64,000 nucleotides of DNA from Capsaspora owczarzaki ATCC 30864 (lineage: Eukaryota > Opisthokonta > Filasterea), in assembly GCF_000151315.2 (NCBI RefSeq), contig NW_011887300.1:12614-76613 (forward strand). The letters are read 5' to 3'. Both the position numbers and the translations under genes were made by a program. Within the stretch, counting starts at the first letter, position 1, and the number at the start of each line of letters is the position of its first letter. The notes below the pieces were generated by a model. The model had not been told where the DNA came from. It worked only from the letters and a program-made list of their open reading frames with translations, and did no database searches. Below, in pieces: positions 1-64,000 of this stretch.

Positions 1-1735
1 ACAAGCCAGCATGCCCACTCAACGTGCTCAGGCTGGTGATCAAGGCTATCGTCAGACTTTATTGGCATCTCTGCATTCTGGCACAAAGCCTTTGAGGCAT
101 GGCACGAGCTCAGGCCAGAGCTCCAAACCCCTGCCTGCCGCGACGAGGCGCTCGCTCACCCGCTCTGGGACTCACCGGACATCCAGGACGACGGCAAGCC
201 GCTCTGGTGGCCGAGCTGGATCCTCAACGGATACATGCGCGTCCGCGACCTGCGCCGCTTCATCGGTAACCCAGCTAGAGAAGAGTGGTCCCCGCTCTCG
301 CTCGTCCAAAGCTTCACCAACGCAAAATACTACAACAAGCTCCACGAGGCACTCGACCGGAGCGAGCTCTCGTCGCTCGTAGAGCAGGATAGCTCCACAA
401 TCCCGTCAGTGCAAGATCTACCGTGGTGCTGGGCCCAACCAGCCGACGACGACGACGCCAATCCCAAACTCTTCAGAGTTGTCAAGCTCCGCACGGGCAG
501 CCCGCTCACAAGCAGCTCACTCGGAGCCGGCCAAGTGTTCTACGAGTCGGAGAACGCCCTGATCGCGCCTGCCCAGCCAGGCCTAGTCCTCACCAAGTTC
601 CGCCTGGCAACCGCGCAACACGCCACCGTCGTCTACTGGCGAGCTCCCAACACCAAGCCTGAACCAAACAAGCGGGGAAAGATTTTCCTCCCACGAAAGC
701 AGCTGTACCATGTTGGCCGCACTCAACTCATGCCCCTCATCTGGAGCAACATCGTCCTCAACGGTGTTCACTCAAGCGTCCAGAAGCCCCTGCAAGTCAC
801 ATCGCACAAGCTCAAACTGAAAACGCTAAGGCAGCTGCTCACTCCACGTCCCTCGAGACCAGACGCCCTCCAATGGTGGATCAACAAAGTTGGCTACGTG
901 CCCTTCGAATCACTGGCCAGCTCCATCAGAACCAGTCTAGTCACATCCAAGCAAGCCTCCCTGCTCTGGCGCATTGCACACCGCACCACCCGACTGGGCG
1001 CCGACTGGCTGGAAACAGATGGTCAAGCCCTGCGCGCCGGCTCGCTCTCCCGCGAAGAGTACGACGACAGAATTGCCACTGGGCGCTACGACTGCGCGCA
1101 CTGCAAACACGACGGCCGCTCGGCCAGAGAGACCTGGCACCACATCCTTGTCCGCTGCCACACAGCCCAAGCGGTTTGGGAAACCGCGAACGCCATCTTC
1201 CAGCACGCTCACTCAAGTTCCCTCCCAATGTTCGACAAAGCCCTCCTGTTCGGTCCCTTCCCCACCACGCTTGCGCGTAAAAAGGAAATGCGAGCGCTTG
1301 CCACGATCCTGTACCACCTCGGACGCTGGGCGATCTGGCGCACCCGCTGCGAAGCAAAAATCAACAACACATTCACACCCAGCCACACCACCTTCATCAA
1401 GCTCGTCCACTCCCGCGCCCTGCAGGACATTGTGCCGCGAGCCCCGCCTGCTGACTCTCCCACGTCGAAGATGTGGGGAAAGTGCATTGTCAGGTCAGAA
1501 GAGAAGACCACCATTTCACTTCTACCTCCGAAACCCGGTGAGCATGAGCAAACCGAGTCACCAAGCGGCGCCCGTATGACCAGGACGCTAACACCAAACT
1601 TGCAACCGCAAGAATAAGTTAAACACGTTGCCCTTGTCACTTACTCCTTGCCCCTGATCATGATCCTTCTCTTTGTGGTTTTTGAGCCTTAGAAGCTTTT
1701 CCACCCTCCAATAAACGTAATACAAAAAAAAAAAA
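1..1735 (+). mobile_element. 3' end of an L1-type LINE retrotransposon
   Basis: A non-LTR element enters from the left edge and ends in a 12-nt A run (1724-1735) preceded by AATAAA at 1710-1715. The coding part is the C-terminal end of an ORF2-like reverse transcriptase. Only the 3' part lies in the window, so total length and 5' truncation cannot be judged. Just after the A run the sequence reads CGAGC followed by GATGACG, which matches the inside of the adjacent 164-bp satellite unit, so the LINE ends within satellite DNA. Confidence 0.8.
40..1617 (+). CDS. LINE ORF2 C-terminal region (zf-RVT type)
   Basis: The frame is open from base 40 to the stop at 1617, and the protein must begin outside the window. 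It is rich in Trp and Arg, as is usual downstream of the reverse transcriptase core. A zinc-binding motif of the zf-RVT kind is visible: CAHC, then WHHILVRCH about a dozen residues later, in the C-x2-C...H-x4-C order. The stretch SLLWRIAHRTT just before it is also typical of LINE C-termini. An in-frame stop at 37-39 suggests either a frame change at the left edge or that this copy is decayed. No endonuclease or polymerase motif lies in the window. Confidence 0.75.
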   Translation, partial: SRLSSDFIGISAFWHKAFEAWHELRPELQTPACRDEALAHPLWDSPDIQDDGKPLWWPSWILNGYMRVRDLRRFIGNPAREEWSPLSLVQSFTNAKYYNKLHEALDRSELSSLVEQDSSTIPSVQDLPWCWAQPADDDDANPKLFRVVKLRTGSPLTSSSLGAGQVFYESENALIAPAQPGLVLTKFRLATAQHATVVYWRAPNTKPEPNKRGKIFLPRKQLYHVGRTQLMPLIWSNIVLNGVHSSVQKPLQVTSHKLKLKTLRQLLTPRPSRPDALQWWINKVGYVPFESLASSIRTSLVTSKQASLLWRIAHRTTRLGADWLETDGQALRAGSLSREEYDDRIATGRYDCAHCKHDGRSARETWHHILVRCHTAQAVWETANAIFQHAHSSSLPMFDKALLFGPFPTTLARKKEMRALATILYHLGRWAIWRTRCEAKINNTFTPSHTTFIKLVHSRALQDIVPRAPPADSPTSKMWGKCIVRSEEKTTISLLPPKPGEHEQTESPSGARMTRTLTPNLQPQE

Positions 1736-4700
1736 CGAGCGTGATGACGTGTACTTTTTATTGCAGATTGGGATTCGGCGCACTGTATAGATGGATGTGA
1801 ATGTCAACTTTGTTCTGGAAAATCAGAGGAGGGGAAGTGGTTTGGGAAACCATGGTAAAACCGTGCGAAATTCACCTCTGAGCTCGATTTGCGCAAAAAC
1901 GAGCCCGATGACGGATACTTTTTATTGCAGATTCGGATTCGGCGCACTGTGTAGATGGATGTGAATGTCAACTTTGTTCTGGAAAATCAGCGGAGGGGAA
2001 GTGGTTTGGGAAACCATGGTAAAACCGTGCGAAATTCACCTTTGAGCTCGATTTGCGCAAAAAGTAGCGCGATGACGTATACTTTTTATTGCAGATTCGG
2101 AATCAGCGCATTTCATAGGTGTAAGTACATATCTTAGATCTTCTGAAAAACGTGGTTTCAAATTTGGAAGGCAACCTAACACTTAACTCGGGGCCAGCTT
2201 TTAACCCTAACCCGTATACTCGCCTCGTGATCTAATGCTCCTGACGGACAGTACCAAAATCAAGCCCGGCGGCGGTTTCCTTTTGTGGTCATGTTGTGCC
2301 AACCCGAGCCTGAAGAGGGACGCTCTGTTTTCCAGATCCGGCGTCCCGGCTGCGTTTCAATCACCTCGCTTATTTATGTGTTTCTACCACGCAGTTTCCA
2401 ATTTTGGCGCGCACCCCATCAGGATGACGTGGACTTTCATATACACATTCGGAATCAGCGCACTTTTTTGATCACAATGTTCACCTCACTTTTTTCGAAA
2501 CCTGATGGCGGCGAGAGGATTTGTGGCAACATTGCAAAACAACACATTCAAAGTCGATTTGCACAAAAACGAGAACGATGAGGTGCACTTTTTATTACCG
2601 ATTTGGAATCAGCTAATTTTGTAGATGACAATGGTCATGAAACTTGTTCTGTAAAAGGGGGGGGAAGAAATGGATTGTCAACAAAAGTGCACCAATTGCT
2701 AAGTTCACCTTTGAGGTTGATTTGCGCGAAACCGAGGCCGACAAAGTACACATTGTATTGTAGATTCGGAATCAGCGCGTTTTCTAGATGAATATGAATG
2801 TGAAACGTTTTTCTGCAAACCGAGACAGAAAATTGTGGCAAAAGCGGAAAATTCACCTTTCAGGTCGATTTACACGAAAACGAGTCCGATGACGTATACC
2901 TCTTAATACAGATTCAGAACCGGCGTAGTGTGTAGTTTAACATGGCCATGAAACTTGTGATGTAAAATCAGAGGGGAAGAAAGGTATTGTGAAAACAGTG
3001 AAAACAATGTGCAATTTTCACCATTTTTGGCGATTTGCACGAAAACTAGACCGATAAGATATACTTTTGATTACAGATTCGGAATCAGCACAATATTTCG
3101 AACAAGATGGTTATATTACCTCTGCTGTAAAAAGTGGGTCCAAATTCGGAAGGGACCTAACACCTAGAGAGGGTGCTTCTAATTCCGAACAAAACCTATT
3201 TCGCTGACGCTTCGATATCCGCCCCTTGTTTCGATAGTAATGCATACTATATGGTTTAGTGATATTATGGTTAGACGGAGGGGTCGATCGCACGTGCCGG
3301 GTCGGCAGGACGCCGATCGTCAGTTTGGCTCGTTTTGCTGGACATGCATTACGCGTGTTCGGAATTAAAAGCATTTCGCTAGTGGACGCACCCATACTCA
3401 TCTGAGCGGCCCCTCGCCCTACTGGGCATGTGACATCAACCTAGACTCTCCGACTGGTAGCAAAGAGAGGGCATGGAACATCGCCGGGGCGGCTGCAGGC
3501 CCGTTGAACAACAAAATGGCCGGAACAATCCGAAACTGCATCTCGAGCAGACGCGGTCCTAGCCGCCTCCTTTTGCGCGGAAAGTGATACATGCAACATG
3601 TTTGTTTATTCTATGAACAGGCGGGGGCGATGGTTGCACTGCAGGAGCAAAGTCAACGCGTTGACAAGTTCAGCAGTCGCTCGGCGCGTGCCCAGCCTGA
3701 ATCGACGTTTCGAGCCCCGCTCGTTGTGAAATGCAATCGCATACATCGTCTTCGTGATTGTGCATGATCGCGGGCTGGACGCACATGCGAAAATTTTCCA
3801 CGATGGGTCGGGCTCGACTGAGCGCCCCGTCGCTGCCGCTCTGTGTGTCACTGCGCCGCACGTGAACGACTCTATGATCATCAGAGTCCCACATACTCCC
3901 ATCTGTATCATTATCGGCGCCGGACATGGCGCAGGAGCTGTTCAGGGCTGCGGTGCTGTTCAGTGCGCTTTGCCTCCCACAGGACCAGCGCTCACCGTCT
4001 GCACCGACACTCGTAGAACAGCTCTGTCGCCCGCCTACTTTCCTCCATCAATAAAATAAGACTGGTTTTACTATAATTTCAAGCGGGGAAGCGGATTAGA
4101 GGCTTCTACATCGACTAGTGGCTCAAAAACACTCTTGTTCGGAATTAAAATCAGGGGCGTAATGGTGGCCCAGTCAAAAAAATCTGTTCGGAATTAGAGA
4201 CGCCTCTCTAACTGGGAGGCAGCTTTTAACCCTCACCATAACCCTTCACCTTGCCACGTGAGCACATTAGTTATCAAACCGTGGGGCATTTTCTTTTTTT
4301 GGAATGATGCACCCACAGGCGTCACACTATTGATTCCAGATTCTGTTTCAGCCCAGTTTTGACTTGCGCTGCTCAACGTTGTGTTCTTGGAACACTTTTG
4401 CCACGTTTGGAACGAATCTCATCCGGATGACGTAGACTGTTTACTACGGATTCGGAATCAGCGCATGTTTTTTATCACAATGTTCGTTTCACTTTTTTCG
4501 AAAACATGATGGGGGGGACAGGATTCGCGAAAACAGTGCGAAAGCGTGCGAAATTTCCCTTTAATGTCATTTTACACAAGGATGCGCCTAATTCGGTATC
4601 GATATAAGTACAGATTCGGAATCAGCGCATCTTATAGAACAAAATGTTCATCTTAGAATCTTTGGAAAGAACGTGTGGGGGAAATGAATCGTGAAAACAA

Positions 4701-4890
4701 TGCAAAAACATGCGAAATTTCACTTTAAGGTCCCTATACACTATGATGCGCCTAATTTGGTATTGATATACGTACAGATTCAGAATCAGCGCATTTTGTA
4801 GAACAAAATGTTCATCTTAGAATTTTGACAAATTTGGAACGACCCTAACACCTAACCGGGAGGCAGCTTTTAACCCTAACCCTGTTTGTT
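1736..4890. repeat. 164-bp satellite array with higher-order copies
   Basis: The core GATTCGGAATCAGCGCA recurs, in near or diverged form, at about 1767, 1931, 2095, 2446, 2600, 2763, 2911, 3076, 4449, 4613 and 4777. The first three copies and the last three are spaced exactly 164 bp apart; others lie 148-165 bp apart or a multiple of that. Each unit also carries a block like GATTTGCGCAAAAACGAGC followed by GATGACG and a T-rich stretch ending in CAG. A second block, CAGCTTTTAACCCTAACCC, occurs at about 2190-2216 and 4861-4884, with a variant at 4212-4240. It marks a longer composite unit. No coding sequence is apparent. Confidence 0.85.
3167..4208. mobile_element. Non-autonomous pogo-like element (MITE-type), 1,042 bp
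   Basis: The left end (3167-3190) and the inverted right end (4186-4208) share TCTAATTCCGAAC and a GAGAGG start, giving 23-24-bp terminal inverted repeats. TA flanks both ends (3165-3166 and 4209-4210). An uninterrupted copy of the target, CTAACACCTAACCGGGAGG, lies at 4838-4856 in the same array, so the insertion site is directly visible. Inner repeats GTTCGGAATTAAAA lie 190 bp from the left end and 58 bp from the right. The ends and inner repeats match the 3.2-kb transposon at 11061-14255. I found no transposase remnant inside, so it would depend on the larger element. Confidence 0.75.
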
Positions 4891-5421
4891 TCGTTTCATT
4901 TACTTGTCGCTCGTTGTATTGTTTGATGGATTATCACTCAGCATCCTTCCATTGCTTTTCGCCACATGGCTTTGTTTGTTGACCCTTGTGGCTGATTTTC
5001 GATTGTTTGCTGGTTTCTATGCTTTCTGGCTTTTTGCTTGCTTTGATTTTTTTTAGTTTTGTTCGATTTCGCCCCATTCTTCGTTCGTGCACGACTTTTG
5101 CTGCTGGACGAGTTGCGAGTTGTTTGTTTTTATTATTCTTCGACATGACAGCTCGATTGTTTTCTATATTTTCCAATTTCTGCTGTCATCGCTTGCTCTC
5201 AACCCGAACACTTTGGTTTGGCGCTTTTCGTTTGATTCTTCTTTGTTGCGTTGGTGGTCCAAGCGCAGCTCGAACGACTTTTTTCCCAGGAACGCTTCAC
5301 TTCCTTTGTTCGTTTGCTTCTCGTACGCTGTTTTCGTGTTTGCGCATGCTCCATGCATTTTGCGTTCCTTGTCACGCGAGTGTCACAATGCTCCCATAGT
5401 TCTTTAACGTTTTCACTTTAT
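4891..5421. other. Intergenic, no gene seen
   Basis: T-rich, low-complexity sequence between the satellite and the 3' end of the leucine-rich-repeat gene. The open frames here are short and show no family resemblance or coding-like codon bias. Confidence 0.5.
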
Positions 5422-6936
5422 TCAAACATTTGCTTCTTCATCGTCCGCTGGCGACTTTACATCGATCCAATCTTCTCTGTCTGCAATTCCGAGCAGAAGC
5501 TGTTGTAGCTCCTGCTCTTTTGCAGCGCGTAGTTGTCTTTCGTCAGCGAGCTCCAGCTTTGCGGCTGCGTGCTCCAGCTTTGCGGCTGCGAGCTCCCGCT
5601 CCTTCGCCGCGAGCTCCTGATCCTTCATTGCGAGCTCTTGCTCCTTCACCGCGAGCTTCTGCCGTTCGTCAGCGAGCTCTTGATCTTTGGCAGCCAGCTC
5701 CGAGCGCAATTGCTGAATTTCAGTTGTAAGAGTGACGGGACTCTGAGGCACAATGCTTGCGGCGGCTGTAGCGGCATTCAGCGCCGACGTGGCGGGCGAC
5801 GGCTCTTTCTTGGGTTGGACTCTGTTCAACAATAGTTTCAGCCAATGCATCTAACCGTTGTGTTGTGCCTTGTTTCTTCAAGCGAATACGCAAAGTCTTA
5901 CCTCATTTTCCCACAGGTAATGCATGTATTGCCCGTTTGTGTCAGTGCATCGATTGCACCTCGGGACAAGAAGTTCCCGCCCAACCTGTTGTCGTCGGAT
6001 GATTCATAGCATGAGTCTCGTGACCGTCCGAGCATTTTACGCAATCAATCTTTACTCAAGCTTCCTCAGTGTCTTGTTCTGTTTGAGCGCCTCGACAATC
6101 GATGGAACTGCGGCATCGCCTATTTCATTGTGCCACAGACTGTCCGTCCCGTCCCATCAGTGAGCCACTCTTGCTGTCTCTCTCCTGTAGTCACCCACGC
6201 GCGCTTTAGTGGCAGTGTCTTACAATAGCTCAGTCAGCGTTGCGTTCACTTTGAGCGCCTCGGCAATCGCCTGAGCTCCGGCATCACCAATCTGACTCCA
6301 GCCCAGACTGTCCATCCTCCAGCAGTCAATACTCACAATTGCTTGTGCTGAATCATCCACTCTCATGCATCAGTCAAAGTGAGATGACTTACAAGAGCGT
6401 AGTCAGCGTTGTGTTCACTTTGAGTGCCTCAGCAATCGCTTGAGCGCCGGCATCGCCAATGTGATTCCAGCCGAGACTGCCCATCCGCTCCACTCTTAGT
6501 GCCTTTTGTTGAATAGTCCCTGACTCCCGTATATCCGTCCGACTGAGATGCCTTACAAGAGCTTGGTCAGCCTGGTGTTCACTTTGAGTGTCTCAGCAAT
6601 CGCGCGCGCTCCAACTTCGCCAATCTCATTGTGGAGCAGACTGTTCGTACCATCATCCATCGTTGAGCACTCTGAATGCTGTGCTGGATCACAAGCACAA
6701 GCAACTTACCTGATCATGGTCACTGTCGTGTTCACCTTGAGTGCCTCAGCAATCGCCAGTGCTTCAGCGTCGCCAATCTGTCTGTCGTACAGACTGTTCC
6801 TCCATTTCGTCAGTGCACCCACTGCCACATTCATTCCAATAAACTCGGCTTCGTACTCGACATAGTTGGGCTCATTCGTGACTTCGTCATACAGCTCGCG
6901 CTGTGTCTGATTCATATTCGCATACGTCAGCATCAT
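5422..6936 (-). CDS. RI-type leucine-rich-repeat protein with coiled-coil tail
   Basis: Six exons on the minus strand: 6936-6710, 6640-6557, 6476-6393, 6307-6224, 6139-6056 and 5821-5422 (320 aa). Exons 2 to 5 are each exactly 84 nt, begin after CAG at the same point of the repeat and end in the same phase, so one exon encodes one 28-residue repeat. The repeat is the ribonuclease-inhibitor/NLRC type, IGDAGAQAIAEALKVNTTLT, and exon 1 ends with a further copy. The last exon encodes a charged coiled coil of KEQELA/KERELA heptads. Such LRRs bind protein partners; the partner here is unknown. No NACHT or other effector domain is present. The stop codon TGA shares its last base with an AATAAA signal (5422-5417). 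Confidence 0.75.
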
Positions 6937-7666
6937 TCGAAGTGTGGGAAATCAAAACAGCGAAAAACAAAGACTGCCGAACAACCTCAAAGCGACCCAA
7001 TCCTGGTGTGTATTGGCTCGTTCTAGGTCCGTGCTCGGCGTTCATGCTCATGGTTGGTGAGCAAGTTTAGTCGAAAAGTGGACGTGACTTGGCGTTTTGT
7101 GTCCCGGCGAACCAGCAACCAATCACATCTCAAAGCAAACAAAGCCAGTATAAGAAAGCATGATTGAAACTTCGGTTAAGATCGTCCAAAAGCCAATGGA
7201 AGGAGATGAGTTTGCAGTCGGAGAGAAGAGCCAATCTAAAACTCGATGCAATCATCAGCAGTGGCGAAATCCCGCTCATCATTTTCCTCAATTAACAAAG
7301 TTTGACCGCCAGGAGTGGGTCTTGGTCCTCAACCTGTACAATCGCACGAGAAGGTTTACCGTCCTGAATGAGGTCTGCCGAGATCCCATTTCCTCGATAC
7401 CACACTGCATCCAAGACGTGATTGACGAGAATGGTGGCTGTTCTGAATACTAAAGTGGAGCTTGCTTGATTTGGTTGATTCTTTGCATGACTCGAGTTGA
7501 ATTTTTGTGCTTTTTGTGCATGCAGTACAAATTGACAATGTCAACAGCATTCCACATTCATGTTGTTTTGCTGATGAACATACTCACGCTTTGTCACGTT
7601 TTTACGAGGGCGGCAGAAGTGTGGTGAGAGAAAATGACATGCAATCTTGCAGTACAAGGAACGTTT
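6937..7666. other. Gap between two minus-strand genes; possible stray exon
   Basis: Upstream sequence of the LRR gene. A minus-strand segment at about 7300-7452, reading ILVNHVLDAVWYRGNGI, looks amphipathic and protein-like. It follows an acceptor-like TATTCAG, so it could be a last exon of the gene at 7667-10429. I could not join it in frame with confidence. Confidence 0.35.
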
Positions 7667-9929
7667 TCAAGGAACTGTCATCTGGAAGCCTTGAGCGAAT
7701 TGGTCCAGGTCGCCGCGGTGCATCACCCACGAAAGCGGTGGCGGATTTGCAATCGTCACTCGAGACGTCAACATGACTCCGACAAGAATCACAGTGTCTT
7801 CTTCCATGACATATTCCTTGGCGAGTTCCTTCCGAGCATTTGTTTCCAGTCTCTCAATCTCGTCTTGGGTGGTGAGACGAAGAGACTTGTGATGCTTTAC
7901 TTGCAGTCCAATGACTGCCGGACGCACTTTGCCGCTAGTCTGCAATCAACATTATGCCAACAACCGTGAGTAAAGATCCAAACCACAAAAGGGCGGTAGG
8001 GTTTGGCAACTTACCTTCTCGACGACTTGAGCATGCATGTAACAGTCAATAGCCGGCTCAATGTGAGTCGCGAGTGTACATTCAGCATTGTCGAGCTTCA
8101 TCATGCACTCCAGGTCTTCCCTCCAATTGCTCAGTGGCAACCGAAGTTGGAGTTCCTCACATCCCGCACCAAACTTGACGCCAGGTAGCAGCCGACTCAG
8201 TGGTACGTCCATGTGAGCCGGCAGCTGTGGTGCACCACTCTGCTCTGCCGCGTCAAGCTGTTTTGAAGCGTCAAGCTGCTTCGAAACACCAAGCGTTGAA
8301 GCGTCTGCCTGTTTTGAAGCACCAAGCTTCGTTGCAACGCCAAGCTTGGAACTGTCAAGCTGTTTCGAAGCGTCAGCATGATCCAGCAGTGCTTTGGCGA
8401 CAAGTACAATCAATCGCAAGCTGAAAAGGATGCCCACAGTATGCTCCCACGCAACTGCAGTATGATAATAATACGAGAAGTGACGGTCCAGCCAGCGCTG
8501 AAGTCCATCGACGTGGCGGTAGGCCGAGCGCACCGTTTGTGCGAGCGTGTCACGTCTTAGTGGGGCGTCACCCGAAAGTAGATCTGCAAACACTCAACGA
8601 GCACGTCAACTTGTCGTTTCTCAGGTCACAAAAGCAATTCCAGAAATCCTCACCAAGTTTCGACTCGCTGGGCAAATTGAACTGCAACGACCCTCTGCTG
8701 TCCTTCTCGCACGCTGTTGTTTGTCGTCAATAAGGCGGAAGGAGTCAACACAACAATCAGTCAAATCCAGCATCTTGAAGTGTGACAACCAGCCAACTGA
8801 CCGACGAAAGCACATCCTGTGTCAATCCAAGAGCGAGTTCGGGCATCCAGACTTGAAGGATTGATCGAGAACGCGTCGAACGCACAGAAGTGCACGAGCT
8901 CGATAAACGTGCGGGCATTCAGACAGAGTTTAGCCGCCGCGCCACTTGCCATCACACCAAGAACCTTCTCAATGTGGCATGGTATGCCACCGGAAGGATG
9001 CAACTGGCTCTCGAGGTTTGCATCTACGCGCTTGGGTTCAGGCACCACCTCCTCATCCACGTTGTATTTGCTTGAAGCAGAGGTTTGAGAGTGGAGCGAC
9101 TCAATCAGGCCAGTGGTGAGTCATCGGACAAAGTGCCAGCGTAAAGCACAAAGAGTCGCGCTGCGGGGCGCTTAACGGCAGCCTTGAGTGACGCGAGAGT
9201 CTTGTCCAGCAGCTGACGTTGACGTTGAGCGTTGAGCCAGCTCGAACAGCCAAGCAACTGTTGAATTCCGTCAACAGCGATGGCAAGCCACGGCAGCTGA
9301 TCTTGACTCGTGGGCTGCTGACTGTCGTTACGAGCCGAGTACTCAAACTCTTGTATGAACTGAAGCGTAGCAGCGACCTGGAAGCTGCCAGTTTGTTCAA
9401 AGTTGTCCTGAAAAAACCTCGGGGGAATTTCAAAGTAGGCAGCCAGCAGGCGAGTCGACAGAGCATGCTCCGGATTGGCTTGCTTGAGAACTGTCCAGTC
9501 GTTTGCAGAGTCAAAACCGAAAGGACCGTCGAAAGAGACGGATAAGCACAACAGATCGTTTCCTCTGTACCGATGAGCTGCCGGGGCAATTTGATGCACA
9601 AACGCGTCACACAGACACGAGTTCCCTGTACCAGGGAATGTGGCAGCAAGAAACGACCGATGTTCAAATGGATCGGTGTCGTTTGCGAGCGTCTTTTTCA
9701 TCCGTTTCATCAGCAGCGCCTCGATGGAGGAGGAGGTTCTCTCCAGTCGTGTGTAGCTGTCCTGCAGAGCAACACCATTAGTCAAACTTCACAATTCGGT
9801 CATTGAGCTCGACTAGAAACGTACGTTTTTCGGTCGCTTTCGCTCCGGTGTGATCAGGCCACGGAGCGAATCGCGGATCAAGGCTGGCGTGCTTTTCAGG
9901 TCTCCTGTTGTTCCAGCATGCGTTCATGA

Positions 9930-9985
<56 letters not shown>

Positions 9986-10429
9986 ACATACACACACGTA
10001 CCATTGCGACTGGACAGAATAGAAGCCAGCCAAGCCCAAGCTGTCGCCAAAACCGGCTGGGTTTCGTTGCCCTCGTCGCCGTCCTCATCGTTGCTTTGCT
10101 GTTGAGAACAAAAAATTCAAGGTAAGAACAATGGCTGCCATCGTCACAGGCTGTCAAAGCATGGCACCACTGCGGTGAAAAATTTCAAGCACGTCAGGTC
10201 GGCAAAAGAAAAAACAAACGAAAACAAAATGGCGCGCAACTGCCGAGACACCTTTGAGAGCTAAGTGTTCTCACTCACCCTTCGCACCCGTTCGTTGAAA
10301 GAGTTCGTGTAGAAGACGAGAGGGGTACACTATAACAGGTCTCGGCCCACTTACGGTTCTGACACGCTTGTCGACGTGACCTCCAGGAGAGTCCACTGCT
10401 TGACGCTTTGAAGAAGCCGAAGAACTCAT
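7667..10429 (-). CDS. Unrecognised multi-exon protein with a P-loop-like segment
   Basis: Exons that join in frame: 10429-10355, 10329-10279, 10098-10002, 9904-9825 and 9761 onward to about 9105; then, after a stretch at about 9100-8600 that I could not resolve, 8583-8015 and 7939-7667. The start at 10429 reads MSSSASSKRQ; an upstream ATG at 10498 is an alternative. The fifth exon holds ATFPGTGNSCL, similar to a P-loop, and later WLAIAVDGIQQLL, similar to a Walker B strand, suggesting a diverged NTPase fold. The 8583-8015 exon has a tandem SKQLDA/SKLGVA repeat of Ala, Ser, Lys and Asp. The family is not recognised. The unresolved middle leaves open whether the gene is intact. Confidence 0.4.
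9934..9992. repeat. (AC)n microsatellite
   Basis: A CA/TG dinucleotide tract, with a few T interruptions near its right end, lies in the intron between the third and fourth exons of the minus-strand gene at 7667-10429. Confidence 0.9.
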
Positions 10430-10731
10430 CGCAAAAACTGAAAAAACAAAGCAGACTGATTCAACCGACAGGTCAAAGTGATTTTTGTTTGTCGGCATCG
10501 TGTCGTTTATGGTGAGTTTGGTTCTTTTGATCGAGCTTCATCATGACAGAAGACGCTGTGCATGCTGTCTCATATCCTAAGTTCTTTTGTCTTTGCGATT
10601 CTTCATAAAGCTTTAGACGGTTAAAAAAATTCAACTGTCTCATATCCTACGTTCTTTTTTCTTTGCAATTCTTATACAGCTTTCGACGGTTTGACAAACG
10701 GAATCAGGTCTCGGGAAAAACAACCCCGCTG
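10430..10731. other. Spacer with a duplicated motif
   Basis: No gene seen. A sequence beginning CTGTCTCATATCCTA with a following TTCTTTTGTCTTTGC-like stretch occurs twice (about 10564 and 10637), a local tandem duplication. The spacer separates the end of the receptor kinase gene from the start of the next minus-strand gene. Confidence 0.5.
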
Positions 10732-11058
10732 TTACAACATTGCACCAATTTCGCGACTTGTCGTGCCGTCTTCAAAGTTTCGCAGACCTTTGATGAGCTG
10801 CGTAAAGCTTGGTCGCAGCTCTGGGAGAATGTTCCAGCAACTGAACATGAGGCTAAATAGGTCAGATGTGCAGTGCTCTGGCGTGGGCAGCCGACCGCCT
10901 CCTTCCAAATAAGCCAGAGTCTCACGCCCATCCATCTTGCCGTACGGCGTTGCGCCGTAGCTACAGCACTCCCCTGCAACCAAGCATCGCCGTCGGTGAG
11001 AACAACGTGTTGGCCTACATCATCGCGATACATGTCGAGCCCGCGACTTACAGGCTGT
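10732..11058 (-). CDS. Severed 3' end of the receptor kinase gene
   Basis: The last 7 nt of the interrupted exon (11058-11052), an intron with GTAAGT donor and GCAG acceptor, and the final exon 10973-10732. The final exon encodes the end of a tyrosine-kinase C-lobe: SYGATPYGKMDG, RLPTPEHCTSDLFSLMF, then CW and LRPSF, the usual end of subdomain XI. The tail after the kinase is only about 20 residues. The reading frame shows no decay, so separation from the rest of the gene appears recent. Confidence 0.85.
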
Positions 11059-14000
11059 TAGAGTGACGGTCTCTAAATCCGGATGGCGCCTCCTACGGCC
11101 TGTGTGCAAGCTTCCGCTCGCGCCTTGCCCCCCTGTGTCAATCAGTGCATCAATACCAATGTGTGGGTGAAGTAGCGGGGCGCTTTGGCCCGAACTCATC
11201 GCTAGGCACGCGAAAAACGAAAAAATGACGAAAAAGCGGATCCAGCCAAAATCCAATGCATCCGGATTAAAATGCAGGTGTTTTTGGGGCCGCCACGAGG
11301 TTGATCGCAAACGCGCCCTGCGGGCTCTGTGACATCGCCAGCCCGCCTTCCGCGAGCCAAATGCAGTCTACACACGATAGGTGTTATCGTGACCAAGCGG
11401 GCGCGGAGGTGCGGTCGACACGAGCGTGGGAATGGAGGATACGCTCGAACACCACTTTTGCAGCCAATCCATCGTGAGCTCCCGTCCGGCTGCTAATCGC
11501 TCTTCGAGCTAGATTGATGGAGTATATGACATATCAAACCATTTTATTCAATAAACAATACAAAAATCAGGCAGAGTTTACATTTAGTGCGACGAACGGC
11601 CGTCGGTGAGCATTTGTTGCTTGTTTGCTCAGGCGAATCACAAGAGATGGTGGATCTTCAACACGAGGACGCTTGTCAAGGTGCTCAGGCGTCGGGGCAG
11701 CATTAGAGGCTAGTTGAGTAGCGGAACTGCGCGTTGGGAGGCGACTTTGGCGCATGCGGGCCACTAGTTCATCGGTAAACTGCACTCCGTCGTATGAACC
11801 GTCGCTGTCGGACCTTTCAGAGAATGTTCGTTTTGCTGGTGTGATTGCGATCGTTTGCTGGGTCGTCAGGATGGGGAGCGACGGCGAGGGCAGGCTCTCA
11901 GTCGGATTTGCAGCAACAGGCTCTGCAGCCTGCGACAAAACTTGCTCTGATTGACGCAAAGCAATCTGTCGGGCACGAGCGGGAGTTTGAGTACGAGCAA
12001 CAGGGGCTCGAGTACGTTTCGGAGTTGAAGCTTGAAGTGCGGCCAGCTCGTTGCGAGCTTGGGCGAGCTCTGCTTCGCGCAAAGGGTCTTGCAACTCGGC
12101 GGCGGCGGCGAGTTCAGTCTGCAGTGCACTGATTCTCCGTGTCAGAGCAAATTTTGCGTGCTCGGCGGCGGCCTCGGCAGCCATGGTACGTGACCGGTTC
12201 ATCAATCGAGTCATCTCCTGCGCAATCTTCGTTTGTTCTTGCAGTTTTTTTGCGTTCGCCCGCTGCATTGCCTCCTCGGTAATCGCCAGATACGCGCCTT
12301 TCGTATGCTTGTGCTTGTAGGTAGTGCTGGTTTGAATTGCGAGGGAATAGGAAGCACGCTGCACGATATCATCGACGGTGATGGGGACGCTCAGCAACTC
12401 GCGAAGTTTGCCAACGTGACTGAGTGCATCTCGTTCTAGCGCCTCGGAACTGGGACCAGCTGCAAGTTCAACATCGGCATCATCGAGGATTAGGCGAGCC
12501 TTCTTGAATATCAAACGCACCGGCGAAAGCGAGGGAGCAGGGTCTGGGACGCTGGCATACCCGCTCTCCACCGAGGGCAAAGGCGGTGTGGGGTGGGATA
12601 TCTCGGCACTCTCGACGACGGGCAGCGTTGGAGTCGACAGGAGATTGGGGACGCTCGCCGTGTCTGTGGGCGTTGCAGAAACTGGCTGGACGGGCGCAGC
12701 CAAGGCCTCTTTTCCTATGAGTGATTCAGTTCTGCTCGCATGGTCCGGGCTCACCACCCACTCGCAGTATGCATTCTTGTCCAAAGGCCAGATTCCAGTC
12801 TTTTTAAATCCAGCAGTGATGACGGCTGTATTTTGCGAAATCTTGTACCACGCATTCAGAGCGCAATGCACTCGCATTTGGTCGTCCGAGGCAAAGACGC
12901 CAGCTGCAATCGCGCTCGCATACTCTGCTTGTAACTGACGCTTGAAGTAGCCAAACACAGTGCGATCGAGTGGCTGAGTCTCAGTGCTCGTGTGCGCGGG
13001 CAAGACAAGAATCTGAATTTGATCGTAGAAAAACTCGGCCACCAAATCGTGCTCGAGGCTGTGCGTGGATGAGCCATCCATGATCAAAAGCAGCGGGCCT
13101 GACGGGTGTCTTTCTCGCATGCAGCTTCGCCACTCGCGCAGATAAGTTTTGAACAAGTCTGAGGTCATGTACCCCTTCTCGGTCGTTGCGGTAGAGCAGG
13201 CGTCAATGGGAACGTGTTGGCAAACCGTCGCGACGTTCGTACCCTTCGTAAAAATCAGCATGGGAGGGAGCGGCGCAGTTCCATCGGCACACACCAAGAA
13301 GACGCCGGTGATGTGCCGTCCGAGGCTGTTGTTGTGCCCACCGCCAACGAGCGCGACACGACCCCACGATGCCCCTAATACAGTCGATCCCTTGACGCGA
13401 GAAGAAATCTCGCTCTCGTCAAAGTTGCTGACGCGGCTCGGCTCGACGGTAAGGAGAGGATGTTGATCGTAGGCCTGTTTGAGTTGAGTCGGGAGAGTCC
13501 CGAGATTGTCGGGTGTCAGCGCTGCAGCCCGGCACACTTCCAGCACACGGCCCTTTCGAAGCCTGACGCGTCCCTTCGCTCGCTTCAAAAAGGTGGCCCA
13601 CCAGGACCGGCTAGGCGTGTCTTGGACAAACGCCCGCCTTGGTGAGCCGTCGAAAGAAGTTGTTTCAGAACACGGTTTCAAGTACTTGGCGGCCTGCGCT
13701 TTCGTCAGACAGCATGACGCGCGAGCAAACGCTTCCAATAAATTGATAATTGCATCAACTTCGTGATCGGTAAAGATGGGTGGTCGGCCTTTCGTGCGGG
13801 TGGACCGCGCCAGCTCGATCACTTCATCCAGCGTTCCAGACTGAATCAGTTCGCGGTGGCCCGCGTGGAGTTGAGCCCAGTCACTGACAGTCGACTTTCC
13901 GCACTTGAAGCCAGCCTGCCCCAGCCGCGCGGCGACCTGTTCACATGTCCATTGAAATGGTGTTGTCGTACAACCAGTCGAGAGGGTCAGCGGACCCGGG

Positions 14001-17000
14001 GTTAGCAGCTTGAGGGCGATGGCGATGGCGATCGGTCGTCGGTTTTTTCCAGCCGCCTCGGCGAGTCGCCCAAACCACCCCGCGACGATCGCAGCCACCT
14101 CAACAAGACACTCCATGTGATAACCAACTCGATTTATGTACAATGGTGAAAGAGCCGAGGCGAAGCGATGAATAGACTGCGAGAAAAACGCCTCATCCGG
14201 ATTAAAATGCAACTCTCGAGGTCTGTAATGCGTCCGGATTTAGAGACAGTTACTCTACGCCGAACGACCACACGTCGGACATGGTCGAGAACTTGCGGAA
14301 GGTCATTGTTTCCGGCGCCATCCACTGCATGTGAAACGAATAGTCAGTATCCCAAATCACAAGCAGCAACATTTGCACACACACCTTTGACCCACCTTCA
14401 CGGGAAGTTTGCCACGCGTTTGCATGCGATAGTAATCGTTCTCATCGGCCAGCTGTCGAGAGAGCCCGAAGTCGGCAATCTTGACCACCATCCCTTGCCC
14501 CACAAGACAGTTGCGCGCGGCAAGATCACGATGCACAAAGTGCAGCGTGCCCAGATACTCCATGCCCAGCGCAATCTGACGAATGGCATGGATCTGCTCA
14601 TTCTGCGTCCACCAAAACGACTGCTTTTTGGACTTTTTCAGAAGAGTGTGCAAATCACCGTACTGCACAAACTCGAGCAGAACGAGATGGGGCTCTGACT
14701 CTACAAGAGCCGCGAGCAGGCGCACGACGTTCGTATGCACAAACGGCGCCATCAGCTTTGCCTCGCTTTCAAAGTCTTGACGAGATTTCTCATCTGCATC
14801 AGACTTGACAGACTTGACTGCAACCTGCACGATCTCGGGCGTCGTAGATCCGAGCAAGGCCTGTGCTCGCGGGGGCAACATGTTGAACGGCACTCGACCC
14901 AGTGCGACATCGCCAAAGTTACCACTGGCAAGGTACTTGACAATCGTCAAGCCTTCACGAACACGACGAGAATTGCTGCCGGCAACATACGCGCTTGCAT
15001 AATCGTAGACCACCTCTGCAGCATCAGTCGAGAGAGCTTGGTACAACGGATCTGGCTGCTTTTGCCCGACGGCGGCGTAAGCTTCAATGTCCTCCTCTTT
15101 GTGAGATCCCGTCGAATGGTTCAATGGAGAGATTTTCATTTCAACAGCCTCCTGATAAACGGGACCGGTAGAATCCTTCGGTCGCTTGACTGTGCGTTGT
15201 GAGCGCCGGCGGACGAGCAAGAGAACAACCAGTGCAATCAGAATGAGCGGAATCAGGACGACGGCGACAACCCAGCCCTGCGAGCCGCCAGCAGCTTCCA
15301 GCGTCGTGGCGGACGTGCCAAAGGGACCCAGGCTAAAGCCAGCAGCAGTGAAGGTGCGAACGCGGAAGCGGTACTTGGATTCAGCAGCGAGGCCAGAGAC
15401 TGTGGTCACGTTGCGGCCGTTCGTCAGCTCGGCGTAAACGACAGGCACGGGCCACGTCTCATTGTAGCCAGAAAGAAGGCGCTGGCCTTCGACGACGTAC
15501 GAGACGATGGGGCCATTGATGTCGTCCACAGCGGGCCAGGAAACGCGCGCCTGGGTGTCCGAGATCGGGATAACCGTGGCTTGCAACGGGGTCGGGGGAA
15601 GGCCGGGCAAAGTGCGGGCCAGCACCTGGATGGCAGACGAAGTCAACGAGCTTCCAATCACAAAGACATTGAAGGTGTAGTTCCTGTAAGGGAGCAATCC
15701 AAGGAACACCTCCTGATAGGATTGCTGCGTGGCCGTGTTGTAGGCGGCGTTGTCGGCAGGCAAAGGGGTTCGGGGCGGAGCGTTGACAAAGGTCCAAGCA
15801 CCATCCTCTTCTTGCATGTAACACTCGACACGGTAAGTGCTCAGAACGCTGTTTCGCTCCCAAGGCTGAGGGCCCTTCCAGCTGACAGTAATTGACGTGT
15901 TGGATGTAACTTGCGCATCGAGCAGACTTTCGTCCAGGATGGGGGCGCTCGGGGAGGTCGTGAAAGTGCCGGTGCGCGAGTCGCTCGGCGGCGAAGTACC
16001 AGCACCGTTCGTCGCTTGAACAGTGACGGCGTACGTGCGGAATGGGAAGAGCGAAGTAATCGTTCGGGTAAACACGTTGGCGGCGCTGTTCGAGCTCTGA
16101 GTGGGTGTCGCATGCGAGTCGGTAAAACTAGTGTCAACAACCGAAACAGTGTAGCCCGCCAGTGTTCCGTATGGGAAGTTTGGCGCAGCATAGGTGATAC
16201 TCGCGCCATTCGCGTTGGGGGTCATGGTCAACGTTTCAGAGCCAGCAAAAAGAGGAGTTGCTTCAGTGGTTTTGAAAGTAACTGCAGCGCCGAGTGCAGT
16301 CGATCCCTTAGAATTGACGGCAGTGATGATGTACGCATAATCCGTGAATGGCGTCAAACCAGTGTCTACGTAACTCGAGGTTGTGAGACCGGAAACAATT
16401 GGAGTGCCACCGCGACTAACCGAGTAAGTCACAGCGGACGCGTCTTGAGGGTACGGAACATCCGGCCATTCGAGAGTGATTTGGCGGGACGCACGATCGC
16501 CCGTAAGGGACGACTGAGTCAAGGCACCCCAGCTAGGTTTAGAACCAGCGGTTGTCACGGTCAGGAACGTGTTGCTCGGAACAAAGTTGTTGGTAGAGCT
16601 TTTAACGTGCACAGTCACATTGTACTGCACATAGGGTTCATAACCAGTATTCGACGCTGCGGCGACTGTCACGGCGGCCGAATTGATGGACACGGTTTGG
16701 GAGAAAAGGGTCGGATCGGGGAACGCTGGGCTTGCGGTGATTTGAGTGGCCACAACTCGATACTTCAGGTTGCTTGGATTGTCTTGAGCATAAACAGGAG
16801 CCGCCCAATTAAACACGAACGCGCTTGTGGTCTGTCCTGAGGCAGACAGAGTGGGAGCGGTTTGCCAAATGGGGTCCGCGGGGTCTTGACGCAAAGATGA
16901 GACAGAAGAGAACGGCGAGGAGAAACCAGAGTTTGCATTCTTGGCCAAAACTGTCCAAGTGTAAATGACGCCTGGGTAGAGCCCAGAGACAGTAGTGCTC

Positions 17001-20000
17001 GTGGCGAGGAGAGTGCTGCTGAAGGTTTGGATGGTTTGAGAGCCAGGGTTGGGTTGCCCAGCTGTGTACTGAACCCAATACACAATGGGGTCACCACCGT
17101 TCTTGGTCGTAGGTGCAGGCCAAGAAATGTCTGCGGTGGTCGTCGTGACATCAGAGGTCGTAATGGACGGTGCGTTGAAGTACGGCGCGAGAGCAGGCAC
17201 ACTGACGGAGCCAGTCGAGGGAGTCGAGGACAAAGGACCAGCGTTTGTGATTGTCCACTCCAAATCGTAGACTTGGCTCGCTTGCATAGTGACCGTGGTG
17301 GTGTCAGATGTAAATGTCGGGGCCGAGGTGAAACTGCCAGAACTAGTCAGCTTGTATCGCAGCAAAAATGTCACACTGGCTGAGGCCGGAGTGCCGCGAT
17401 AGTACGCGCCAGTCAAATTAAACGTCACAGCATAGCTGGTTGGTCCATTCGAAACAAATGCAGGCACGATCTGACTGGGGTCAATAGTTGGCGGGGCAGC
17501 GGCGGTTCGGATTGAGGAAAGGATGGCGGTGGTAGAGTACTGGTCATTGCGCACAGTCAAACGGTAATCGTAAACCGTGTAAGGCGCCAACGATGCATCG
17601 TTGTCGGTCGTGGACAAAGTCGCAGCGGCGAACGTCCCGACAGACACAAAAGACCCTTGAGGGTTGTTGAGACGGCGTTCAACCAGCCATTGCGTGGCAG
17701 AATTGGTAGTGGGGCCGTTGATGAGCGTAAGAACGCCATTCCATTCCAGTGAAACAGAGTTGTACGTCTGTCCCGTTGATGTGAATTGGCCTGCCACGAT
17801 TGTCGGTGCGGCAGCAAGCGTCTGGATGTTGGAGGCGGTCAGAACAGCAGAATCATACGTATTCCCGCTACCGCTTCGGGCGTAAACAGTGAAAGTGTAC
17901 TGGTTATAGGCGCGAAGGTTGGAGACAGTCACACTGTTCGTGGTGACGACACCTGAGCTTGGGGAAGGAGCTGGAGTTCCGCTGATCGTCCAATAGTAGT
18001 CACCAGTCAAGCTGTTCCATGTCGCTGCCGTCCAAGAGAACAGGATGGAATTGGCGGCCGGAGTTGACGACACAGTAGAACTGGAGAAGGTGGCCTGAGA
18101 CGCGGCAGTTTTGAAGGTCGCAGTGGCAACAGTGGACAAGTTGGCTGTTGGTGTTTGGCTGTTTCTTGCCTGCACACTGTACGTGTAATCAGTGAAGGGC
18201 AGCAAGCCAGTATTGTCCGTGGCCGAAGTGAGACTGTCAGCAAAGTTCTTGATCGACAGCACCGAGGGTGAAGTTCGGTCCACCTTATAGAAGAGAGGAC
18301 CACCGCCATTAGCTGTACCAGTCCATTGGAACGTGAGAGAGTTCGACGAGTTTGCGGTCACGCCGAGCGCAGTAACGGTCGGATTGTCGGCAAAGGTGGT
18401 GAACGTGGTCAAGTACACAGGATCCGAAGCATTGCCTTGTGCGTTGGTGAAAACCAGAGAGAAGGCGTACGTCGCGCTCGGAAGCACACCAGAGCTCAGG
18501 GAATAGGATGTTGTCGTGGTCGGACTGACCAGGGTTGCAGCACCCGAGTTAACTGAAAGACTCAGTTGATAGCCACTAGTTCCGACTGAACCAGCGCAAG
18601 GGCTCAGTGCTGAGTTGGTCCACGAAAAACTGAACGCATTGTAGGTGTAACTAAGCGAGGTAACGGTCGGTGAAAGCACTGCCTTGTCAGCGAGGGTGGT
18701 GAAGCTTTTAGCGGGCGTGGTGAAGGATTTGCTGTCACTAGTAGTCGCAGTTAGAGTGTACGAGTAAGCGGTGCACGGATCCAAATCCAGATCGTCGGTA
18801 AAGAAAAATTGGCCGGTCGCCGAAGTGGAGCTTGTTCCCCCTGGAAGTGTCAGTGTAGTTGACCCACGCTTCAGAACAAAAGTGATTGGCGTGGGTCCGT
18901 TCAGAGTAGTCAAACTCCAACCGACAGTGACAGAATTCTGGGTGATGTACGGTGCGGTGGTCAAGAAAGCGACAGTGGGAGGAGCAGAGGCCGTGGTCAC
19001 ACTGAGTGCACTGACGGGAGAGCTCGTGGAATTGCCGGCAACGGTGGTCGCTCGGACAGTGTACGTGTACGAGGTGTATGGTAACAAGCCCGAATCAGTA
19101 AAAGAAAACGGTTGCGGGAGTGAGCCAGTGTAGGATCCAGTACCAGCCGGCAGTGTCGTTAAATCGACTCCGTTACGTGACAGAACTTGAGCCAACGCCA
19201 AGTTGGACTCCTGACCGCTGCTGGTAACCGTCCAACTGAGAGGGACTTGAGTGGCAGTGATGGTGCCGGCAGCAAGGGCAGTGCCGATAACAGGGGCGAC
19301 AGAGTACGTTCTGCCCGTGAAGACTTGATTAACACTAGCGGTACCAAGAATTCCGCTAGAAACAGTGATCCTGACATTGTAGTTCGTGCCAGGTGCGAGC
19401 ACAAGCGCAGGAGCCGATGTGCCGCTAGAGTAGCCCGTCCAGCCGATGTAGCTGCCGCTGGCCACCTTCTTGTACTCAACGGTGTAGGTGATGGTAGCGG
19501 GTGGTCCAGCGGTTGACGCACCGGTATTGGCGACCAAACTCGGCCAGGAGAGAGCGTGTTCATTCACATTTGATGTGGCGTACATCAAGATGCTGTCAGC
19601 ATTCAGAGTCACATCGTTTGCGGTCGTTTGGGAGTTTTGGGCCCCAGCCGATCCAACGAGAGTTCCGCCAACTCCAGAGTTAGAGTAGACGGAAACAGTG
19701 TAGGTGTAGGCAGTGTTTTTGGTCAGGCTACTGTCAGCGAATGTCAGGGCAGTGCCAGTGTACACAGGCGTGGCAGAACCAGGAGTGCGAGTGACACGAT
19801 ATTCCATAGGTGAAGCAAAGCTGCTATACGCAGCCCAATTGAGCGTGATGGAATTGCCAGTGGCTGCCGTGAAAGTAATTTCGAGATCCGCACGAACTGC
19901 CAGGAGAAACAACAAAAAGATCAGCTCAAATCTTCCAGAACCAATAGAGCAACAAACCGCACTTACCAGAGCCCACCGCAGCCAAAAGCGCCACAGCGAG

Positions 20001-20021
20001 CAACAGCAATCTGGGCTTCAT
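10732..20021 (-). CDS. FN3-repeat receptor tyrosine kinase, split by a transposon
   Basis: Exons: 20021-19967, 19896-14396, 14324-14256 joined across the inserted element to 11058-11052, and 10973-10732. Ignoring the insertion, the frame closes exactly at 1,957 aa. Exon 1 encodes a signal peptide, MKPRLLLLAVALLAAVGS. About 1,540 extracellular residues follow, made of roughly 17 fibronectin type III repeats (TxYxYTVxA strands recur). The membrane segment is near residues 1560-1581. The juxtamembrane region is tyrosine-rich (VYDYASAY). The kinase has VAVKSVK, HRDLAARNC (tyrosine-kinase type, about residue 1807), DFG and a WMAPE segment after the splice. The glycine loop reads LASGNFGDV, with Ala at the first Gly position. 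The transposon interrupts DVWSFGV, so this copy should not make a complete kinase. Confidence 0.88.
11061..11085. repeat. Left terminal inverted repeat of pogo-like element
   Basis: Pairs with 14231-14255 at about 20 of 23 positions. Flanked outside by TA at 11059-11060. Confidence 0.9.
11567..14116 (-). CDS. pogo/Tigger-type DDE transposase, 849 aa
   Basis: Catalyses cut-and-paste transposition of the surrounding element. The first ATG is at 14116; the frame is open further upstream but only from a TTG. The N-terminal 100 residues have a helix-turn-helix-like stretch (VARLGQAGFKCGKSTVSDW). A CENP-B-like segment with SWWATFLKRAKGRVRLRKG follows. The DDE_1 catalytic core shows NFDES near residue 231, MDGSSTH near 346 and QPLD near 382, a D-D36-D arrangement typical of pogo. 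The last 350 residues are Pro/Ser-rich with an alanine-rich coiled coil, longer than in most Tiggers. No internal stop is seen. AATAAA lies at 11548-11543, 19 nt after the stop. Confidence 0.9.
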   Translation of the reverse strand: MECLVEVAAIVAGWFGRLAEAAGKNRRPIAIAIALKLLTPGPLTLSTGCTTTPFQWTCEQVAARLGQAGFKCGKSTVSDWAQLHAGHRELIQSGTLDEVIELARSTRTKGRPPIFTDHEVDAIINLLEAFARASCCLTKAQAAKYLKPCSETTSFDGSPRRAFVQDTPSRSWWATFLKRAKGRVRLRKGRVLEVCRAAALTPDNLGTLPTQLKQAYDQHPLLTVEPSRVSNFDESEISSRVKGSTVLGASWGRVALVGGGHNNSLGRHITGVFLVCADGTAPLPPMLIFTKGTNVATVCQHVPIDACSTATTEKGYMTSDLFKTYLREWRSCMRERHPSGPLLLIMDGSSTHSLEHDLVAEFFYDQIQILVLPAHTSTETQPLDRTVFGYFKRQLQAEYASAIAAGVFASDDQMRVHCALNAWYKISQNTAVITAGFKKTGIWPLDKNAYCEWVVSPDHASRTESLIGKEALAAPVQPVSATPTDTASVPNLLSTPTLPVVESAEISHPTPPLPSVESGYASVPDPAPSLSPVRLIFKKARLILDDADVELAAGPSSEALERDALSHVGKLRELLSVPITVDDIVQRASYSLAIQTSTTYKHKHTKGAYLAITEEAMQRANAKKLQEQTKIAQEMTRLMNRSRTMAAEAAAEHAKFALTRRISALQTELAAAAELQDPLREAELAQARNELAALQASTPKRTRAPVARTQTPARARQIALRQSEQVLSQAAEPVAANPTESLPSPSLPILTTQQTIAITPAKRTFSERSDSDGSYDGVQFTDELVARMRQSRLPTRSSATQLASNAAPTPEHLDKRPRVEDPPSLVIRLSKQATNAHRRPFVALNVNSA
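14231..14255. repeat. Right terminal inverted repeat of pogo-like element
   Basis: Inverted copy of 11061-11085, with TA immediately outside at 14256-14257. In the receptor gene the junction falls inside the codons for SFGV of the kinase domain. Confidence 0.9.
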
Positions 20022-21017
20022 TTTGAGAAGCAAAAACAACTAACCGACCAACAAAACAAAAACAATCAAAACAACGACTTCAGGTGAGCTAGGAGTTGAA
20101 ATCAATCGACCAAATGTAAAGATGAGGGGGTTGGTGCTGTGCGGGTTAATGAACTGGTTCGATGATTCTTGATGTTTGGTTTCTGAGAAGGTGATGAGCA
20201 AAAGGAGATTTTGGTTGCCGTCGTCAACCACAAGCCGGTCTCTCGCTCCTCCAACCAGCAAGACATGTCGATAGCAGCAGCAGCGAAGCGGAGAGTGAAG
20301 GTGAAAGTGGCCAAAGAGGGGAAACCAGATGAATCCACATAATCATTGCGCTCACGCAAGCAACAACAAAAACAACAGCATTGTCTGTTTGTTTGATGGC
20401 GAATTTGATGCACAAACCTCGTTAAACTCTCGATCTTACTCTCATTCACTAAAACCACAAAAGAATATTCGAGATCATTGGATCAAATAAAAATCAAACA
20501 CAGCCGGCCGCATGCACAGCAACCGGGCGGCACCTGCGCCACTCCCCACGCCCTGGCCAGCAACGCCAGTCCGCTGGACGCATCGGTGCATGCGGCGATG
20601 GGGAGTGTCGCAGCACTCAGGCGGCAGAGCGAGGAGCGCAACCATCTAAGTTTTTTGTTGTTGTTTTTAAGCATGCTGTCTCCCATCATCGCCTTCACAA
20701 CGCTCGGGGTCGCTGTTCCTTTCCGCTCGGTCACTGCCTCTGCTTGATTCGAATGGGTTGTTGCAGCAGGGTGCATCCACAAGCGTGAGCGGGGACAGCG
20801 AGGACAGCGTAGGAGAGCAACGCAGCTCGGACCTGAGCCAGGCTGAGCAGACCAAAAAACAAAGCCCGTTTTCGTTCAATTCCTCAATGTGGCAGAGCTC
20901 ACGTCAAGAGAAGCGAGACAATCGAAAGAGAACAGTGGAGTTGCTCCTTCGGTTGAGTTTGATGATGCGTTTTGGCTTACGGTTGCTGTTGGAAGGGGGT
21001 TGGAGAGAAACAACAAC

Positions 21018-21061
<44 letters not shown>

Positions 21062-21098
21062 AAGTGATCGTCAATCAAATCAGCTTACTTCATTCGCA
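20022..21098. other. Intergenic with A42 homopolymer
   Basis: Upstream of the receptor kinase and of the small plus-strand gene, so it probably holds both promoters. A run of 42 A lies at 21019-21060. A short open frame at about 20592-20747 could encode a 49-aa peptide with a hydrophobic stretch (LSFLLLFLSMLSPIIAF). It has no other support and I do not call it. Confidence 0.4.
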
Positions 21099-21403
21099 AT
21101 GAGATTTTTGGCGTTGTCTGGTCTGGGTTCGACTCTGTGGGCCGGCATCATGGCTGATATTGTGCGTTTTACTCTTAAGAGGCACAAGGTTTGCAAGTCT
21201 GACTCATTTTAAACCTTTTCTTTTTCTTCTTTTCTTTTTGCTTTTTTTTTTTTTGTTCCTTCCAGCATCCACCTGCTGCTCTGCAGATGCTTGAAGACAC
21301 TCAGATGAATGCGAGTACAACCAGACCACTCAAAGACTTGAACTCTTCCAATGAAAAAGCCTTAACAATGTCTGTATTCACGGATGAATTCGGAACAACC
21401 TGA
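21099..21403 (+). CDS. Small two-exon protein, 75 aa
   Basis: Exon 1 (21099-21188) encodes 30 residues, MRFLALSGLGSTLWAGIMAD and on to LKRHK. After an intron ending in a T run and TTCCAG, exon 2 (21266-21403) encodes HPPAALQMLEDTQ to the stop. Both exons are in frame. The N-terminus has a short hydrophobic stretch followed by basic residues, as in small mitochondrial or membrane-anchored proteins. The family is not recognised. The donor AAG/GTTTGC is weak, which lowers confidence. Its stop lies only 42 bp from the convergent bZIP stop. Confidence 0.45.
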
Positions 21404-21445
21404 CAACAATCGTAGAGCCAACAGTCAACAACCACAACAACCAAA

Positions 21446-22246
21446 TCATGCAGACAATGCAAGATTGGCACGGGCAGGCTGCGAGGCAAGCTGAGCGCGC
21501 AGCAAGGCATTCTCTTGCTCCAAAAGCCGGACCCGTTCGTGGAGCGCCTGCATCTCGGTGTCGCGTCTTCGCCGCAGGGTGTTGGCGGCCTGGCAATTCT
21601 TGACGCGCCGACGCATGCCCTTGACCTGGGCAAGCACGTCCGCGGACAAGCGCAGCTGCTTGTACAGCTGGTTGCGCTCGCGAGTGCCCATGTTCTCCAA
21701 GTCGCCGGGCGTCAGCTTGTCGAGCTGGGCTGCCGCTGCGCGATCGCTGACATGCGACCGCAGCAGCGCCAAAACCGAGACGGACGACGACATGCCATGG
21801 CGCAGGTTGAGGCCAGAGGTTGCCACGACGGGCACCTTTGATCCTGCTGGCAGCGACTGCTTCAGCGACTGTTTGGCAGAAGTGCGGAGCTTTGCAGCGG
21901 CACCATTGTCGAGCGGCTTGACGCTTGTCATGGCACCAGTCGCTTGGGGGAGGGGCACCTTGGCTGCATCTTCTTGAGCGCCAAAGTCAAAGAGCTCGCT
22001 CGCTGTGATGACTGAGGCCAGCTGGTCAAAGTCCTCGGGACTAAAGCAGGCGTCCCACGGCGTTGCCAGCGGCGAAGCGTCGTCGTCGTCGTCGTTGTCC
22101 AGCAGCTCTTCCTCGTCGTCCTCCTCAACGTTGAGGTTGAGGTGGAGGGCGGCGGCGGCAGCAGGCTCGGGCAGCAGGAAAAAGTCGAGCGGCGCAGTCT
22201 CCAAGTCGAACAAGCTGAGTGCGTTGTCGTCGTCGCTGGATGACAT
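21446..22246 (-). CDS. CNC/Maf-like bZIP transcription factor, 266 aa
   Basis: A single-exon nuclear DNA-binding protein. The N-terminus is acidic (MSSSDDDNALSLFDLE, then runs of D and E), as in activation domains. The C-terminal third has a helical extension (LTPGDLENMGTRERNQLYKQ) before the basic region MRRRVKNCQAANTLRRRR near residues 208-225. Leucine-zipper heptads follow (VRLLEQENALLRAQL). The extension and the KNxxAAN pattern resemble CNC and Maf factors more than ATF or AP-1, but the usual Cys/Ser of the basic region is absent. ATG at 22246 is chosen because upstream in-frame sequence opens only with GTG and lacks coding-like codon use. CRE-like sites lie in its 5' leader. Confidence 0.85.
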   Translation of the reverse strand: MSSSDDDNALSLFDLETAPLDFFLLPEPAAAAALHLNLNVEEDDEEELLDNDDDDDASPLATPWDACFSPEDFDQLASVITASELFDFGAQEDAAKVPLPQATGAMTSVKPLDNGAAAKLRTSAKQSLKQSLPAGSKVPVVATSGLNLRHGMSSSVSVLALLRSHVSDRAAAAQLDKLTPGDLENMGTRERNQLYKQLRLSADVLAQVKGMRRRVKNCQAANTLRRRRDTEMQALHERVRLLEQENALLRAQLASQPARANLALSA

Positions 22247-22924
22247 GGTTGGTGGTTTTGTGTATAGAGTATGAACGGGATAGAAGTGGTTTGGAGATGG
22301 GACCTTTGGCTTGGTGTGAGCAAAAGGGGGACTACCAAAATTGGAGTGCAATGATGTCACTGTCTGACGTCGGTGTTTCAGGGCTACAAAGATGCGGGGT
22401 TTTGAACGGCTGGAACGCTGTGCAAAGCGAGGTGCCGTCGTGACTAGGATTAGAGAGAGAGAGAGAAGGGGAGGGTTAGGTCTCGAGGAGGGGCAGAGCG
22501 CGCGGATAAACGGCTGGGCGGTCACAGGGAGAAATGAAGCAATTGGTTGGATTGAGTGATCGAGCGGTTGGGCAGGAAGACTGAGCCCCCAAACTAGGCG
22601 ATCTCGGCAGCCAATTTATACACACGATGGGCGAGTGCTGGACGAGACGAGTGCTGAATGTTGTCTAATACCACCAGTTGTAGTGGGGGGAGATTGAGCC
22701 TGCGTTTTGGCTGATTGTCTAATTTTGCCATTGTCTCGATGTCGCAAAAACCCAGGCCTAGAGCTCGGATGGATCAAGATGATGCCACTTATTTGAGACT
22801 ATGCGTTTTTTGGAGAGTGCACGTTGCACATCCACATTGGATGCACAAGTGCATTGCAATGCAACGCTCAGTCGTTTTGTTCTCGTTCACTTTTTGGCGC
22901 ATCCGATCTCTCGTTTGATTGAAC
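22247..22924. promoter_or_regulatory. Bidirectional promoter of bZIP and carboxylesterase
   Basis: 678 bp between two divergent start codons. On the minus strand a TATAAA box lies at 22620-22615, about 370 bp before the bZIP ATG. TGACGTC (22365-22371) and TGATGTCA (22352-22359) resemble CRE/bZIP sites and lie in the probable bZIP leader. A GA-rich tract is at about 22451-22475. Sites for the plus-strand gene are not evident. Confidence 0.4.
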
Positions 22925-25045
22925 ATGATGATGGCCTCCATGCGCTCGACTGCCGCCACCCGCCTCATGCTGGTGTCGACGGTGATGCTGCTCGCGGCGG
23001 CTGGCCTGGCGTCTGCTGCCGACCCGACGCTGGTGCTGCAGACCAACAATGGCCCGGTCAAGGGCAACGTCCACGCGAACGGCGTTGTGACCTTCCACGG
23101 TGCGCCCCCCCCCCCGATTCTCCTCCTCTCGCTTGTGCTTTTTGTCGTTGTTTTCATGGTGTATGCGCGCAACGAGTTGCGTTGAGCTTGAACGTGGCTT
23201 TGACTTGGCTGGCGTGGCTTTGAGCTGGGTTGGTGGAAGGGCAGATGACCTTGTTGGTCCAATTTGTCGTTTGCACTTCCGCTCCAATCCCCGACCGCGC
23301 TTCGTTGTTCACGTCGCTTGTTGTTGTTGTTTTGTTGTCCCATCGCGTCGCATTCGCCGTGCGCTCTTCCTGCTGCTGCTGCTTCGTCCTTCTCCTCTCC
23401 ATCCCAACCCTTCACAAACCCGCTTGAAGATGATGGCTTGCGCATTTGTTACGAGTTATTTTTTGGCTTTTTTTTTTTTTTTTTTTTTTTACTTTTCTCA
23501 TTAAGTTGCTTCTTTTTTTTTTTCTTTCTACTTCATCTTTCGCTGCTGCTTCCGTTCGCCTCTTTTGCTTCCGCGCACGTGAACGAACAATTGAGACTCG
23601 CTCTTCGTCCGATGATTGACTGGAATGGAGGGGTTAGGGGCTGCGTTGAACAACCGCTGTGGTTTGAGCATTTCTTCCAAATGGAGATGAATCTCCGCGC
23701 TTCTTCCCCATCGCTTCCTCTTGCAGATCCGAATGCTCACTCGTGAAGATGATTGTCATGCTATTCGGGGGGGGCCCTTTGTGCTTTGAACCAACACAGA
23801 CATCCCGTTCGCAGAGCCCCCAGTTGGCGAACTCCGCTTTGCCTCGCCGCTCGCGCTCCAGCACACCTGGACCGATCCGATCGACTGCACCTCGGTATGT
23901 ATGACATGCAGCTCACCAAGTGCTCATCTACTGCGCAAAATCCGAATACTTTGTACTGCTTTTTTTTTGACGGCTCACCTTTGTTGCCCAAACCGACCAA
24001 AACGCTTAGAACACGTCCTTGAAGATGTGCCCTCAGGCCCGCCTCGACTACTTCCAGATTGTCGGAACTGAAGATTGCTTGTATCTCGACATTTACATGC
24101 CTCCGAACGCGCTCAACTCGAGCACTCCTCTGCCTGTGGTACGCTTGAGCACTTTGCTGTTTTGCGTGTCGCTCGCCTCCAACCTCTCACATTGGTCCTC
24201 GCGGCTTTGATAACCCTGGACAATCCACATTCATCCGCCACCTTGAATTTTTTTTTTTTTACAGATGTTCTGGATTTACGGTGGCGGGTACGGCGACTGA
24301 TGGAGTGCTGTTTGCTCGCGGATTCGGCTTGGCCGTTGATTCAACGCTTACTTTACACTTTGTGGGCCTTTTCATGTTTGTCTCTGCGATAGTTACATGT
24401 TTGGCGACAAGTTTGAGCTTGGACTGTACAATGGCATCAACCTTGCCCTCAACAACAATGCCATTGTAAGTTTAGCTGCTTATGCTTCTTTGCTTTCGTA
24501 CTGTTTGCCCCGTTCGACTGGTCACTGAAATCCTCTTCCTTCGCACCATCAATTTCTCCCCTCGCGCGCTTCAAGATTGTCGCTGCCAACTACCGTGTCA
24601 ACGTCTTTGGCTTCCTCGCCAGCAGCATTTTGAAGGAAACGGATGCCCTCAACTCGACCGGCAACTTTGGCTTGCTCGACCAGCGCCAGGCCTTGCAGTG
24701 GACGCGCGACAACATTCTTCACTTTAACGGCAACAAGAACCAGATCACCATTTTCGGCGAGAGCGCGGGTGCCTTCTCGGTGTGCTTCCACCTCACCTCG
24801 CCCGCTTCTCGCGGCATGTTTGCCTCTGCCATCATGGAGTCTGGCACGTGCTCGTCGACCTTCTTCTTCCAAACCCTCGACAATGCGCTTGACTTTGGTG
24901 CCCTCTACGCCTCCACCTTTGGCTGCAACGCCACCACCCAAAGTGCTGCCGATTTCCTCAAGTGCCTGCGCACGACCAAAGCGGAGGATCTCATGGCTGG
25001 AGTGCTGTCGTGGTGCGTTTCGTGCTCATGAGATTGGTTTCGTGG

Positions 25046-25089
<44 letters not shown>

Positions 25090-26091
25090 TCATTCTGGAG
25101 CACTTTGCTAAGGTTGTTTTTGTTCTTGCGCGTTGACAGGTTTGGACCCGACTGGCCAAATCACAAGAACTGGCCTCCGACGACCACCTCCGACGTGCCA
25201 ACTGAAGGCTTTTCTGCTACGCCGTTGCCAGCGTTTGCCCCAGTGTAAGTTGTCGAATTTTGCTCTGTGCGGTCTGCACAATGCTTTTTTTTTTTTTTTT
25301 TTTTTTTGGGTCGCCAAAATTCTCACTTCCCTCTCCTATTTCTCTCTGTCTCTAGGATGCCGTGGGGCCCTGTCATGGACGGATCGTTCCACGCTCTCTC
25401 CGATCTGCCGCTCAACCTCATCACGCGTGGCGATTTTGCCAAGGTGCCCCTGATTACCGGCACGAACGCGAACGAGGGCGTGGTCTTTGTGCCGCTTGGC
25501 CCGCTTGTTGACCGTGGCGTCACCTATCCTCTGACCGACGCAGGGTTTGACAGCCTGATGCATCATCTTTTCAACGACACGACGGCAGCGCTGGTCGAGA
25601 CGCACTACCCGCGCAAGGACTACCTCACGAACGACGGTCGCGCCACCCGCGCGCTGACCGACTTTTTCTTCACCTGCGACGCACGCCGTACTGCCCGCGC
25701 CTTCAACGACCACAACGTCACTGTTCACTTGTACCAGTACATTTACAAGGACAACTTTATCGACGGAAAGCTGCTTGGCGACTACCACGCCTCCGAGCTC
25801 TACTTTGTCTGGGACAACCAAGTCCCCGCCGTCGTGCATGACTTTAACGAGAAGGACAGGCTCATGGCTGCCACCTTTGGCACGTACTGGACCAACATGC
25901 CCAAGGTCGGCTCGCCGAACGCGTCGTGGAACAATGCCACTTTGAACCCCACCTGGCCTGCTTACACTCGCTCGAATGACTTGCACATGGCCCTGAACGT
26001 CCCGCCGGCCACCGGCACCAACCTGCTTCAGCAAAAGTGCGACTTTTGGGATTCTGTTCAAGGCGGCACTGTTGTTTCCTCCATGCCGTAA
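22925..26091 (+). CDS. Secreted type-B carboxylesterase, 590 aa
   Basis: Eight exons: 22925-23099, 23800-23894, 24010-24138, 24265-24287, 24393-24465, 24576-25012, 25140-25244 and 25356-26091. All joins keep frame. Residues 1-30 form a signal peptide (TRLMLVSTVMLLAAAGLASA). The family start (NGPVKGNVHANG, then IPFAEPPVGELRF) is followed by FWIYGGGY (oxyanion hole), nucleophile GESAG near residue 228, acid TNANEG near 384 and histidine DYHASEL near 489. The Ser-Glu-His triad is therefore complete. It should hydrolyse esters outside the cell or in the secretory path; the substrate is not predictable. The fourth exon is only 23 nt. Intron 6 contains a T42 tract. Confidence 0.93.
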
Positions 26092-27513
26092 AACGCCCGA
26101 CCGCTTGTTGTCGCTTGTGTTTTGTGTGAGTGTGTGTTGTTTTCTTCTACCAGCACCAACCCGTCTTTGAAGTCTGGGAGGTCTGTGTTGTTTATGGGAT
26201 TGTTTTATATGGTTATTTTTGTCATTATGATTGTTATTACTTGTTCACTGAGTGTTTCGTGGTGTTTGGGTGAGTACGAGGTGGAGGCGAGGGGGGGGTC
26301 AGTTGAGTGACTGGCTCGAGTACAGTTGAAGGAGACCTCGACGATCGTTCACGCCGAGATCTGGCTCGATGTTTTTTGGTAGGATTCTGGTCCGTTGTGT
26401 TTTCCAATCCCTGGGACGTCTATTTTCCATCTATTCCGCCATTGCATGTTCGTATACCATAGATATACATAATCCCTGGCAAAATTAGGGCATGCAACCC
26501 GGACAGTTCGGGCGGGGGCGATCGTGTTGTCGAATGCTCTGATACTCGCAAGTTGCGCATGCCACAGCACTGTCCTGGTGTCTTCCTCGACTCCCGCTCC
26601 GCTTTCATTTTTATTCTCATAACTTGTTTGTATTTCTGTGAGGAAGGCGAATGGAATTGACAAGTTTGAAATCCTTCATTGCCGCACTTGTGGGGCAGAA
26701 AACCATTTGTTGAGAGAGGACATCACGATCAACTTCACCGTGCATTTCCACCAAAACACGGACGACGAGCACAAGCACACACACACTCACAGAAGAAGCA
26801 TTTTCAAGGAAAGGGGTATTGTGCCTTGACGGTGGTCGTTGCCTAGCCGACTCCGAGAGTGTTGCTCAAATTGACACGTGCGTTGGGGGCGACCCCAAGC
26901 ACGCTAGGGCCCGCTCTCTCTACATTTCTGACTTGAAACTATATTTCGCATCTATCAGTAGTGAATTTATTGGCGGGGGAACAGCGGTACAATGAAACTC
27001 ACGCTGACAATCAGCGTCGCTCGAGTCGCCAAGTTTATCGACCATGTCCGTTCTTCGAGCCGGCGTGAGACTCACCAAAGCTCACAAAAACTGCGCCAAT
27101 AACCGAAAGTTTCTTCCTACGCTGAACAAGGTACCCAGCCTCGTGTAGAACGGAGCTGGCTAGCTCGACCAGTCTCAAATGGCCTGCCAACTCGTGACCA
27201 AACGAGCCTGTCCCATCCTTGGTTTGCCCATGAGTGTACACAGCATTGTAGTGTGGAAGAGGCAAGGCGGCAGGTCTGGGAGACTGACAGACTCTCAGAT
27301 CGCCATCGTGCAACATCGGAAGTTCCCGGACAATCGCGTCCCCTGCAACGCCATCGCAACCGACTGCTTCCGCTTTTTAAGTCTTCCAATCCAGGAGTAT
27401 CAACAAGTACATGGGCAAAAGGAGAGTGACAGTGAAACGAAACGCCTCGTAGAACGAAGCAAAAGAGAGAGAGAAAAAAAAACCAAAAGAAACAAAAAAA
27501 AAAGAAGGCGGTA
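26092..27513. other. Intergenic, no gene seen
   Basis: 1.4 kb between the carboxylesterase and the tRNA pair. Open frames at about 26349-26663 and 27035-27316 (minus) lack family motifs and coding-like codon use. A short CA repeat lies near 26778. Confidence 0.4.
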
Positions 27514-27587
27514 TGCTCGATGCAGGGATCGAACCTGCGACCGTGGCGTTATTAGCACCACGCGCTAACCAACTGTGCCAATCGAGC
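27514..27587 (-). tRNA. tRNA-Ile (anticodon AAU)
   Basis: A 74-nt cloverleaf with acceptor stem GCTCGAT/ATCGAGC and discriminator A. The D arm contains the A box TGGCACAGTTGG. The anticodon stem TGGTG/CGCCA closes the loop CTAATAA, giving anticodon AAU (read as IAU). The T arm carries GGTTCGATCC as B box. No intron. A T run follows at the 3' side (the A tract 27493-27503 on the plus strand), a pol III terminator. Confidence 0.97.
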
Positions 27588-27686
27588 TGAAAGGTGCAGG
27601 GGCAATTGAAAACTTGAGACAAACATTCTCAGAAACGGACAGGCCAGATGATTGTTTCGTATTCGCATCTGCCCAACCAGCATCCA

Positions 27687-27760
27687 GCTCGATTGGCACA
27701 GTTGGTTAGCGCGTGGTGCTAATAACGCCACGGTCGCAGGTTCGATCCCTGCATCGAGCA
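27687..27760 (+). tRNA. tRNA-Ile (anticodon AAU), inverted twin
   Basis: Identical in sequence to the gene at 27514-27587 but on the plus strand, 99 bp away, so the two diverge head to head. The 3' flank ATACCGCCTTC is also shared before the T-run terminators, showing that the duplication extended past the tRNA. Confidence 0.97.
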
Positions 27761-27947
27761 TACCGCCTTCGTTTTTTTGTTGTTTCTGTTTTTTTTTTTT
27801 TTGTTTCCAACACCATGTTGCCACCACCACCACCTCCTCCTCTGGCATTCTCGCTTGTTCCTCATGATTTACGATCTGCAGTCAATCACATTCACAATTC
27901 GCTCGCTCGCTCGCTCTCCTCCTTTTTAGTGCTTTGTTGTTTTTCCA

Positions 27948-27986
<39 letters not shown>

Positions 27987-28035
27987 GTTTCCTGCTCTCT
28001 CAATTCCAGTTGATTTTCAAACCCTACCACACAAA
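27761..28035. other. tRNA terminator and upstream region with T35 run
   Basis: Holds the pol III terminator of the second tRNA, a CCACCACCACC tract and a T run at 27950-27984 shortly before the start of the coiled-coil gene. The T run followed by CTCAATTCCAG could be a 3' splice site of a 5'-leader intron. Confidence 0.35.
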
Positions 28036-29745
28036 ATGACGGAACTCTTTCTTGCCATTTCCCTCGTCGGACTGACCATCTCGGTCGTCATGCTCGTGCA
28101 GGAGCGCAGCAAGCACGCCAAGGCGCTGAGCCAGGCGCGCGATGAGATGGCCAAGGCGACGGCCGAGGCCCTTGCGCAGGAGCGCGCCAAGCTCGCGACC
28201 ACGGGCGCCGAGACTGCCGAGGCGAGCAGCAAGGCGCTGGACGAGCGCTGGCAGGCCAAGCTGAAGGCTGCGGCGGCCGAGCACGAGAAGGCGCTCGCGA
28301 CGGCCAAAAGCCAAGCAACAGCTGAGATCAAGCGCGCTGACGAGGCGCAGGCTGCCCTCGCTGCTGCCCAGACCAAGCACAAGCACGAGCAGAGTCAGGC
28401 AAGCCAGGCCAAGGCCACGTCGGATGCCCACGGCAAGCGCGCCGATGAAGCGCAGGCTGCGCTGACCGCTGCGCAAGCCAAGCACAAGACCGAGCTCGAG
28501 TCGGCCCGCCAGCAAATCAAGACCGAGTCTGATGGCCACGCTAAACGTGCTGATGAAGCGCAGGCTGCTCTGGCTGCCGCACAGGCCAAGCACAAGACCG
28601 AGCTCGAGTCGGCCCGCCAGCAGATCAAGACCGAGTCTGACGGCCACGCCAAGCGCGCCGATGAAGCACAGGCTGCTCTGGCTGCCGCACAGGCCAAGCA
28701 CAAGTCTGAAGCGGACGCGCATGCCAAGCGCGCGGACGAGGCCCAAGCCAGCCTCGCCGCTGCCCTCACCAAGCACGCCGCCGATCTCGAGCAGGCTCGC
28801 AAGTCTGCCGCCGCGGATGCCAATCCCCAGGCAGCCATCGACCTCGCACTGCGTCAGGCTGCTGACCAACACGCGGCCAGCTTGCAGCAACAGCAAGCCA
28901 CCCTCGAGAAGAAGCGCGTCGACGAGCTGGCCGCTGCCCAAGCCTCGTTCGATGCCAAACTTGCCGCTGCTGCGCAAAAACACCACGCAGAGTCGAAGGC
29001 CGCACAGGCTCAGTCTGCCGAGTCGCAAGCTGCTCAGTCCAAAGCTGCCGCCGATGCCGCCGCTCTGGCGCTCCGTGTCAAGACACTCGAGGCGGAGCTC
29101 GCTCCCTCTCAAGCTCGGTTGGCGCAACTCGAGGCGCTCCTGAGTGCTCAGCAGAAACAGGCTGGCCTTGATTCGCGCATTGCCGCCCTCGAAGGAAGCA
29201 TGACTTCGTCGTTGACTGTGCTGAGTGCGATTGAAGCGCAAGTCAAGCAACTTGCCAGCGCTGCATCCATGGCAACTGCTTCTCACTCGGCGTCTTCTGG
29301 CGCTAGCAAGTCGAGCACGACTGCGTCGTCTTCTGCTTCTGCTTCTGCTTCTGTTTCTTCTGCTTCGTCGTCGTCGTCGTCGTCGGCGTCATCGGCAGCT
29401 GCGGCGACTAAAGCTCCTGTGAAGACTGCTGCGCCTGCGCCGAAAGCTGCCAACAACGCTTCCCAGGCCTCTCCAGCAGACTCTGGCGCTCTGGCATCGC
29501 GAATTGCGCATCTTGAGGCGGATAACCGATCGTCCGAAGCGCTGCTCGACTCGTTGGAAGCCGCCGTGCGCTCAAAGCTGGCAGCGGCCGCCAGCGCAGC
29601 TCGTGCCGGCGAAGAGGCGCATCTCATCGACAACCTGCAATCGCAAAACCAAAAGCTCGTCCACGATCTCGGCTCCGTCCAGGAGAAGCTGGCCGATCTG
29701 CGTGAGGATTTGGTGCATCTTCGCGCCCATATGGTTCATGCCTAA
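28036..29745 (+). CDS. Membrane-anchored alanine-rich coiled-coil protein, 569 aa
   Basis: Residues 3-21 (ELFLAISLVGLTISVVMLV) form one uncleaved membrane anchor directly after the start, so the rest should lie on one side of a membrane. Residues 25-400 are an almost unbroken coiled coil containing a 36-residue tandem repeat (KRADEAQAALAAAQAKHK, then TELESARQQIKTESDGHA), present as two near-identical copies and several diverged ones. A Ser/Ala low-complexity linker (about residues 415-490) and a second short coiled coil end the protein. No enzyme motif. It resembles tethering or scaffold proteins in form only. The frame is open upstream of the ATG, but through a 35-nt T run, so ATG 28036 is preferred. 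Confidence 0.75.
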   Translation: MTELFLAISLVGLTISVVMLVQERSKHAKALSQARDEMAKATAEALAQERAKLATTGAETAEASSKALDERWQAKLKAAAAEHEKALATAKSQATAEIKRADEAQAALAAAQTKHKHEQSQASQAKATSDAHGKRADEAQAALTAAQAKHKTELESARQQIKTESDGHAKRADEAQAALAAAQAKHKTELESARQQIKTESDGHAKRADEAQAALAAAQAKHKSEADAHAKRADEAQASLAAALTKHAADLEQARKSAAADANPQAAIDLALRQAADQHAASLQQQQATLEKKRVDELAAAQASFDAKLAAAAQKHHAESKAAQAQSAESQAAQSKAAADAAALALRVKTLEAELAPSQARLAQLEALLSAQQKQAGLDSRIAALEGSMTSSLTVLSAIEAQVKQLASAASMATASHSASSGASKSSTTASSSASASASVSSASSSSSSSASSAAAATKAPVKTAAPAPKAANNASQASPADSGALASRIAHLEADNRSSEALLDSLEAAVRSKLAAAASAARAGEEAHLIDNLQSQNQKLVHDLGSVQEKLADLREDLVHLRAHMVHA

Positions 29746-30991
29746 GCCTCCTGCTTGTGCTTCCGTTTTTGATCTTGTTGTTTTCGTTCGTGATTGACGT
29801 TTGCCCCGTTGATGCTCGAGTTTCAGCGCATCTGTACCTCGACAACAAGTTTTTTTCCCTCTCTCCCTTTGTTCTTTCCGATGATCATGTTCGTGCCATG
29901 CACCGAAAAAAAAAATGTATGCATTTTCTTGCCATCCTACCTGTCGTGGGTGCTGTGAGACAAATCTGCGCATTCTGCGCATTTTAGACCGTGTGGGAGC
30001 AGAGGGATTTTCTCACGGACACTTGATGGCTTCTGGGCTTTTTCAGTGTTTCCTACATTTTGTGTGTGTTCTTGCAGTTGTGCCGAGTTGTGTCACCTCT
30101 GGTGGTTTTCACACGCCCGATTCCCTCGCTCTCTCATTGTAGCAATTTGAGTTCGCTAGATCAAAACCCGGGCTTTTCCTTTTCCCTTGGTGTTCTTTTT
30201 TTCTTGTTCCGCATCGTTTACAGTTGGTTTGGCTTTCGCAACAGGCTTTCGCAGTGGCCAGAGTCGGTCTCCCCGAGACACACACTACTCTGTCAATGAA
30301 GCCATCGGCCAGCCTGATGATCACCGTTTGGCCTGCTTTTTCTTTTTCTTTTATTTTGATGTTGCGGGTGACCGTGGGAAAAAGGCACTTTGCATCCGTG
30401 TTTTTTTTTTTGGTCTTCTTTTTCTTTTTGGGTCTTTCGCGGTCTCGTTCGCATTTGTGTCCTCGATCACGCCGCGAACGATGGTTTGCGCGAGCGACAC
30501 ATGATTCAAGACTGTGACTGTCTGACCCTTCAAATTGGGAGAGCAAACGGGAGACGATGAACCGCGAGGAACCAACAAGAAGAAGAAGAAGGAAAAAAAA
30601 AAAAAAAAAACCACCAGAAAACAAAACAAACGAACACCTTTGGATGTTGATTGTTTCTGCTCGCACCTCTTTTGTCCAGCTCTCCTCGTCTCCTCGTCTC
30701 CGTCTCCTCCCCTCCCCCGCCGTTCCTTTCATCGCCCATCCATACATGCACCACTCGCACTCGCACTTTTCTCTGCGTGTCGTTTGCATTGCGTTCATGT
30801 TGTTTACTTTGGCGTGTGTCATTCCTGTTTTTTTTTTTTCTTTCCCCCATTGTATTTTTTTCCCATCACATTGCTTTTTGGGGGTTCTTTTTTTTTTTTT
30901 TTTGGTCTCAGCGTACATCTCTTCCCTTCTCTCCTCTCCCTCTGATCTGTCCGTCAGTTTGACGGCTCAACACTCCTATTCAAACCTTGCA
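29746..30991. other. Intergenic, pyrimidine-rich
   Basis: 1.2 kb of T- and C-rich sequence with several T or A runs. Probable 3' end of the coiled-coil gene and promoter or leader of the zinc-finger gene. The frame of the zinc-finger gene stays open back to an ATG at 30557, but the stretch is low-complexity and has no recognisable domain. Confidence 0.4.
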
Positions 30992-31413
30992 ATGATGATG
31001 CAAACCCAGCAAATGCACACACAGGCACAACAACAGCAGCAACAACAACAACAATCGGGCTGGTTGCATGGGGGCGAGCTGCAACAAATTTCCCATGCTC
31101 ATCCGCTTGCGCATCCAAACACCAACCCCGTGCACCACCACGCCACCAACCCCGGCATGAGCAGCATGAACGGCAACGCAGCAATGTTCATGGCTGGCGG
31201 TGGCCCAGGCGCGTACTACCCTGCTGCCACTGCGTCGTCGGCCGGGGGCTTGTTTGTGCAACAGCCTTCGCGGATGTCACCCGGACAGCTTCAGCACCAG
31301 CAGCAGCCGATGCTCATTCCCACCGCACACCTGCCTCAGCAGCACCCGAGGCCAATGTTCCACCCTCACATGCACCATCCGCAGCAGCCTCAGCAGCCTC
31401 AGCAGCCTTCGCA

Positions 31414-31445
<32 letters not shown>

Positions 31446-33986
31446 CGATGGCGTTTGCACCGCCGTTTTCGCACCCAATGATGCTTCCCATGCATGCAAT
31501 GCCGATCGGCGTCCCGCTGCCCTCGAGTGTCGCTCCGACCTCGATGCCGTCCATGGGCGCGATGCATGCCGTCCATCCCGCTCACGCAGGACCCGCCGAT
31601 GCAGCAGTGTCATTCCCTGCGACTCGCGCAATCACGGCTCCCTCATCATCTGCTGCTTCTTCTTCTTCTTCTTCCACCCCATCTCCTCCGCCTCCTCCCG
31701 CGCCCGTCCTATCTCCCTCGCACTCCACCACCAGCACCAGCAGCAGCAGTGTCCCTCTCCACCACCACCAGCAACACTACCAGCAACATCAGCAACACCA
31801 GCAGCAGCAGCAGCAGAGTGGCACGCTTAATGGTGATGGTGCCGTTTTCTCAGGAAGCCAAACCGCACCAGCAACATTTTCCCAGCAGCCAACTTCCGGC
31901 TTTGGTCACCCGGGCATGTCGCACTCGCCGCCGCAGCCCGGCAGCCCCTCCGGCCAACACCGCGGGGACAAGTCGACGTCGCTGAGTGCGTCTGTGGTGT
32001 CGGAGCAGGCGCAGCGCCCGCAGGGACTCGGAGCGGCAACCGTGGGAAAGGGCGACTTTGGCCACCCGGCGAGCACCCCGCCAGTCACCGCCGCTGCCGC
32101 TGTGGGAATGTCCCCATCAGCGAGCGACCCATCAGCCACCTCAACGAGCACAANNNNNNNNNNNNNNNNNNNNNNNNNNNNNNNNNNNNNNNNNNNNNNN
32201 NNNNNNNNNNNNNNNNNNNNNNNNNNNNNNNNNNNNNNNNNNNNNNNNNNNNNNNNNNNNNNNNNNNNNNNNNNNNNNNNNNNNNNNNNNNNNNNNNNNN
32301 NNNNNNNNNNNNNNNNNNNNNNNNNNNNNNNNNNNNNNNNNNNNNNNNNNNNNNNNNNNNNNNNNNNNNNNNNNNNNNNNNNNNNNNNNNNNNNNNNNNN
32401 NNNNNNNNNNNNNNNNNNNNNNNNNNNNNNNNNNNNNNNNNNNNNNNNNNNNNNNNNNNNNNNNNNNNNNNNNNNNNNNNNNNNNNNNNNNNNNNNNNNN
32501 NNNNNNNNNNNNNNNNNNNNNNNNNNNNNNNNNNNNNNNNNNNNNNNNNNNNNNNNNNNNNNNNNNNNNNNNNNNNNNNNNNNNNNNNNNNNNNNNNNNN
32601 NNNNNNNNNNNNNNNNNNNNNNNNNNNNNNNNNNNNNNNNNNNNNNNNNNNNNNNNNNNNNNNNNNNNNNNNNNNNNNNNNNNNNNNNNNNNNNNNNACT
32701 CGTCCGCATCCAGCTACTACCCACAACACCACCAGAATGGCCTTGTCGCTGCCCCGACTGCGCCGTCGACGACGACCACTGCTGTTGGCAGTGCTGCATC
32801 GGGTGCCGGCATGGGCATCCACAACAACCCCGCTGTCATGCCGCCGCGCACTGTGCCAATGGTCAACTCGTTCGGTGAAGCCGCTCCTGCCGGTGGCGAT
32901 CACTGGCCCAAGACACCCTTCATGGGCAGCAGCGACGCGTCCGTCACAACCTCGTCCATCTCGTCGACGTCCTCCTCGTCCCACCGCCGTGACCGACTCG
33001 GCCGTGACCGTGAACGCGATCACCACAGCAGCCGAGACCACCACCACCACGCTCGTGAGCGAGACCATTCGTCGAGTGGCAAGCGCCACCACCACCACTC
33101 GAGCCGACGACACTCGCACCACCGCAGCAGCAGGCGCCAGTCGGACGACAGCGACTCGGCTGGCTCGGACGAAGATGGCTCGTACGCGCGCGGCGGATTG
33201 CGCCGTGCCCGAAACCACTCGTCCGACTCTGGCAGCAGCTCTGCAGAGGACTCGGACGACACGGACGCCGAGGACGACTCGCGCCGCCACACCACGGCCG
33301 TCACGCGCGCCAACGCTCGCCATGCGCTTGCGGAGGGCTTCCTGCTCGACGACGTGACCTGCGGCCAGTGCGGCAAAATCTTCCGCCGTCCCGACCGCCT
33401 TTCGGCGCATGTCCGCACACATGCCACCATGCGCCCCTTCGTGTGCACGATGGCCGATTGCAGCAAGACCTTCCGCGAGAAGGCCGCGCTGAAGAAGCAC
33501 ATGATTTCCCACGGCGACATTCGTCCGTACACTTGCGAGCGTTGCGGCGCGGGCTTCAAGTTCAACCACCACCTGAAGCGCCACGACACGCGTTGCCTCC
33601 ACCGGCTCAATCGCATCTGCGGCAGCAAGGCTCCGCCCACCGTGCAGCAGCGCGCGCTGGAGATGCTCAGCCAGGCTGGCTTTCGTGCCGTTGCTGGCAC
33701 TGATTCCGTGAATCTGGTCATGTTCAACCCCGAGTCGATGGCGACCACCAAGCCCGAGGAAGCAATGAGTGGCACTGCGCCGAGTGTCTCGTCTCCCGAG
33801 CACGAGCACAACATGTCCGCCTCCGACGATGCCAGTGAAGCGTCCAGCAACCAGCACTCGGCCTCCTCCCTCTCTGCCACATTCGATCTCCCCACTTCCT
33901 GGAAACCCGAGGATTCGGGCGCTGCTGACGCGCACTCTCGTTATTCTCTGGTCCCTGTTGCACCATCTGCGACGCCTGTTGCTTGA
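30992..33986 (+). CDS. C2H2 zinc-finger transcription factor (gap inside)
   Basis: The N-terminal part starts MMMQTQQMHTQAQQQ and is dominated by Gln, His, Pro and Ser runs up to the assembly gap. After the gap another frame carries a Ser/His/Arg-rich region, an acidic patch (SDSAGSDEDG) and three zinc fingers: CGQCGKIFRRPDRLSAHVRTH, about 33358-33420; CTMADCSKTF with HMISH; and CERCGAGFKF, whose last ligand is Cys in RHDTRC. The Kruppel-like finger order suggests a DNA-binding regulator. The frame differs across the gap, so the gap length is approximate or hides an intron. Total length cannot be given. The C-terminal 120 residues are Ser-rich. Confidence 0.7.
32154..32697. other. Assembly gap (544 N)
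   Basis: A run of N inside the zinc-finger gene, flanked on both sides by Ser/Thr- and Gln/His-coding low-complexity sequence, which probably defeated assembly. Confidence 1.
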
Positions 33987-34179
33987 AAGCGTTGCTTTGT
34001 TTCTGGTAGTCAAATCTTGTATCCAATATGTACATTGTTATTTTCTGACACTCGCGATAGAATTTAGCAAATCTTTTGAGCTGAAAATTCTGCCATTTCT
34101 GAGAATTGTCATTTCTCTTTTTTGTCGTTTTTCGTCTTTTTTTTCTTTCTCTCTTTCTCAGACTCTTTTTTCCGTTGCC

Positions 34180-37100
34180 ATGACTGTAGTTGCCCCATCG
34201 CGAGGAGCAGCAGCAGCAGCAGCAGCACATCCATCGGCGTCTGGCAGCAATGGGACGCTCAAGCTGCTGACATTTACGATTCTGGCGCTGATCGGACTGC
34301 TTGCGTTTGCATCGCGCCTGTTTGCCGTCATCCGCTTTGAGAGCATCATCCACGAGTTTGATCCATGGTAAGCGAGAGGGCCAGGGTTAGGGAGAACCAC
34401 GGTCAATGGTAGTGAGATTGAGAGAGCGAGAGAGGAGAGAGAGAGAGAGGCTGTCTTGCCTGCCGATTCCCGAGACGCAAACCCCATTCGTGATGGTGTA
34501 TGGATCAGAGCAGCAGCACACACATGCAACCCTGAGACAAACAGACAGACGCTGCAGCCCAGCCCAGCCCAGCCCAGCCCAGCTCAGCTCAAAACGCTCA
34601 ATAGAAGCCTGAGATCGCGCCCTTTTCCCATACACTGCCACTGCCCTGCCCGTCACTCTGCTGTTACTCCCCCCCCCGGCTTTCACTGCCACTCTGCAGC
34701 ACTGCCAAAGGGAACGCGGCTGATCGTGATGATGGATCTGGACGGCTTGCTCGTGTGCAACCCCAACCAATCTCACTTCACTTCCCTCCACTCCACTCCA
34801 CTCCACTTTGTCGACACAGGTTCAATTATCGCGCGACAGAGTACATGGTCACCCACAGCGTAAGCGAGTTTATCAACTGGTTTGACGAGCGCGCCTGGTT
34901 CCCGCTGGGCCGCATTGTCGGCGGCACCGTCTACCCGGGCTTGATGTTCACCTCAGGCCTCATCCACTGGGTCATGAACTCGCTCAACATTCCCATCCAC
35001 ATCCGCGACGTCTGCGTCTTCCTTGCCCCGCTGTTCAGCGCGCTGACCGCCTTCGCCACCTTCCTGCTCACTCGCGAACTCTGGACGGAGGGTGCTGGTT
35101 TGCTTGCTGCCGCGTTCATTGGCATCGGTATGTCTGCGCACGCGCATATGGCACTGTGTTTTGGTGTGTTTGGTGTGTTTGTGGATTTTGGAGGGGGGTG
35201 CATGTGAGGCCCTGTGATTGACTCTGGTCTTGGACGAACAACTGCACTTTTTTTTTCTCTTCCTGTCTTCTTCCCCACCTCTCCCCAAACTCTCATCACA
35301 GTCCCCGGATACATCTCGCGCTCTGTCGCCGGATCGTACGATAACGAGGGCATTGCGATCTTTGCGCTGCTCTTCACATACTACTTGTGGGTCAAGGCCA
35401 TCAAGACGGGCAGCATGATGTGGGCCGTCTTTTGCGCCGTGTCGTACGGGTACATGGTGGCTGCATGGGGTGGTTATGTCTTTATCATCAACTTGATCCC
35501 GCTGCACGTCTTTGTGCTGCTGCTGATGGGCCGCTATTCGCATCGCATTTACGTGGCCTTCTCGGTCTTTTACATTATCGGCACCCTGCTTTCGATGCAG
35601 GTGCCGTTCGTCGGCTTCCAGCCAGTGCGCACCAGCGAGCACATGGCTGGTCTCGGCATCTTCCTCCTGCTCCAGGCGATGGCGCTCCTCTCCATCGTCC
35701 GCGAGCACCTTCCGGCCAACTCGGCTCGCGTCATCTTCCGCGCCGTCTTCATCTTTGGCTCGGCCGCCGTGTTTGTCGGCGTTGTGGTGCTCACCTACAT
35801 GGGCTATATTGCCCCTTGGACGGGTCGGTTCTACTCGCTCTGGGATACCGGCTATGCCAAAATCCACATTCCCATTATTGCGTCCGTTTCAGAGCACCAG
35901 CCGACCACCTGGACGTCCTTCTTTTTCGACCTGCAGATTCTTGTCTGCATCTTCCCCGCTGGTCTCTGGCTGTTCTTCAGCAAGCCCACCGACGAGCGCG
36001 TCTTTATCGTGCTCTATGCCGTCACGGGTGTTTACTTTGCTGGCGTGATGGTGCGCCTGATGCTCACCCTGACCCCCGTTGTGTGCATCCTGGCCGCCGT
36101 CGCCATTTCCAACACGCTCGACACGTACTTGTTCGACTCTGGTCGCGCAGAGGACGGCTCGACCACCGCCGCATCGCCGGCCTCCACCTCTTCGTCCGCC
36201 CCGCAGGCAAAACTCGCCACGCGCCAATCCATGGTCGCACCCGCTGGGTCGGAGCTCACCCCGGACACCCGCACGCCAACCATGCCTCGCGAGGCGTCCA
36301 TGCTGGTGGTTGGTGTTGTCACCGTTCTCCTCGCCCTGTTTGTCTTCCACTGCACATGGGTTACCTCGAACGCCTACTCTTCGCCCTCTGTCGTCTTGTC
36401 GACCCAGCGAGGAGACGGCTCGCGCACCATTCTCGACGACTTCCGCGAGGCCTACCACTGGCTGCGCTCCAACACGGACGACGATGCCACCATCATGTCC
36501 TGGTGGGACTACGGCTACCAGATTGCCGGCATGTCCAACCGCACCACCCTCGTCGACAACAACACCTGGAACAACTCGCACATTGCCATGGTTGGAAAGG
36601 TGGGGTTGGTTTTTTGTTTGTTTGGTTTGCCTTCCTTTTGTTTGTTTTGTTTGCTTTGCCGATTTGTTCTGACTCGACCGCTTGTTCATTTCACTCGTGT
36701 CCTGCAGGCAATGTCGTCCACAGAAGAGAAAGCCTACCCCATCATGCGCGAGCTCAGTGTCGATTACGTGCTCATCATTTTCGGCGGCGTAATTGGCTAC
36801 TCGGGTGACGACATTAACAAGTTCTTGTGGATGGTGCGCATTGCGCAAGGCGAGCACCCGAATGACATTCGCGAGTCAGACTATTTCACGCAGGACGGTC
36901 AGTTCTTGGTTGACCGCAACGGCTCCCCGACGCTGCTCAACTCGCTCATGTACAAGATGTGCTACTACCGATTTGGCGAGTTCCAGTCCGAGTGGGGCAA
37001 GCCGTCAGGCTGGGACCGAACCCGAAACGCCGAAATTGGCAACAAGGACATTTCCTTCACTCACCTCGAAGAGGCATACACGACCGAACATTGGCTGGTG

Positions 37101-37283
37101 CGCATCTACCGCGTCAAGAAGGAGGCGAACACGCGCAACCTTGTCGCAGACGTGCCTCCGCTCGAACCTGCGCGCCACACCGACATCAAGCCCGCACGTC
37201 CAATCCGACGTGGGCGAGGCACGCAGGGATTTATCAAGAACAAGGATAAAAGCGTGCCAAAACCAAAGCCCGGCAGTCCTTAA
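34180..37283 (+). CDS. STT3: STT3, catalytic subunit of oligosaccharyltransferase
   Basis: Four exons: 34180-34367, 34820-35127, 35302-36599 and 36708-37283 (789 aa, frame closes). This ER multi-membrane enzyme transfers the dolichol-linked glycan to Asn in N-x-S/T. Diagnostic segments are present: [12 protein letters not shown] across the first splice into [31 protein letters not shown], and the catalytic WWDYGYQI near residue 565 followed by [11 protein letters not shown]. The C-terminal globular domain is complete, with a basic Pro-rich tail. The Ala run after the start (8 A) is species-specific low complexity. Intron 1 holds a short CCCAG tandem repeat. Confidence 0.97.
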
Positions 37284-37568
37284 TGGTCCTGTGAATGAAC
37301 GGCTTGAAGCGAGCCCTTCTCTCGTCTTCCCATCGACTTCCTTCTATTCCCTTTTTTGTTTTGTGAAATTTTCATATTGATTTGTCATCGTGGTTGCATG
37401 TGTAACTCTTCAAAGTCTACAACATTGTCGCGCATTCCAAGTTCAACGAATATTTTTAAACAACTAACTCCCCCATTGATACGCCTGCTCATCGATGGGA
37501 AATCATCGCCGCAAAAGAAAAAAAAGATGACAACAAAAACAACAACAACAAAATTTGCGCTAATTTGT
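37284..37568. other. Convergent 3' ends of STT3 and SET gene
   Basis: 285 bp shared as 3' flank by the two converging genes. An AACAAC-rich stretch at 37530-37552 is the only low-complexity feature. Confidence 0.4.
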
Positions 37569-39811
37569 TTACAACTCTGTTTTCGATGGAGTCTCCTTTT
37601 GAGTGAGACGCTGCACCAAATCGCTCAACAAACCACGCTCCGAAATGCGCAACTGGATGGCAAGCGCCTGCCGGTGTAACGAGATGCACTTGGCGTTGGT
37701 CGGGTTGGTCTTGCAGTTTTCAGCAAACGCTGCTTGGATCTGCGCGAGTGCAATGGGCTCGCTCTAAGCGTGGGTACAAACAGAAAGGTAATGGCTTATT
37801 AGCTCATTGCTGCAACCATTGGATGTCGGAAAACAAGAGACAAACAACAACAACAACGACTTTACCGCTTGCTTGGTCGGGAATCGTCCAAGTTGCTCCA
37901 ACATGGCCACACGCAGGTGGTCTCGGGCGCACGTCTCTTCTTCTGGCAGGATGGTTGGTTTCTGGTTGATGTTCAGATGATGTGCCACGCAACATCAGTG
38001 CACCGAAAAACATACAACACAAAATGTTCAGACAAATCCGAGAATTCCACTCACAAAGCTTGGGGTCCACTTTGAGTTGAGCACCTGCGATCGAGCACAC
38101 AGAATGCGATAGTACGTCAACGGGAGCTCAAAATCTGTAAAGGACAGAGGCAAGCTCATTCCCCTGGATTTGAACGAAAGCTTTTGGTAAGACACATTTG
38201 CAGTCACCAGCTCGCCACCAAAACAAAAAGGCCCAGCACTACTGTTTCGGGGTCCATACATTTGCATCTTGTGCTGTTTCAACACCGATAGACGCTTAGC
38301 ACGATCGGGATCGTCAAGCGGAATGGGGCGACCAATCGTTGCAGCTCGCCGAGCAGAGTCATCGTTCAGAACAAACCCGTAGTCCATCAAGAGGTGGTGG
38401 TTGTCAATGGATGCGCTATCCGCATTGTACTGTGCAAGAAGCTTTGGAGGTCACACGGCAATAAACATCAGGTGTGAATAGGCATACTCGAAAGAACCAC
38501 ATGCTCGATTTCAACAAACCTCTTCCGACTGAGCCAGCTGGTGCCGCGTCCGGCATTCAAAATGCGTAGACTCATCGTTGGTGTAGCACTCGGCGTTCAC
38601 TTTGCTGGCAATGTCAGTATTCAGGAGATCCGCGACCGGAACAAGACCTTTTGCAAAATAAAAACAAAACAACCAAAAACAAAAAACAAAGGAATGAGCA
38701 CACAAGGGCTGACGGAGTACTGGTGGCGCAGCTTACAATTGGCAGTCTGCCATGCGCCCTCGCCGTCGCGGACACGGACGGCATGTGTGCGACTCCAACC
38801 GATCGCCATGCCCCACAAAAAGTCCTCGAGGGTGAATTTGGTCCAATCGCACGACTCTGCGCTCGGAAACTTGCCGAATGTGCTTTGCTGATGCCGCTCT
38901 AGCAGAAGCAAGCAAGCAAACAAACACACAAGCAAACAATGGCAAGTGAGAGAGTCGTAACATGCACCACAATAGCAAAACATCGATAAATCAAACTGAC
39001 TGAACGATGCCTCAAGGACTTGAATCCGACGCTCGGAAAAGTCGCGCAAGAGAGAACCATCCAGATGCGCAAGTTGCTCGGGTGTCCACAGCATTGTCAG
39101 GTGCATTTCTTGCCGGTCTGGCAGGGTGTCGAGGAACGGCTGCCAGTTTGACTCGGCCACGCCTCCGTCCTCGACTTGCCCGCATCCGTGCAATTGATGC
39201 CACAAGAAGACGCTCATGATTTCTTGATCCGAGAGGTCGGATGCGTCAATCACTGGACCGAGATCGCTCACCATTGCGTGTTCAATGTTGATGAGTGCTG
39301 TGAGCGGGATTCTCGCAAAGACCGTCTTTGGCTGTCACAACAAAAGCAAAGGGGCCAATGGATGAGTGAACGGCAAATGATTCTTGCACACACACTGTCA
39401 ATGTGGTGTAAATCACAACACGAATGTCTGAGAACTTGAGTTATCTCGATTTGGTTGTGGTTGTGTTTTTATTACAGTAGCTTACAGGAATGGCTTGTTT
39501 GGCAACGAGACCCCTGCCGCGGTCGCCATCGCTGCGCAGTTCGACGAGGCTTGTGTCGAGGCGTCCACCGAGTCGACCGAGCCACACGTCGATGGCAGCC
39601 AGCGGGTTGACTTGCAATGCCAAAAGTCAGCACGTCAACGTTCAGTTCAACTGCCCCCCTCCGCTGCACTTTCATCACATTTTGCGAGGGGTCTGTTACC
39701 CTGATTGTCACTGTCGTCTGCAGTCGCTGCTGTCGTGGCTAGAAGCAGCACTAGCGCGAGCACTGGCAGCAATCCGAGTCTCAATCTCAATCGTCCTTGC
39801 TGGATTGCCAT
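37569..39811 (-). CDS. SET/Rubisco-LSMT-type methyltransferase with signal peptide
   Basis: Eight exons: 39811-39700, 39610-39486, 39331-39001, 38898-38737, 38647-38520, 38429-38055, 37961-37866 and 37763-37569. The frame closes at 507 aa, the usual size of SETD3/SETD4/SETD6-like enzymes. The fold order fits the family: GRGLVAKQAIP, the inserted region with WQPFLDTLP, FTLEDFLWGMAIGWSR, the pseudoknot segment LVPVADLLNTD near residue 250, YGF near 303, and a C-terminal substrate-binding domain. Two oddities: exon 1 encodes a hydrophobic leader (RLGLLPVLALVLLLATTAATA) that looks like a cleaved secretory signal, and the usual Asn-His of the SET core reads Asn-Thr. Activity and target are therefore uncertain. 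Confidence 0.85.
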
Positions 39812-40063
39812 TCTGGCGTCCGTCTCTGCGAGTTGAACGTTCTGATTTCCAATAATAAACAAAAAAAGAAAGAATGAATGAATGAGTGAGGGAGCAGAGT
39901 GGGTGACTTGAATGCAATCTGAGCGGCTCAATGCAAAAGCCAAAGCCAAACCACCTGAGATTGAGCCTTTCATCGCCCATCCATCCATCCATCCAATTTC
40001 AACCATCAAAATCTTCATCACTCTTATTTGTTCTTTTTTTTAACAACAGCACTCACTTCACTC
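39812..40063. promoter_or_regulatory. Shared promoter of SET gene and PheRS beta
   Basis: Only 252 bp separate two divergent ATGs, so one short region must serve both. It contains a short CATC repeat (39978-39994) and a T-rich tract. No TATA box is evident. Confidence 0.5.
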
Positions 40064-43000
40064 ATGCCGACCATCAGTGTGAATCGCTCTGCGCTGTTCG
40101 CTGCCATTGGCAAGACGTACACGGACACTGAGTTTGACGGTAACACACAGCGAGCATATCTCCCCCCCCTCCAACTCTCTGGCCTGAACGTGCTTCTCTC
40201 GTGGTAGTGGTAGTGGAGTGGTAGTGGAGTGGTAGTGGATTGGAGTGGGGATGAAGGGGGGCGGCCGTTCTTCCGCGTGTGTGTGTGTTCCACGATCCAC
40301 CTCACTGTCGCTGTCTCTCTCTCTCTCTCTCTCGATCACCGTCGCGTCGGGTGCTTGATACCTTCATGTGTGCGTGTGTGTCTATCTGTGTCTGTCTGTC
40401 TGTCTGTCTGCCTGTCTGTCTGTGAACAAAAAAAGAGAAAAGAAGAAAAAAAAAAGAAAAGAAAAAGAGAGATCTTTCGCTTCACTGCTTCACCGCTTCC
40501 AATGCAGAGAACAGCGAGAGAACAGCGAGACACATTGACAAGCCAGAGACATTGACAAGCGAGATGCAGCACAAGATGAGGTTGCTGGTCTGTTGGTTCT
40601 TCTTGTTCACTGCTGTGCACTCACTCTGCACTCTGCGCGTTGATGCAATCGTGTCTCATTCACTCACTCCACTTGTGACTTGGTCCTGATGCTTGCTCAT
40701 TCTCACTTTGCGGTTTGTTGTTTGTTGATGGATAGAACTCTGCTTTGAGTTTGGCATCGAGCTCGACGAAGGTACGCAATCAATCAATGACGAATGCAAT
40801 GCAATGCGATTCAATGCCAATGCATTCTCTCTCACTCTCTCACTCAACTTGCTTGCTCCGTAGTCACCACTGAGGTCAAGGTCGACGCCAAGGCAAAGGG
40901 CCAGGGCGACAAGTCCGTCAAAAACCCAGGCGCAAACGCCAAGGACGAGGAGGTCGTCTACCGCGTCGAAATCCCCGCAAACCGCTACGACCTGCTGTGC
41001 CTCGAAGGTCTCGGCCGTGCCCTGCGTGTCTTTGTCCAGCAGACTGCCCCGCCAAAGTACACGCTCTCTGGCAAGCCCGTCCACCGCCTCGTCGTCCACA
41101 AGGAGGTAGGCTGTTCTTGTGCTCTTCTCGCTCGTTGTCCGCGTTTTGTTTGTTGTCTCGCTCCGTATTCTCATCCTTACTCGACACACTCCGCTTGCAC
41201 TTGCCCAACCCATTCCGTTCGTGCCTTTTCCCCCGGATGTAGGTTGCAGAGGTCCGCCCGTTCGTTGTCGCCGCCGTCCTGCGCGACATCACGTTCGATG
41301 CTGCCATGTACCAGCGCTTCATCGAGCTCCAGGACAAGCTACACCAGAACATTTGCCGCAAGCGAACACTTGTCGCCATCGGCACACATGATCTCGACAC
41401 AATCCAGGGACCGTTCGCCTACAAGGCCCTCAAGCCCGAAGAGATCTCCTTTGTCCCGCTCAACCAAACCGAGAAGCACACTGGCGCAAGTATGATGAAG
41501 CTCTACGAGGTGCGTACGAGTTGGCAGCTCTTGCAATTGAAGCTTTTCCCCAAACCTGTTTTCTGACTTTGATGGAAACGCCTGCTCCATTTGCTCGCTT
41601 TTTTTTTTCGCTGATTTGTTTTCTTTTCTTCTTTCTTCTTGTTCTGCAGGACTCTCACTTGCGCGAGTTCTTGCCAATCATCCGCGATAAGCCACGCTAC
41701 CCTGTCATCTACGACGCCAAGAATGTTGTGCTTTCCGTGCCCCCAATCATCAACGGCGACCACTCCAAGATCAGCCTCAACACGCGCAATGTCTTTATCG
41801 AGTGCACTGCCACCGATCGCACCAAGGCATTGATTGTGCTTGAAATCATGGTGACCATGTTCTCCCAACATTGCGCCAAGCCCTTCGTGTAAGCAGCATG
41901 GCGTTTTCTGTTTTCTGTTGTTATTCTTGAGGTTGAGCGTTTTGGTTTATCATTGCGAGCCGACTCACTTTTTCATTGTTTTTTCTCGCGTCGCGGCAGC
42001 ATCGAGCCTGTCGAAATTGTGCACGCTGATGGCACCTCCGAGATCACCCCCAAGCTCGCATACCGCACGGAAACCGTCGAGGTCGAGTGGATTACAAAGC
42101 GCGTCGGCATCAAGCAAACACCCGAGCAGGTTGCCAAGTTGCTCAGCCGCATGTGTCTCCCAGCGACTGTCTCGGCTGACGGAAAGTCTGTCGTTGTTGA
42201 TATTCCCCCGACCCGCTCGGACGTCATCCACGCCTGCGACATTATGGAAGATGTGGCGGTCGGCTACGGCTTCAACAACCTCGAGTGGACTGTCCCTGCA
42301 ACCAGCACTGTCGCTCACCAGCTCCCCGTCAACAAGCTCACTGATCTTTTGCGCCTCGAGATGGCCATGGCTGGCTTTACCGAGGTTTTGACCTTCTCGC
42401 TGGTGCGTATTCGGAGCCTGGTTGCGCGTGTTGTCTGGGTTTTCACATTGCGGACAGTATTCCGTGTGCTCACTCTTTCTTTTTTTTTTTCTTCCTGGAT
42501 GATTATTGTCTTGTGATTCAACCATCCATCTTCGGTCTAGTGCTCGCATGCCGAGAACTTTTCAAACATGCGCCACCAAGACGATAACTCTGCCGTCGTG
42601 CTGGCCAATCCCCAGTCGGTCGAGTTCCAAGTGTGCCGCACCAGCTTGATGCCCGGCTTGCTCAAGACGCTCCATTCAAACCTGAACGTGCCGCTGCCGA
42701 TGCGCGTGTTTGAGATTTCGGACGTTGTTCTCAAGGACACCGCCTCCGATACGGGCGCTCGCAACGAAAGGCGGCTGGCCGTGCTTTACTCGAACATTGC
42801 CTCTCAGTTCGAGGTATGAAAGCGCACGCACAGCTTGAGAAGCTAGAGGTTGTCTCGAATACGTGTGCTGACTGCTTTTTTTGTTTGCCCACCCCCCCGT
42901 GTCAGATTGTCCACGGTGTTCTTGATCGTGTCATGACCGTGCTCGAGGTGCCGTTCAACGTTGCTGGCGGTGACAAGGGCTACAGTCTGCAGTCTTCCGC

Positions 43001-43254
43001 TGGTACGCAGGAAGGATTTTTTTGAAATTGTTGCAGCTTGAATTTCGATGCTGACTTGCGCTCCCCACCTCTCCGTTTTGACATTTCCTCTTTTGCTCGT
43101 AGACTCGATGTACTTCCCTGGCCAGGCTGCCGATATTTTCGCTAACGGCCGCAAGATTGGCTCGATCGGCGTGCTCCATCCTGAGGTGCTTTCGGCCTTT
43201 GCGCTCCCCAACCCCGTCTCGTGCCTTGAGATTACCATCGAGCCCTTCCTGTAG
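40064..43254 (+). CDS. FARSB: Cytosolic phenylalanyl-tRNA synthetase beta subunit
   Basis: Nine exons: 40064-40139, 40736-40771, 40864-41105, 41243-41509, 41650-41888, 42000-42402, 42541-42813, 42906-43002 and 43103-43254. The total is 594 aa, matching the eukaryotic family of about 590. The N-terminus [16 protein letters not shown] and the split [12 protein letters not shown] are diagnostic. Then come the editing-type B3/B4 region ([26 protein letters not shown]), the B5 domain ([24 protein letters not shown]) and the catalytically inactive class II-like core ([19 protein letters not shown]). It pairs with the alpha subunit to charge tRNA-Phe. A low-complexity tetranucleotide tract (CTGT) lies in intron 1. 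Confidence 0.97.
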
Positions 43255-43689
43255 ATGCGCCCAAACAAGCGGGTGTCTGTTTTTGGAGCGTTCCCTTTCC
43301 GCCTTTGCCTGCCCTGTTGTACTTGCTTTGTTGCGATTATTACAACGTTTTACTTTGATTTCTTTTTCTTTGTTGTCGACGTCGTCCATTCAACTCTACC
43401 ACTTCCCTTGCATCTTGCCAGTTGTCTGCTTCCACTTGATGAGCACGAAAGCTGACCGCGGATTCACGAGAGTTGAGGCGAAAATCAGCGATGATTACTG
43501 AAAATCCCCTCCAGCGTTGACAGTAGACCATCCTCAACCTGGTGAGTACAATACTGGGACGTGCAAAATGGATTCAGGCTTCCGCACGACCGGACCTGGT
43601 GAAGCAAAAGTAGCGCCTCATTCAAAGCGGTTCCAAATCATTCCTTTTTTTTTTTTGGTTTTTCCTTTCGTTCTTTGCTTCTTCGAATC
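43255..43689. other. Intergenic, no gene seen
   Basis: 435 bp between PheRS beta and the RING ligase, T-rich, probably terminator of one and promoter of the other. Confidence 0.4.
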
Positions 43690-46335
43690 ATGGGCAGCGC
43701 ATTCTCCACAGGCCGCGGGTCGGACGCTGGGGACGCCGAGCACTCTGCCGACATTGCCATGCACTCGCGCGACACTGGGGCAGGAGCGACCTCCCCAGCG
43801 GGCGGCGACGCGGCGGCCGTGCTGGGCGACGACGGCGGTCGGCAGCGTGCGGTTGCGTATCGCTACCCTCCGTCCAACGGTAGGGTTGGCGCGCTTCGGG
43901 ATGGGGGTGTGGGGGGGGGGAGGTTTGAGCGAGGAATGAACACAGGCTTTGTGGTTGTGACAGTGAGACAAGGCACTACTGGATATTGTGATCTAGAAGC
44001 TGATGATGATGACCTTACTCACCAAGTTTATGACCCCCCGTTTCTCCTGCTCCCCTTTCTTTGTGTGTGATTTCGCTGATTCGCTGTTTTCAAAAGGCAT
44101 GTACTTTGGGTCGCAGTTCTCGATGGGCGGACAGCGGTTTGCGGCGCTCGAGCCCGAGGCGTACCTGTTTGGCAACCTCAACGACCTCAACTTTCTCACA
44201 ACCAGCCACCTCGGCGCGCTCTACCACCAGCCGCCAGTCAACATGCGCCACACGACCACCATCCGCAGCCACGTCAACCTCCGCAAGGACTCGCTCAAGG
44301 TACAGCGCATCCACACCTTGCTGCAATTTGACTTTTACTGTTGCACATTTACACCAAAAACGACCAGATTTTCCCACGGATTGTTTGCGTCCTGTCAACT
44401 CTGTGCACTCTGAATATCACAACCATACCTCGCTCAAACAACTCACACACACACACACACACACCCAAAAGAATAACTCACACAAAAATTATACCTCGGT
44501 TGGCTCACCTCATGTTGATCGATACTTTGCCTGCAGCTCGTCAAAACGCCGGACGCACAGCCGGGCCGCTACAGCATCGAGTTCATGTTCGACTCGGACT
44601 CGGACTGCTTTGTGACCATCCACCTGTTTGCCAAGGAATTCTGCGACGCAAAGGGCGTTGTCACGTACGGAATGGCTGCGAATTTTTTTACTTTTTTTTT
44701 TTGGTCGTGTTGCTTGGTTTTTCTTTGACTCGACACAACCTCATCAAACTCACTGCGCTTGGCTGGCTCATCCACAGATTCAAGTCAGCCTCGCCGGAAC
44801 ACACGTCTCCTTCATTCTTCTACCCCAAGGGCCTCGACCAGCAGTTTCAGCATTCAGAGTTTGTGATTGATCTGGCCAGTGCCAACCCCGACTTCCTCTC
44901 CCTGAGCGAAGACTATTCCCGCTACCCGCTTGTCGTGCAGCTCGAGGTTCCCAGCCCGCCAGCCACCTTGCCACAAAGCCCCGACAGTGCCCGCGACGCA
45001 TCGACCTCTGCGTCCGCCTCAGCCAGCCAACCCTCCTCCAGCCACGCATCACCCAGCGAGATTCAACGCACCAGCAAAACGCAGTCGCAGGCGACCATTG
45101 CCTCGTTTGACGTTGCGGCGGACGCGACCAACTTTTCCATCAAGCCGCTCAAGCAGAAGGTCGTTGTCGATGGCATTGCCTACATGATGCAAGAAGTGTA
45201 TGGTATTGAGCAAAAAACGAGCAATCAACCTTCAGCTTCGGCGACCAACGAGGAGAGCGCGCTCAGCGGCAACACCGAGTGCGTCGTGTGCATGGCTGAC
45301 TCGCGCGACACTGTTGTTCTCCCGTGTCGTCACTTGTGTCTCTGCAACCCTTGTGCCGAAGTCCTGCGCTATCAATCGAACAAGTGCCCGATTTGCCGAG
45401 CTCGTACGTTCCTGGAATGGTGTGATGCATCTTGAAGCACAATTCATGGCTGACGTCTTTGTTTCCGTGTCGTTCTGTGTGTGTGTGAACGACAGCGTTC
45501 CACTCGCTTTTGCAGATTCGCGTCGCTCAGCTGGTGCCGAATCAACGCCGCGAAGGTGAAGAAGAAACCGAGGTGAGTGAGCTTGCACACGTCGATTTTT
45601 TTGCGGTTTGAGGTTGAGTTATCTCTGTTTTGGTTTTAACTTTTTCACTCTGTTTTGATGATTGTTTGTTTGTTGGTTTATTCATTGCAACAAAAGGACA
45701 TGGAGCTGGTCTCTGGTGTGCGGTTACGCTCAGTTCCGATTGTGGAAGCGCTGGAAGCGTCGACCAGCGGCATGATGATTGACGGCGGTGTCCGCCCTGG
45801 TATTTCAGCCAACTCCATCCCTGCTGCTACTAGCGATTCGACTGCCGCTCCTGCTGCCGCTCCTCCCGTTGTCCCGACCGCCGCCGCCGCTGCTGCTGCT
45901 GCCGTTGCTGCCACTACTACCTCTACTCCCGCTCTTCCCTCACCCAGTGCTGCTAGCAAGTTGCCGGAAACACCACCTCCCACTGCTGCTGTCGTCGCAA
46001 ATGAAGCAGAGCCGGCAGTGCTCATTGTCAGGGTCGACGATTCCAAGAAAGCCACCGAAACCCCCAACTCGCAGCTCGCTTCGCGCGAGAGCCTCGACTC
46101 GGTTGTCGGCGAGTTGACTGTTACCGTGGGAAATGACAGTGAGGCTTCGTTCAGCCACCCACTACAATCCAGTCAGCAGCAGCACGCAGATATGCCACCG
46201 ACACCGCAAACTGCTGCTGCGAGTGCCGAGGACGCAGAGGGCTCGGGCAGCCGAATTCTTGCTTTTGCCTCAAATGCCATGAATCGCTTCAGCCGGCTCT
46301 TCCAAGGCGACGACCACCAAGAGACGTTTGTCTAA
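43690..46335 (+). CDS. Mahogunin (MGRN1/RNF157)-type RING E3 ubiquitin ligase
   Basis: Six exons: 43690-43879, 44097-44299, 44537-44664, 44778-45403, 45496-45572 and 45697-46335 (620 aa, frame closes). It begins MGSAFS, a good N-myristoylation signal, as in mahogunin. The family's substrate-binding region is clear: YRYPPS, YLFGNLNDLNFL, RSHVNLRKDSLK. The RING near residues 340-382 is ECVVCMADSRDTVVLPCRHL to CPICRA, followed by PFHSLLQIRVAQLVPNQ. It should attach ubiquitin to proteins at membranes. The last 200 residues are Ala/Thr/Ser-rich with no domain. A Ser/Ala linker (SASASAS) lies between the substrate region and the RING. Confidence 0.95.
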
Positions 46336-46676
46336 TATCTCGTTGGTTTTTCGTGCCTTCGCGGTCTCTTTGCCTGATTTAGCGTTTCGGTTTGTTTGTC
46401 CCCTACCATTCTGCCTTGTTATTGTTAGTTTGACCTTGTTTTGTTTTTGCTTCTTGTGGTTTTTTTCTCTCTCTTTGCTTCCTTTTGCTGCTCAAACTTT
46501 ATCGTGCCTGCTTGTCCGTTGTTGAAAGAATAATTTGCACAGTTCCTCTACGTTTTGATTGTATTTGCTTGTATTGTTACAAAGAGCGGCAACGATATAC
46601 TGTACGCAGCTCGAACGGTCATATGAAACCACATCAATCGGACGACAAAAAAACAAACCAACAAAGCACCTTCCGC
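46336..46676. other. Convergent 3' ends of RING ligase and ABCG gene
   Basis: 341 bp between two facing stop codons, T-rich, no gene seen. Confidence 0.4.
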
Positions 46677-49600
46677 TCACTGCTGCTTGCGACGATTCCA
46701 AAACACCAGCAGCAGATAGGCGATGAGCCGGAAGCCAACTCCAAGCACACAGAGCATGCCGAGATCGAACGGAACATTGTCCACACGGTATCCGAGGAAA
46801 TCCAGGGAACGCAACACGGGGGCGCGGAAGATGGACTCTTCGTCCGTGTAGGCCTTGGCCTCGGAAATGTAGAGTGCCTCCGCAGCATATCGGGGGAAGG
46901 ACACGTCCCAGATGATGCGCGCGACGCTGTACGAGTCACGAATCTGCGCCAGTCGGGGAGACAAGCCCGAGCACACGGAGAAGGCAAAGACCGCGACCGT
47001 GCCAACAACCATGGAGGACTCGCGAGAAACAATAATCGAGATAATGTAGCCGAGCCCAAATGCGGCGAACTGCGTCATGAAAATAATGACGAGCAAATCA
47101 CCAAAGCTCGTGATGGGTCGCAGCATGGGCGACAGCACCGAAGCAAACGCAAACGACGCGGCAAACATCCAGGGCAGTTCGGCGAGATACTTTGCGACCG
47201 TGTATGCCGCTCGGTTGGTGCCCCAGCTGGCTTCACGCCAGCAGACGGCACGCTCGTCGCCGAAATTGAACACGGCGATAATGATGGACGAGCTGCCGAG
47301 GGCGACAGACAAGAAGAAGGATGACGAGAACAAACCCAGGTTGAAGATTGGGAATGCGCGGCAATAGTGCTGGATGGCGGGAGGGCAAAACTCAGAGACA
47401 AAGTCGGGCAGGGGCGGAAGGTACAAGCGTGTGCCCTGCATAAAGCCAGCGCCCAAAGCCGCGGCGGAGAGAATGTGAATGCCAACAAACAAGATGGTTC
47501 CGGCTGGTGTTCGGAAACGCTGAAGCAGAGCTCGACCGAAAAAGACCCAGAACTGCGTGAGGGCCGAAGGGGAAACGCGCTTTTCAGGCATGCTCTTCTG
47601 GCTTGTCGCTTGAGACGCGTGGTTTTGGGTTGGCGCAGGGACAAGGGCATTGCTGCTTGGGGTGCTGGTGGTGGTGGTGGTGCTGGTGGTGGTGGCGGAA
47701 GGAGTTGCATCGCTCGGCACAACAGACAATCCAGCAGCACTTGCATTTCGATGCATCTCGACCACAAGCGTGTCCACCTGGTCCAAGGCCGCATCGGTCG
47801 AGGCAATCTCCAGCTGGTGCTGGGCAGAGTCGGCCAGGTTTGCCGACAGCCGCTCGAGCATGCCGCCGTTCTGCTTCCACAGTTCGGCCATGTGAGTTGG
47901 GTGGAAGGCGGGGTCGCCCTGGCGCGGAATCTTGCCAGCGAGCACGTCCAAGTAAAAGTCGGCGGGATTGCCCGTGGCCGGGACTGGGAAGCCGATCGAG
48001 CCAAAGTAGCCGGCAATCTCGGACGTGGGTCCGTTGTAGGCAGTAAATCCGCCCTTGCTCAGCATCAGCAGATCATCAAAGAGAGCAAAGACCTCGAAAC
48101 GAGGCTGGTGGATGACGGCAACCACCGTGCGGCCGGCGTTGGCAATGGCCTTCAAGCACTTGACGACTTCCCAAGCGCTGGTCGCGTCCAGGCCGGTGGT
48201 GGGCTCGTCCAACACGAGCAGCGACGGGTTGGCAACCAGTTCCATGGCAATGTTGACACGCTTGCGCTGACCACCCGACACTCCGCGCTTGACTTCATCG
48301 CCGATGCGCGAGTTGCGGACCTCGGCGAGGCCCAAAATGCTAATGACGGCGTCAATGTGTTGGTTGATTTGCGCGTTCGTCCATTCGCGCGGCAGACGAA
48401 GGCGGGCCGAGTGGGTGAGAATCTCGCCCACCGTGAGCATGGTCAGCATGACGTCCTCCTGAGGTGTGTAGCCGGTAATGTTGCGGTAGCGCGAAGGCTC
48501 GGCCTCGACGCCGTTGATGCAGACCTGGCCACCAGCGCGCTTGATTTTGCCCATGACTGCATTGATGAGGGTGGACTTGCCCGCGCCCGAGCCTCCCATG
48601 ATGGCCGTGACGCGATTGGCCCGGAAGGCGCCAGAGACGTTGTTCATGATTGTCTTGCCGGCAGTGACTGCTTGGTCTGTCTGGCGGATTTGCTGCATCA
48701 GCTTGCTCAATCTGGAGCCGGCAGAGGCCTTGCGGATGACGACCTTGATGTCGGAGAAGGTAATGTCCATGCGCGAAGGGAGCGGAGCAAGGACGAGCGC
48801 ACCGCGGCGGTCTTTGCTGGTCGAGTGGAGGTCGCGAGCATACTGGCGGTAGCGCCGGCGCTCGAGCGCGCGCAGGATAAAGTGCAACGCAACAAACACG
48901 GGAGTCAGAATGCCCAGCACCAGCAGGCCAATCACAGGAATGTGATTTTTGGCGCCCTTCGGGCACTGATCGAGCGGGCCGCACTTGATGGGCGAGACGA
49001 TGGCCTCGGGGCAAAAGTAACCCGCCGGGCACTCTTGGGGTGGCTGCATCGGGTCGGGACAAAAGTGGCCGGACGGGCAAAAGACGATCGAGGAGATGTG
49101 GCCATCGTATGTCTGGCAGCTGAGGCCCGGTTTGCAGATGGCGGTGCTGCCGACATGCTGGACGACAGAAGGGTTGGGTGTGCAGTTGGTGTGGCTGAAA
49201 ACGACAGGCGGCTTGCTCCACGCAGGATACGACGAAATCAGGTTGACTGGATCGGAGGTGGTGTAGACGTGCGAAACAGAGTTGTACTCGATGCTCCACA
49301 AATCGACAGAGTAGGGCTGGTTGAGCGAGCCTGCCAGCCCGTCGACCATCTGGGCGGCGAACGGCCCCGTCGGGTTGCACATGACATCAAACAGCGAGAT
49401 GAAACCGTCTGGACTGGCTGACGTGTTTGTGGATGAGGCGTAGCAGACACCGTTGAGGCAGTTCTGGCAGTACGGCAGATCGGGCGTCGTGGTGCAGCTG
49501 GCCTCGATTGCGTTCAAGCACAGGTCGAGCGTTGCCTGACCTGCGGCGGGGATGGCCGCGAGCGCGGATCCAGTCTGCGGTGCGCACAACGGTGCGTTGA

Positions 49601-50135
49601 CTGGATCTGAGCAGTCCGTCTTTGCGACAAAGCAGGGCCACCGCTGGAGCACGACGGTGATCTGGCCAATGGCGAGCGCCGTGTCTGGGTCTGCGAGTTC
49701 CTCTGCACACTCGCGCGCATTGGTGCTCGTGTGGACTGCCTGGTACGCCGTGAAGAGCTGGTCAAAGTCTGTCTGGCAACGGGAGCACGCGCAGTACGGC
49801 CCTGGAGCGAGCGGCGCGCACAGTGCAGCGCTGCCTGTCGCCGATGCATTTGCTGCGGTTGCGAGGCAGTCCCTTGCAGCGAGGTTGGCGAGGTTGAGGT
49901 TGTCGAGCAGCGTTGTGTTGCACGGAGGGGCAGCCGCGTTCGCACCGTTGAGCATCGAGAGCGACAAGAGTACCGCAAGCCCCAGCAGCACGCCTGCGCC
50001 TGTTCCTGTGCTTCGTCTTGATCCTGTTCCTGTTCCTGGTCCTATGCTTGATCCTGTTCCTATGCTTGTTCCTGTTCCTGTTCCTATGCTTGTTCCTGCG
50101 CTTCGTCGTGATCGCGGATGTTCATCGTTCGACAT
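46677..50135 (-). CDS. ABCG24/28-type half-transporter, 1,152 aa, intronless
   Basis: The order is unlike most ABCG proteins and like the plant ABCG24/28 group: a hydrophobic leader (VLLGLAVLLSLSML), a Cys-rich outer domain of about 330 residues ending in CxxGxxC patterns (CPSGHFCPDPMQPPQECPAG), one membrane span near residue 400, then the nucleotide-binding domain. Walker A GGSGAGKST is near 515, signature VSGGQRKR near 615 and Walker B LLVLDEPTTGLD near 643. A C-terminal ABC2 membrane domain of about six spans follows. ATG 50135 is chosen; upstream in-frame sequence is low-complexity. Residues 15-45 are a Gly-Thr-Ser-Ile repeat encoded by a minisatellite. Substrate unknown. Confidence 0.92.
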   Translation of the reverse strand: MSNDEHPRSRRSAGTSIGTGTGTSIGTGSSIGPGTGTGSRRSTGTGAGVLLGLAVLLSLSMLNGANAAAPPCNTTLLDNLNLANLAARDCLATAANASATGSAALCAPLAPGPYCACSRCQTDFDQLFTAYQAVHTSTNARECAEELADPDTALAIGQITVVLQRWPCFVAKTDCSDPVNAPLCAPQTGSALAAIPAAGQATLDLCLNAIEASCTTTPDLPYCQNCLNGVCYASSTNTSASPDGFISLFDVMCNPTGPFAAQMVDGLAGSLNQPYSVDLWSIEYNSVSHVYTTSDPVNLISSYPAWSKPPVVFSHTNCTPNPSVVQHVGSTAICKPGLSCQTYDGHISSIVFCPSGHFCPDPMQPPQECPAGYFCPEAIVSPIKCGPLDQCPKGAKNHIPVIGLLVLGILTPVFVALHFILRALERRRYRQYARDLHSTSKDRRGALVLAPLPSRMDITFSDIKVVIRKASAGSRLSKLMQQIRQTDQAVTAGKTIMNNVSGAFRANRVTAIMGGSGAGKSTLINAVMGKIKRAGGQVCINGVEAEPSRYRNITGYTPQEDVMLTMLTVGEILTHSARLRLPREWTNAQINQHIDAVISILGLAEVRNSRIGDEVKRGVSGGQRKRVNIAMELVANPSLLVLDEPTTGLDATSAWEVVKCLKAIANAGRTVVAVIHQPRFEVFALFDDLLMLSKGGFTAYNGPTSEIAGYFGSIGFPVPATGNPADFYLDVLAGKIPRQGDPAFHPTHMAELWKQNGGMLERLSANLADSAQHQLEIASTDAALDQVDTLVVEMHRNASAAGLSVVPSDATPSATTTSTTTTTSTPSSNALVPAPTQNHASQATSQKSMPEKRVSPSALTQFWVFFGRALLQRFRTPAGTILFVGIHILSAAALGAGFMQGTRLYLPPLPDFVSEFCPPAIQHYCRAFPIFNLGLFSSSFFLSVALGSSSIIIAVFNFGDERAVCWREASWGTNRAAYTVAKYLAELPWMFAASFAFASVLSPMLRPITSFGDLLVIIFMTQFAAFGLGYIISIIVSRESSMVVGTVAVFAFSVCSGLSPRLAQIRDSYSVARIIWDVSFPRYAAEALYISEAKAYTDEESIFRAPVLRSLDFLGYRVDNVPFDLGMLCVLGVGFRLIAYLLLVFWNRRKQQ
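50010..50100. repeat. Minisatellite coding GTGTS/GTGSI repeats
   Basis: GTTCCTGTTCCTATGCTTGT-like units of 6 and 18 bp repeat in the N-terminal coding region of the minus-strand ABCG gene, giving a Gly-Thr-rich stretch that is likely to vary between strains. Confidence 0.7.
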
Positions 50136-51476
50136 GTTTTTGTGGCTTTTGTTTTGTTTTTGTTTTGTTTGTTGTTGTTTTTTGATTGAAAATCGGAATG
50201 GGATTTTTTTTTTTTTTTTTTTGATTTTTGTGATTTTTGTTCTCTTGTTGCGATGCAGAATTGAAAGCAGAAAGAAGAGAAAGAAAGAACAGCCGAAGAA
50301 GAAGAAACAGAAGGATGAGACAGAGAAGAGATGAAGAGATGAAGAAGAAGAAGAGAAGATGAAGAGAAGAGATGAAGAAGATTTGAACTGAACTGAACTG
50401 ACTGAACAATCACACCACACAACAAGAAAAAAGACTGACCACGTCGACAAGCTCAAAAATAAGTACACAAAAGCATCAAACAAAAGCTCAAAGTGAGCAT
50501 AGAAAGTGGTGGTGCTTTGGAGGGGAAATTGAACAGCAAGACACGAGTAGCAAAGTGGAAGAAGGGAAGAGTTGAAGAGTTGAAGAGTTGAAGAGGGAAG
50601 AGGGAAAAATCGGCGGTTTGTCTTTTTCGCATTGACTGAACCCGCCGCCGCTCTCGTCCTTGTTCTCACTCGCTCAATTCCACCACTCTTGAAGTGTTTA
50701 CTTTGAATGACATCTCGAAGGCGCCGACCATTTGGCATCCACTCTCTTCTCTCTCTCTCTCTGTCTCTTTCTCTCTCTATCTCTGGCTCAACTCTCCAAC
50801 AATGCCAGCCGCAGGGCGCTATTTTCATCGCTTGCGGAACGTTCGCTCAAACTGCCGGCGGAACATTGCGCTCGTTTCGTCCGCCCGCTGCTTTTTTCCC
50901 CCCGCGCACGAGCCGGTTTTTGCGGAATTCGACCACGTCGGCAGTCCTCACAAGCAACAACGGAAAGCAAAACGCCTGATGCCTCGGCTGTTGTTCATTC
51001 CAACCATTCTGCATTTGCGCTGTGTTTTGAACCTGAAACTCCTTGTTTTCCCTCTCGTTCCACTTTGTCCACTTCCTTCCGCCTCCCATTTGCTTGACTC
51101 GGTCATCATTCTCTTTTTGATGATGATGATGATGATGATGTTGCATTCGCTCCCCAAAATCAGCTCGTTTTGTGGTTTTTTTAGTCTTCATTTTGTATTC
51201 TGATTCAGATTGTTAGTATTGTTGTTACTTTGTAGTGTTGTTTTCATTTCTTCACCGCAAAGCCAAACAACAGTCGTTTCCAGCCCTTCTTTACTCACTC
51301 ACTCACTCACTCCAACTCTTGAATCAGACTCTCTCAGATAACCCCCCTCCCCTCGTTTTGTGACAGAGCCAATCGCCAGTAGTTGCTGTCTCGCCCAAAT
51401 TCGTAGTCAAAACAAACAAAAACCTGAAGTCGAGATACACGGCCTGCCCCTGCCCCTGCCTGAAAACTGACACGAC
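50136..51476. promoter_or_regulatory. Shared upstream region of the ABCG pair
   Basis: 1.34 kb between divergent paralogues. GA-rich tracts lie on the left (50262-50380) and on the right a TCTC tract (50749-50786) and an ATG trinucleotide tract (51118-51140). Open frames here lack domain resemblance, so I read it as promoter and leader DNA for both genes. Confidence 0.45.
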
Positions 51477-54400
51477 ATGATGGCATCACCACGCACGACG
51501 CTGATGATGCTCGTCGCTGCGGTGACCGCGGCGATGCTGACGACCACGGCGATGGGCGACCCGGTCTGCCCGCCGCTCGACCCAAACCTCTTCTACTCGT
51601 GGAGCGGCTACGTGACGAGTCCCCCGACAGGCACCGTCTGCAGACCAGCAGTGCTCCCGACGAACGAGGTCTGCAGAATGTGCCAGCAGGTCCAGGTCCC
51701 CGTCGCGTTCTGCCCGCCTGGCTACACGCCTGCGCGCGACGAGCGCTACCCAAGCTGCCTGCTCTGCCCAGCTGGCTACTACTGCAAGGCAACCGGTGAC
51801 ACGTACCCGGTCGTATGCCCAAGTGGCCACTATTGCCCGGCAGGATCCACGTACGCTCGCGCGTGCTACTCGACCTCCGTCTGCCCCGAAGGATCGGAAA
51901 AGCAGGCCTTTTTGGGCGGATTTCTCGGGATGGCGCTCGTTCTCATCGTGCTCGCCGTCATCATGCACTGGCTCAACGCGCGGCAGCGAAAGCGCGCAGT
52001 CAAGTCGCTGCCAGTCACGTCGACCGCCACCATGCTGCCCAGACTCGGCAGCACCACGGCTCAGACCAATCCTGCTCTTGCTCTTGTCCAGTCTCGCGCT
52101 CCGCCTTCTGCTCCCAACTCGAACAGCACTGTTCGCGAAACCGACGACCTCGCGCTCGCAGCCGTCACGGACGAGCTCGCGAAAGGCGCCATCGGCATGA
52201 CCGTCTTCAACGCGAAAGCCGATGATGCCGAGCGTCAATCCATCGATGCCGATGCAGCGGACGCTGGACGAGACTCGTACTCTGTTGCCGTCCGTCCCTC
52301 CAGAACGCGCACCATCACCGCCACGACCACCGGCTCCGAGCAGCAGCAACAGCAGCAGCAACAACGACAGCCGGCGTTCGCTTCGGCCGCCAAGATCGAC
52401 ATTCGCTTTGACAAGCTTGGCTTGACCATCCGCCGAAAGTCTGGCATCATTCGACGCAAAGTCACCGAGCAAGTCATTCTGCGCGAGGTCTCTGGCGAGT
52501 TCCTGCATGGTCGACTCACCGCCATCATGGGTCCTTCCGGTGCGGGAAAGACCAGCTTGCTGAACGTTCTGTGCGGCAAGGCCAAGCGAACCTCTGGCCA
52601 CCTGTACATTAACGGACAGAAAGGCGAGATTGAGCAGTACAAGAAGGTCATGGGCTTTGTTCCTCAGGACGACATTATGCTGCGCGAGCTCACTGTCGAA
52701 GAGCTGCTCACCCACAGCGCGCGCGTTCGTTTGCCCGCCGAGCTCTCCCGCGCCGAGATTGCCCGTCGCGTGGACGGTGTCATTGCTACTCTCGGCTTGA
52801 CAGAGGTCCGTCAATCGCGCATTGGCGACGAGCTACGCCGCGGCGTCTCTGGCGGTCAGCGCAAGCGCGTGAACATTGGCATGGAGCTTGTCGCCGAAAC
52901 GGCGTGCATCTTCCTTGACGAGCCCACCTCCGGCTTGGACAGCTCGAGCGCCGAGGAGGTGACCTCTGCACTCCAGACAATTGCGGCCTCTGGCATCAAC
53001 GTCATTGCCGTCATCCACCAGCCCCGCGTCGAAATTTTCAACATGTTCCACTCAATCATGCTCTTGGCGAAGGGAGGCATGGTGGCCTACCACGGCCCGA
53101 CTGCCGGCGCGCTCGGCTACTTCCACGAAATTGGCTTTGCGGCCGTTGGCAACACGTCCGCGCCAGACTATCTGATGGATGTCTTGTCGGGCCATGTTTC
53201 CCGCCGTGCCGTTGGAGGAGCAACAACGACTGCTGATGACCAGCAGCTGTCTGTCGCTCCAGAGGACCTGCACAAGGAATGGCAAAAGCGCGAGCCTGAA
53301 GTTACAGCCCCGGTGCTGTCCGAGCGGTCGAGCTCCTTTTCGCGAGTTCGGTCTCTCTCCAAGCTGCTCAAATGGAACGAGCCCATCCACCGCACGACGG
53401 CCGCCTTCCCAACGCAGCTCGTTCTTTTTGCCTACCGGTCCATCCTCCAGACCCGGCATGCCGTTGGACGGTTCCTGCTGGACAACTTCCTCTTTGCCTT
53501 CACTGGCGTCTACATTGGTCTCAGCTTTTTGGATCCCAAGTACGTGCTGCCCATCCCCACGGCGGTCAGCAACTATTGTCCCAACACCCTGTCCCAGCTC
53601 GTGAATGGTTTGGTGTCTGCAACCCCGCAAGGCGGGGAGAACTTTCGCAACTGGTGCTCCAACTGCTCGCCCTCCGAAGAAAACATTGGTCTCATGGGCA
53701 TTTACATGTGCATGGGCATCGGTGTCATGGCCACAGCAGTGAGCGTGCGCACGTTTGGTGATGAGCGGATTGTGTACTGGCGCGATGGTGAGTGTCGCTT
53801 GTGATTTGCTTTTCGTGGGAATCCCATTGAAGCTCATTGTTTTTTTGGTTTTTGGGTTTTGTTTTTTGTTGCTTGTCAGCTTCGTCCGGTATCAACACAT
53901 TGGCCTACTTTATTGGCAAGTGTGTCGTGGACTTTGCCAAGTTTCTGTTCTTCACCTGGAGCTTTTTGGCGACCTTCATGCTGGTTGCGGCGCCTTTCGG
54001 ATCCTTCAACGGCTACTTCCAAGTTGTCCTGGCTGTGATTTGGTGCATGTCGTCGCTTGGATACATAACATCGATAGTCCTTTCGCGGCAAAACTCTGGT
54101 TTCACGGCTGTCATGCTGGGCATCATTTGGTCTCTGACAACCGGCTTTGTCTTTTCCACAGAAAAGGTATGCTAGGTTTTGTTTCTTGCTGGCCTTTTTG
54201 CTTCCATGATGGTGGTCGCTGATGAGTTTTCCATTGTTCTGTTGCTTTTTTTTTCTTTTTTTTTTGCGTCAGCTTGGATTCTTTGGCATCATTTCCTTCC
54301 CTCGCTGGTTTGGCGAAGCCGTGTTTGCGGTGGAAACGGCTGACATATCCTCTGGACCACACTCTGTCATTAACACGGTGGTGCTTGCCGGCGGCCAGGC

Positions 54401-54575
54401 ATTCCCCGTGCAGCAGGCGTACGGCTCTGGTCTTGAGCAGTTTGCCGATCTCCGATATGGCTACACGCTTGGCCGCCTGTCCACCAATGTCCTCATGATG
54501 TTTGTCCTTGGAGCTGCGCTTCGTGTCATTGCCTATGCTCTGCTGCGGTTGACCAACCGTCGCAAGCAGCGTTGA
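51477..54575 (+). CDS. ABCG24/28-type half-transporter, 966 aa
   Basis: Three exons: 51477-53787, 53880-54166 and 54273-54575. The layout is the same as in its divergent neighbour but shorter: signal peptide (LMMLVAAVTAAMLTTTAMG), a small Cys-rich outer domain (CPAGYYCKATGD, CPSGHYCPAGSTY), a membrane span near residues 145-168, and a linker with a Gln run. Walker A is GPSGAGKTS near 351, signature VSGGQRKR near 457 and Walker B CIFLDEPTSGLD near 477. The six-span membrane domain ends in NRRKQR. The last residues of the two proteins are alike (NRRKQQ and NRRKQR), supporting common descent. It probably dimerises, possibly with its neighbour. Substrate unknown. Confidence 0.93.
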
Positions 54576-54765
54576 GTTTGTTTAGTTGGTTTGCGTTTTG
54601 TTTTATTTTCCCCCCGAGTCGTTTAGGTTTTGCTATTGTACGCTGTGTGCAAAAACGCCAGTCTGCAGTAGCCATTGTGTTTATTATATGCGTTCCAAAG
54701 TTCAGCCTCTCTTCCCATTTTTGTTGTTTTGTTGACAGTTCAGTCTCAGAAACGCAGCGCGAACA

Positions 54766-55933
54766 ATGTTTAACGGACCGATTCGAGGCGGCTGTCGCGG
54801 CGGCAAAGACCAGTTCAAATGGGACGACATTAAGAATGCCAAAGACAAGGAAGCTTATCTCGGTATGGCTTTGAAAGGGGGCGACTTTCTTGCAGTGAGG
54901 TTGATGGGGAATGACTTGAGCGTTCAATGGGCTTTTGCATTGACGATAGGCAATTCGCTGATGGCGCCGTCGGGTCGCTGGGCCAAGAACCGCGATTTCA
55001 ACTGGTAATGCGACTTGTGTGATGGATGATAGGGAATGCCTCTGGCTCGTCGTGCATCAAGCGTCTGGAGACGGACGCTTTTGAGGCTCGAAACACGACA
55101 CTGAAACGACGTTTTTGCATGTAGGTACACGAAGGCAGGCACGGCAGCTGCGCCTGGGTCTGCAGAGGCATCTGCGGCTGCACGCGAGGAGATTGCGCGC
55201 ATCAAGGCACAGGAGGCCGAGGCGCTGGCGAGCGTCCTTGGCATCAAGACAGTCATTCCGGAGGGAAAGGTAAAAGCTGAGCCGGTCTTCTGAGATTCAG
55301 TGTCAAGCAGAGATTGGAAGGACTTTGAAAAAGCAAGTGCTGTTGCTTTTGTTGGGGAGGAAATTGGGATTGAATGGCGACGACGGCGACGAGTAGTTAT
55401 GAAGCGGGGCGATTTCAACTCACTCCTACACTTTGTACACTTTTTCGTTCGCTGGTTCTTCACCCTGCTCAAAGTCCATTCTGGACGTCATTGCAATGCA
55501 TGCACCCGTGGTTGCGCCTGCACCACCAAGCACAAAAACCGACAAAAACGGTGCTCACAGCAAGTCAAAATCCAGCCGACGCCGCTCGCGTTCGCCATCC
55601 CGATCGCCCCGACGGAGCGATTCTCATCAAAGCTCGCATCATCATCATCATCATCATCATCATCGCCGCTCGTCGCGATCTCGGTCTCCTCCGCGGCACC
55701 GCTCCAGGTCCCCCGAACGTCGTCACCGCTCCTCGTCACATCGCTCACGGTCGCGGTCACCGTCTCCACGACGCAGACGCCGCTCACGATCGCGCTCTCC
55801 AACAAGGCGCGAGCATCGCCATTCCCACCACGACAAACATGCGTCCCGTGATGGGCCGCGGCCACCATCGTCCGACCGAAATGACGATCGCTCTCGGAAT
55901 CGCTCACGCACTCCATCCCCAGCAAGGCGGTAA
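54766..55933 (+). CDS. MMTAG2-like protein with Arg-Ser/His tail
   Basis: Four exons: 54766-54862, 54950-55004, 55125-55269 and 55475-55933 (251 aa). The N-terminus [20 protein letters not shown] and the segment [21 protein letters not shown] are diagnostic of the family of human C1orf35/MMTAG2, a nuclear protein of unsettled function. The last exon encodes an SR-type tail ([13 protein letters not shown] and similar) with a run of 9 His from a CAT tract, pointing to nuclear speckles or splicing. If the third intron were retained, the protein would end VKAEPVF after 18 fewer kb-scale features but without the tail; both forms are possible because the retained frame stops at 55293. Confidence 0.82.
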
Positions 55934-56080
55934 CCTGCGTGGCTTTGCTTGTTTTGTACAACATTATTGTCTGAATAATCAATCCCTTGTGGAAATTTGC
56001 CCTTCCTTCTGCCCTGCCCATAAAAAAAAAAGCGAAACAGAATGTCTGCCTGTATTTTTCGTTGCTTTTTGTTGAGATGC

Positions 56081-58696
56081 CTACAGCATATAGTTATTCC
56101 GCCACAGGTGAAGAATGACGTGGCGAATCACAAAGTCCTGGACCGCATCGAGGCCTTGGTCGACAAAAATGGCACCAATGATCGCTTCGAGCAAGTCCGC
56201 CAATACTTTTTGGTGGAATCGGTAGCCAATCACATACTTGTGCAGACCAAGCGAGCCAAACACCTCGGTGAGATGGAGATTGTTGATAATAATGCCCTGC
56301 AGATACTCGAACAGGACAGGCACAGGCTGGTTGTGGTGTCCAGTCAAGAACCGCCCGGTCGTCTTGGTCATGTCCACGCCGTAAACACGCTTGACGTCGG
56401 CTGGCGACCAATGCATCAAGAACTTTTGCACCGAGTACTTGAGAACAGTGTCGCCGACAAAATCCAGGCCTTGGTAGGTCTTGGAGACGGGCAGAATGGC
56501 GGGGTGTGAGTTGTCTGCCGTCAAGGCCATCGCCAGCCACGCCGGTTCGTTGAATCGAACCCCGAGAATCGCCTCCACCTCACGCAGCTTTTCAAACCAG
56601 GGGTGGTCGGGTGTGGTGCGATACAAGCTTCGACCGGAGTCGTACGCGCCCGTCTTGAGGAAGGCCGCCAGCATGCTCGGGGTCATGTAGTGCGCGGCAG
56701 GCCACAGGCCGGCTGCAATGTCGCGCGTGTAGCGGAAGACACCGCCCATGGTGATGGACTCGCCCATGCGAGAGGACGGCAGGAAGAAGAGACGATTGCG
56801 GCTGGGCGGATTGGCCAGCAGCTGGCGGGCCGATTCCAAGGACGGCTGCGGGAAGATGAGTCGGAAGAGATGCTCGAGCGCCGGTGTGGGCGAGCCATTG
56901 TCGGCAATGACAGCACCCAAGACGCTCATCACCAGCTCAGAGCCATGGGCATTGCCAAGCAGCACCTGCCGGTCGTTCGTCAGGATGGGATTGTGGGTCG
57001 AGTATGTTGTTGCGCCGGGTGCGGGGCTGGTGAAGGCGGCGACGTTCACAGAGAAGGCGGGCGGGGTTGAGTGTGCATCCTCGTCTGATCGCTCCCTGTT
57101 CTTGGGCGAGAAGCTCGAAAGCAGCTGTGAGTGGCTGATTTCGCCAGCCATGCTGGGCAGAATGCGCCTTCGGCCCAAGTCGCGCAAGACCACGGCAATG
57201 TCGCTGCGGTGCATCAGGCACGTGGAAAGGAACGTCGCAAAGGACTCTTTGTGGCGATGCAAGCAGTTTGGGCTCAGGCTGGGGAAGAGCGCATGGACGT
57301 AGCCCACCCACCACGTCAGGAAGGTGGTGTCTGCCAGCGTGACGAAGCGCGCCGGCCACCAGTGGGAGCTGGCACCCAGTACACTGAGCCAAATATCATC
57401 CTTGTACCCCTCTGGCATGTCGGCGATGTCCACCTTCGCGGCCATCGGCGTCAGCACCGCGGTCGCGAGCAGCGCTGGGTTTTTAAACTTGTAACCAATC
57501 GCCGTCTCAATGCGCGCCACATCGTTGGCCGTCAGGTGCGAGGCGTCGTTTGCATACGCAAAGCCTTGTTCGTTTTCCATGGCTTCCTCGGTGAGCCCAA
57601 GCTGGTCGAACGCAGCTTTGGCGGCCAAGCGCATTGTTTCGACGTCCTTGGGCGAGTCGCCAAAGTTGGTGTTTGGAATGAAGGTGTCCGGGCTCGGGCA
57701 GTAGATGTCCTTGTTGACGGGGTCTGTCGGCCCTGTGCCTTGGAAGAACTGGTTTGGGTCAAAGTGCCGCTGCTGGTCGCGGCCGTACAGAGCTTGTGTG
57801 GAGATCAAGAGGGCCGTGTCGCGCGATCCGTGGCTGTCGAACAACTTGGCCAGCTCCACGTCTCTCCCTGCCGGTCGAGGGCTTGAATCTCCTCGGCGGA
57901 CGCCATCCACGACCTTGGCACGATACTCGGTGACATGCCGCGCCTGTTGCAGGAACTTTGGGTCTTGCTGAGAAACACGGGTCACGTTCATGGGCGAGTA
58001 CGGCGAGCGAATGTTTAGCACTTTCGCCGAGCTGAAGGGTGGTGACGACGATGGCGGCACTGCAGCAGCAGTAGCAAAAGGAGTAGTAGCAGTAGAAGTA
58101 GCAGCAGCAGCAGCAGCAGGGGCTGAGGTGAGCAGCGGGTGGGAGGTCGGAGGGAACATGCGGCGCTTGACTGTGATGATGGGCGGCGGGGCGGCGATGG
58201 CCCTGCGCCTCTGGTTGAGCGAATCGCGGTTCATTGCGTACTGCAGCACTGAGAGCGAGCGATTGGCGCTGATCCCCCGGCGTACGACTGGAGCAGCCGC
58301 GACGGATGAGGATGAGGACGGGTAGAACGATCGCTCTCGACCTCCTGGAGCAGCAGCAGCAGCAGCAGCAGCAGTTGGTGTTGCTGCGTGACTTGCGCTC
58401 GTGTCAGATGACGATGATGACGATGATGACGATGCGTCTGAGCGGGGTGCCTCGGCGCTGGCTGGGCCTGCATTGGCTGCGGACGTTGACGTTGAGAAGG
58501 ATCGCCGCTCGACGCCCGTCGCCTGTGCCTGCGCCTGCGCCTGCGCCTGTGCCTGTGCCTCGCTCGTCATCGCGATCGTCGGAGCAGTGCTGTTGTTCGC
58601 AGCATCGAGCGCGATTGGGCGCGGCAGAGCGGCTGTCGAGGACGTTGCCAGTCCACGTGCGAGGCGTGCTGAAGCAGCAGCAGCAGCAGCGTGCAT
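56081..58696 (-). CDS. Tandem RNase III-domain protein, probably mitochondrial
   Basis: A single exon of 871 aa. The first 60 residues are rich in Ala, Arg and Ser without acidic residues (MHAAAAAASARLARGLATSS), like a mitochondrial presequence; low-complexity Ser/Ala/Gln runs continue to about residue 230. The C-terminal RNase III domain (about 707-865) has GLDFVGDTVLKYSVQKFL and KVLADLLEAIIGAIFVDQGL. It keeps the second-half Asp and Glu, but the first motif has Asp for the usual Glu, and Gln-Gly where Glu-Arg is common. An earlier region (about 394-620: IETAIGYKFKNPALL; HGSELVMSVLGAVIADNGS) looks like a second, more diverged RNase III domain. No dsRNA-binding domain. It could be a mitoribosomal protein (L44/L57-like) or an rRNA-processing enzyme. 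Confidence 0.75.
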   Translation of the reverse strand: MHAAAAAASARLARGLATSSTAALPRPIALDAANNSTAPTIAMTSEAQAQAQAQAQAQATGVERRSFSTSTSAANAGPASAEAPRSDASSSSSSSSSDTSASHAATPTAAAAAAAAPGGRERSFYPSSSSSVAAAPVVRRGISANRSLSVLQYAMNRDSLNQRRRAIAAPPPIITVKRRMFPPTSHPLLTSAPAAAAAATSTATTPFATAAAVPPSSSPPFSSAKVLNIRSPYSPMNVTRVSQQDPKFLQQARHVTEYRAKVVDGVRRGDSSPRPAGRDVELAKLFDSHGSRDTALLISTQALYGRDQQRHFDPNQFFQGTGPTDPVNKDIYCPSPDTFIPNTNFGDSPKDVETMRLAAKAAFDQLGLTEEAMENEQGFAYANDASHLTANDVARIETAIGYKFKNPALLATAVLTPMAAKVDIADMPEGYKDDIWLSVLGASSHWWPARFVTLADTTFLTWWVGYVHALFPSLSPNCLHRHKESFATFLSTCLMHRSDIAVVLRDLGRRRILPSMAGEISHSQLLSSFSPKNRERSDEDAHSTPPAFSVNVAAFTSPAPGATTYSTHNPILTNDRQVLLGNAHGSELVMSVLGAVIADNGSPTPALEHLFRLIFPQPSLESARQLLANPPSRNRLFFLPSSRMGESITMGGVFRYTRDIAAGLWPAAHYMTPSMLAAFLKTGAYDSGRSLYRTTPDHPWFEKLREVEAILGVRFNEPAWLAMALTADNSHPAILPVSKTYQGLDFVGDTVLKYSVQKFLMHWSPADVKRVYGVDMTKTTGRFLTGHHNQPVPVLFEYLQGIIINNLHLTEVFGSLGLHKYVIGYRFHQKVLADLLEAIIGAIFVDQGLDAVQDFVIRHVILHLWRNNYML

Positions 58697-59106
58697 TGGG
58701 AAAAAAAAAAAAAAAATACAGCCAAGAGACAAAAAGGACTGAGAGAGAAATTGGTGGGTGGAGGGATTTGGAGATTGTTGTCTTGGCTTTGGACGCGGTG
58801 GTTGTTGTTGTTGTCTGAGGATTTTTGGAACTTGGAGATGCATCAAATGGGAGGAGAGGGAGAGAGCTGCGTGGAAATGTACTGTCCTGCACAAATGTTA
58901 GAGCAAAAAGGTTGAGATGGATAGGAGGTCCGACAGATGATTAAATAACACTATTGATGGTGCGCTAACACACACGAAAACAATCACAACAACAAAAACT
59001 AAAGCAACAAACAGTCAAAAAGTTAACGGAGAGCTCGACTTGCGAGGACGCTGCAAAAGCGAGCGGAAAAATGACCACCTGCCCCCACCAAAACCCCCGA
59101 CCCAAT
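58697..59106. other. Spacer between two minus-strand genes
   Basis: Probable leader and promoter of the RNase III gene and 3' end of the DHHC gene. CAACAAC-rich around 58983-59015. No gene seen. Confidence 0.4.
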
Positions 59107-59617
59107 TTACACGGTGAGCAGCTTGTCATAAGAGGACGACGAAATGTGACTCTGCGAGGGCTGGAAGGGATTCAGCCAGCGCCAGCTGGGCTCGGAGCCG
59201 AAAACGTTGGCCAGCTTTGCGCGCAATGCAGCGCGGCGCTGTACAGAACGGACAGGCCCGGCAATGGTGATGGTGGTGGTACCGCTTGCACGCCCCGACG
59301 AGCCTGCCGCATTGGGGAGCAGTGGCGGAATCATCAAAGCCAACGGCGACGACGACGATGAAGGGCCCGGTTGCCCCGCCAAAGCCGGAGCAATTGACTT
59401 TCCAGGGATGGCAGAGGCGGACGCGGGCAGTGCACCTGTTGCAGCGAGCGACAGGGCGGCATTGTTCGCCTGCTGTGCCGCAATCATGTTTTCCAGCTTG
59501 GTTGTCCCGAGAATGGTGGATTGTATCGTGTCGTACAGCATGTACAGACAAAACACGAAAAAGATGACGACTTCGACGGCAAAGAGGATGAGGGCGACAG
59601 TGTCGTCGCTGCTGAGC

Positions 59618-59670
<53 letters not shown>

Positions 59671-60638
59671 GGGTTGCTCGGCTTGCCTTTGCCATATCAA
59701 AGTCGCGAGTAATAGGCATGCAGAGTATAGGCAGAGCATGCAGACGTAGGTCAGAAACAGCATAAAGTACTTGACTGAGAATTCTCCCACGCAGTTGTTA
59801 ATCCTGTCAAAACCAAACAAACAAAAAGCAAACCAAAACAATCCAACACCACAAGTAAGACATCCACGACACCGCCAACGTTCTGACAAAAAAGTGCTGG
59901 CTCATACCATGGGCAGTGGTGATCCATGCGTCGAATGCAGTAGCCGCAGGTAGAGCAGTGGTGAGCGAGAGGAGGCCGGTAGTTTTGGCACTTGTTGCAC
60001 AGCGTGCGAGCTGCCGCAGTCATGCTCGGCTCGTGTACTGCACCACCAATACCATCACAATTGTATGGAACGTGTTTTTTGATCATTCAAGTGAGTGCTC
60101 TGCTCTGAATGATGCAGTTTTGACGATCGCCGTTGTTGATGGACGAAATTTACTTTACCAGTTGAAAAGTCGAGATCGAGCTGCGGCGGTGGAATAACGC
60201 CTGGATCGCACGTCATTGCGCGGAAATGTGACGCCAGCGCCAGCAGCAGCAATGTATGGAACGCTGTTACAATTGACGATTGGTTTCGAAGCGAGTGAGT
60301 GAATGAACGTTGTCGACAACAACGACGTATCCTCCCCCCACTTTCGCTGAGCCATCTCGCCCCTCGTTCCATAGCAAAATCGCATCAAGGGGAGCCACGC
60401 GCGCAATGAACGTCTCACCGAGGAGGTTGACGAGGCCGGCGACCGTGTAGTCGAGGTACGGCAGGATGATGACCCAGGTCGCCACGTAGCCCGCGTAGCC
60501 CAGCATCAGGTACGCGAGGCCCACCGCGAGGAGACCAACCGGATCGTGCTTCATGCAGCGTGGGAAGCGCGGCAGCCCCGGGCGCGTGGGAGGACGCGAC
60601 GAGCGCTGCGACGGCTGCAGCAGCTGACCGGGTGGCAT
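59107..60638 (-). CDS. DHHC palmitoyltransferase (ZDHHC3/7-like), 383 aa
   Basis: Four exons: 60638-60419, 60263-60159, 60037-59908 and 59803-59107; the frame closes exactly. Two membrane spans ([31 protein letters not shown]) precede [12 protein letters not shown], as in Golgi ZDHHC3/7. The zinc-binding Cys-rich domain is [20 protein letters not shown], then RRMDHHCPW with the active Cys near residue 150. The Arg usual before HHC is replaced (PPLAHHC). Two more spans, a TTKLE motif and WLNPF near the end complete the family pattern. Its job is S-acylation of membrane proteins. A run of 17 Asn from a GTT tract (59620-59670) sits in the loop between the last two spans. Confidence 0.93.
59620..59670. 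repeat. (GTT)17 tract coding poly-Asn
   Basis: A perfect trinucleotide repeat within the last exon of the DHHC gene, read on the minus strand as AAC codons. Confidence 0.95.
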
Positions 60639-61137
60639 GAAGGCTGAAGCCGAGGTTGCTGAGAGAAAAAAAAAAAAAAAAAGTGAAGAAGGCTGAAAAT
60701 GCACAGGATATTTAGACTGAGCACTGGTAGGGCGAAATTGAGAGATGCGCAATGCGAAAAGTGCTCACTAGGAGACGCAGAGCAAATTGGCAGTTGGAAC
60801 ATTGAGACAACGCTACGACCAACCCTGGCTGAGCCAAAATCATTCCACTTGCAATTTCCCCTAACTCAAGCATGCAGCAAAAGTGTGCAGAACGAGCCTT
60901 GGTTTGGTGGAGTGGCGCAGTTCGAACAGAGAGAGAGAGCGAGCGAGCGAGGTCCTTTATGATTTGGCTCCTTTTGCATTGTGATTTTCCTTACTTCTTC
61001 CAGCATCATGTCATCCCAATTTCTCAGCTTGTTGTTGTTTCCATGTTTATGTTTGCTATGTTTGTTCCTCTTCCTGAAATGGCGACGGACGGACGCTCAC
61101 TCCACTTCGTTCAGTTCCTTCATTGGCTCAAACGAAC
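60639..61137. promoter_or_regulatory. Shared promoter of DHHC and GPAT genes
   Basis: 499 bp between divergent ATGs. Contains a GAGA/GAGC tract (60930-60947) and an A run (60665-60682). No clear TATA box. Confidence 0.4.
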
Positions 61138-63540
61138 ATGAGTCGCGGGGCGTCGTCTGCCACGCTGCTGCCGCCTGGCGATGCCTCTGACTCTGCCTCA
61201 TCCGTCTCGTCGTCTTCATCGACAACGACTCCTCCTGCTTCAACCACCACGAACACGAACACGAACACTACCATGACTGCTCTCGTCGACGCTCCAGCAG
61301 GCGGCTTGGTGAGTTTTCCTTCCTCTCTTCTCTCTTCTTCTCTCTTCTTCCCTCTGTCTCTCTCTTCTGTCTCTCTCTTCTGTCGCTCTCCTCTTCGTCG
61401 CCTTTCTTCTTCAATCCTGTTGCTCGTGCTTTTCCTTCGCCTTTCATCATCGCTTCTCGTTTGATACACGCGGTCGAAATTGATACACGCGGTCGAAAAC
61501 GAACGATCGCTGGCTTTTTTTTACTGCGATCGCGATCTTGCTTTTTTTTTTCTTTGTTTCCTTCTCGCTCTTTGTCTGCTTATTTATTCTGCATTGTAGC
61601 TTGAATGTGGCAGCCTGCTTGAATGTGGCAGCCTGCACTCACTCTTGGATGCGCTTGACAATCCCCCCTTGCAGTACATTCCGCGCGTCGAATCCTCGCT
61701 CCACCAGTTTGCAGACAGCGAGCCGCAGCTCGTCGTGTCGGAGGTGCGCACGCCGTCCAACTTTGTGGAGGAGAAGATGGCCAAGAACTCGAGCTGGGGC
61801 ATTGGCGACGCATTCTCGCGCCCCACCGCCGCGGAGGAGAAGGACGCCATCCAACGCAAGTACGAGGAGCTCATCTCGGAAGAGTTTCGCCTCCAACTCA
61901 CGCGCGAGAACAACCCGTCCTACAAGCGCAAGACTCAGTAAGGAGGCCGTTTTTTGCATTCATGGTGGTGGTGGTGGTGGTGGTGGTGGTCCTAATCTGA
62001 CTGAAACTTGCACTCTTTCCCGTTCGACTCTTTTGGCAGATTTGGCTTTTTGGACTTGGCCCCGCTTGCCCGAAATGCTGTCCAGTGTCTCGTCCAAGAC
62101 GACTTTACCAAGTGCTTTGAGTCGGCTCGTCGCGATCCGTGGAACTGGAACTTTTACCTCTTTCCGATTTACTACCTTGGCGTCTTTTTCCGTTATTTTA
62201 TTCTCTTCCCAATCCGAGTATGTTCTGGAGAGATGCATTCTGTGTGTTGCGGCATCCGAATTGTTTGCTAACGTTTTACTCACTCTTGCACACATCGTTT
62301 CTGTTTTTGCTTTTCAGCTCATTTGCTTGATAATGGGCTTTGTCTTGTTCGCGCTCGTCATGCCGTTGACTTTTCTTTTGCCCGAGGCACGGCGCTCGCG
62401 ATATCAGCAAAAGTGCGTTCAGCTCCTTGCTACGGTTTTTGGTAAGTTTGAGTTTTTTGACTCTTGCATTTGTTTTTTCTTCTTCTTCTTCTTTTTTCGT
62501 GATGAGATCCACTCGGCTGAGACTTTCGCTGAAGAGTTTGCGTTAATCGCGACAAAATTACACCAAGATCGCTGACATCCCTTTTTTTATTCTTCTCCTT
62601 TCTTGAATTATTCTTTTTCATTTTGCCCTTGCTGAACTGTCTTCTCACCTACGTGCTTGTGTTTGCCTCTCATCTCCCCCCCCCAATTCTAGCCATGTCA
62701 TGGACCGCCGTCATCCGGTACCACGGGACACCACCTCCCCGTCGGGCCAACCAAATTTTTGTCGCCAACCACACATCGCTCATCGACGTCATTGTGCTCA
62801 TGCAAGAACGACCCTATTCGATCGTCGGTCAGCAGCATGTCGGCGTCGTTGCCTTCTGTCAAAAGTACGTGCTTGGGAGCATGCGCAACCTCTGGTTTGA
62901 CCGCATGGCTGCCAAGGACCGCGCGACTGTCGCCAGCCATCTCCACGAGCACATTCAGGACCCGACCAACCCGCCGCTTCTCCTCTTTCCGGAGGGCACG
63001 TGTGTCAACAACGAGTACGTGGTCATGTTCAAGCGCGGTGCGTTTGATTTGAACGCGACCGTCATTCCGATCGCCATCAAGTACAACAAGATTTTCGTTG
63101 ATGCCTTCTGGAACTCGCGCATTCAGTCCTTCCCCCAGCATCTCTTCCGTCTCATGACCTCCTGGTGCGTTGTCGCCGACGTCTGGTTCCTGGAGCCGCA
63201 AACCAAGCTGCCCACCGAATCGTCGACCCAGTTTGCCTCGCGTGTCAAGGAGCTCATCTGCAAACAGGCCGGCCTCGTCTCTGTCGCCTGGGACGGCTAT
63301 CTCAAGCATGTCAAGCCCAATGTGCGCGACAAGGAGGCTCGGCAAAAGATTTTTGCGCACAACCTGCTCTTCCGCTTTGGCATGAATCCCAAGCCTGCTC
63401 CAGCAGCAGCGGTGGCACCCAAAGCTCAAGCAACAGCTGCTACATCATCTTCTTCTTCTCGCCCCGCCGATGCTCACACCGGCGCCTGGATGTCCACCGA
63501 CGGCGACGTTCTTCCAGCAGAGGACAAGAAGAGCTTGTAG
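61138..63540 (+). CDS. Glycerol-3-phosphate acyltransferase, GPAT3/4 type
   Basis: Five exons: 61138-61308, 61675-61937, 62040-62217, 62318-62441 and 62693-63540 (527 aa, frame closes). It acylates glycerol-3-phosphate at the ER, the first step of glycerolipid synthesis. Two membrane stretches (FYLFPIYYLGVFFRYFIL; LICLIMGFVLFALVMPLTF) precede the catalytic block. Motif I is NHTSLID (HX4D) near residue 270; motif III FPEGTCVNN near 344 is specific to GPAT3/4/LPCAT-type enzymes. VIPIAIKYN follows as motif IV. The first exon is Ser/Thr low complexity and the tail is Ala/Ser-rich. The AGPAT/LPCAT relatives are the only real alternative. Confidence 0.95.
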
Positions 63541-64000
63541 AAGAGTCTTCACACAAACCGATCTCTCGTCATTTTTTGCAATTTTTTTTTCGATTTTCGC
63601 TCTCTGTACAGATATATCCGACCTTGTAAAAAGCAATATATTCAGAATCATTTTTTAAACATCCTGATCGCATGTGTCAACAAGGAGTTTTCCGGGTTGG
63701 CAATTCTGGAACTTTGCACCACATTTTCTCTTTTCGATTTTCTCTTGGAGTCAAGGACTTGTACCAGAATGTACGCACACACGTCTTGTTATTTGACTTG
63801 CTTGACCGGTGCCAAGAAGCAAAAGTCGCTGTTTCGGGTCAATTTGCAACACGTTTACCACAAAGCAACTCATTGGCTCACATTCAGCTACACCTCTTTT
63901 ATTGCAAGAAACGCCCTCCGTATTCTTCATCCTACTCAAGGGACACTGTGCAGAACACGTTGAAGCGTCGAGCGTTGTTGTAAAGCCTGTGTTGGTGAAT
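63541..64000. other. 3' flank of GPAT gene; right edge unresolved
   Basis: T-rich 3' sequence. From about 63680 to the edge the composition becomes more balanced and a plus-strand frame is open (63672-63983), but no motif supports a gene. Confidence 0.35.

Follow-up and report, generated by a model that had tools for sequence, protein, structure and literature searches.

Transposons of the pogo/Fot1/Tigger type encode a DDE_1 endonuclease domain whose third acidic residue is D, insert at a TA target and carry short inverted ends. In Capsaspora, the pogo-like families Cop1–Cop5 were reportedly described by Suga in 2013, and a radiation of receptor tyrosine kinases is said to have been described by Suga in 2012 (cited in PMC3870316). 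According to Carr and Suga (2014; PMC4007536), Cop1–Cop5 are low-copy pogo-like DNA transposons whose TA target is conserved, and every family has identical recent copies. These authors give RNA-seq reads of 32,779–65,112 for Cop1–Cop4 and 457 for Cop5, and the word "kinase" is absent from their main text.

Here, we analyzed a 64,000-nucleotide stretch of the Capsaspora owczarzaki genome (the window), in which a transposon interrupts a receptor tyrosine kinase gene. As to the organism, two GAPDH primers matched the genome exactly, whereas a 90-nt coYki arm, a 47-nt segment of that arm and a coYki primer gave no exact match. Like the Cop families, to which it is likened by description and not by sequence, the window element is a DNA transposon with a TA target and an identical recent copy. 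In the assembly search, only five other copies that are long or nearly complete turned up, whereas the Cop families were counted from raw traces at 15–51 copies each (PMC4007536). The Capsaspora kinase radiation resembles the present family in its numerous close kinase domains and in its differing ectodomains (two loci viewed by eye), whereas the window copy is broken within the kinase. Very probably, an autonomous-looking DDE_1 (pogo-like) transposon, from a family active now or very recently, landed on a TA within exon 3 of a single gene of a large receptor tyrosine kinase family, an event that is mostly ordinary in kind.

The interrupted kinase exon and its transposon

The DNA transposon spans 3,195 bp (11061–14255) within exon 3 of a minus-strand gene for an FN3-receptor tyrosine kinase. 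Inspection of the junctions showed one TA per side (11059–14257 with both, minus strand) and 25-nt inverted ends that, with their TA, occupy 11059–11083 on the left and 14233–14257 on the right and are 92% complementary. The gene, read on the minus strand, begins with an ATG in exon 1 (19967–20021), which encodes a leader resembling a signal peptide and ends at a GTAAGT donor. Intron 1 (70 nt, 19897–19966; GTAAGT...GGCAG) is followed by exon 2 (14396–19896), which encodes the FN3 repeats, a transmembrane stretch and the kinase N-lobe and upper C-lobe, and by intron 2 (71 nt, 14325–14395; GTGGGT...CATGCAG). The translated 5' part of exon 3 (14258–14324) ends at WSFG and the first base of a V codon. 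Its final 7 nt, ACAGCCT (11052–11058), lie beyond the element and are followed by GTAAGT, at the same spot as in paralogs. Intron 3 (78 nt, 10974–11051) leads to exon 4 (10732–10973), which holds the lower C-lobe and the stop codon.

The gene encodes an ectodomain, a membrane span and a tyrosine kinase domain, as judged by Pfam profile search and, for the hydrophobic span, by eye. Specifically, the ectodomain matched fn3 in six stretches (E 3.6e-61), exon 2 matched PK_Tyr_Ser-Thr (E 3.5e-44) and exon 4 matched positions 196–257 of the 258 in that profile (E 5e-14). The nearest relatives of known structure were the DDR2 and TrkA kinases. Exon 3 reads ...SDVWSFGV as far as the right junction, and in silico removal of the element and one TA gave ...SDVWSFGVTAWECCSYGATPYG... 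and a protein of 1,957 aa followed by a stop, whereas the assembled allele reads ...WSFGVE-stop, has 1,876 aa and is without a complete kinase, the lower C-lobe being missing. The first-pass annotation had placed a TA insertion in a kinase exon of a 1,957-codon receptor and had predicted a truncated kinase minus the lower C-lobe; the junctions, the gene coordinates and both readings of the frame bear this out.

The element carries a transposase open frame of 890 aa (11567–14239, minus strand, as is the receptor), with a first ATG at 14116 (residue 42). After the transposase stop, there is an AATAAA (11543–11548, minus strand), a candidate poly(A) signal as a motif only. Two identical copies of an 18-nt direct repeat (11259–11276 and 14194–14211, plus strand) lie in the subterminal regions, with 0.01 matches expected. 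In a window-wide search, a 14-nt core of the ends matched exactly at the two ends only; with up to two mismatches, it matched three times (the third at 4187) vs. 0.23 expected in shuffles. The transposase matched DDE_1 (PF03184; E 1e-16, 61.4 bits, cut-off 22), and D274, D388 and D425 were chosen by eye as candidates for the acidic triad. The DDE_1 domain, TA target, short inverted ends and third acidic D are shared with pogo/Fot1/Tigger-type elements. A strictly pogo assignment would be tentative; no CENP-B or psq-type domain reached the Pfam cut-off, and approximately 400 residues lie beyond the DDE_1 match. The sole helix-turn-helix match in Pfam, HTH_32, scored 20.9 bits, below its cut-off of 33.7, and no such domain was found in five relatives, whose matched pieces are without the first 40–100 residues.

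Paralogous sites and the age of the insertion

The paralog set comprised the best 30 exon 4 matches, one of which is the window itself. Exon 3, the short intron and exon 4 were uninterrupted, with the intron in its conserved place, in 28 of the 29 other loci (25 by script; L043, L044 and L064 read by eye); the exception, L060, is missing the upstream exon 3. L047 and L057 have the same letters, GGCGTAACAGCCTGTAA, spanning the insertion site. The paralogs provide independent empty sites for the insertion point. An empty allele of the receptor itself was not found in the assembly among these 30 matches, in which exon 4 had a single match at 100% and a next best at ≤78%.

Pairwise dN/dS values, which are mutually dependent, were calculated with 27 of the 29 paralogs, leaving out L060 and L053 (intact, but with an exon 3 missed by the pattern). 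For exon 4, the median was 0.202 between the window receptor and the paralogs and 0.239 among paralogs; for exons 2–3, the values were 0.127 and 0.134, respectively. The exon past the insertion looks constrained like those of the paralogs, with no decay or relaxed constraint, and the receptor exons are undamaged. The earlier description of a "functioning receptor" calls for softening as regards a needed, unique receptor, since 39 other loci match kinase exon 2 at 67–91% among the matches listed.

A fixed, homozygous insertion, with the kinase-less truncated receptor retained as a decoy or dominant-negative form, is unlikely. A kinase-less relative may exist: the FN3 and membrane-span region recurs in a C1 paralog with an open frame of 1,629 aa (702 aa aligned at 95% identity), and the closest kinase match to it on C1, among those listed, is ~140 kb off. 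However, a gap or another kinase near this paralog is possible, given that the distance comes from listed matches. Moreover, exon 4 is free of decay and relaxed constraint, and the element is too young for visible selection on a truncated form.

Comparison of element copies pointed to a recent insertion. A copy on C5 was identical to the window element across 3,199 bp, whereas C10:798896 had one mismatch and C10:608427 had three mismatches and one gap. A TA was present on both sides of the window element and of the four other copies with both ends recognised; in three further copies, the left end alone was recognised, among them L012, whose right end is damaged. These identities, together with the constraint on exon 4, support the first-pass annotation in calling the insertion very recent, and within the best explanation, the family is active now or very recently. 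The 100% identity may in part be an assembly effect, because transposons are often collapsed in draft assemblies (Carr and Suga, PMC4007536), though the junctions are anchored by unique flanks. The same repeat collapse, and the runs of N inside copies L009 and L016, would also suit a misjoin of reads from another copy into the receptor, but such an artefact is extremely improbable: both junctions lie exactly at TA, the inverted ends are complete and the flanks match to the base over a single shared TA, a fit that no misjoin would produce.

The C5 copy is located in a stretch with a self-repeating translation, and no gene was recognised around either C10 copy that has both ends. Two related elements near other receptor paralogs were considered as possible second interruptions and set aside. 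C9:1135044 and C6:1239534 lie ~2.4 kb and ~1.9 kb upstream, respectively, of the recognisable part of the receptor frames.

The RtcB locus and the splicing question

An internally deleted relative of the element, 95–96% identical, interrupts the RtcB tRNA-ligase locus on C4 at a TA (768 bp). This finding is new beyond the original observation. In the genome search, RtcB gave a single strong match, the sole clear tRNA-ligase locus. RTCB expression in Capsaspora is reported in an excerpt of PMC7098662, which names it as a G2/M-cluster gene. Because the same family breaks the only clear RtcB locus while RTCB is reported as expressed, polymorphic insertions are favoured over fixed gene loss. An empty receptor allele may likewise exist, since Capsaspora cells "may be diploid" by the reasoning in a published excerpt (PMC9170242).

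Both genes could also remain functional if the element were spliced from the transcript as an intron, which is very unlikely. Introners, which are known in other eukaryotes and enter genes as introns, are likewise mobile DNA elements in coding exons (excerpt of PMC9860276), whereas the ends of the window element are without a convincing splice donor. We listed in-frame GT/GC...AG combinations and used 52 introns of the family to build a scoring model for GT donors. This score, which draws on introns at two positions within a single gene family, has biased exon letters and covers GT donors only, was ≤−2.4 for all 15 candidates near the receptor and RtcB junctions vs. ≥3.2 for genuine family donors. 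In addition, the 52 introns measure 61–84 nt, against 3.2 kb for the element.

On paper, some splices would keep the frame. Joining GGC|GTAGAG to TTTAGAG|ACC in the receptor would swap one residue for four, and an unscored GC donor 3 bases ahead of the junction, joined to the natural intron 3 acceptor, would preserve the frame but lose VTAW. In RtcB, for which 41 GT or GC combinations were listed, a GT donor just within the element would add 13, 28 or 35 residues. None of the listed in-frame combinations restored the original codons in either gene. Two more receptor donors without a stop were rejected, as exon 4 is then read in another frame. Splicing-out, which the first-pass annotation had named as evidence against its reading, is thus unsupported, no scored GT donor resembling the genuine ones.

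We consider it highly improbable that the TA-bounded elements of this family are precisely removed in living cells, by weak intron-like RNA splicing or by efficient DNA excision by the transposase. The TA-bounded internal eliminated sequences of ciliates are a precedent for precise DNA excision. If such removal did occur, DNA excision would restore a single TA, RtcB would still work and the gene interruptions would be reversible.

Predicted consequences for the receptor and the reference genome

Under the favoured explanation of a recent insertion at the exon 3 TA, the assembled allele would yield a receptor that keeps its FN3 ectodomain and membrane span, with the kinase broken off inside helix F (V, E and a stop after the shared glycine). 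Catalysis would be lost as a consequence of this cut. Transcripts reading through the receptor would probably stop at the candidate poly(A) motif of the element. The loss may be tolerated through the ~40 close paralogs, or else the culture may carry the insertion in heterozygous or polymorphic form; the latter is favoured over paralog backup, given that the same family interrupts the only clear RtcB locus.

At the receptor site, simple PCR could be used to follow the activity and excision of the transposon in the one long-kept culture. If the receptor and RtcB insertions are not heterozygous, the loss of a tRNA ligase demands explanation. If they are, the reference genome of this model for animal origins shows mutant alleles as the genes, and gene models, kinase counts and knock-out designs based on it would require allele checks.

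A transposon within the receptor kinase exon

The first-pass annotation had proposed a pogo-like transposon at a TA within a receptor tyrosine kinase exon, and this insertion is real. The element, which including its TAs spans window positions 11059–14257, starts and ends with TA and has 25-nt inverted ends (92% complementary) and an 18-nt direct repeat near either end with identical copies. Its minus strand holds an open frame of 890 aa with a DDE_1 transposase domain. Active pogo-like families have already been described in Capsaspora (PMC4007536). Among the papers listed from the main texts under open licence on Capsaspora transposons and receptor insertions, none dealt with an insertion in a receptor kinase or in RtcB, which is weak evidence of absence.

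The interrupted site lies in exon 3 of a minus-strand gene, the exons of which encode FN3 repeats followed by a membrane-spanning stretch and a tyrosine kinase domain. Reading the gene with the element and one TA omitted gave four exons with 1,957 codons and a stop, confirming the gene proposed across the empty site. As assembled, the frame reads FGVE followed by a stop at 1,876 aa, in agreement with the truncated kinase that had been predicted. The kinase part lost beyond the insertion corresponds to positions 196–257 of 258 in the Pfam profile and also aligns to the C-lobes of solved kinases. The insertion cuts the DVWSFGV...WE segment (helix F), and insertion within this segment would be expected to cost the kinase its activity. 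Since the transposase and the receptor share a strand and the transposase stop is followed by AATAAA, a candidate poly(A) motif, receptor transcripts probably terminate at this motif within the element. The core reading of the receptor interruption is correct.

Removal of the element by splicing appears unlikely from the sequence, because the GT donors near the receptor junction scored −17.2 to −2.4, below the range of genuine donors in the family (3.2 to 13.5). In-frame splice combinations are possible on paper, including one outside the GT scoring, in which a GC donor and the natural intron-3 acceptor would join in frame with the loss of VTAW alone. Exon skipping in Capsaspora is described as enriched in kinases, and two receptor kinases whose ectodomains are DERM and fibronectin-3 as upregulated in aggregates (Sebe-Pedros 2013, PMC3870316).

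Uninterrupted relatives of the receptor

The genome searched comprised 27,456,641 bases in 29 contigs, with the window at G000:C9:12614-76613. Capsaspora owczarzaki is the likely source, in keeping with its numerous receptor kinases and DNA transposons targeting TA. Two GAPDH primers from the literature had exact matches, facing each other across 532 bases, a long span for a qPCR product; a 90-nt coYki arm, a 47-nt part of it at up to 3 mismatches, and a coYki primer at up to 1 mismatch had no match, and the genome sequence may be incomplete. Exon 4 (79 aa) as a query had 95 matches, and loci were cut for the best 30, one being the window itself. Exon 3, the short intron, and exon 4 were uninterrupted in 28 of these 29 other loci (25 by script; L043, L044, and L064 by reading). 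The exception, locus L060, had other sequence in place of exon 3, with exon 4 present. By eye, L064 encoded an odd kinase with several unusual residues and shared an intron stretch with L060. Given the missing exon 3 of L060 and the odd residues of L064, pseudogene features noted by eye, some members of the family may be decaying.

With the 219-aa kinase part of exon 2, for which 150 of 276 candidates were scored, at least 39 other loci were found at 67–91% identity. Matches listed below these had ≤54% identity, apart from short ones at C18:154045 (90% over 71 aa) and C8:1173531 (59% over 59 aa). By eye, the paralogs at C9:1130998 and C6:1233799 seemingly had leucine-rich-repeat-like ectodomains. 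A nearer relative on contig C18 matched in the FN3 part (75% across 439 aa, 67% across a further 178 aa), the kinase (84%), and exon 4 (75%; L048), and was uninterrupted at the insertion site. From FN3 repeats to membrane span, C1:913403-915508 was 95% identical to the window receptor over 702 of 713 aa, within an open frame of 1,629 aa; among the matches listed, its closest kinase match on C1 was ~140 kb away. This partner may naturally lack a kinase; alternatively, the kinase may sit in unread or missing sequence.

Age of the insertion

A very recent insertion had been suggested, and the copies of the element bear this out. The C5 copy was identical over all 3,199 bases, a pairwise divergence below ~0.1% (rule of three, 0 differences), although repeat collapse, known in draft assemblies (Carr and Suga, PMC4007536), could flatter this value. 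Copies at C10:798896 and C10:608427 differed by one mismatch and by three mismatches plus one gap, respectively, and C10:1345834 was identical over 1,818 bases (locus N count, 2,418 bases). The C9:249078 copy had three mismatches, a right end without its last letters, and a 100-bp insert. This insert (L012 ~2459–2558; G000:C9:250458-250557) had inverted ends by eye and is possibly a MITE within the transposon. Other fetched pieces were shorter or more diverged: 101 bases at 96% on C1, 200 bases at 94% on C14 (L074 ~757–956; G000:C14:503156-503355; right end alone recognised), and separate pieces at 77–93% on C7 and C2.

The receptor exons were checked for accumulated mutations and gave values near those of the paralogs. 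Median dN/dS for exon 4, beyond the insertion, was 0.202 against 27 paralogs vs. 0.239 when paralogs were compared with one another (350 pairs gave a value and 1 was saturated), and for exons 2–3 it was 0.127 vs. 0.134 (351 pairs). The window departed from otherwise invariant columns at 0/105 positions in exons 2–3 and 1/25 in exon 4. Nothing in these values suggests decay before or after the insertion.

Elsewhere in the window, a 525-aa open frame (40–1614) had no Pfam match and looks like the last part of a LINE-type reverse transcriptase. A run of 544 N (32154–32697) lay inside an open frame that by eye is glutamine-rich and zinc-finger-like, and two adjoining ABC-G type ABC transporter genes (46680–50843 and 51474–53801; Pfam ABC_tran, ABC2_membrane_7) were in opposite orientation.

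RtcB and possible hidden alleles

A 768-bp relative of the element with an internal deletion (C4:623936-624703; L014 1037–1804) was found at a TA within a coding exon of the tRNA ligase RtcB, matching the element at 95.7% over 536 bases and 95.1% over 244 bases. The flanks give a 29-residue reading across the site with one TA kept. The upstream 187 aa matched solved RtcB ligases (E 2.3e-106) and Pfam RtcB (E 1.5e-68); the 42-aa piece directly after the insertion, partly intron, had no Pfam match. Exons further downstream read on to where RtcB proteins usually end. This is the only clear RtcB locus within the genome searched; the search returned a single strong hit, besides a weak one covering part of the protein (38% over 57 aa, E 1e-6).

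RTCB expression has been reported for Capsaspora, with the gene placed in a G2/M cluster (PMC7098662), and Capsaspora cells may be diploid, as reasoned by Phillips and co-workers (PMC9170242). A broken sole copy of an expressed gene is best fitted by an intact RtcB allele also being present in the culture. Because the only clear RtcB copy is broken yet RTCB is reported as expressed, and given the possible diploidy, insertional heterozygosity at both the receptor and RtcB is the reading we prefer. The RtcB case somewhat raises the interest of the receptor finding, which becomes a simple question about hidden alleles.
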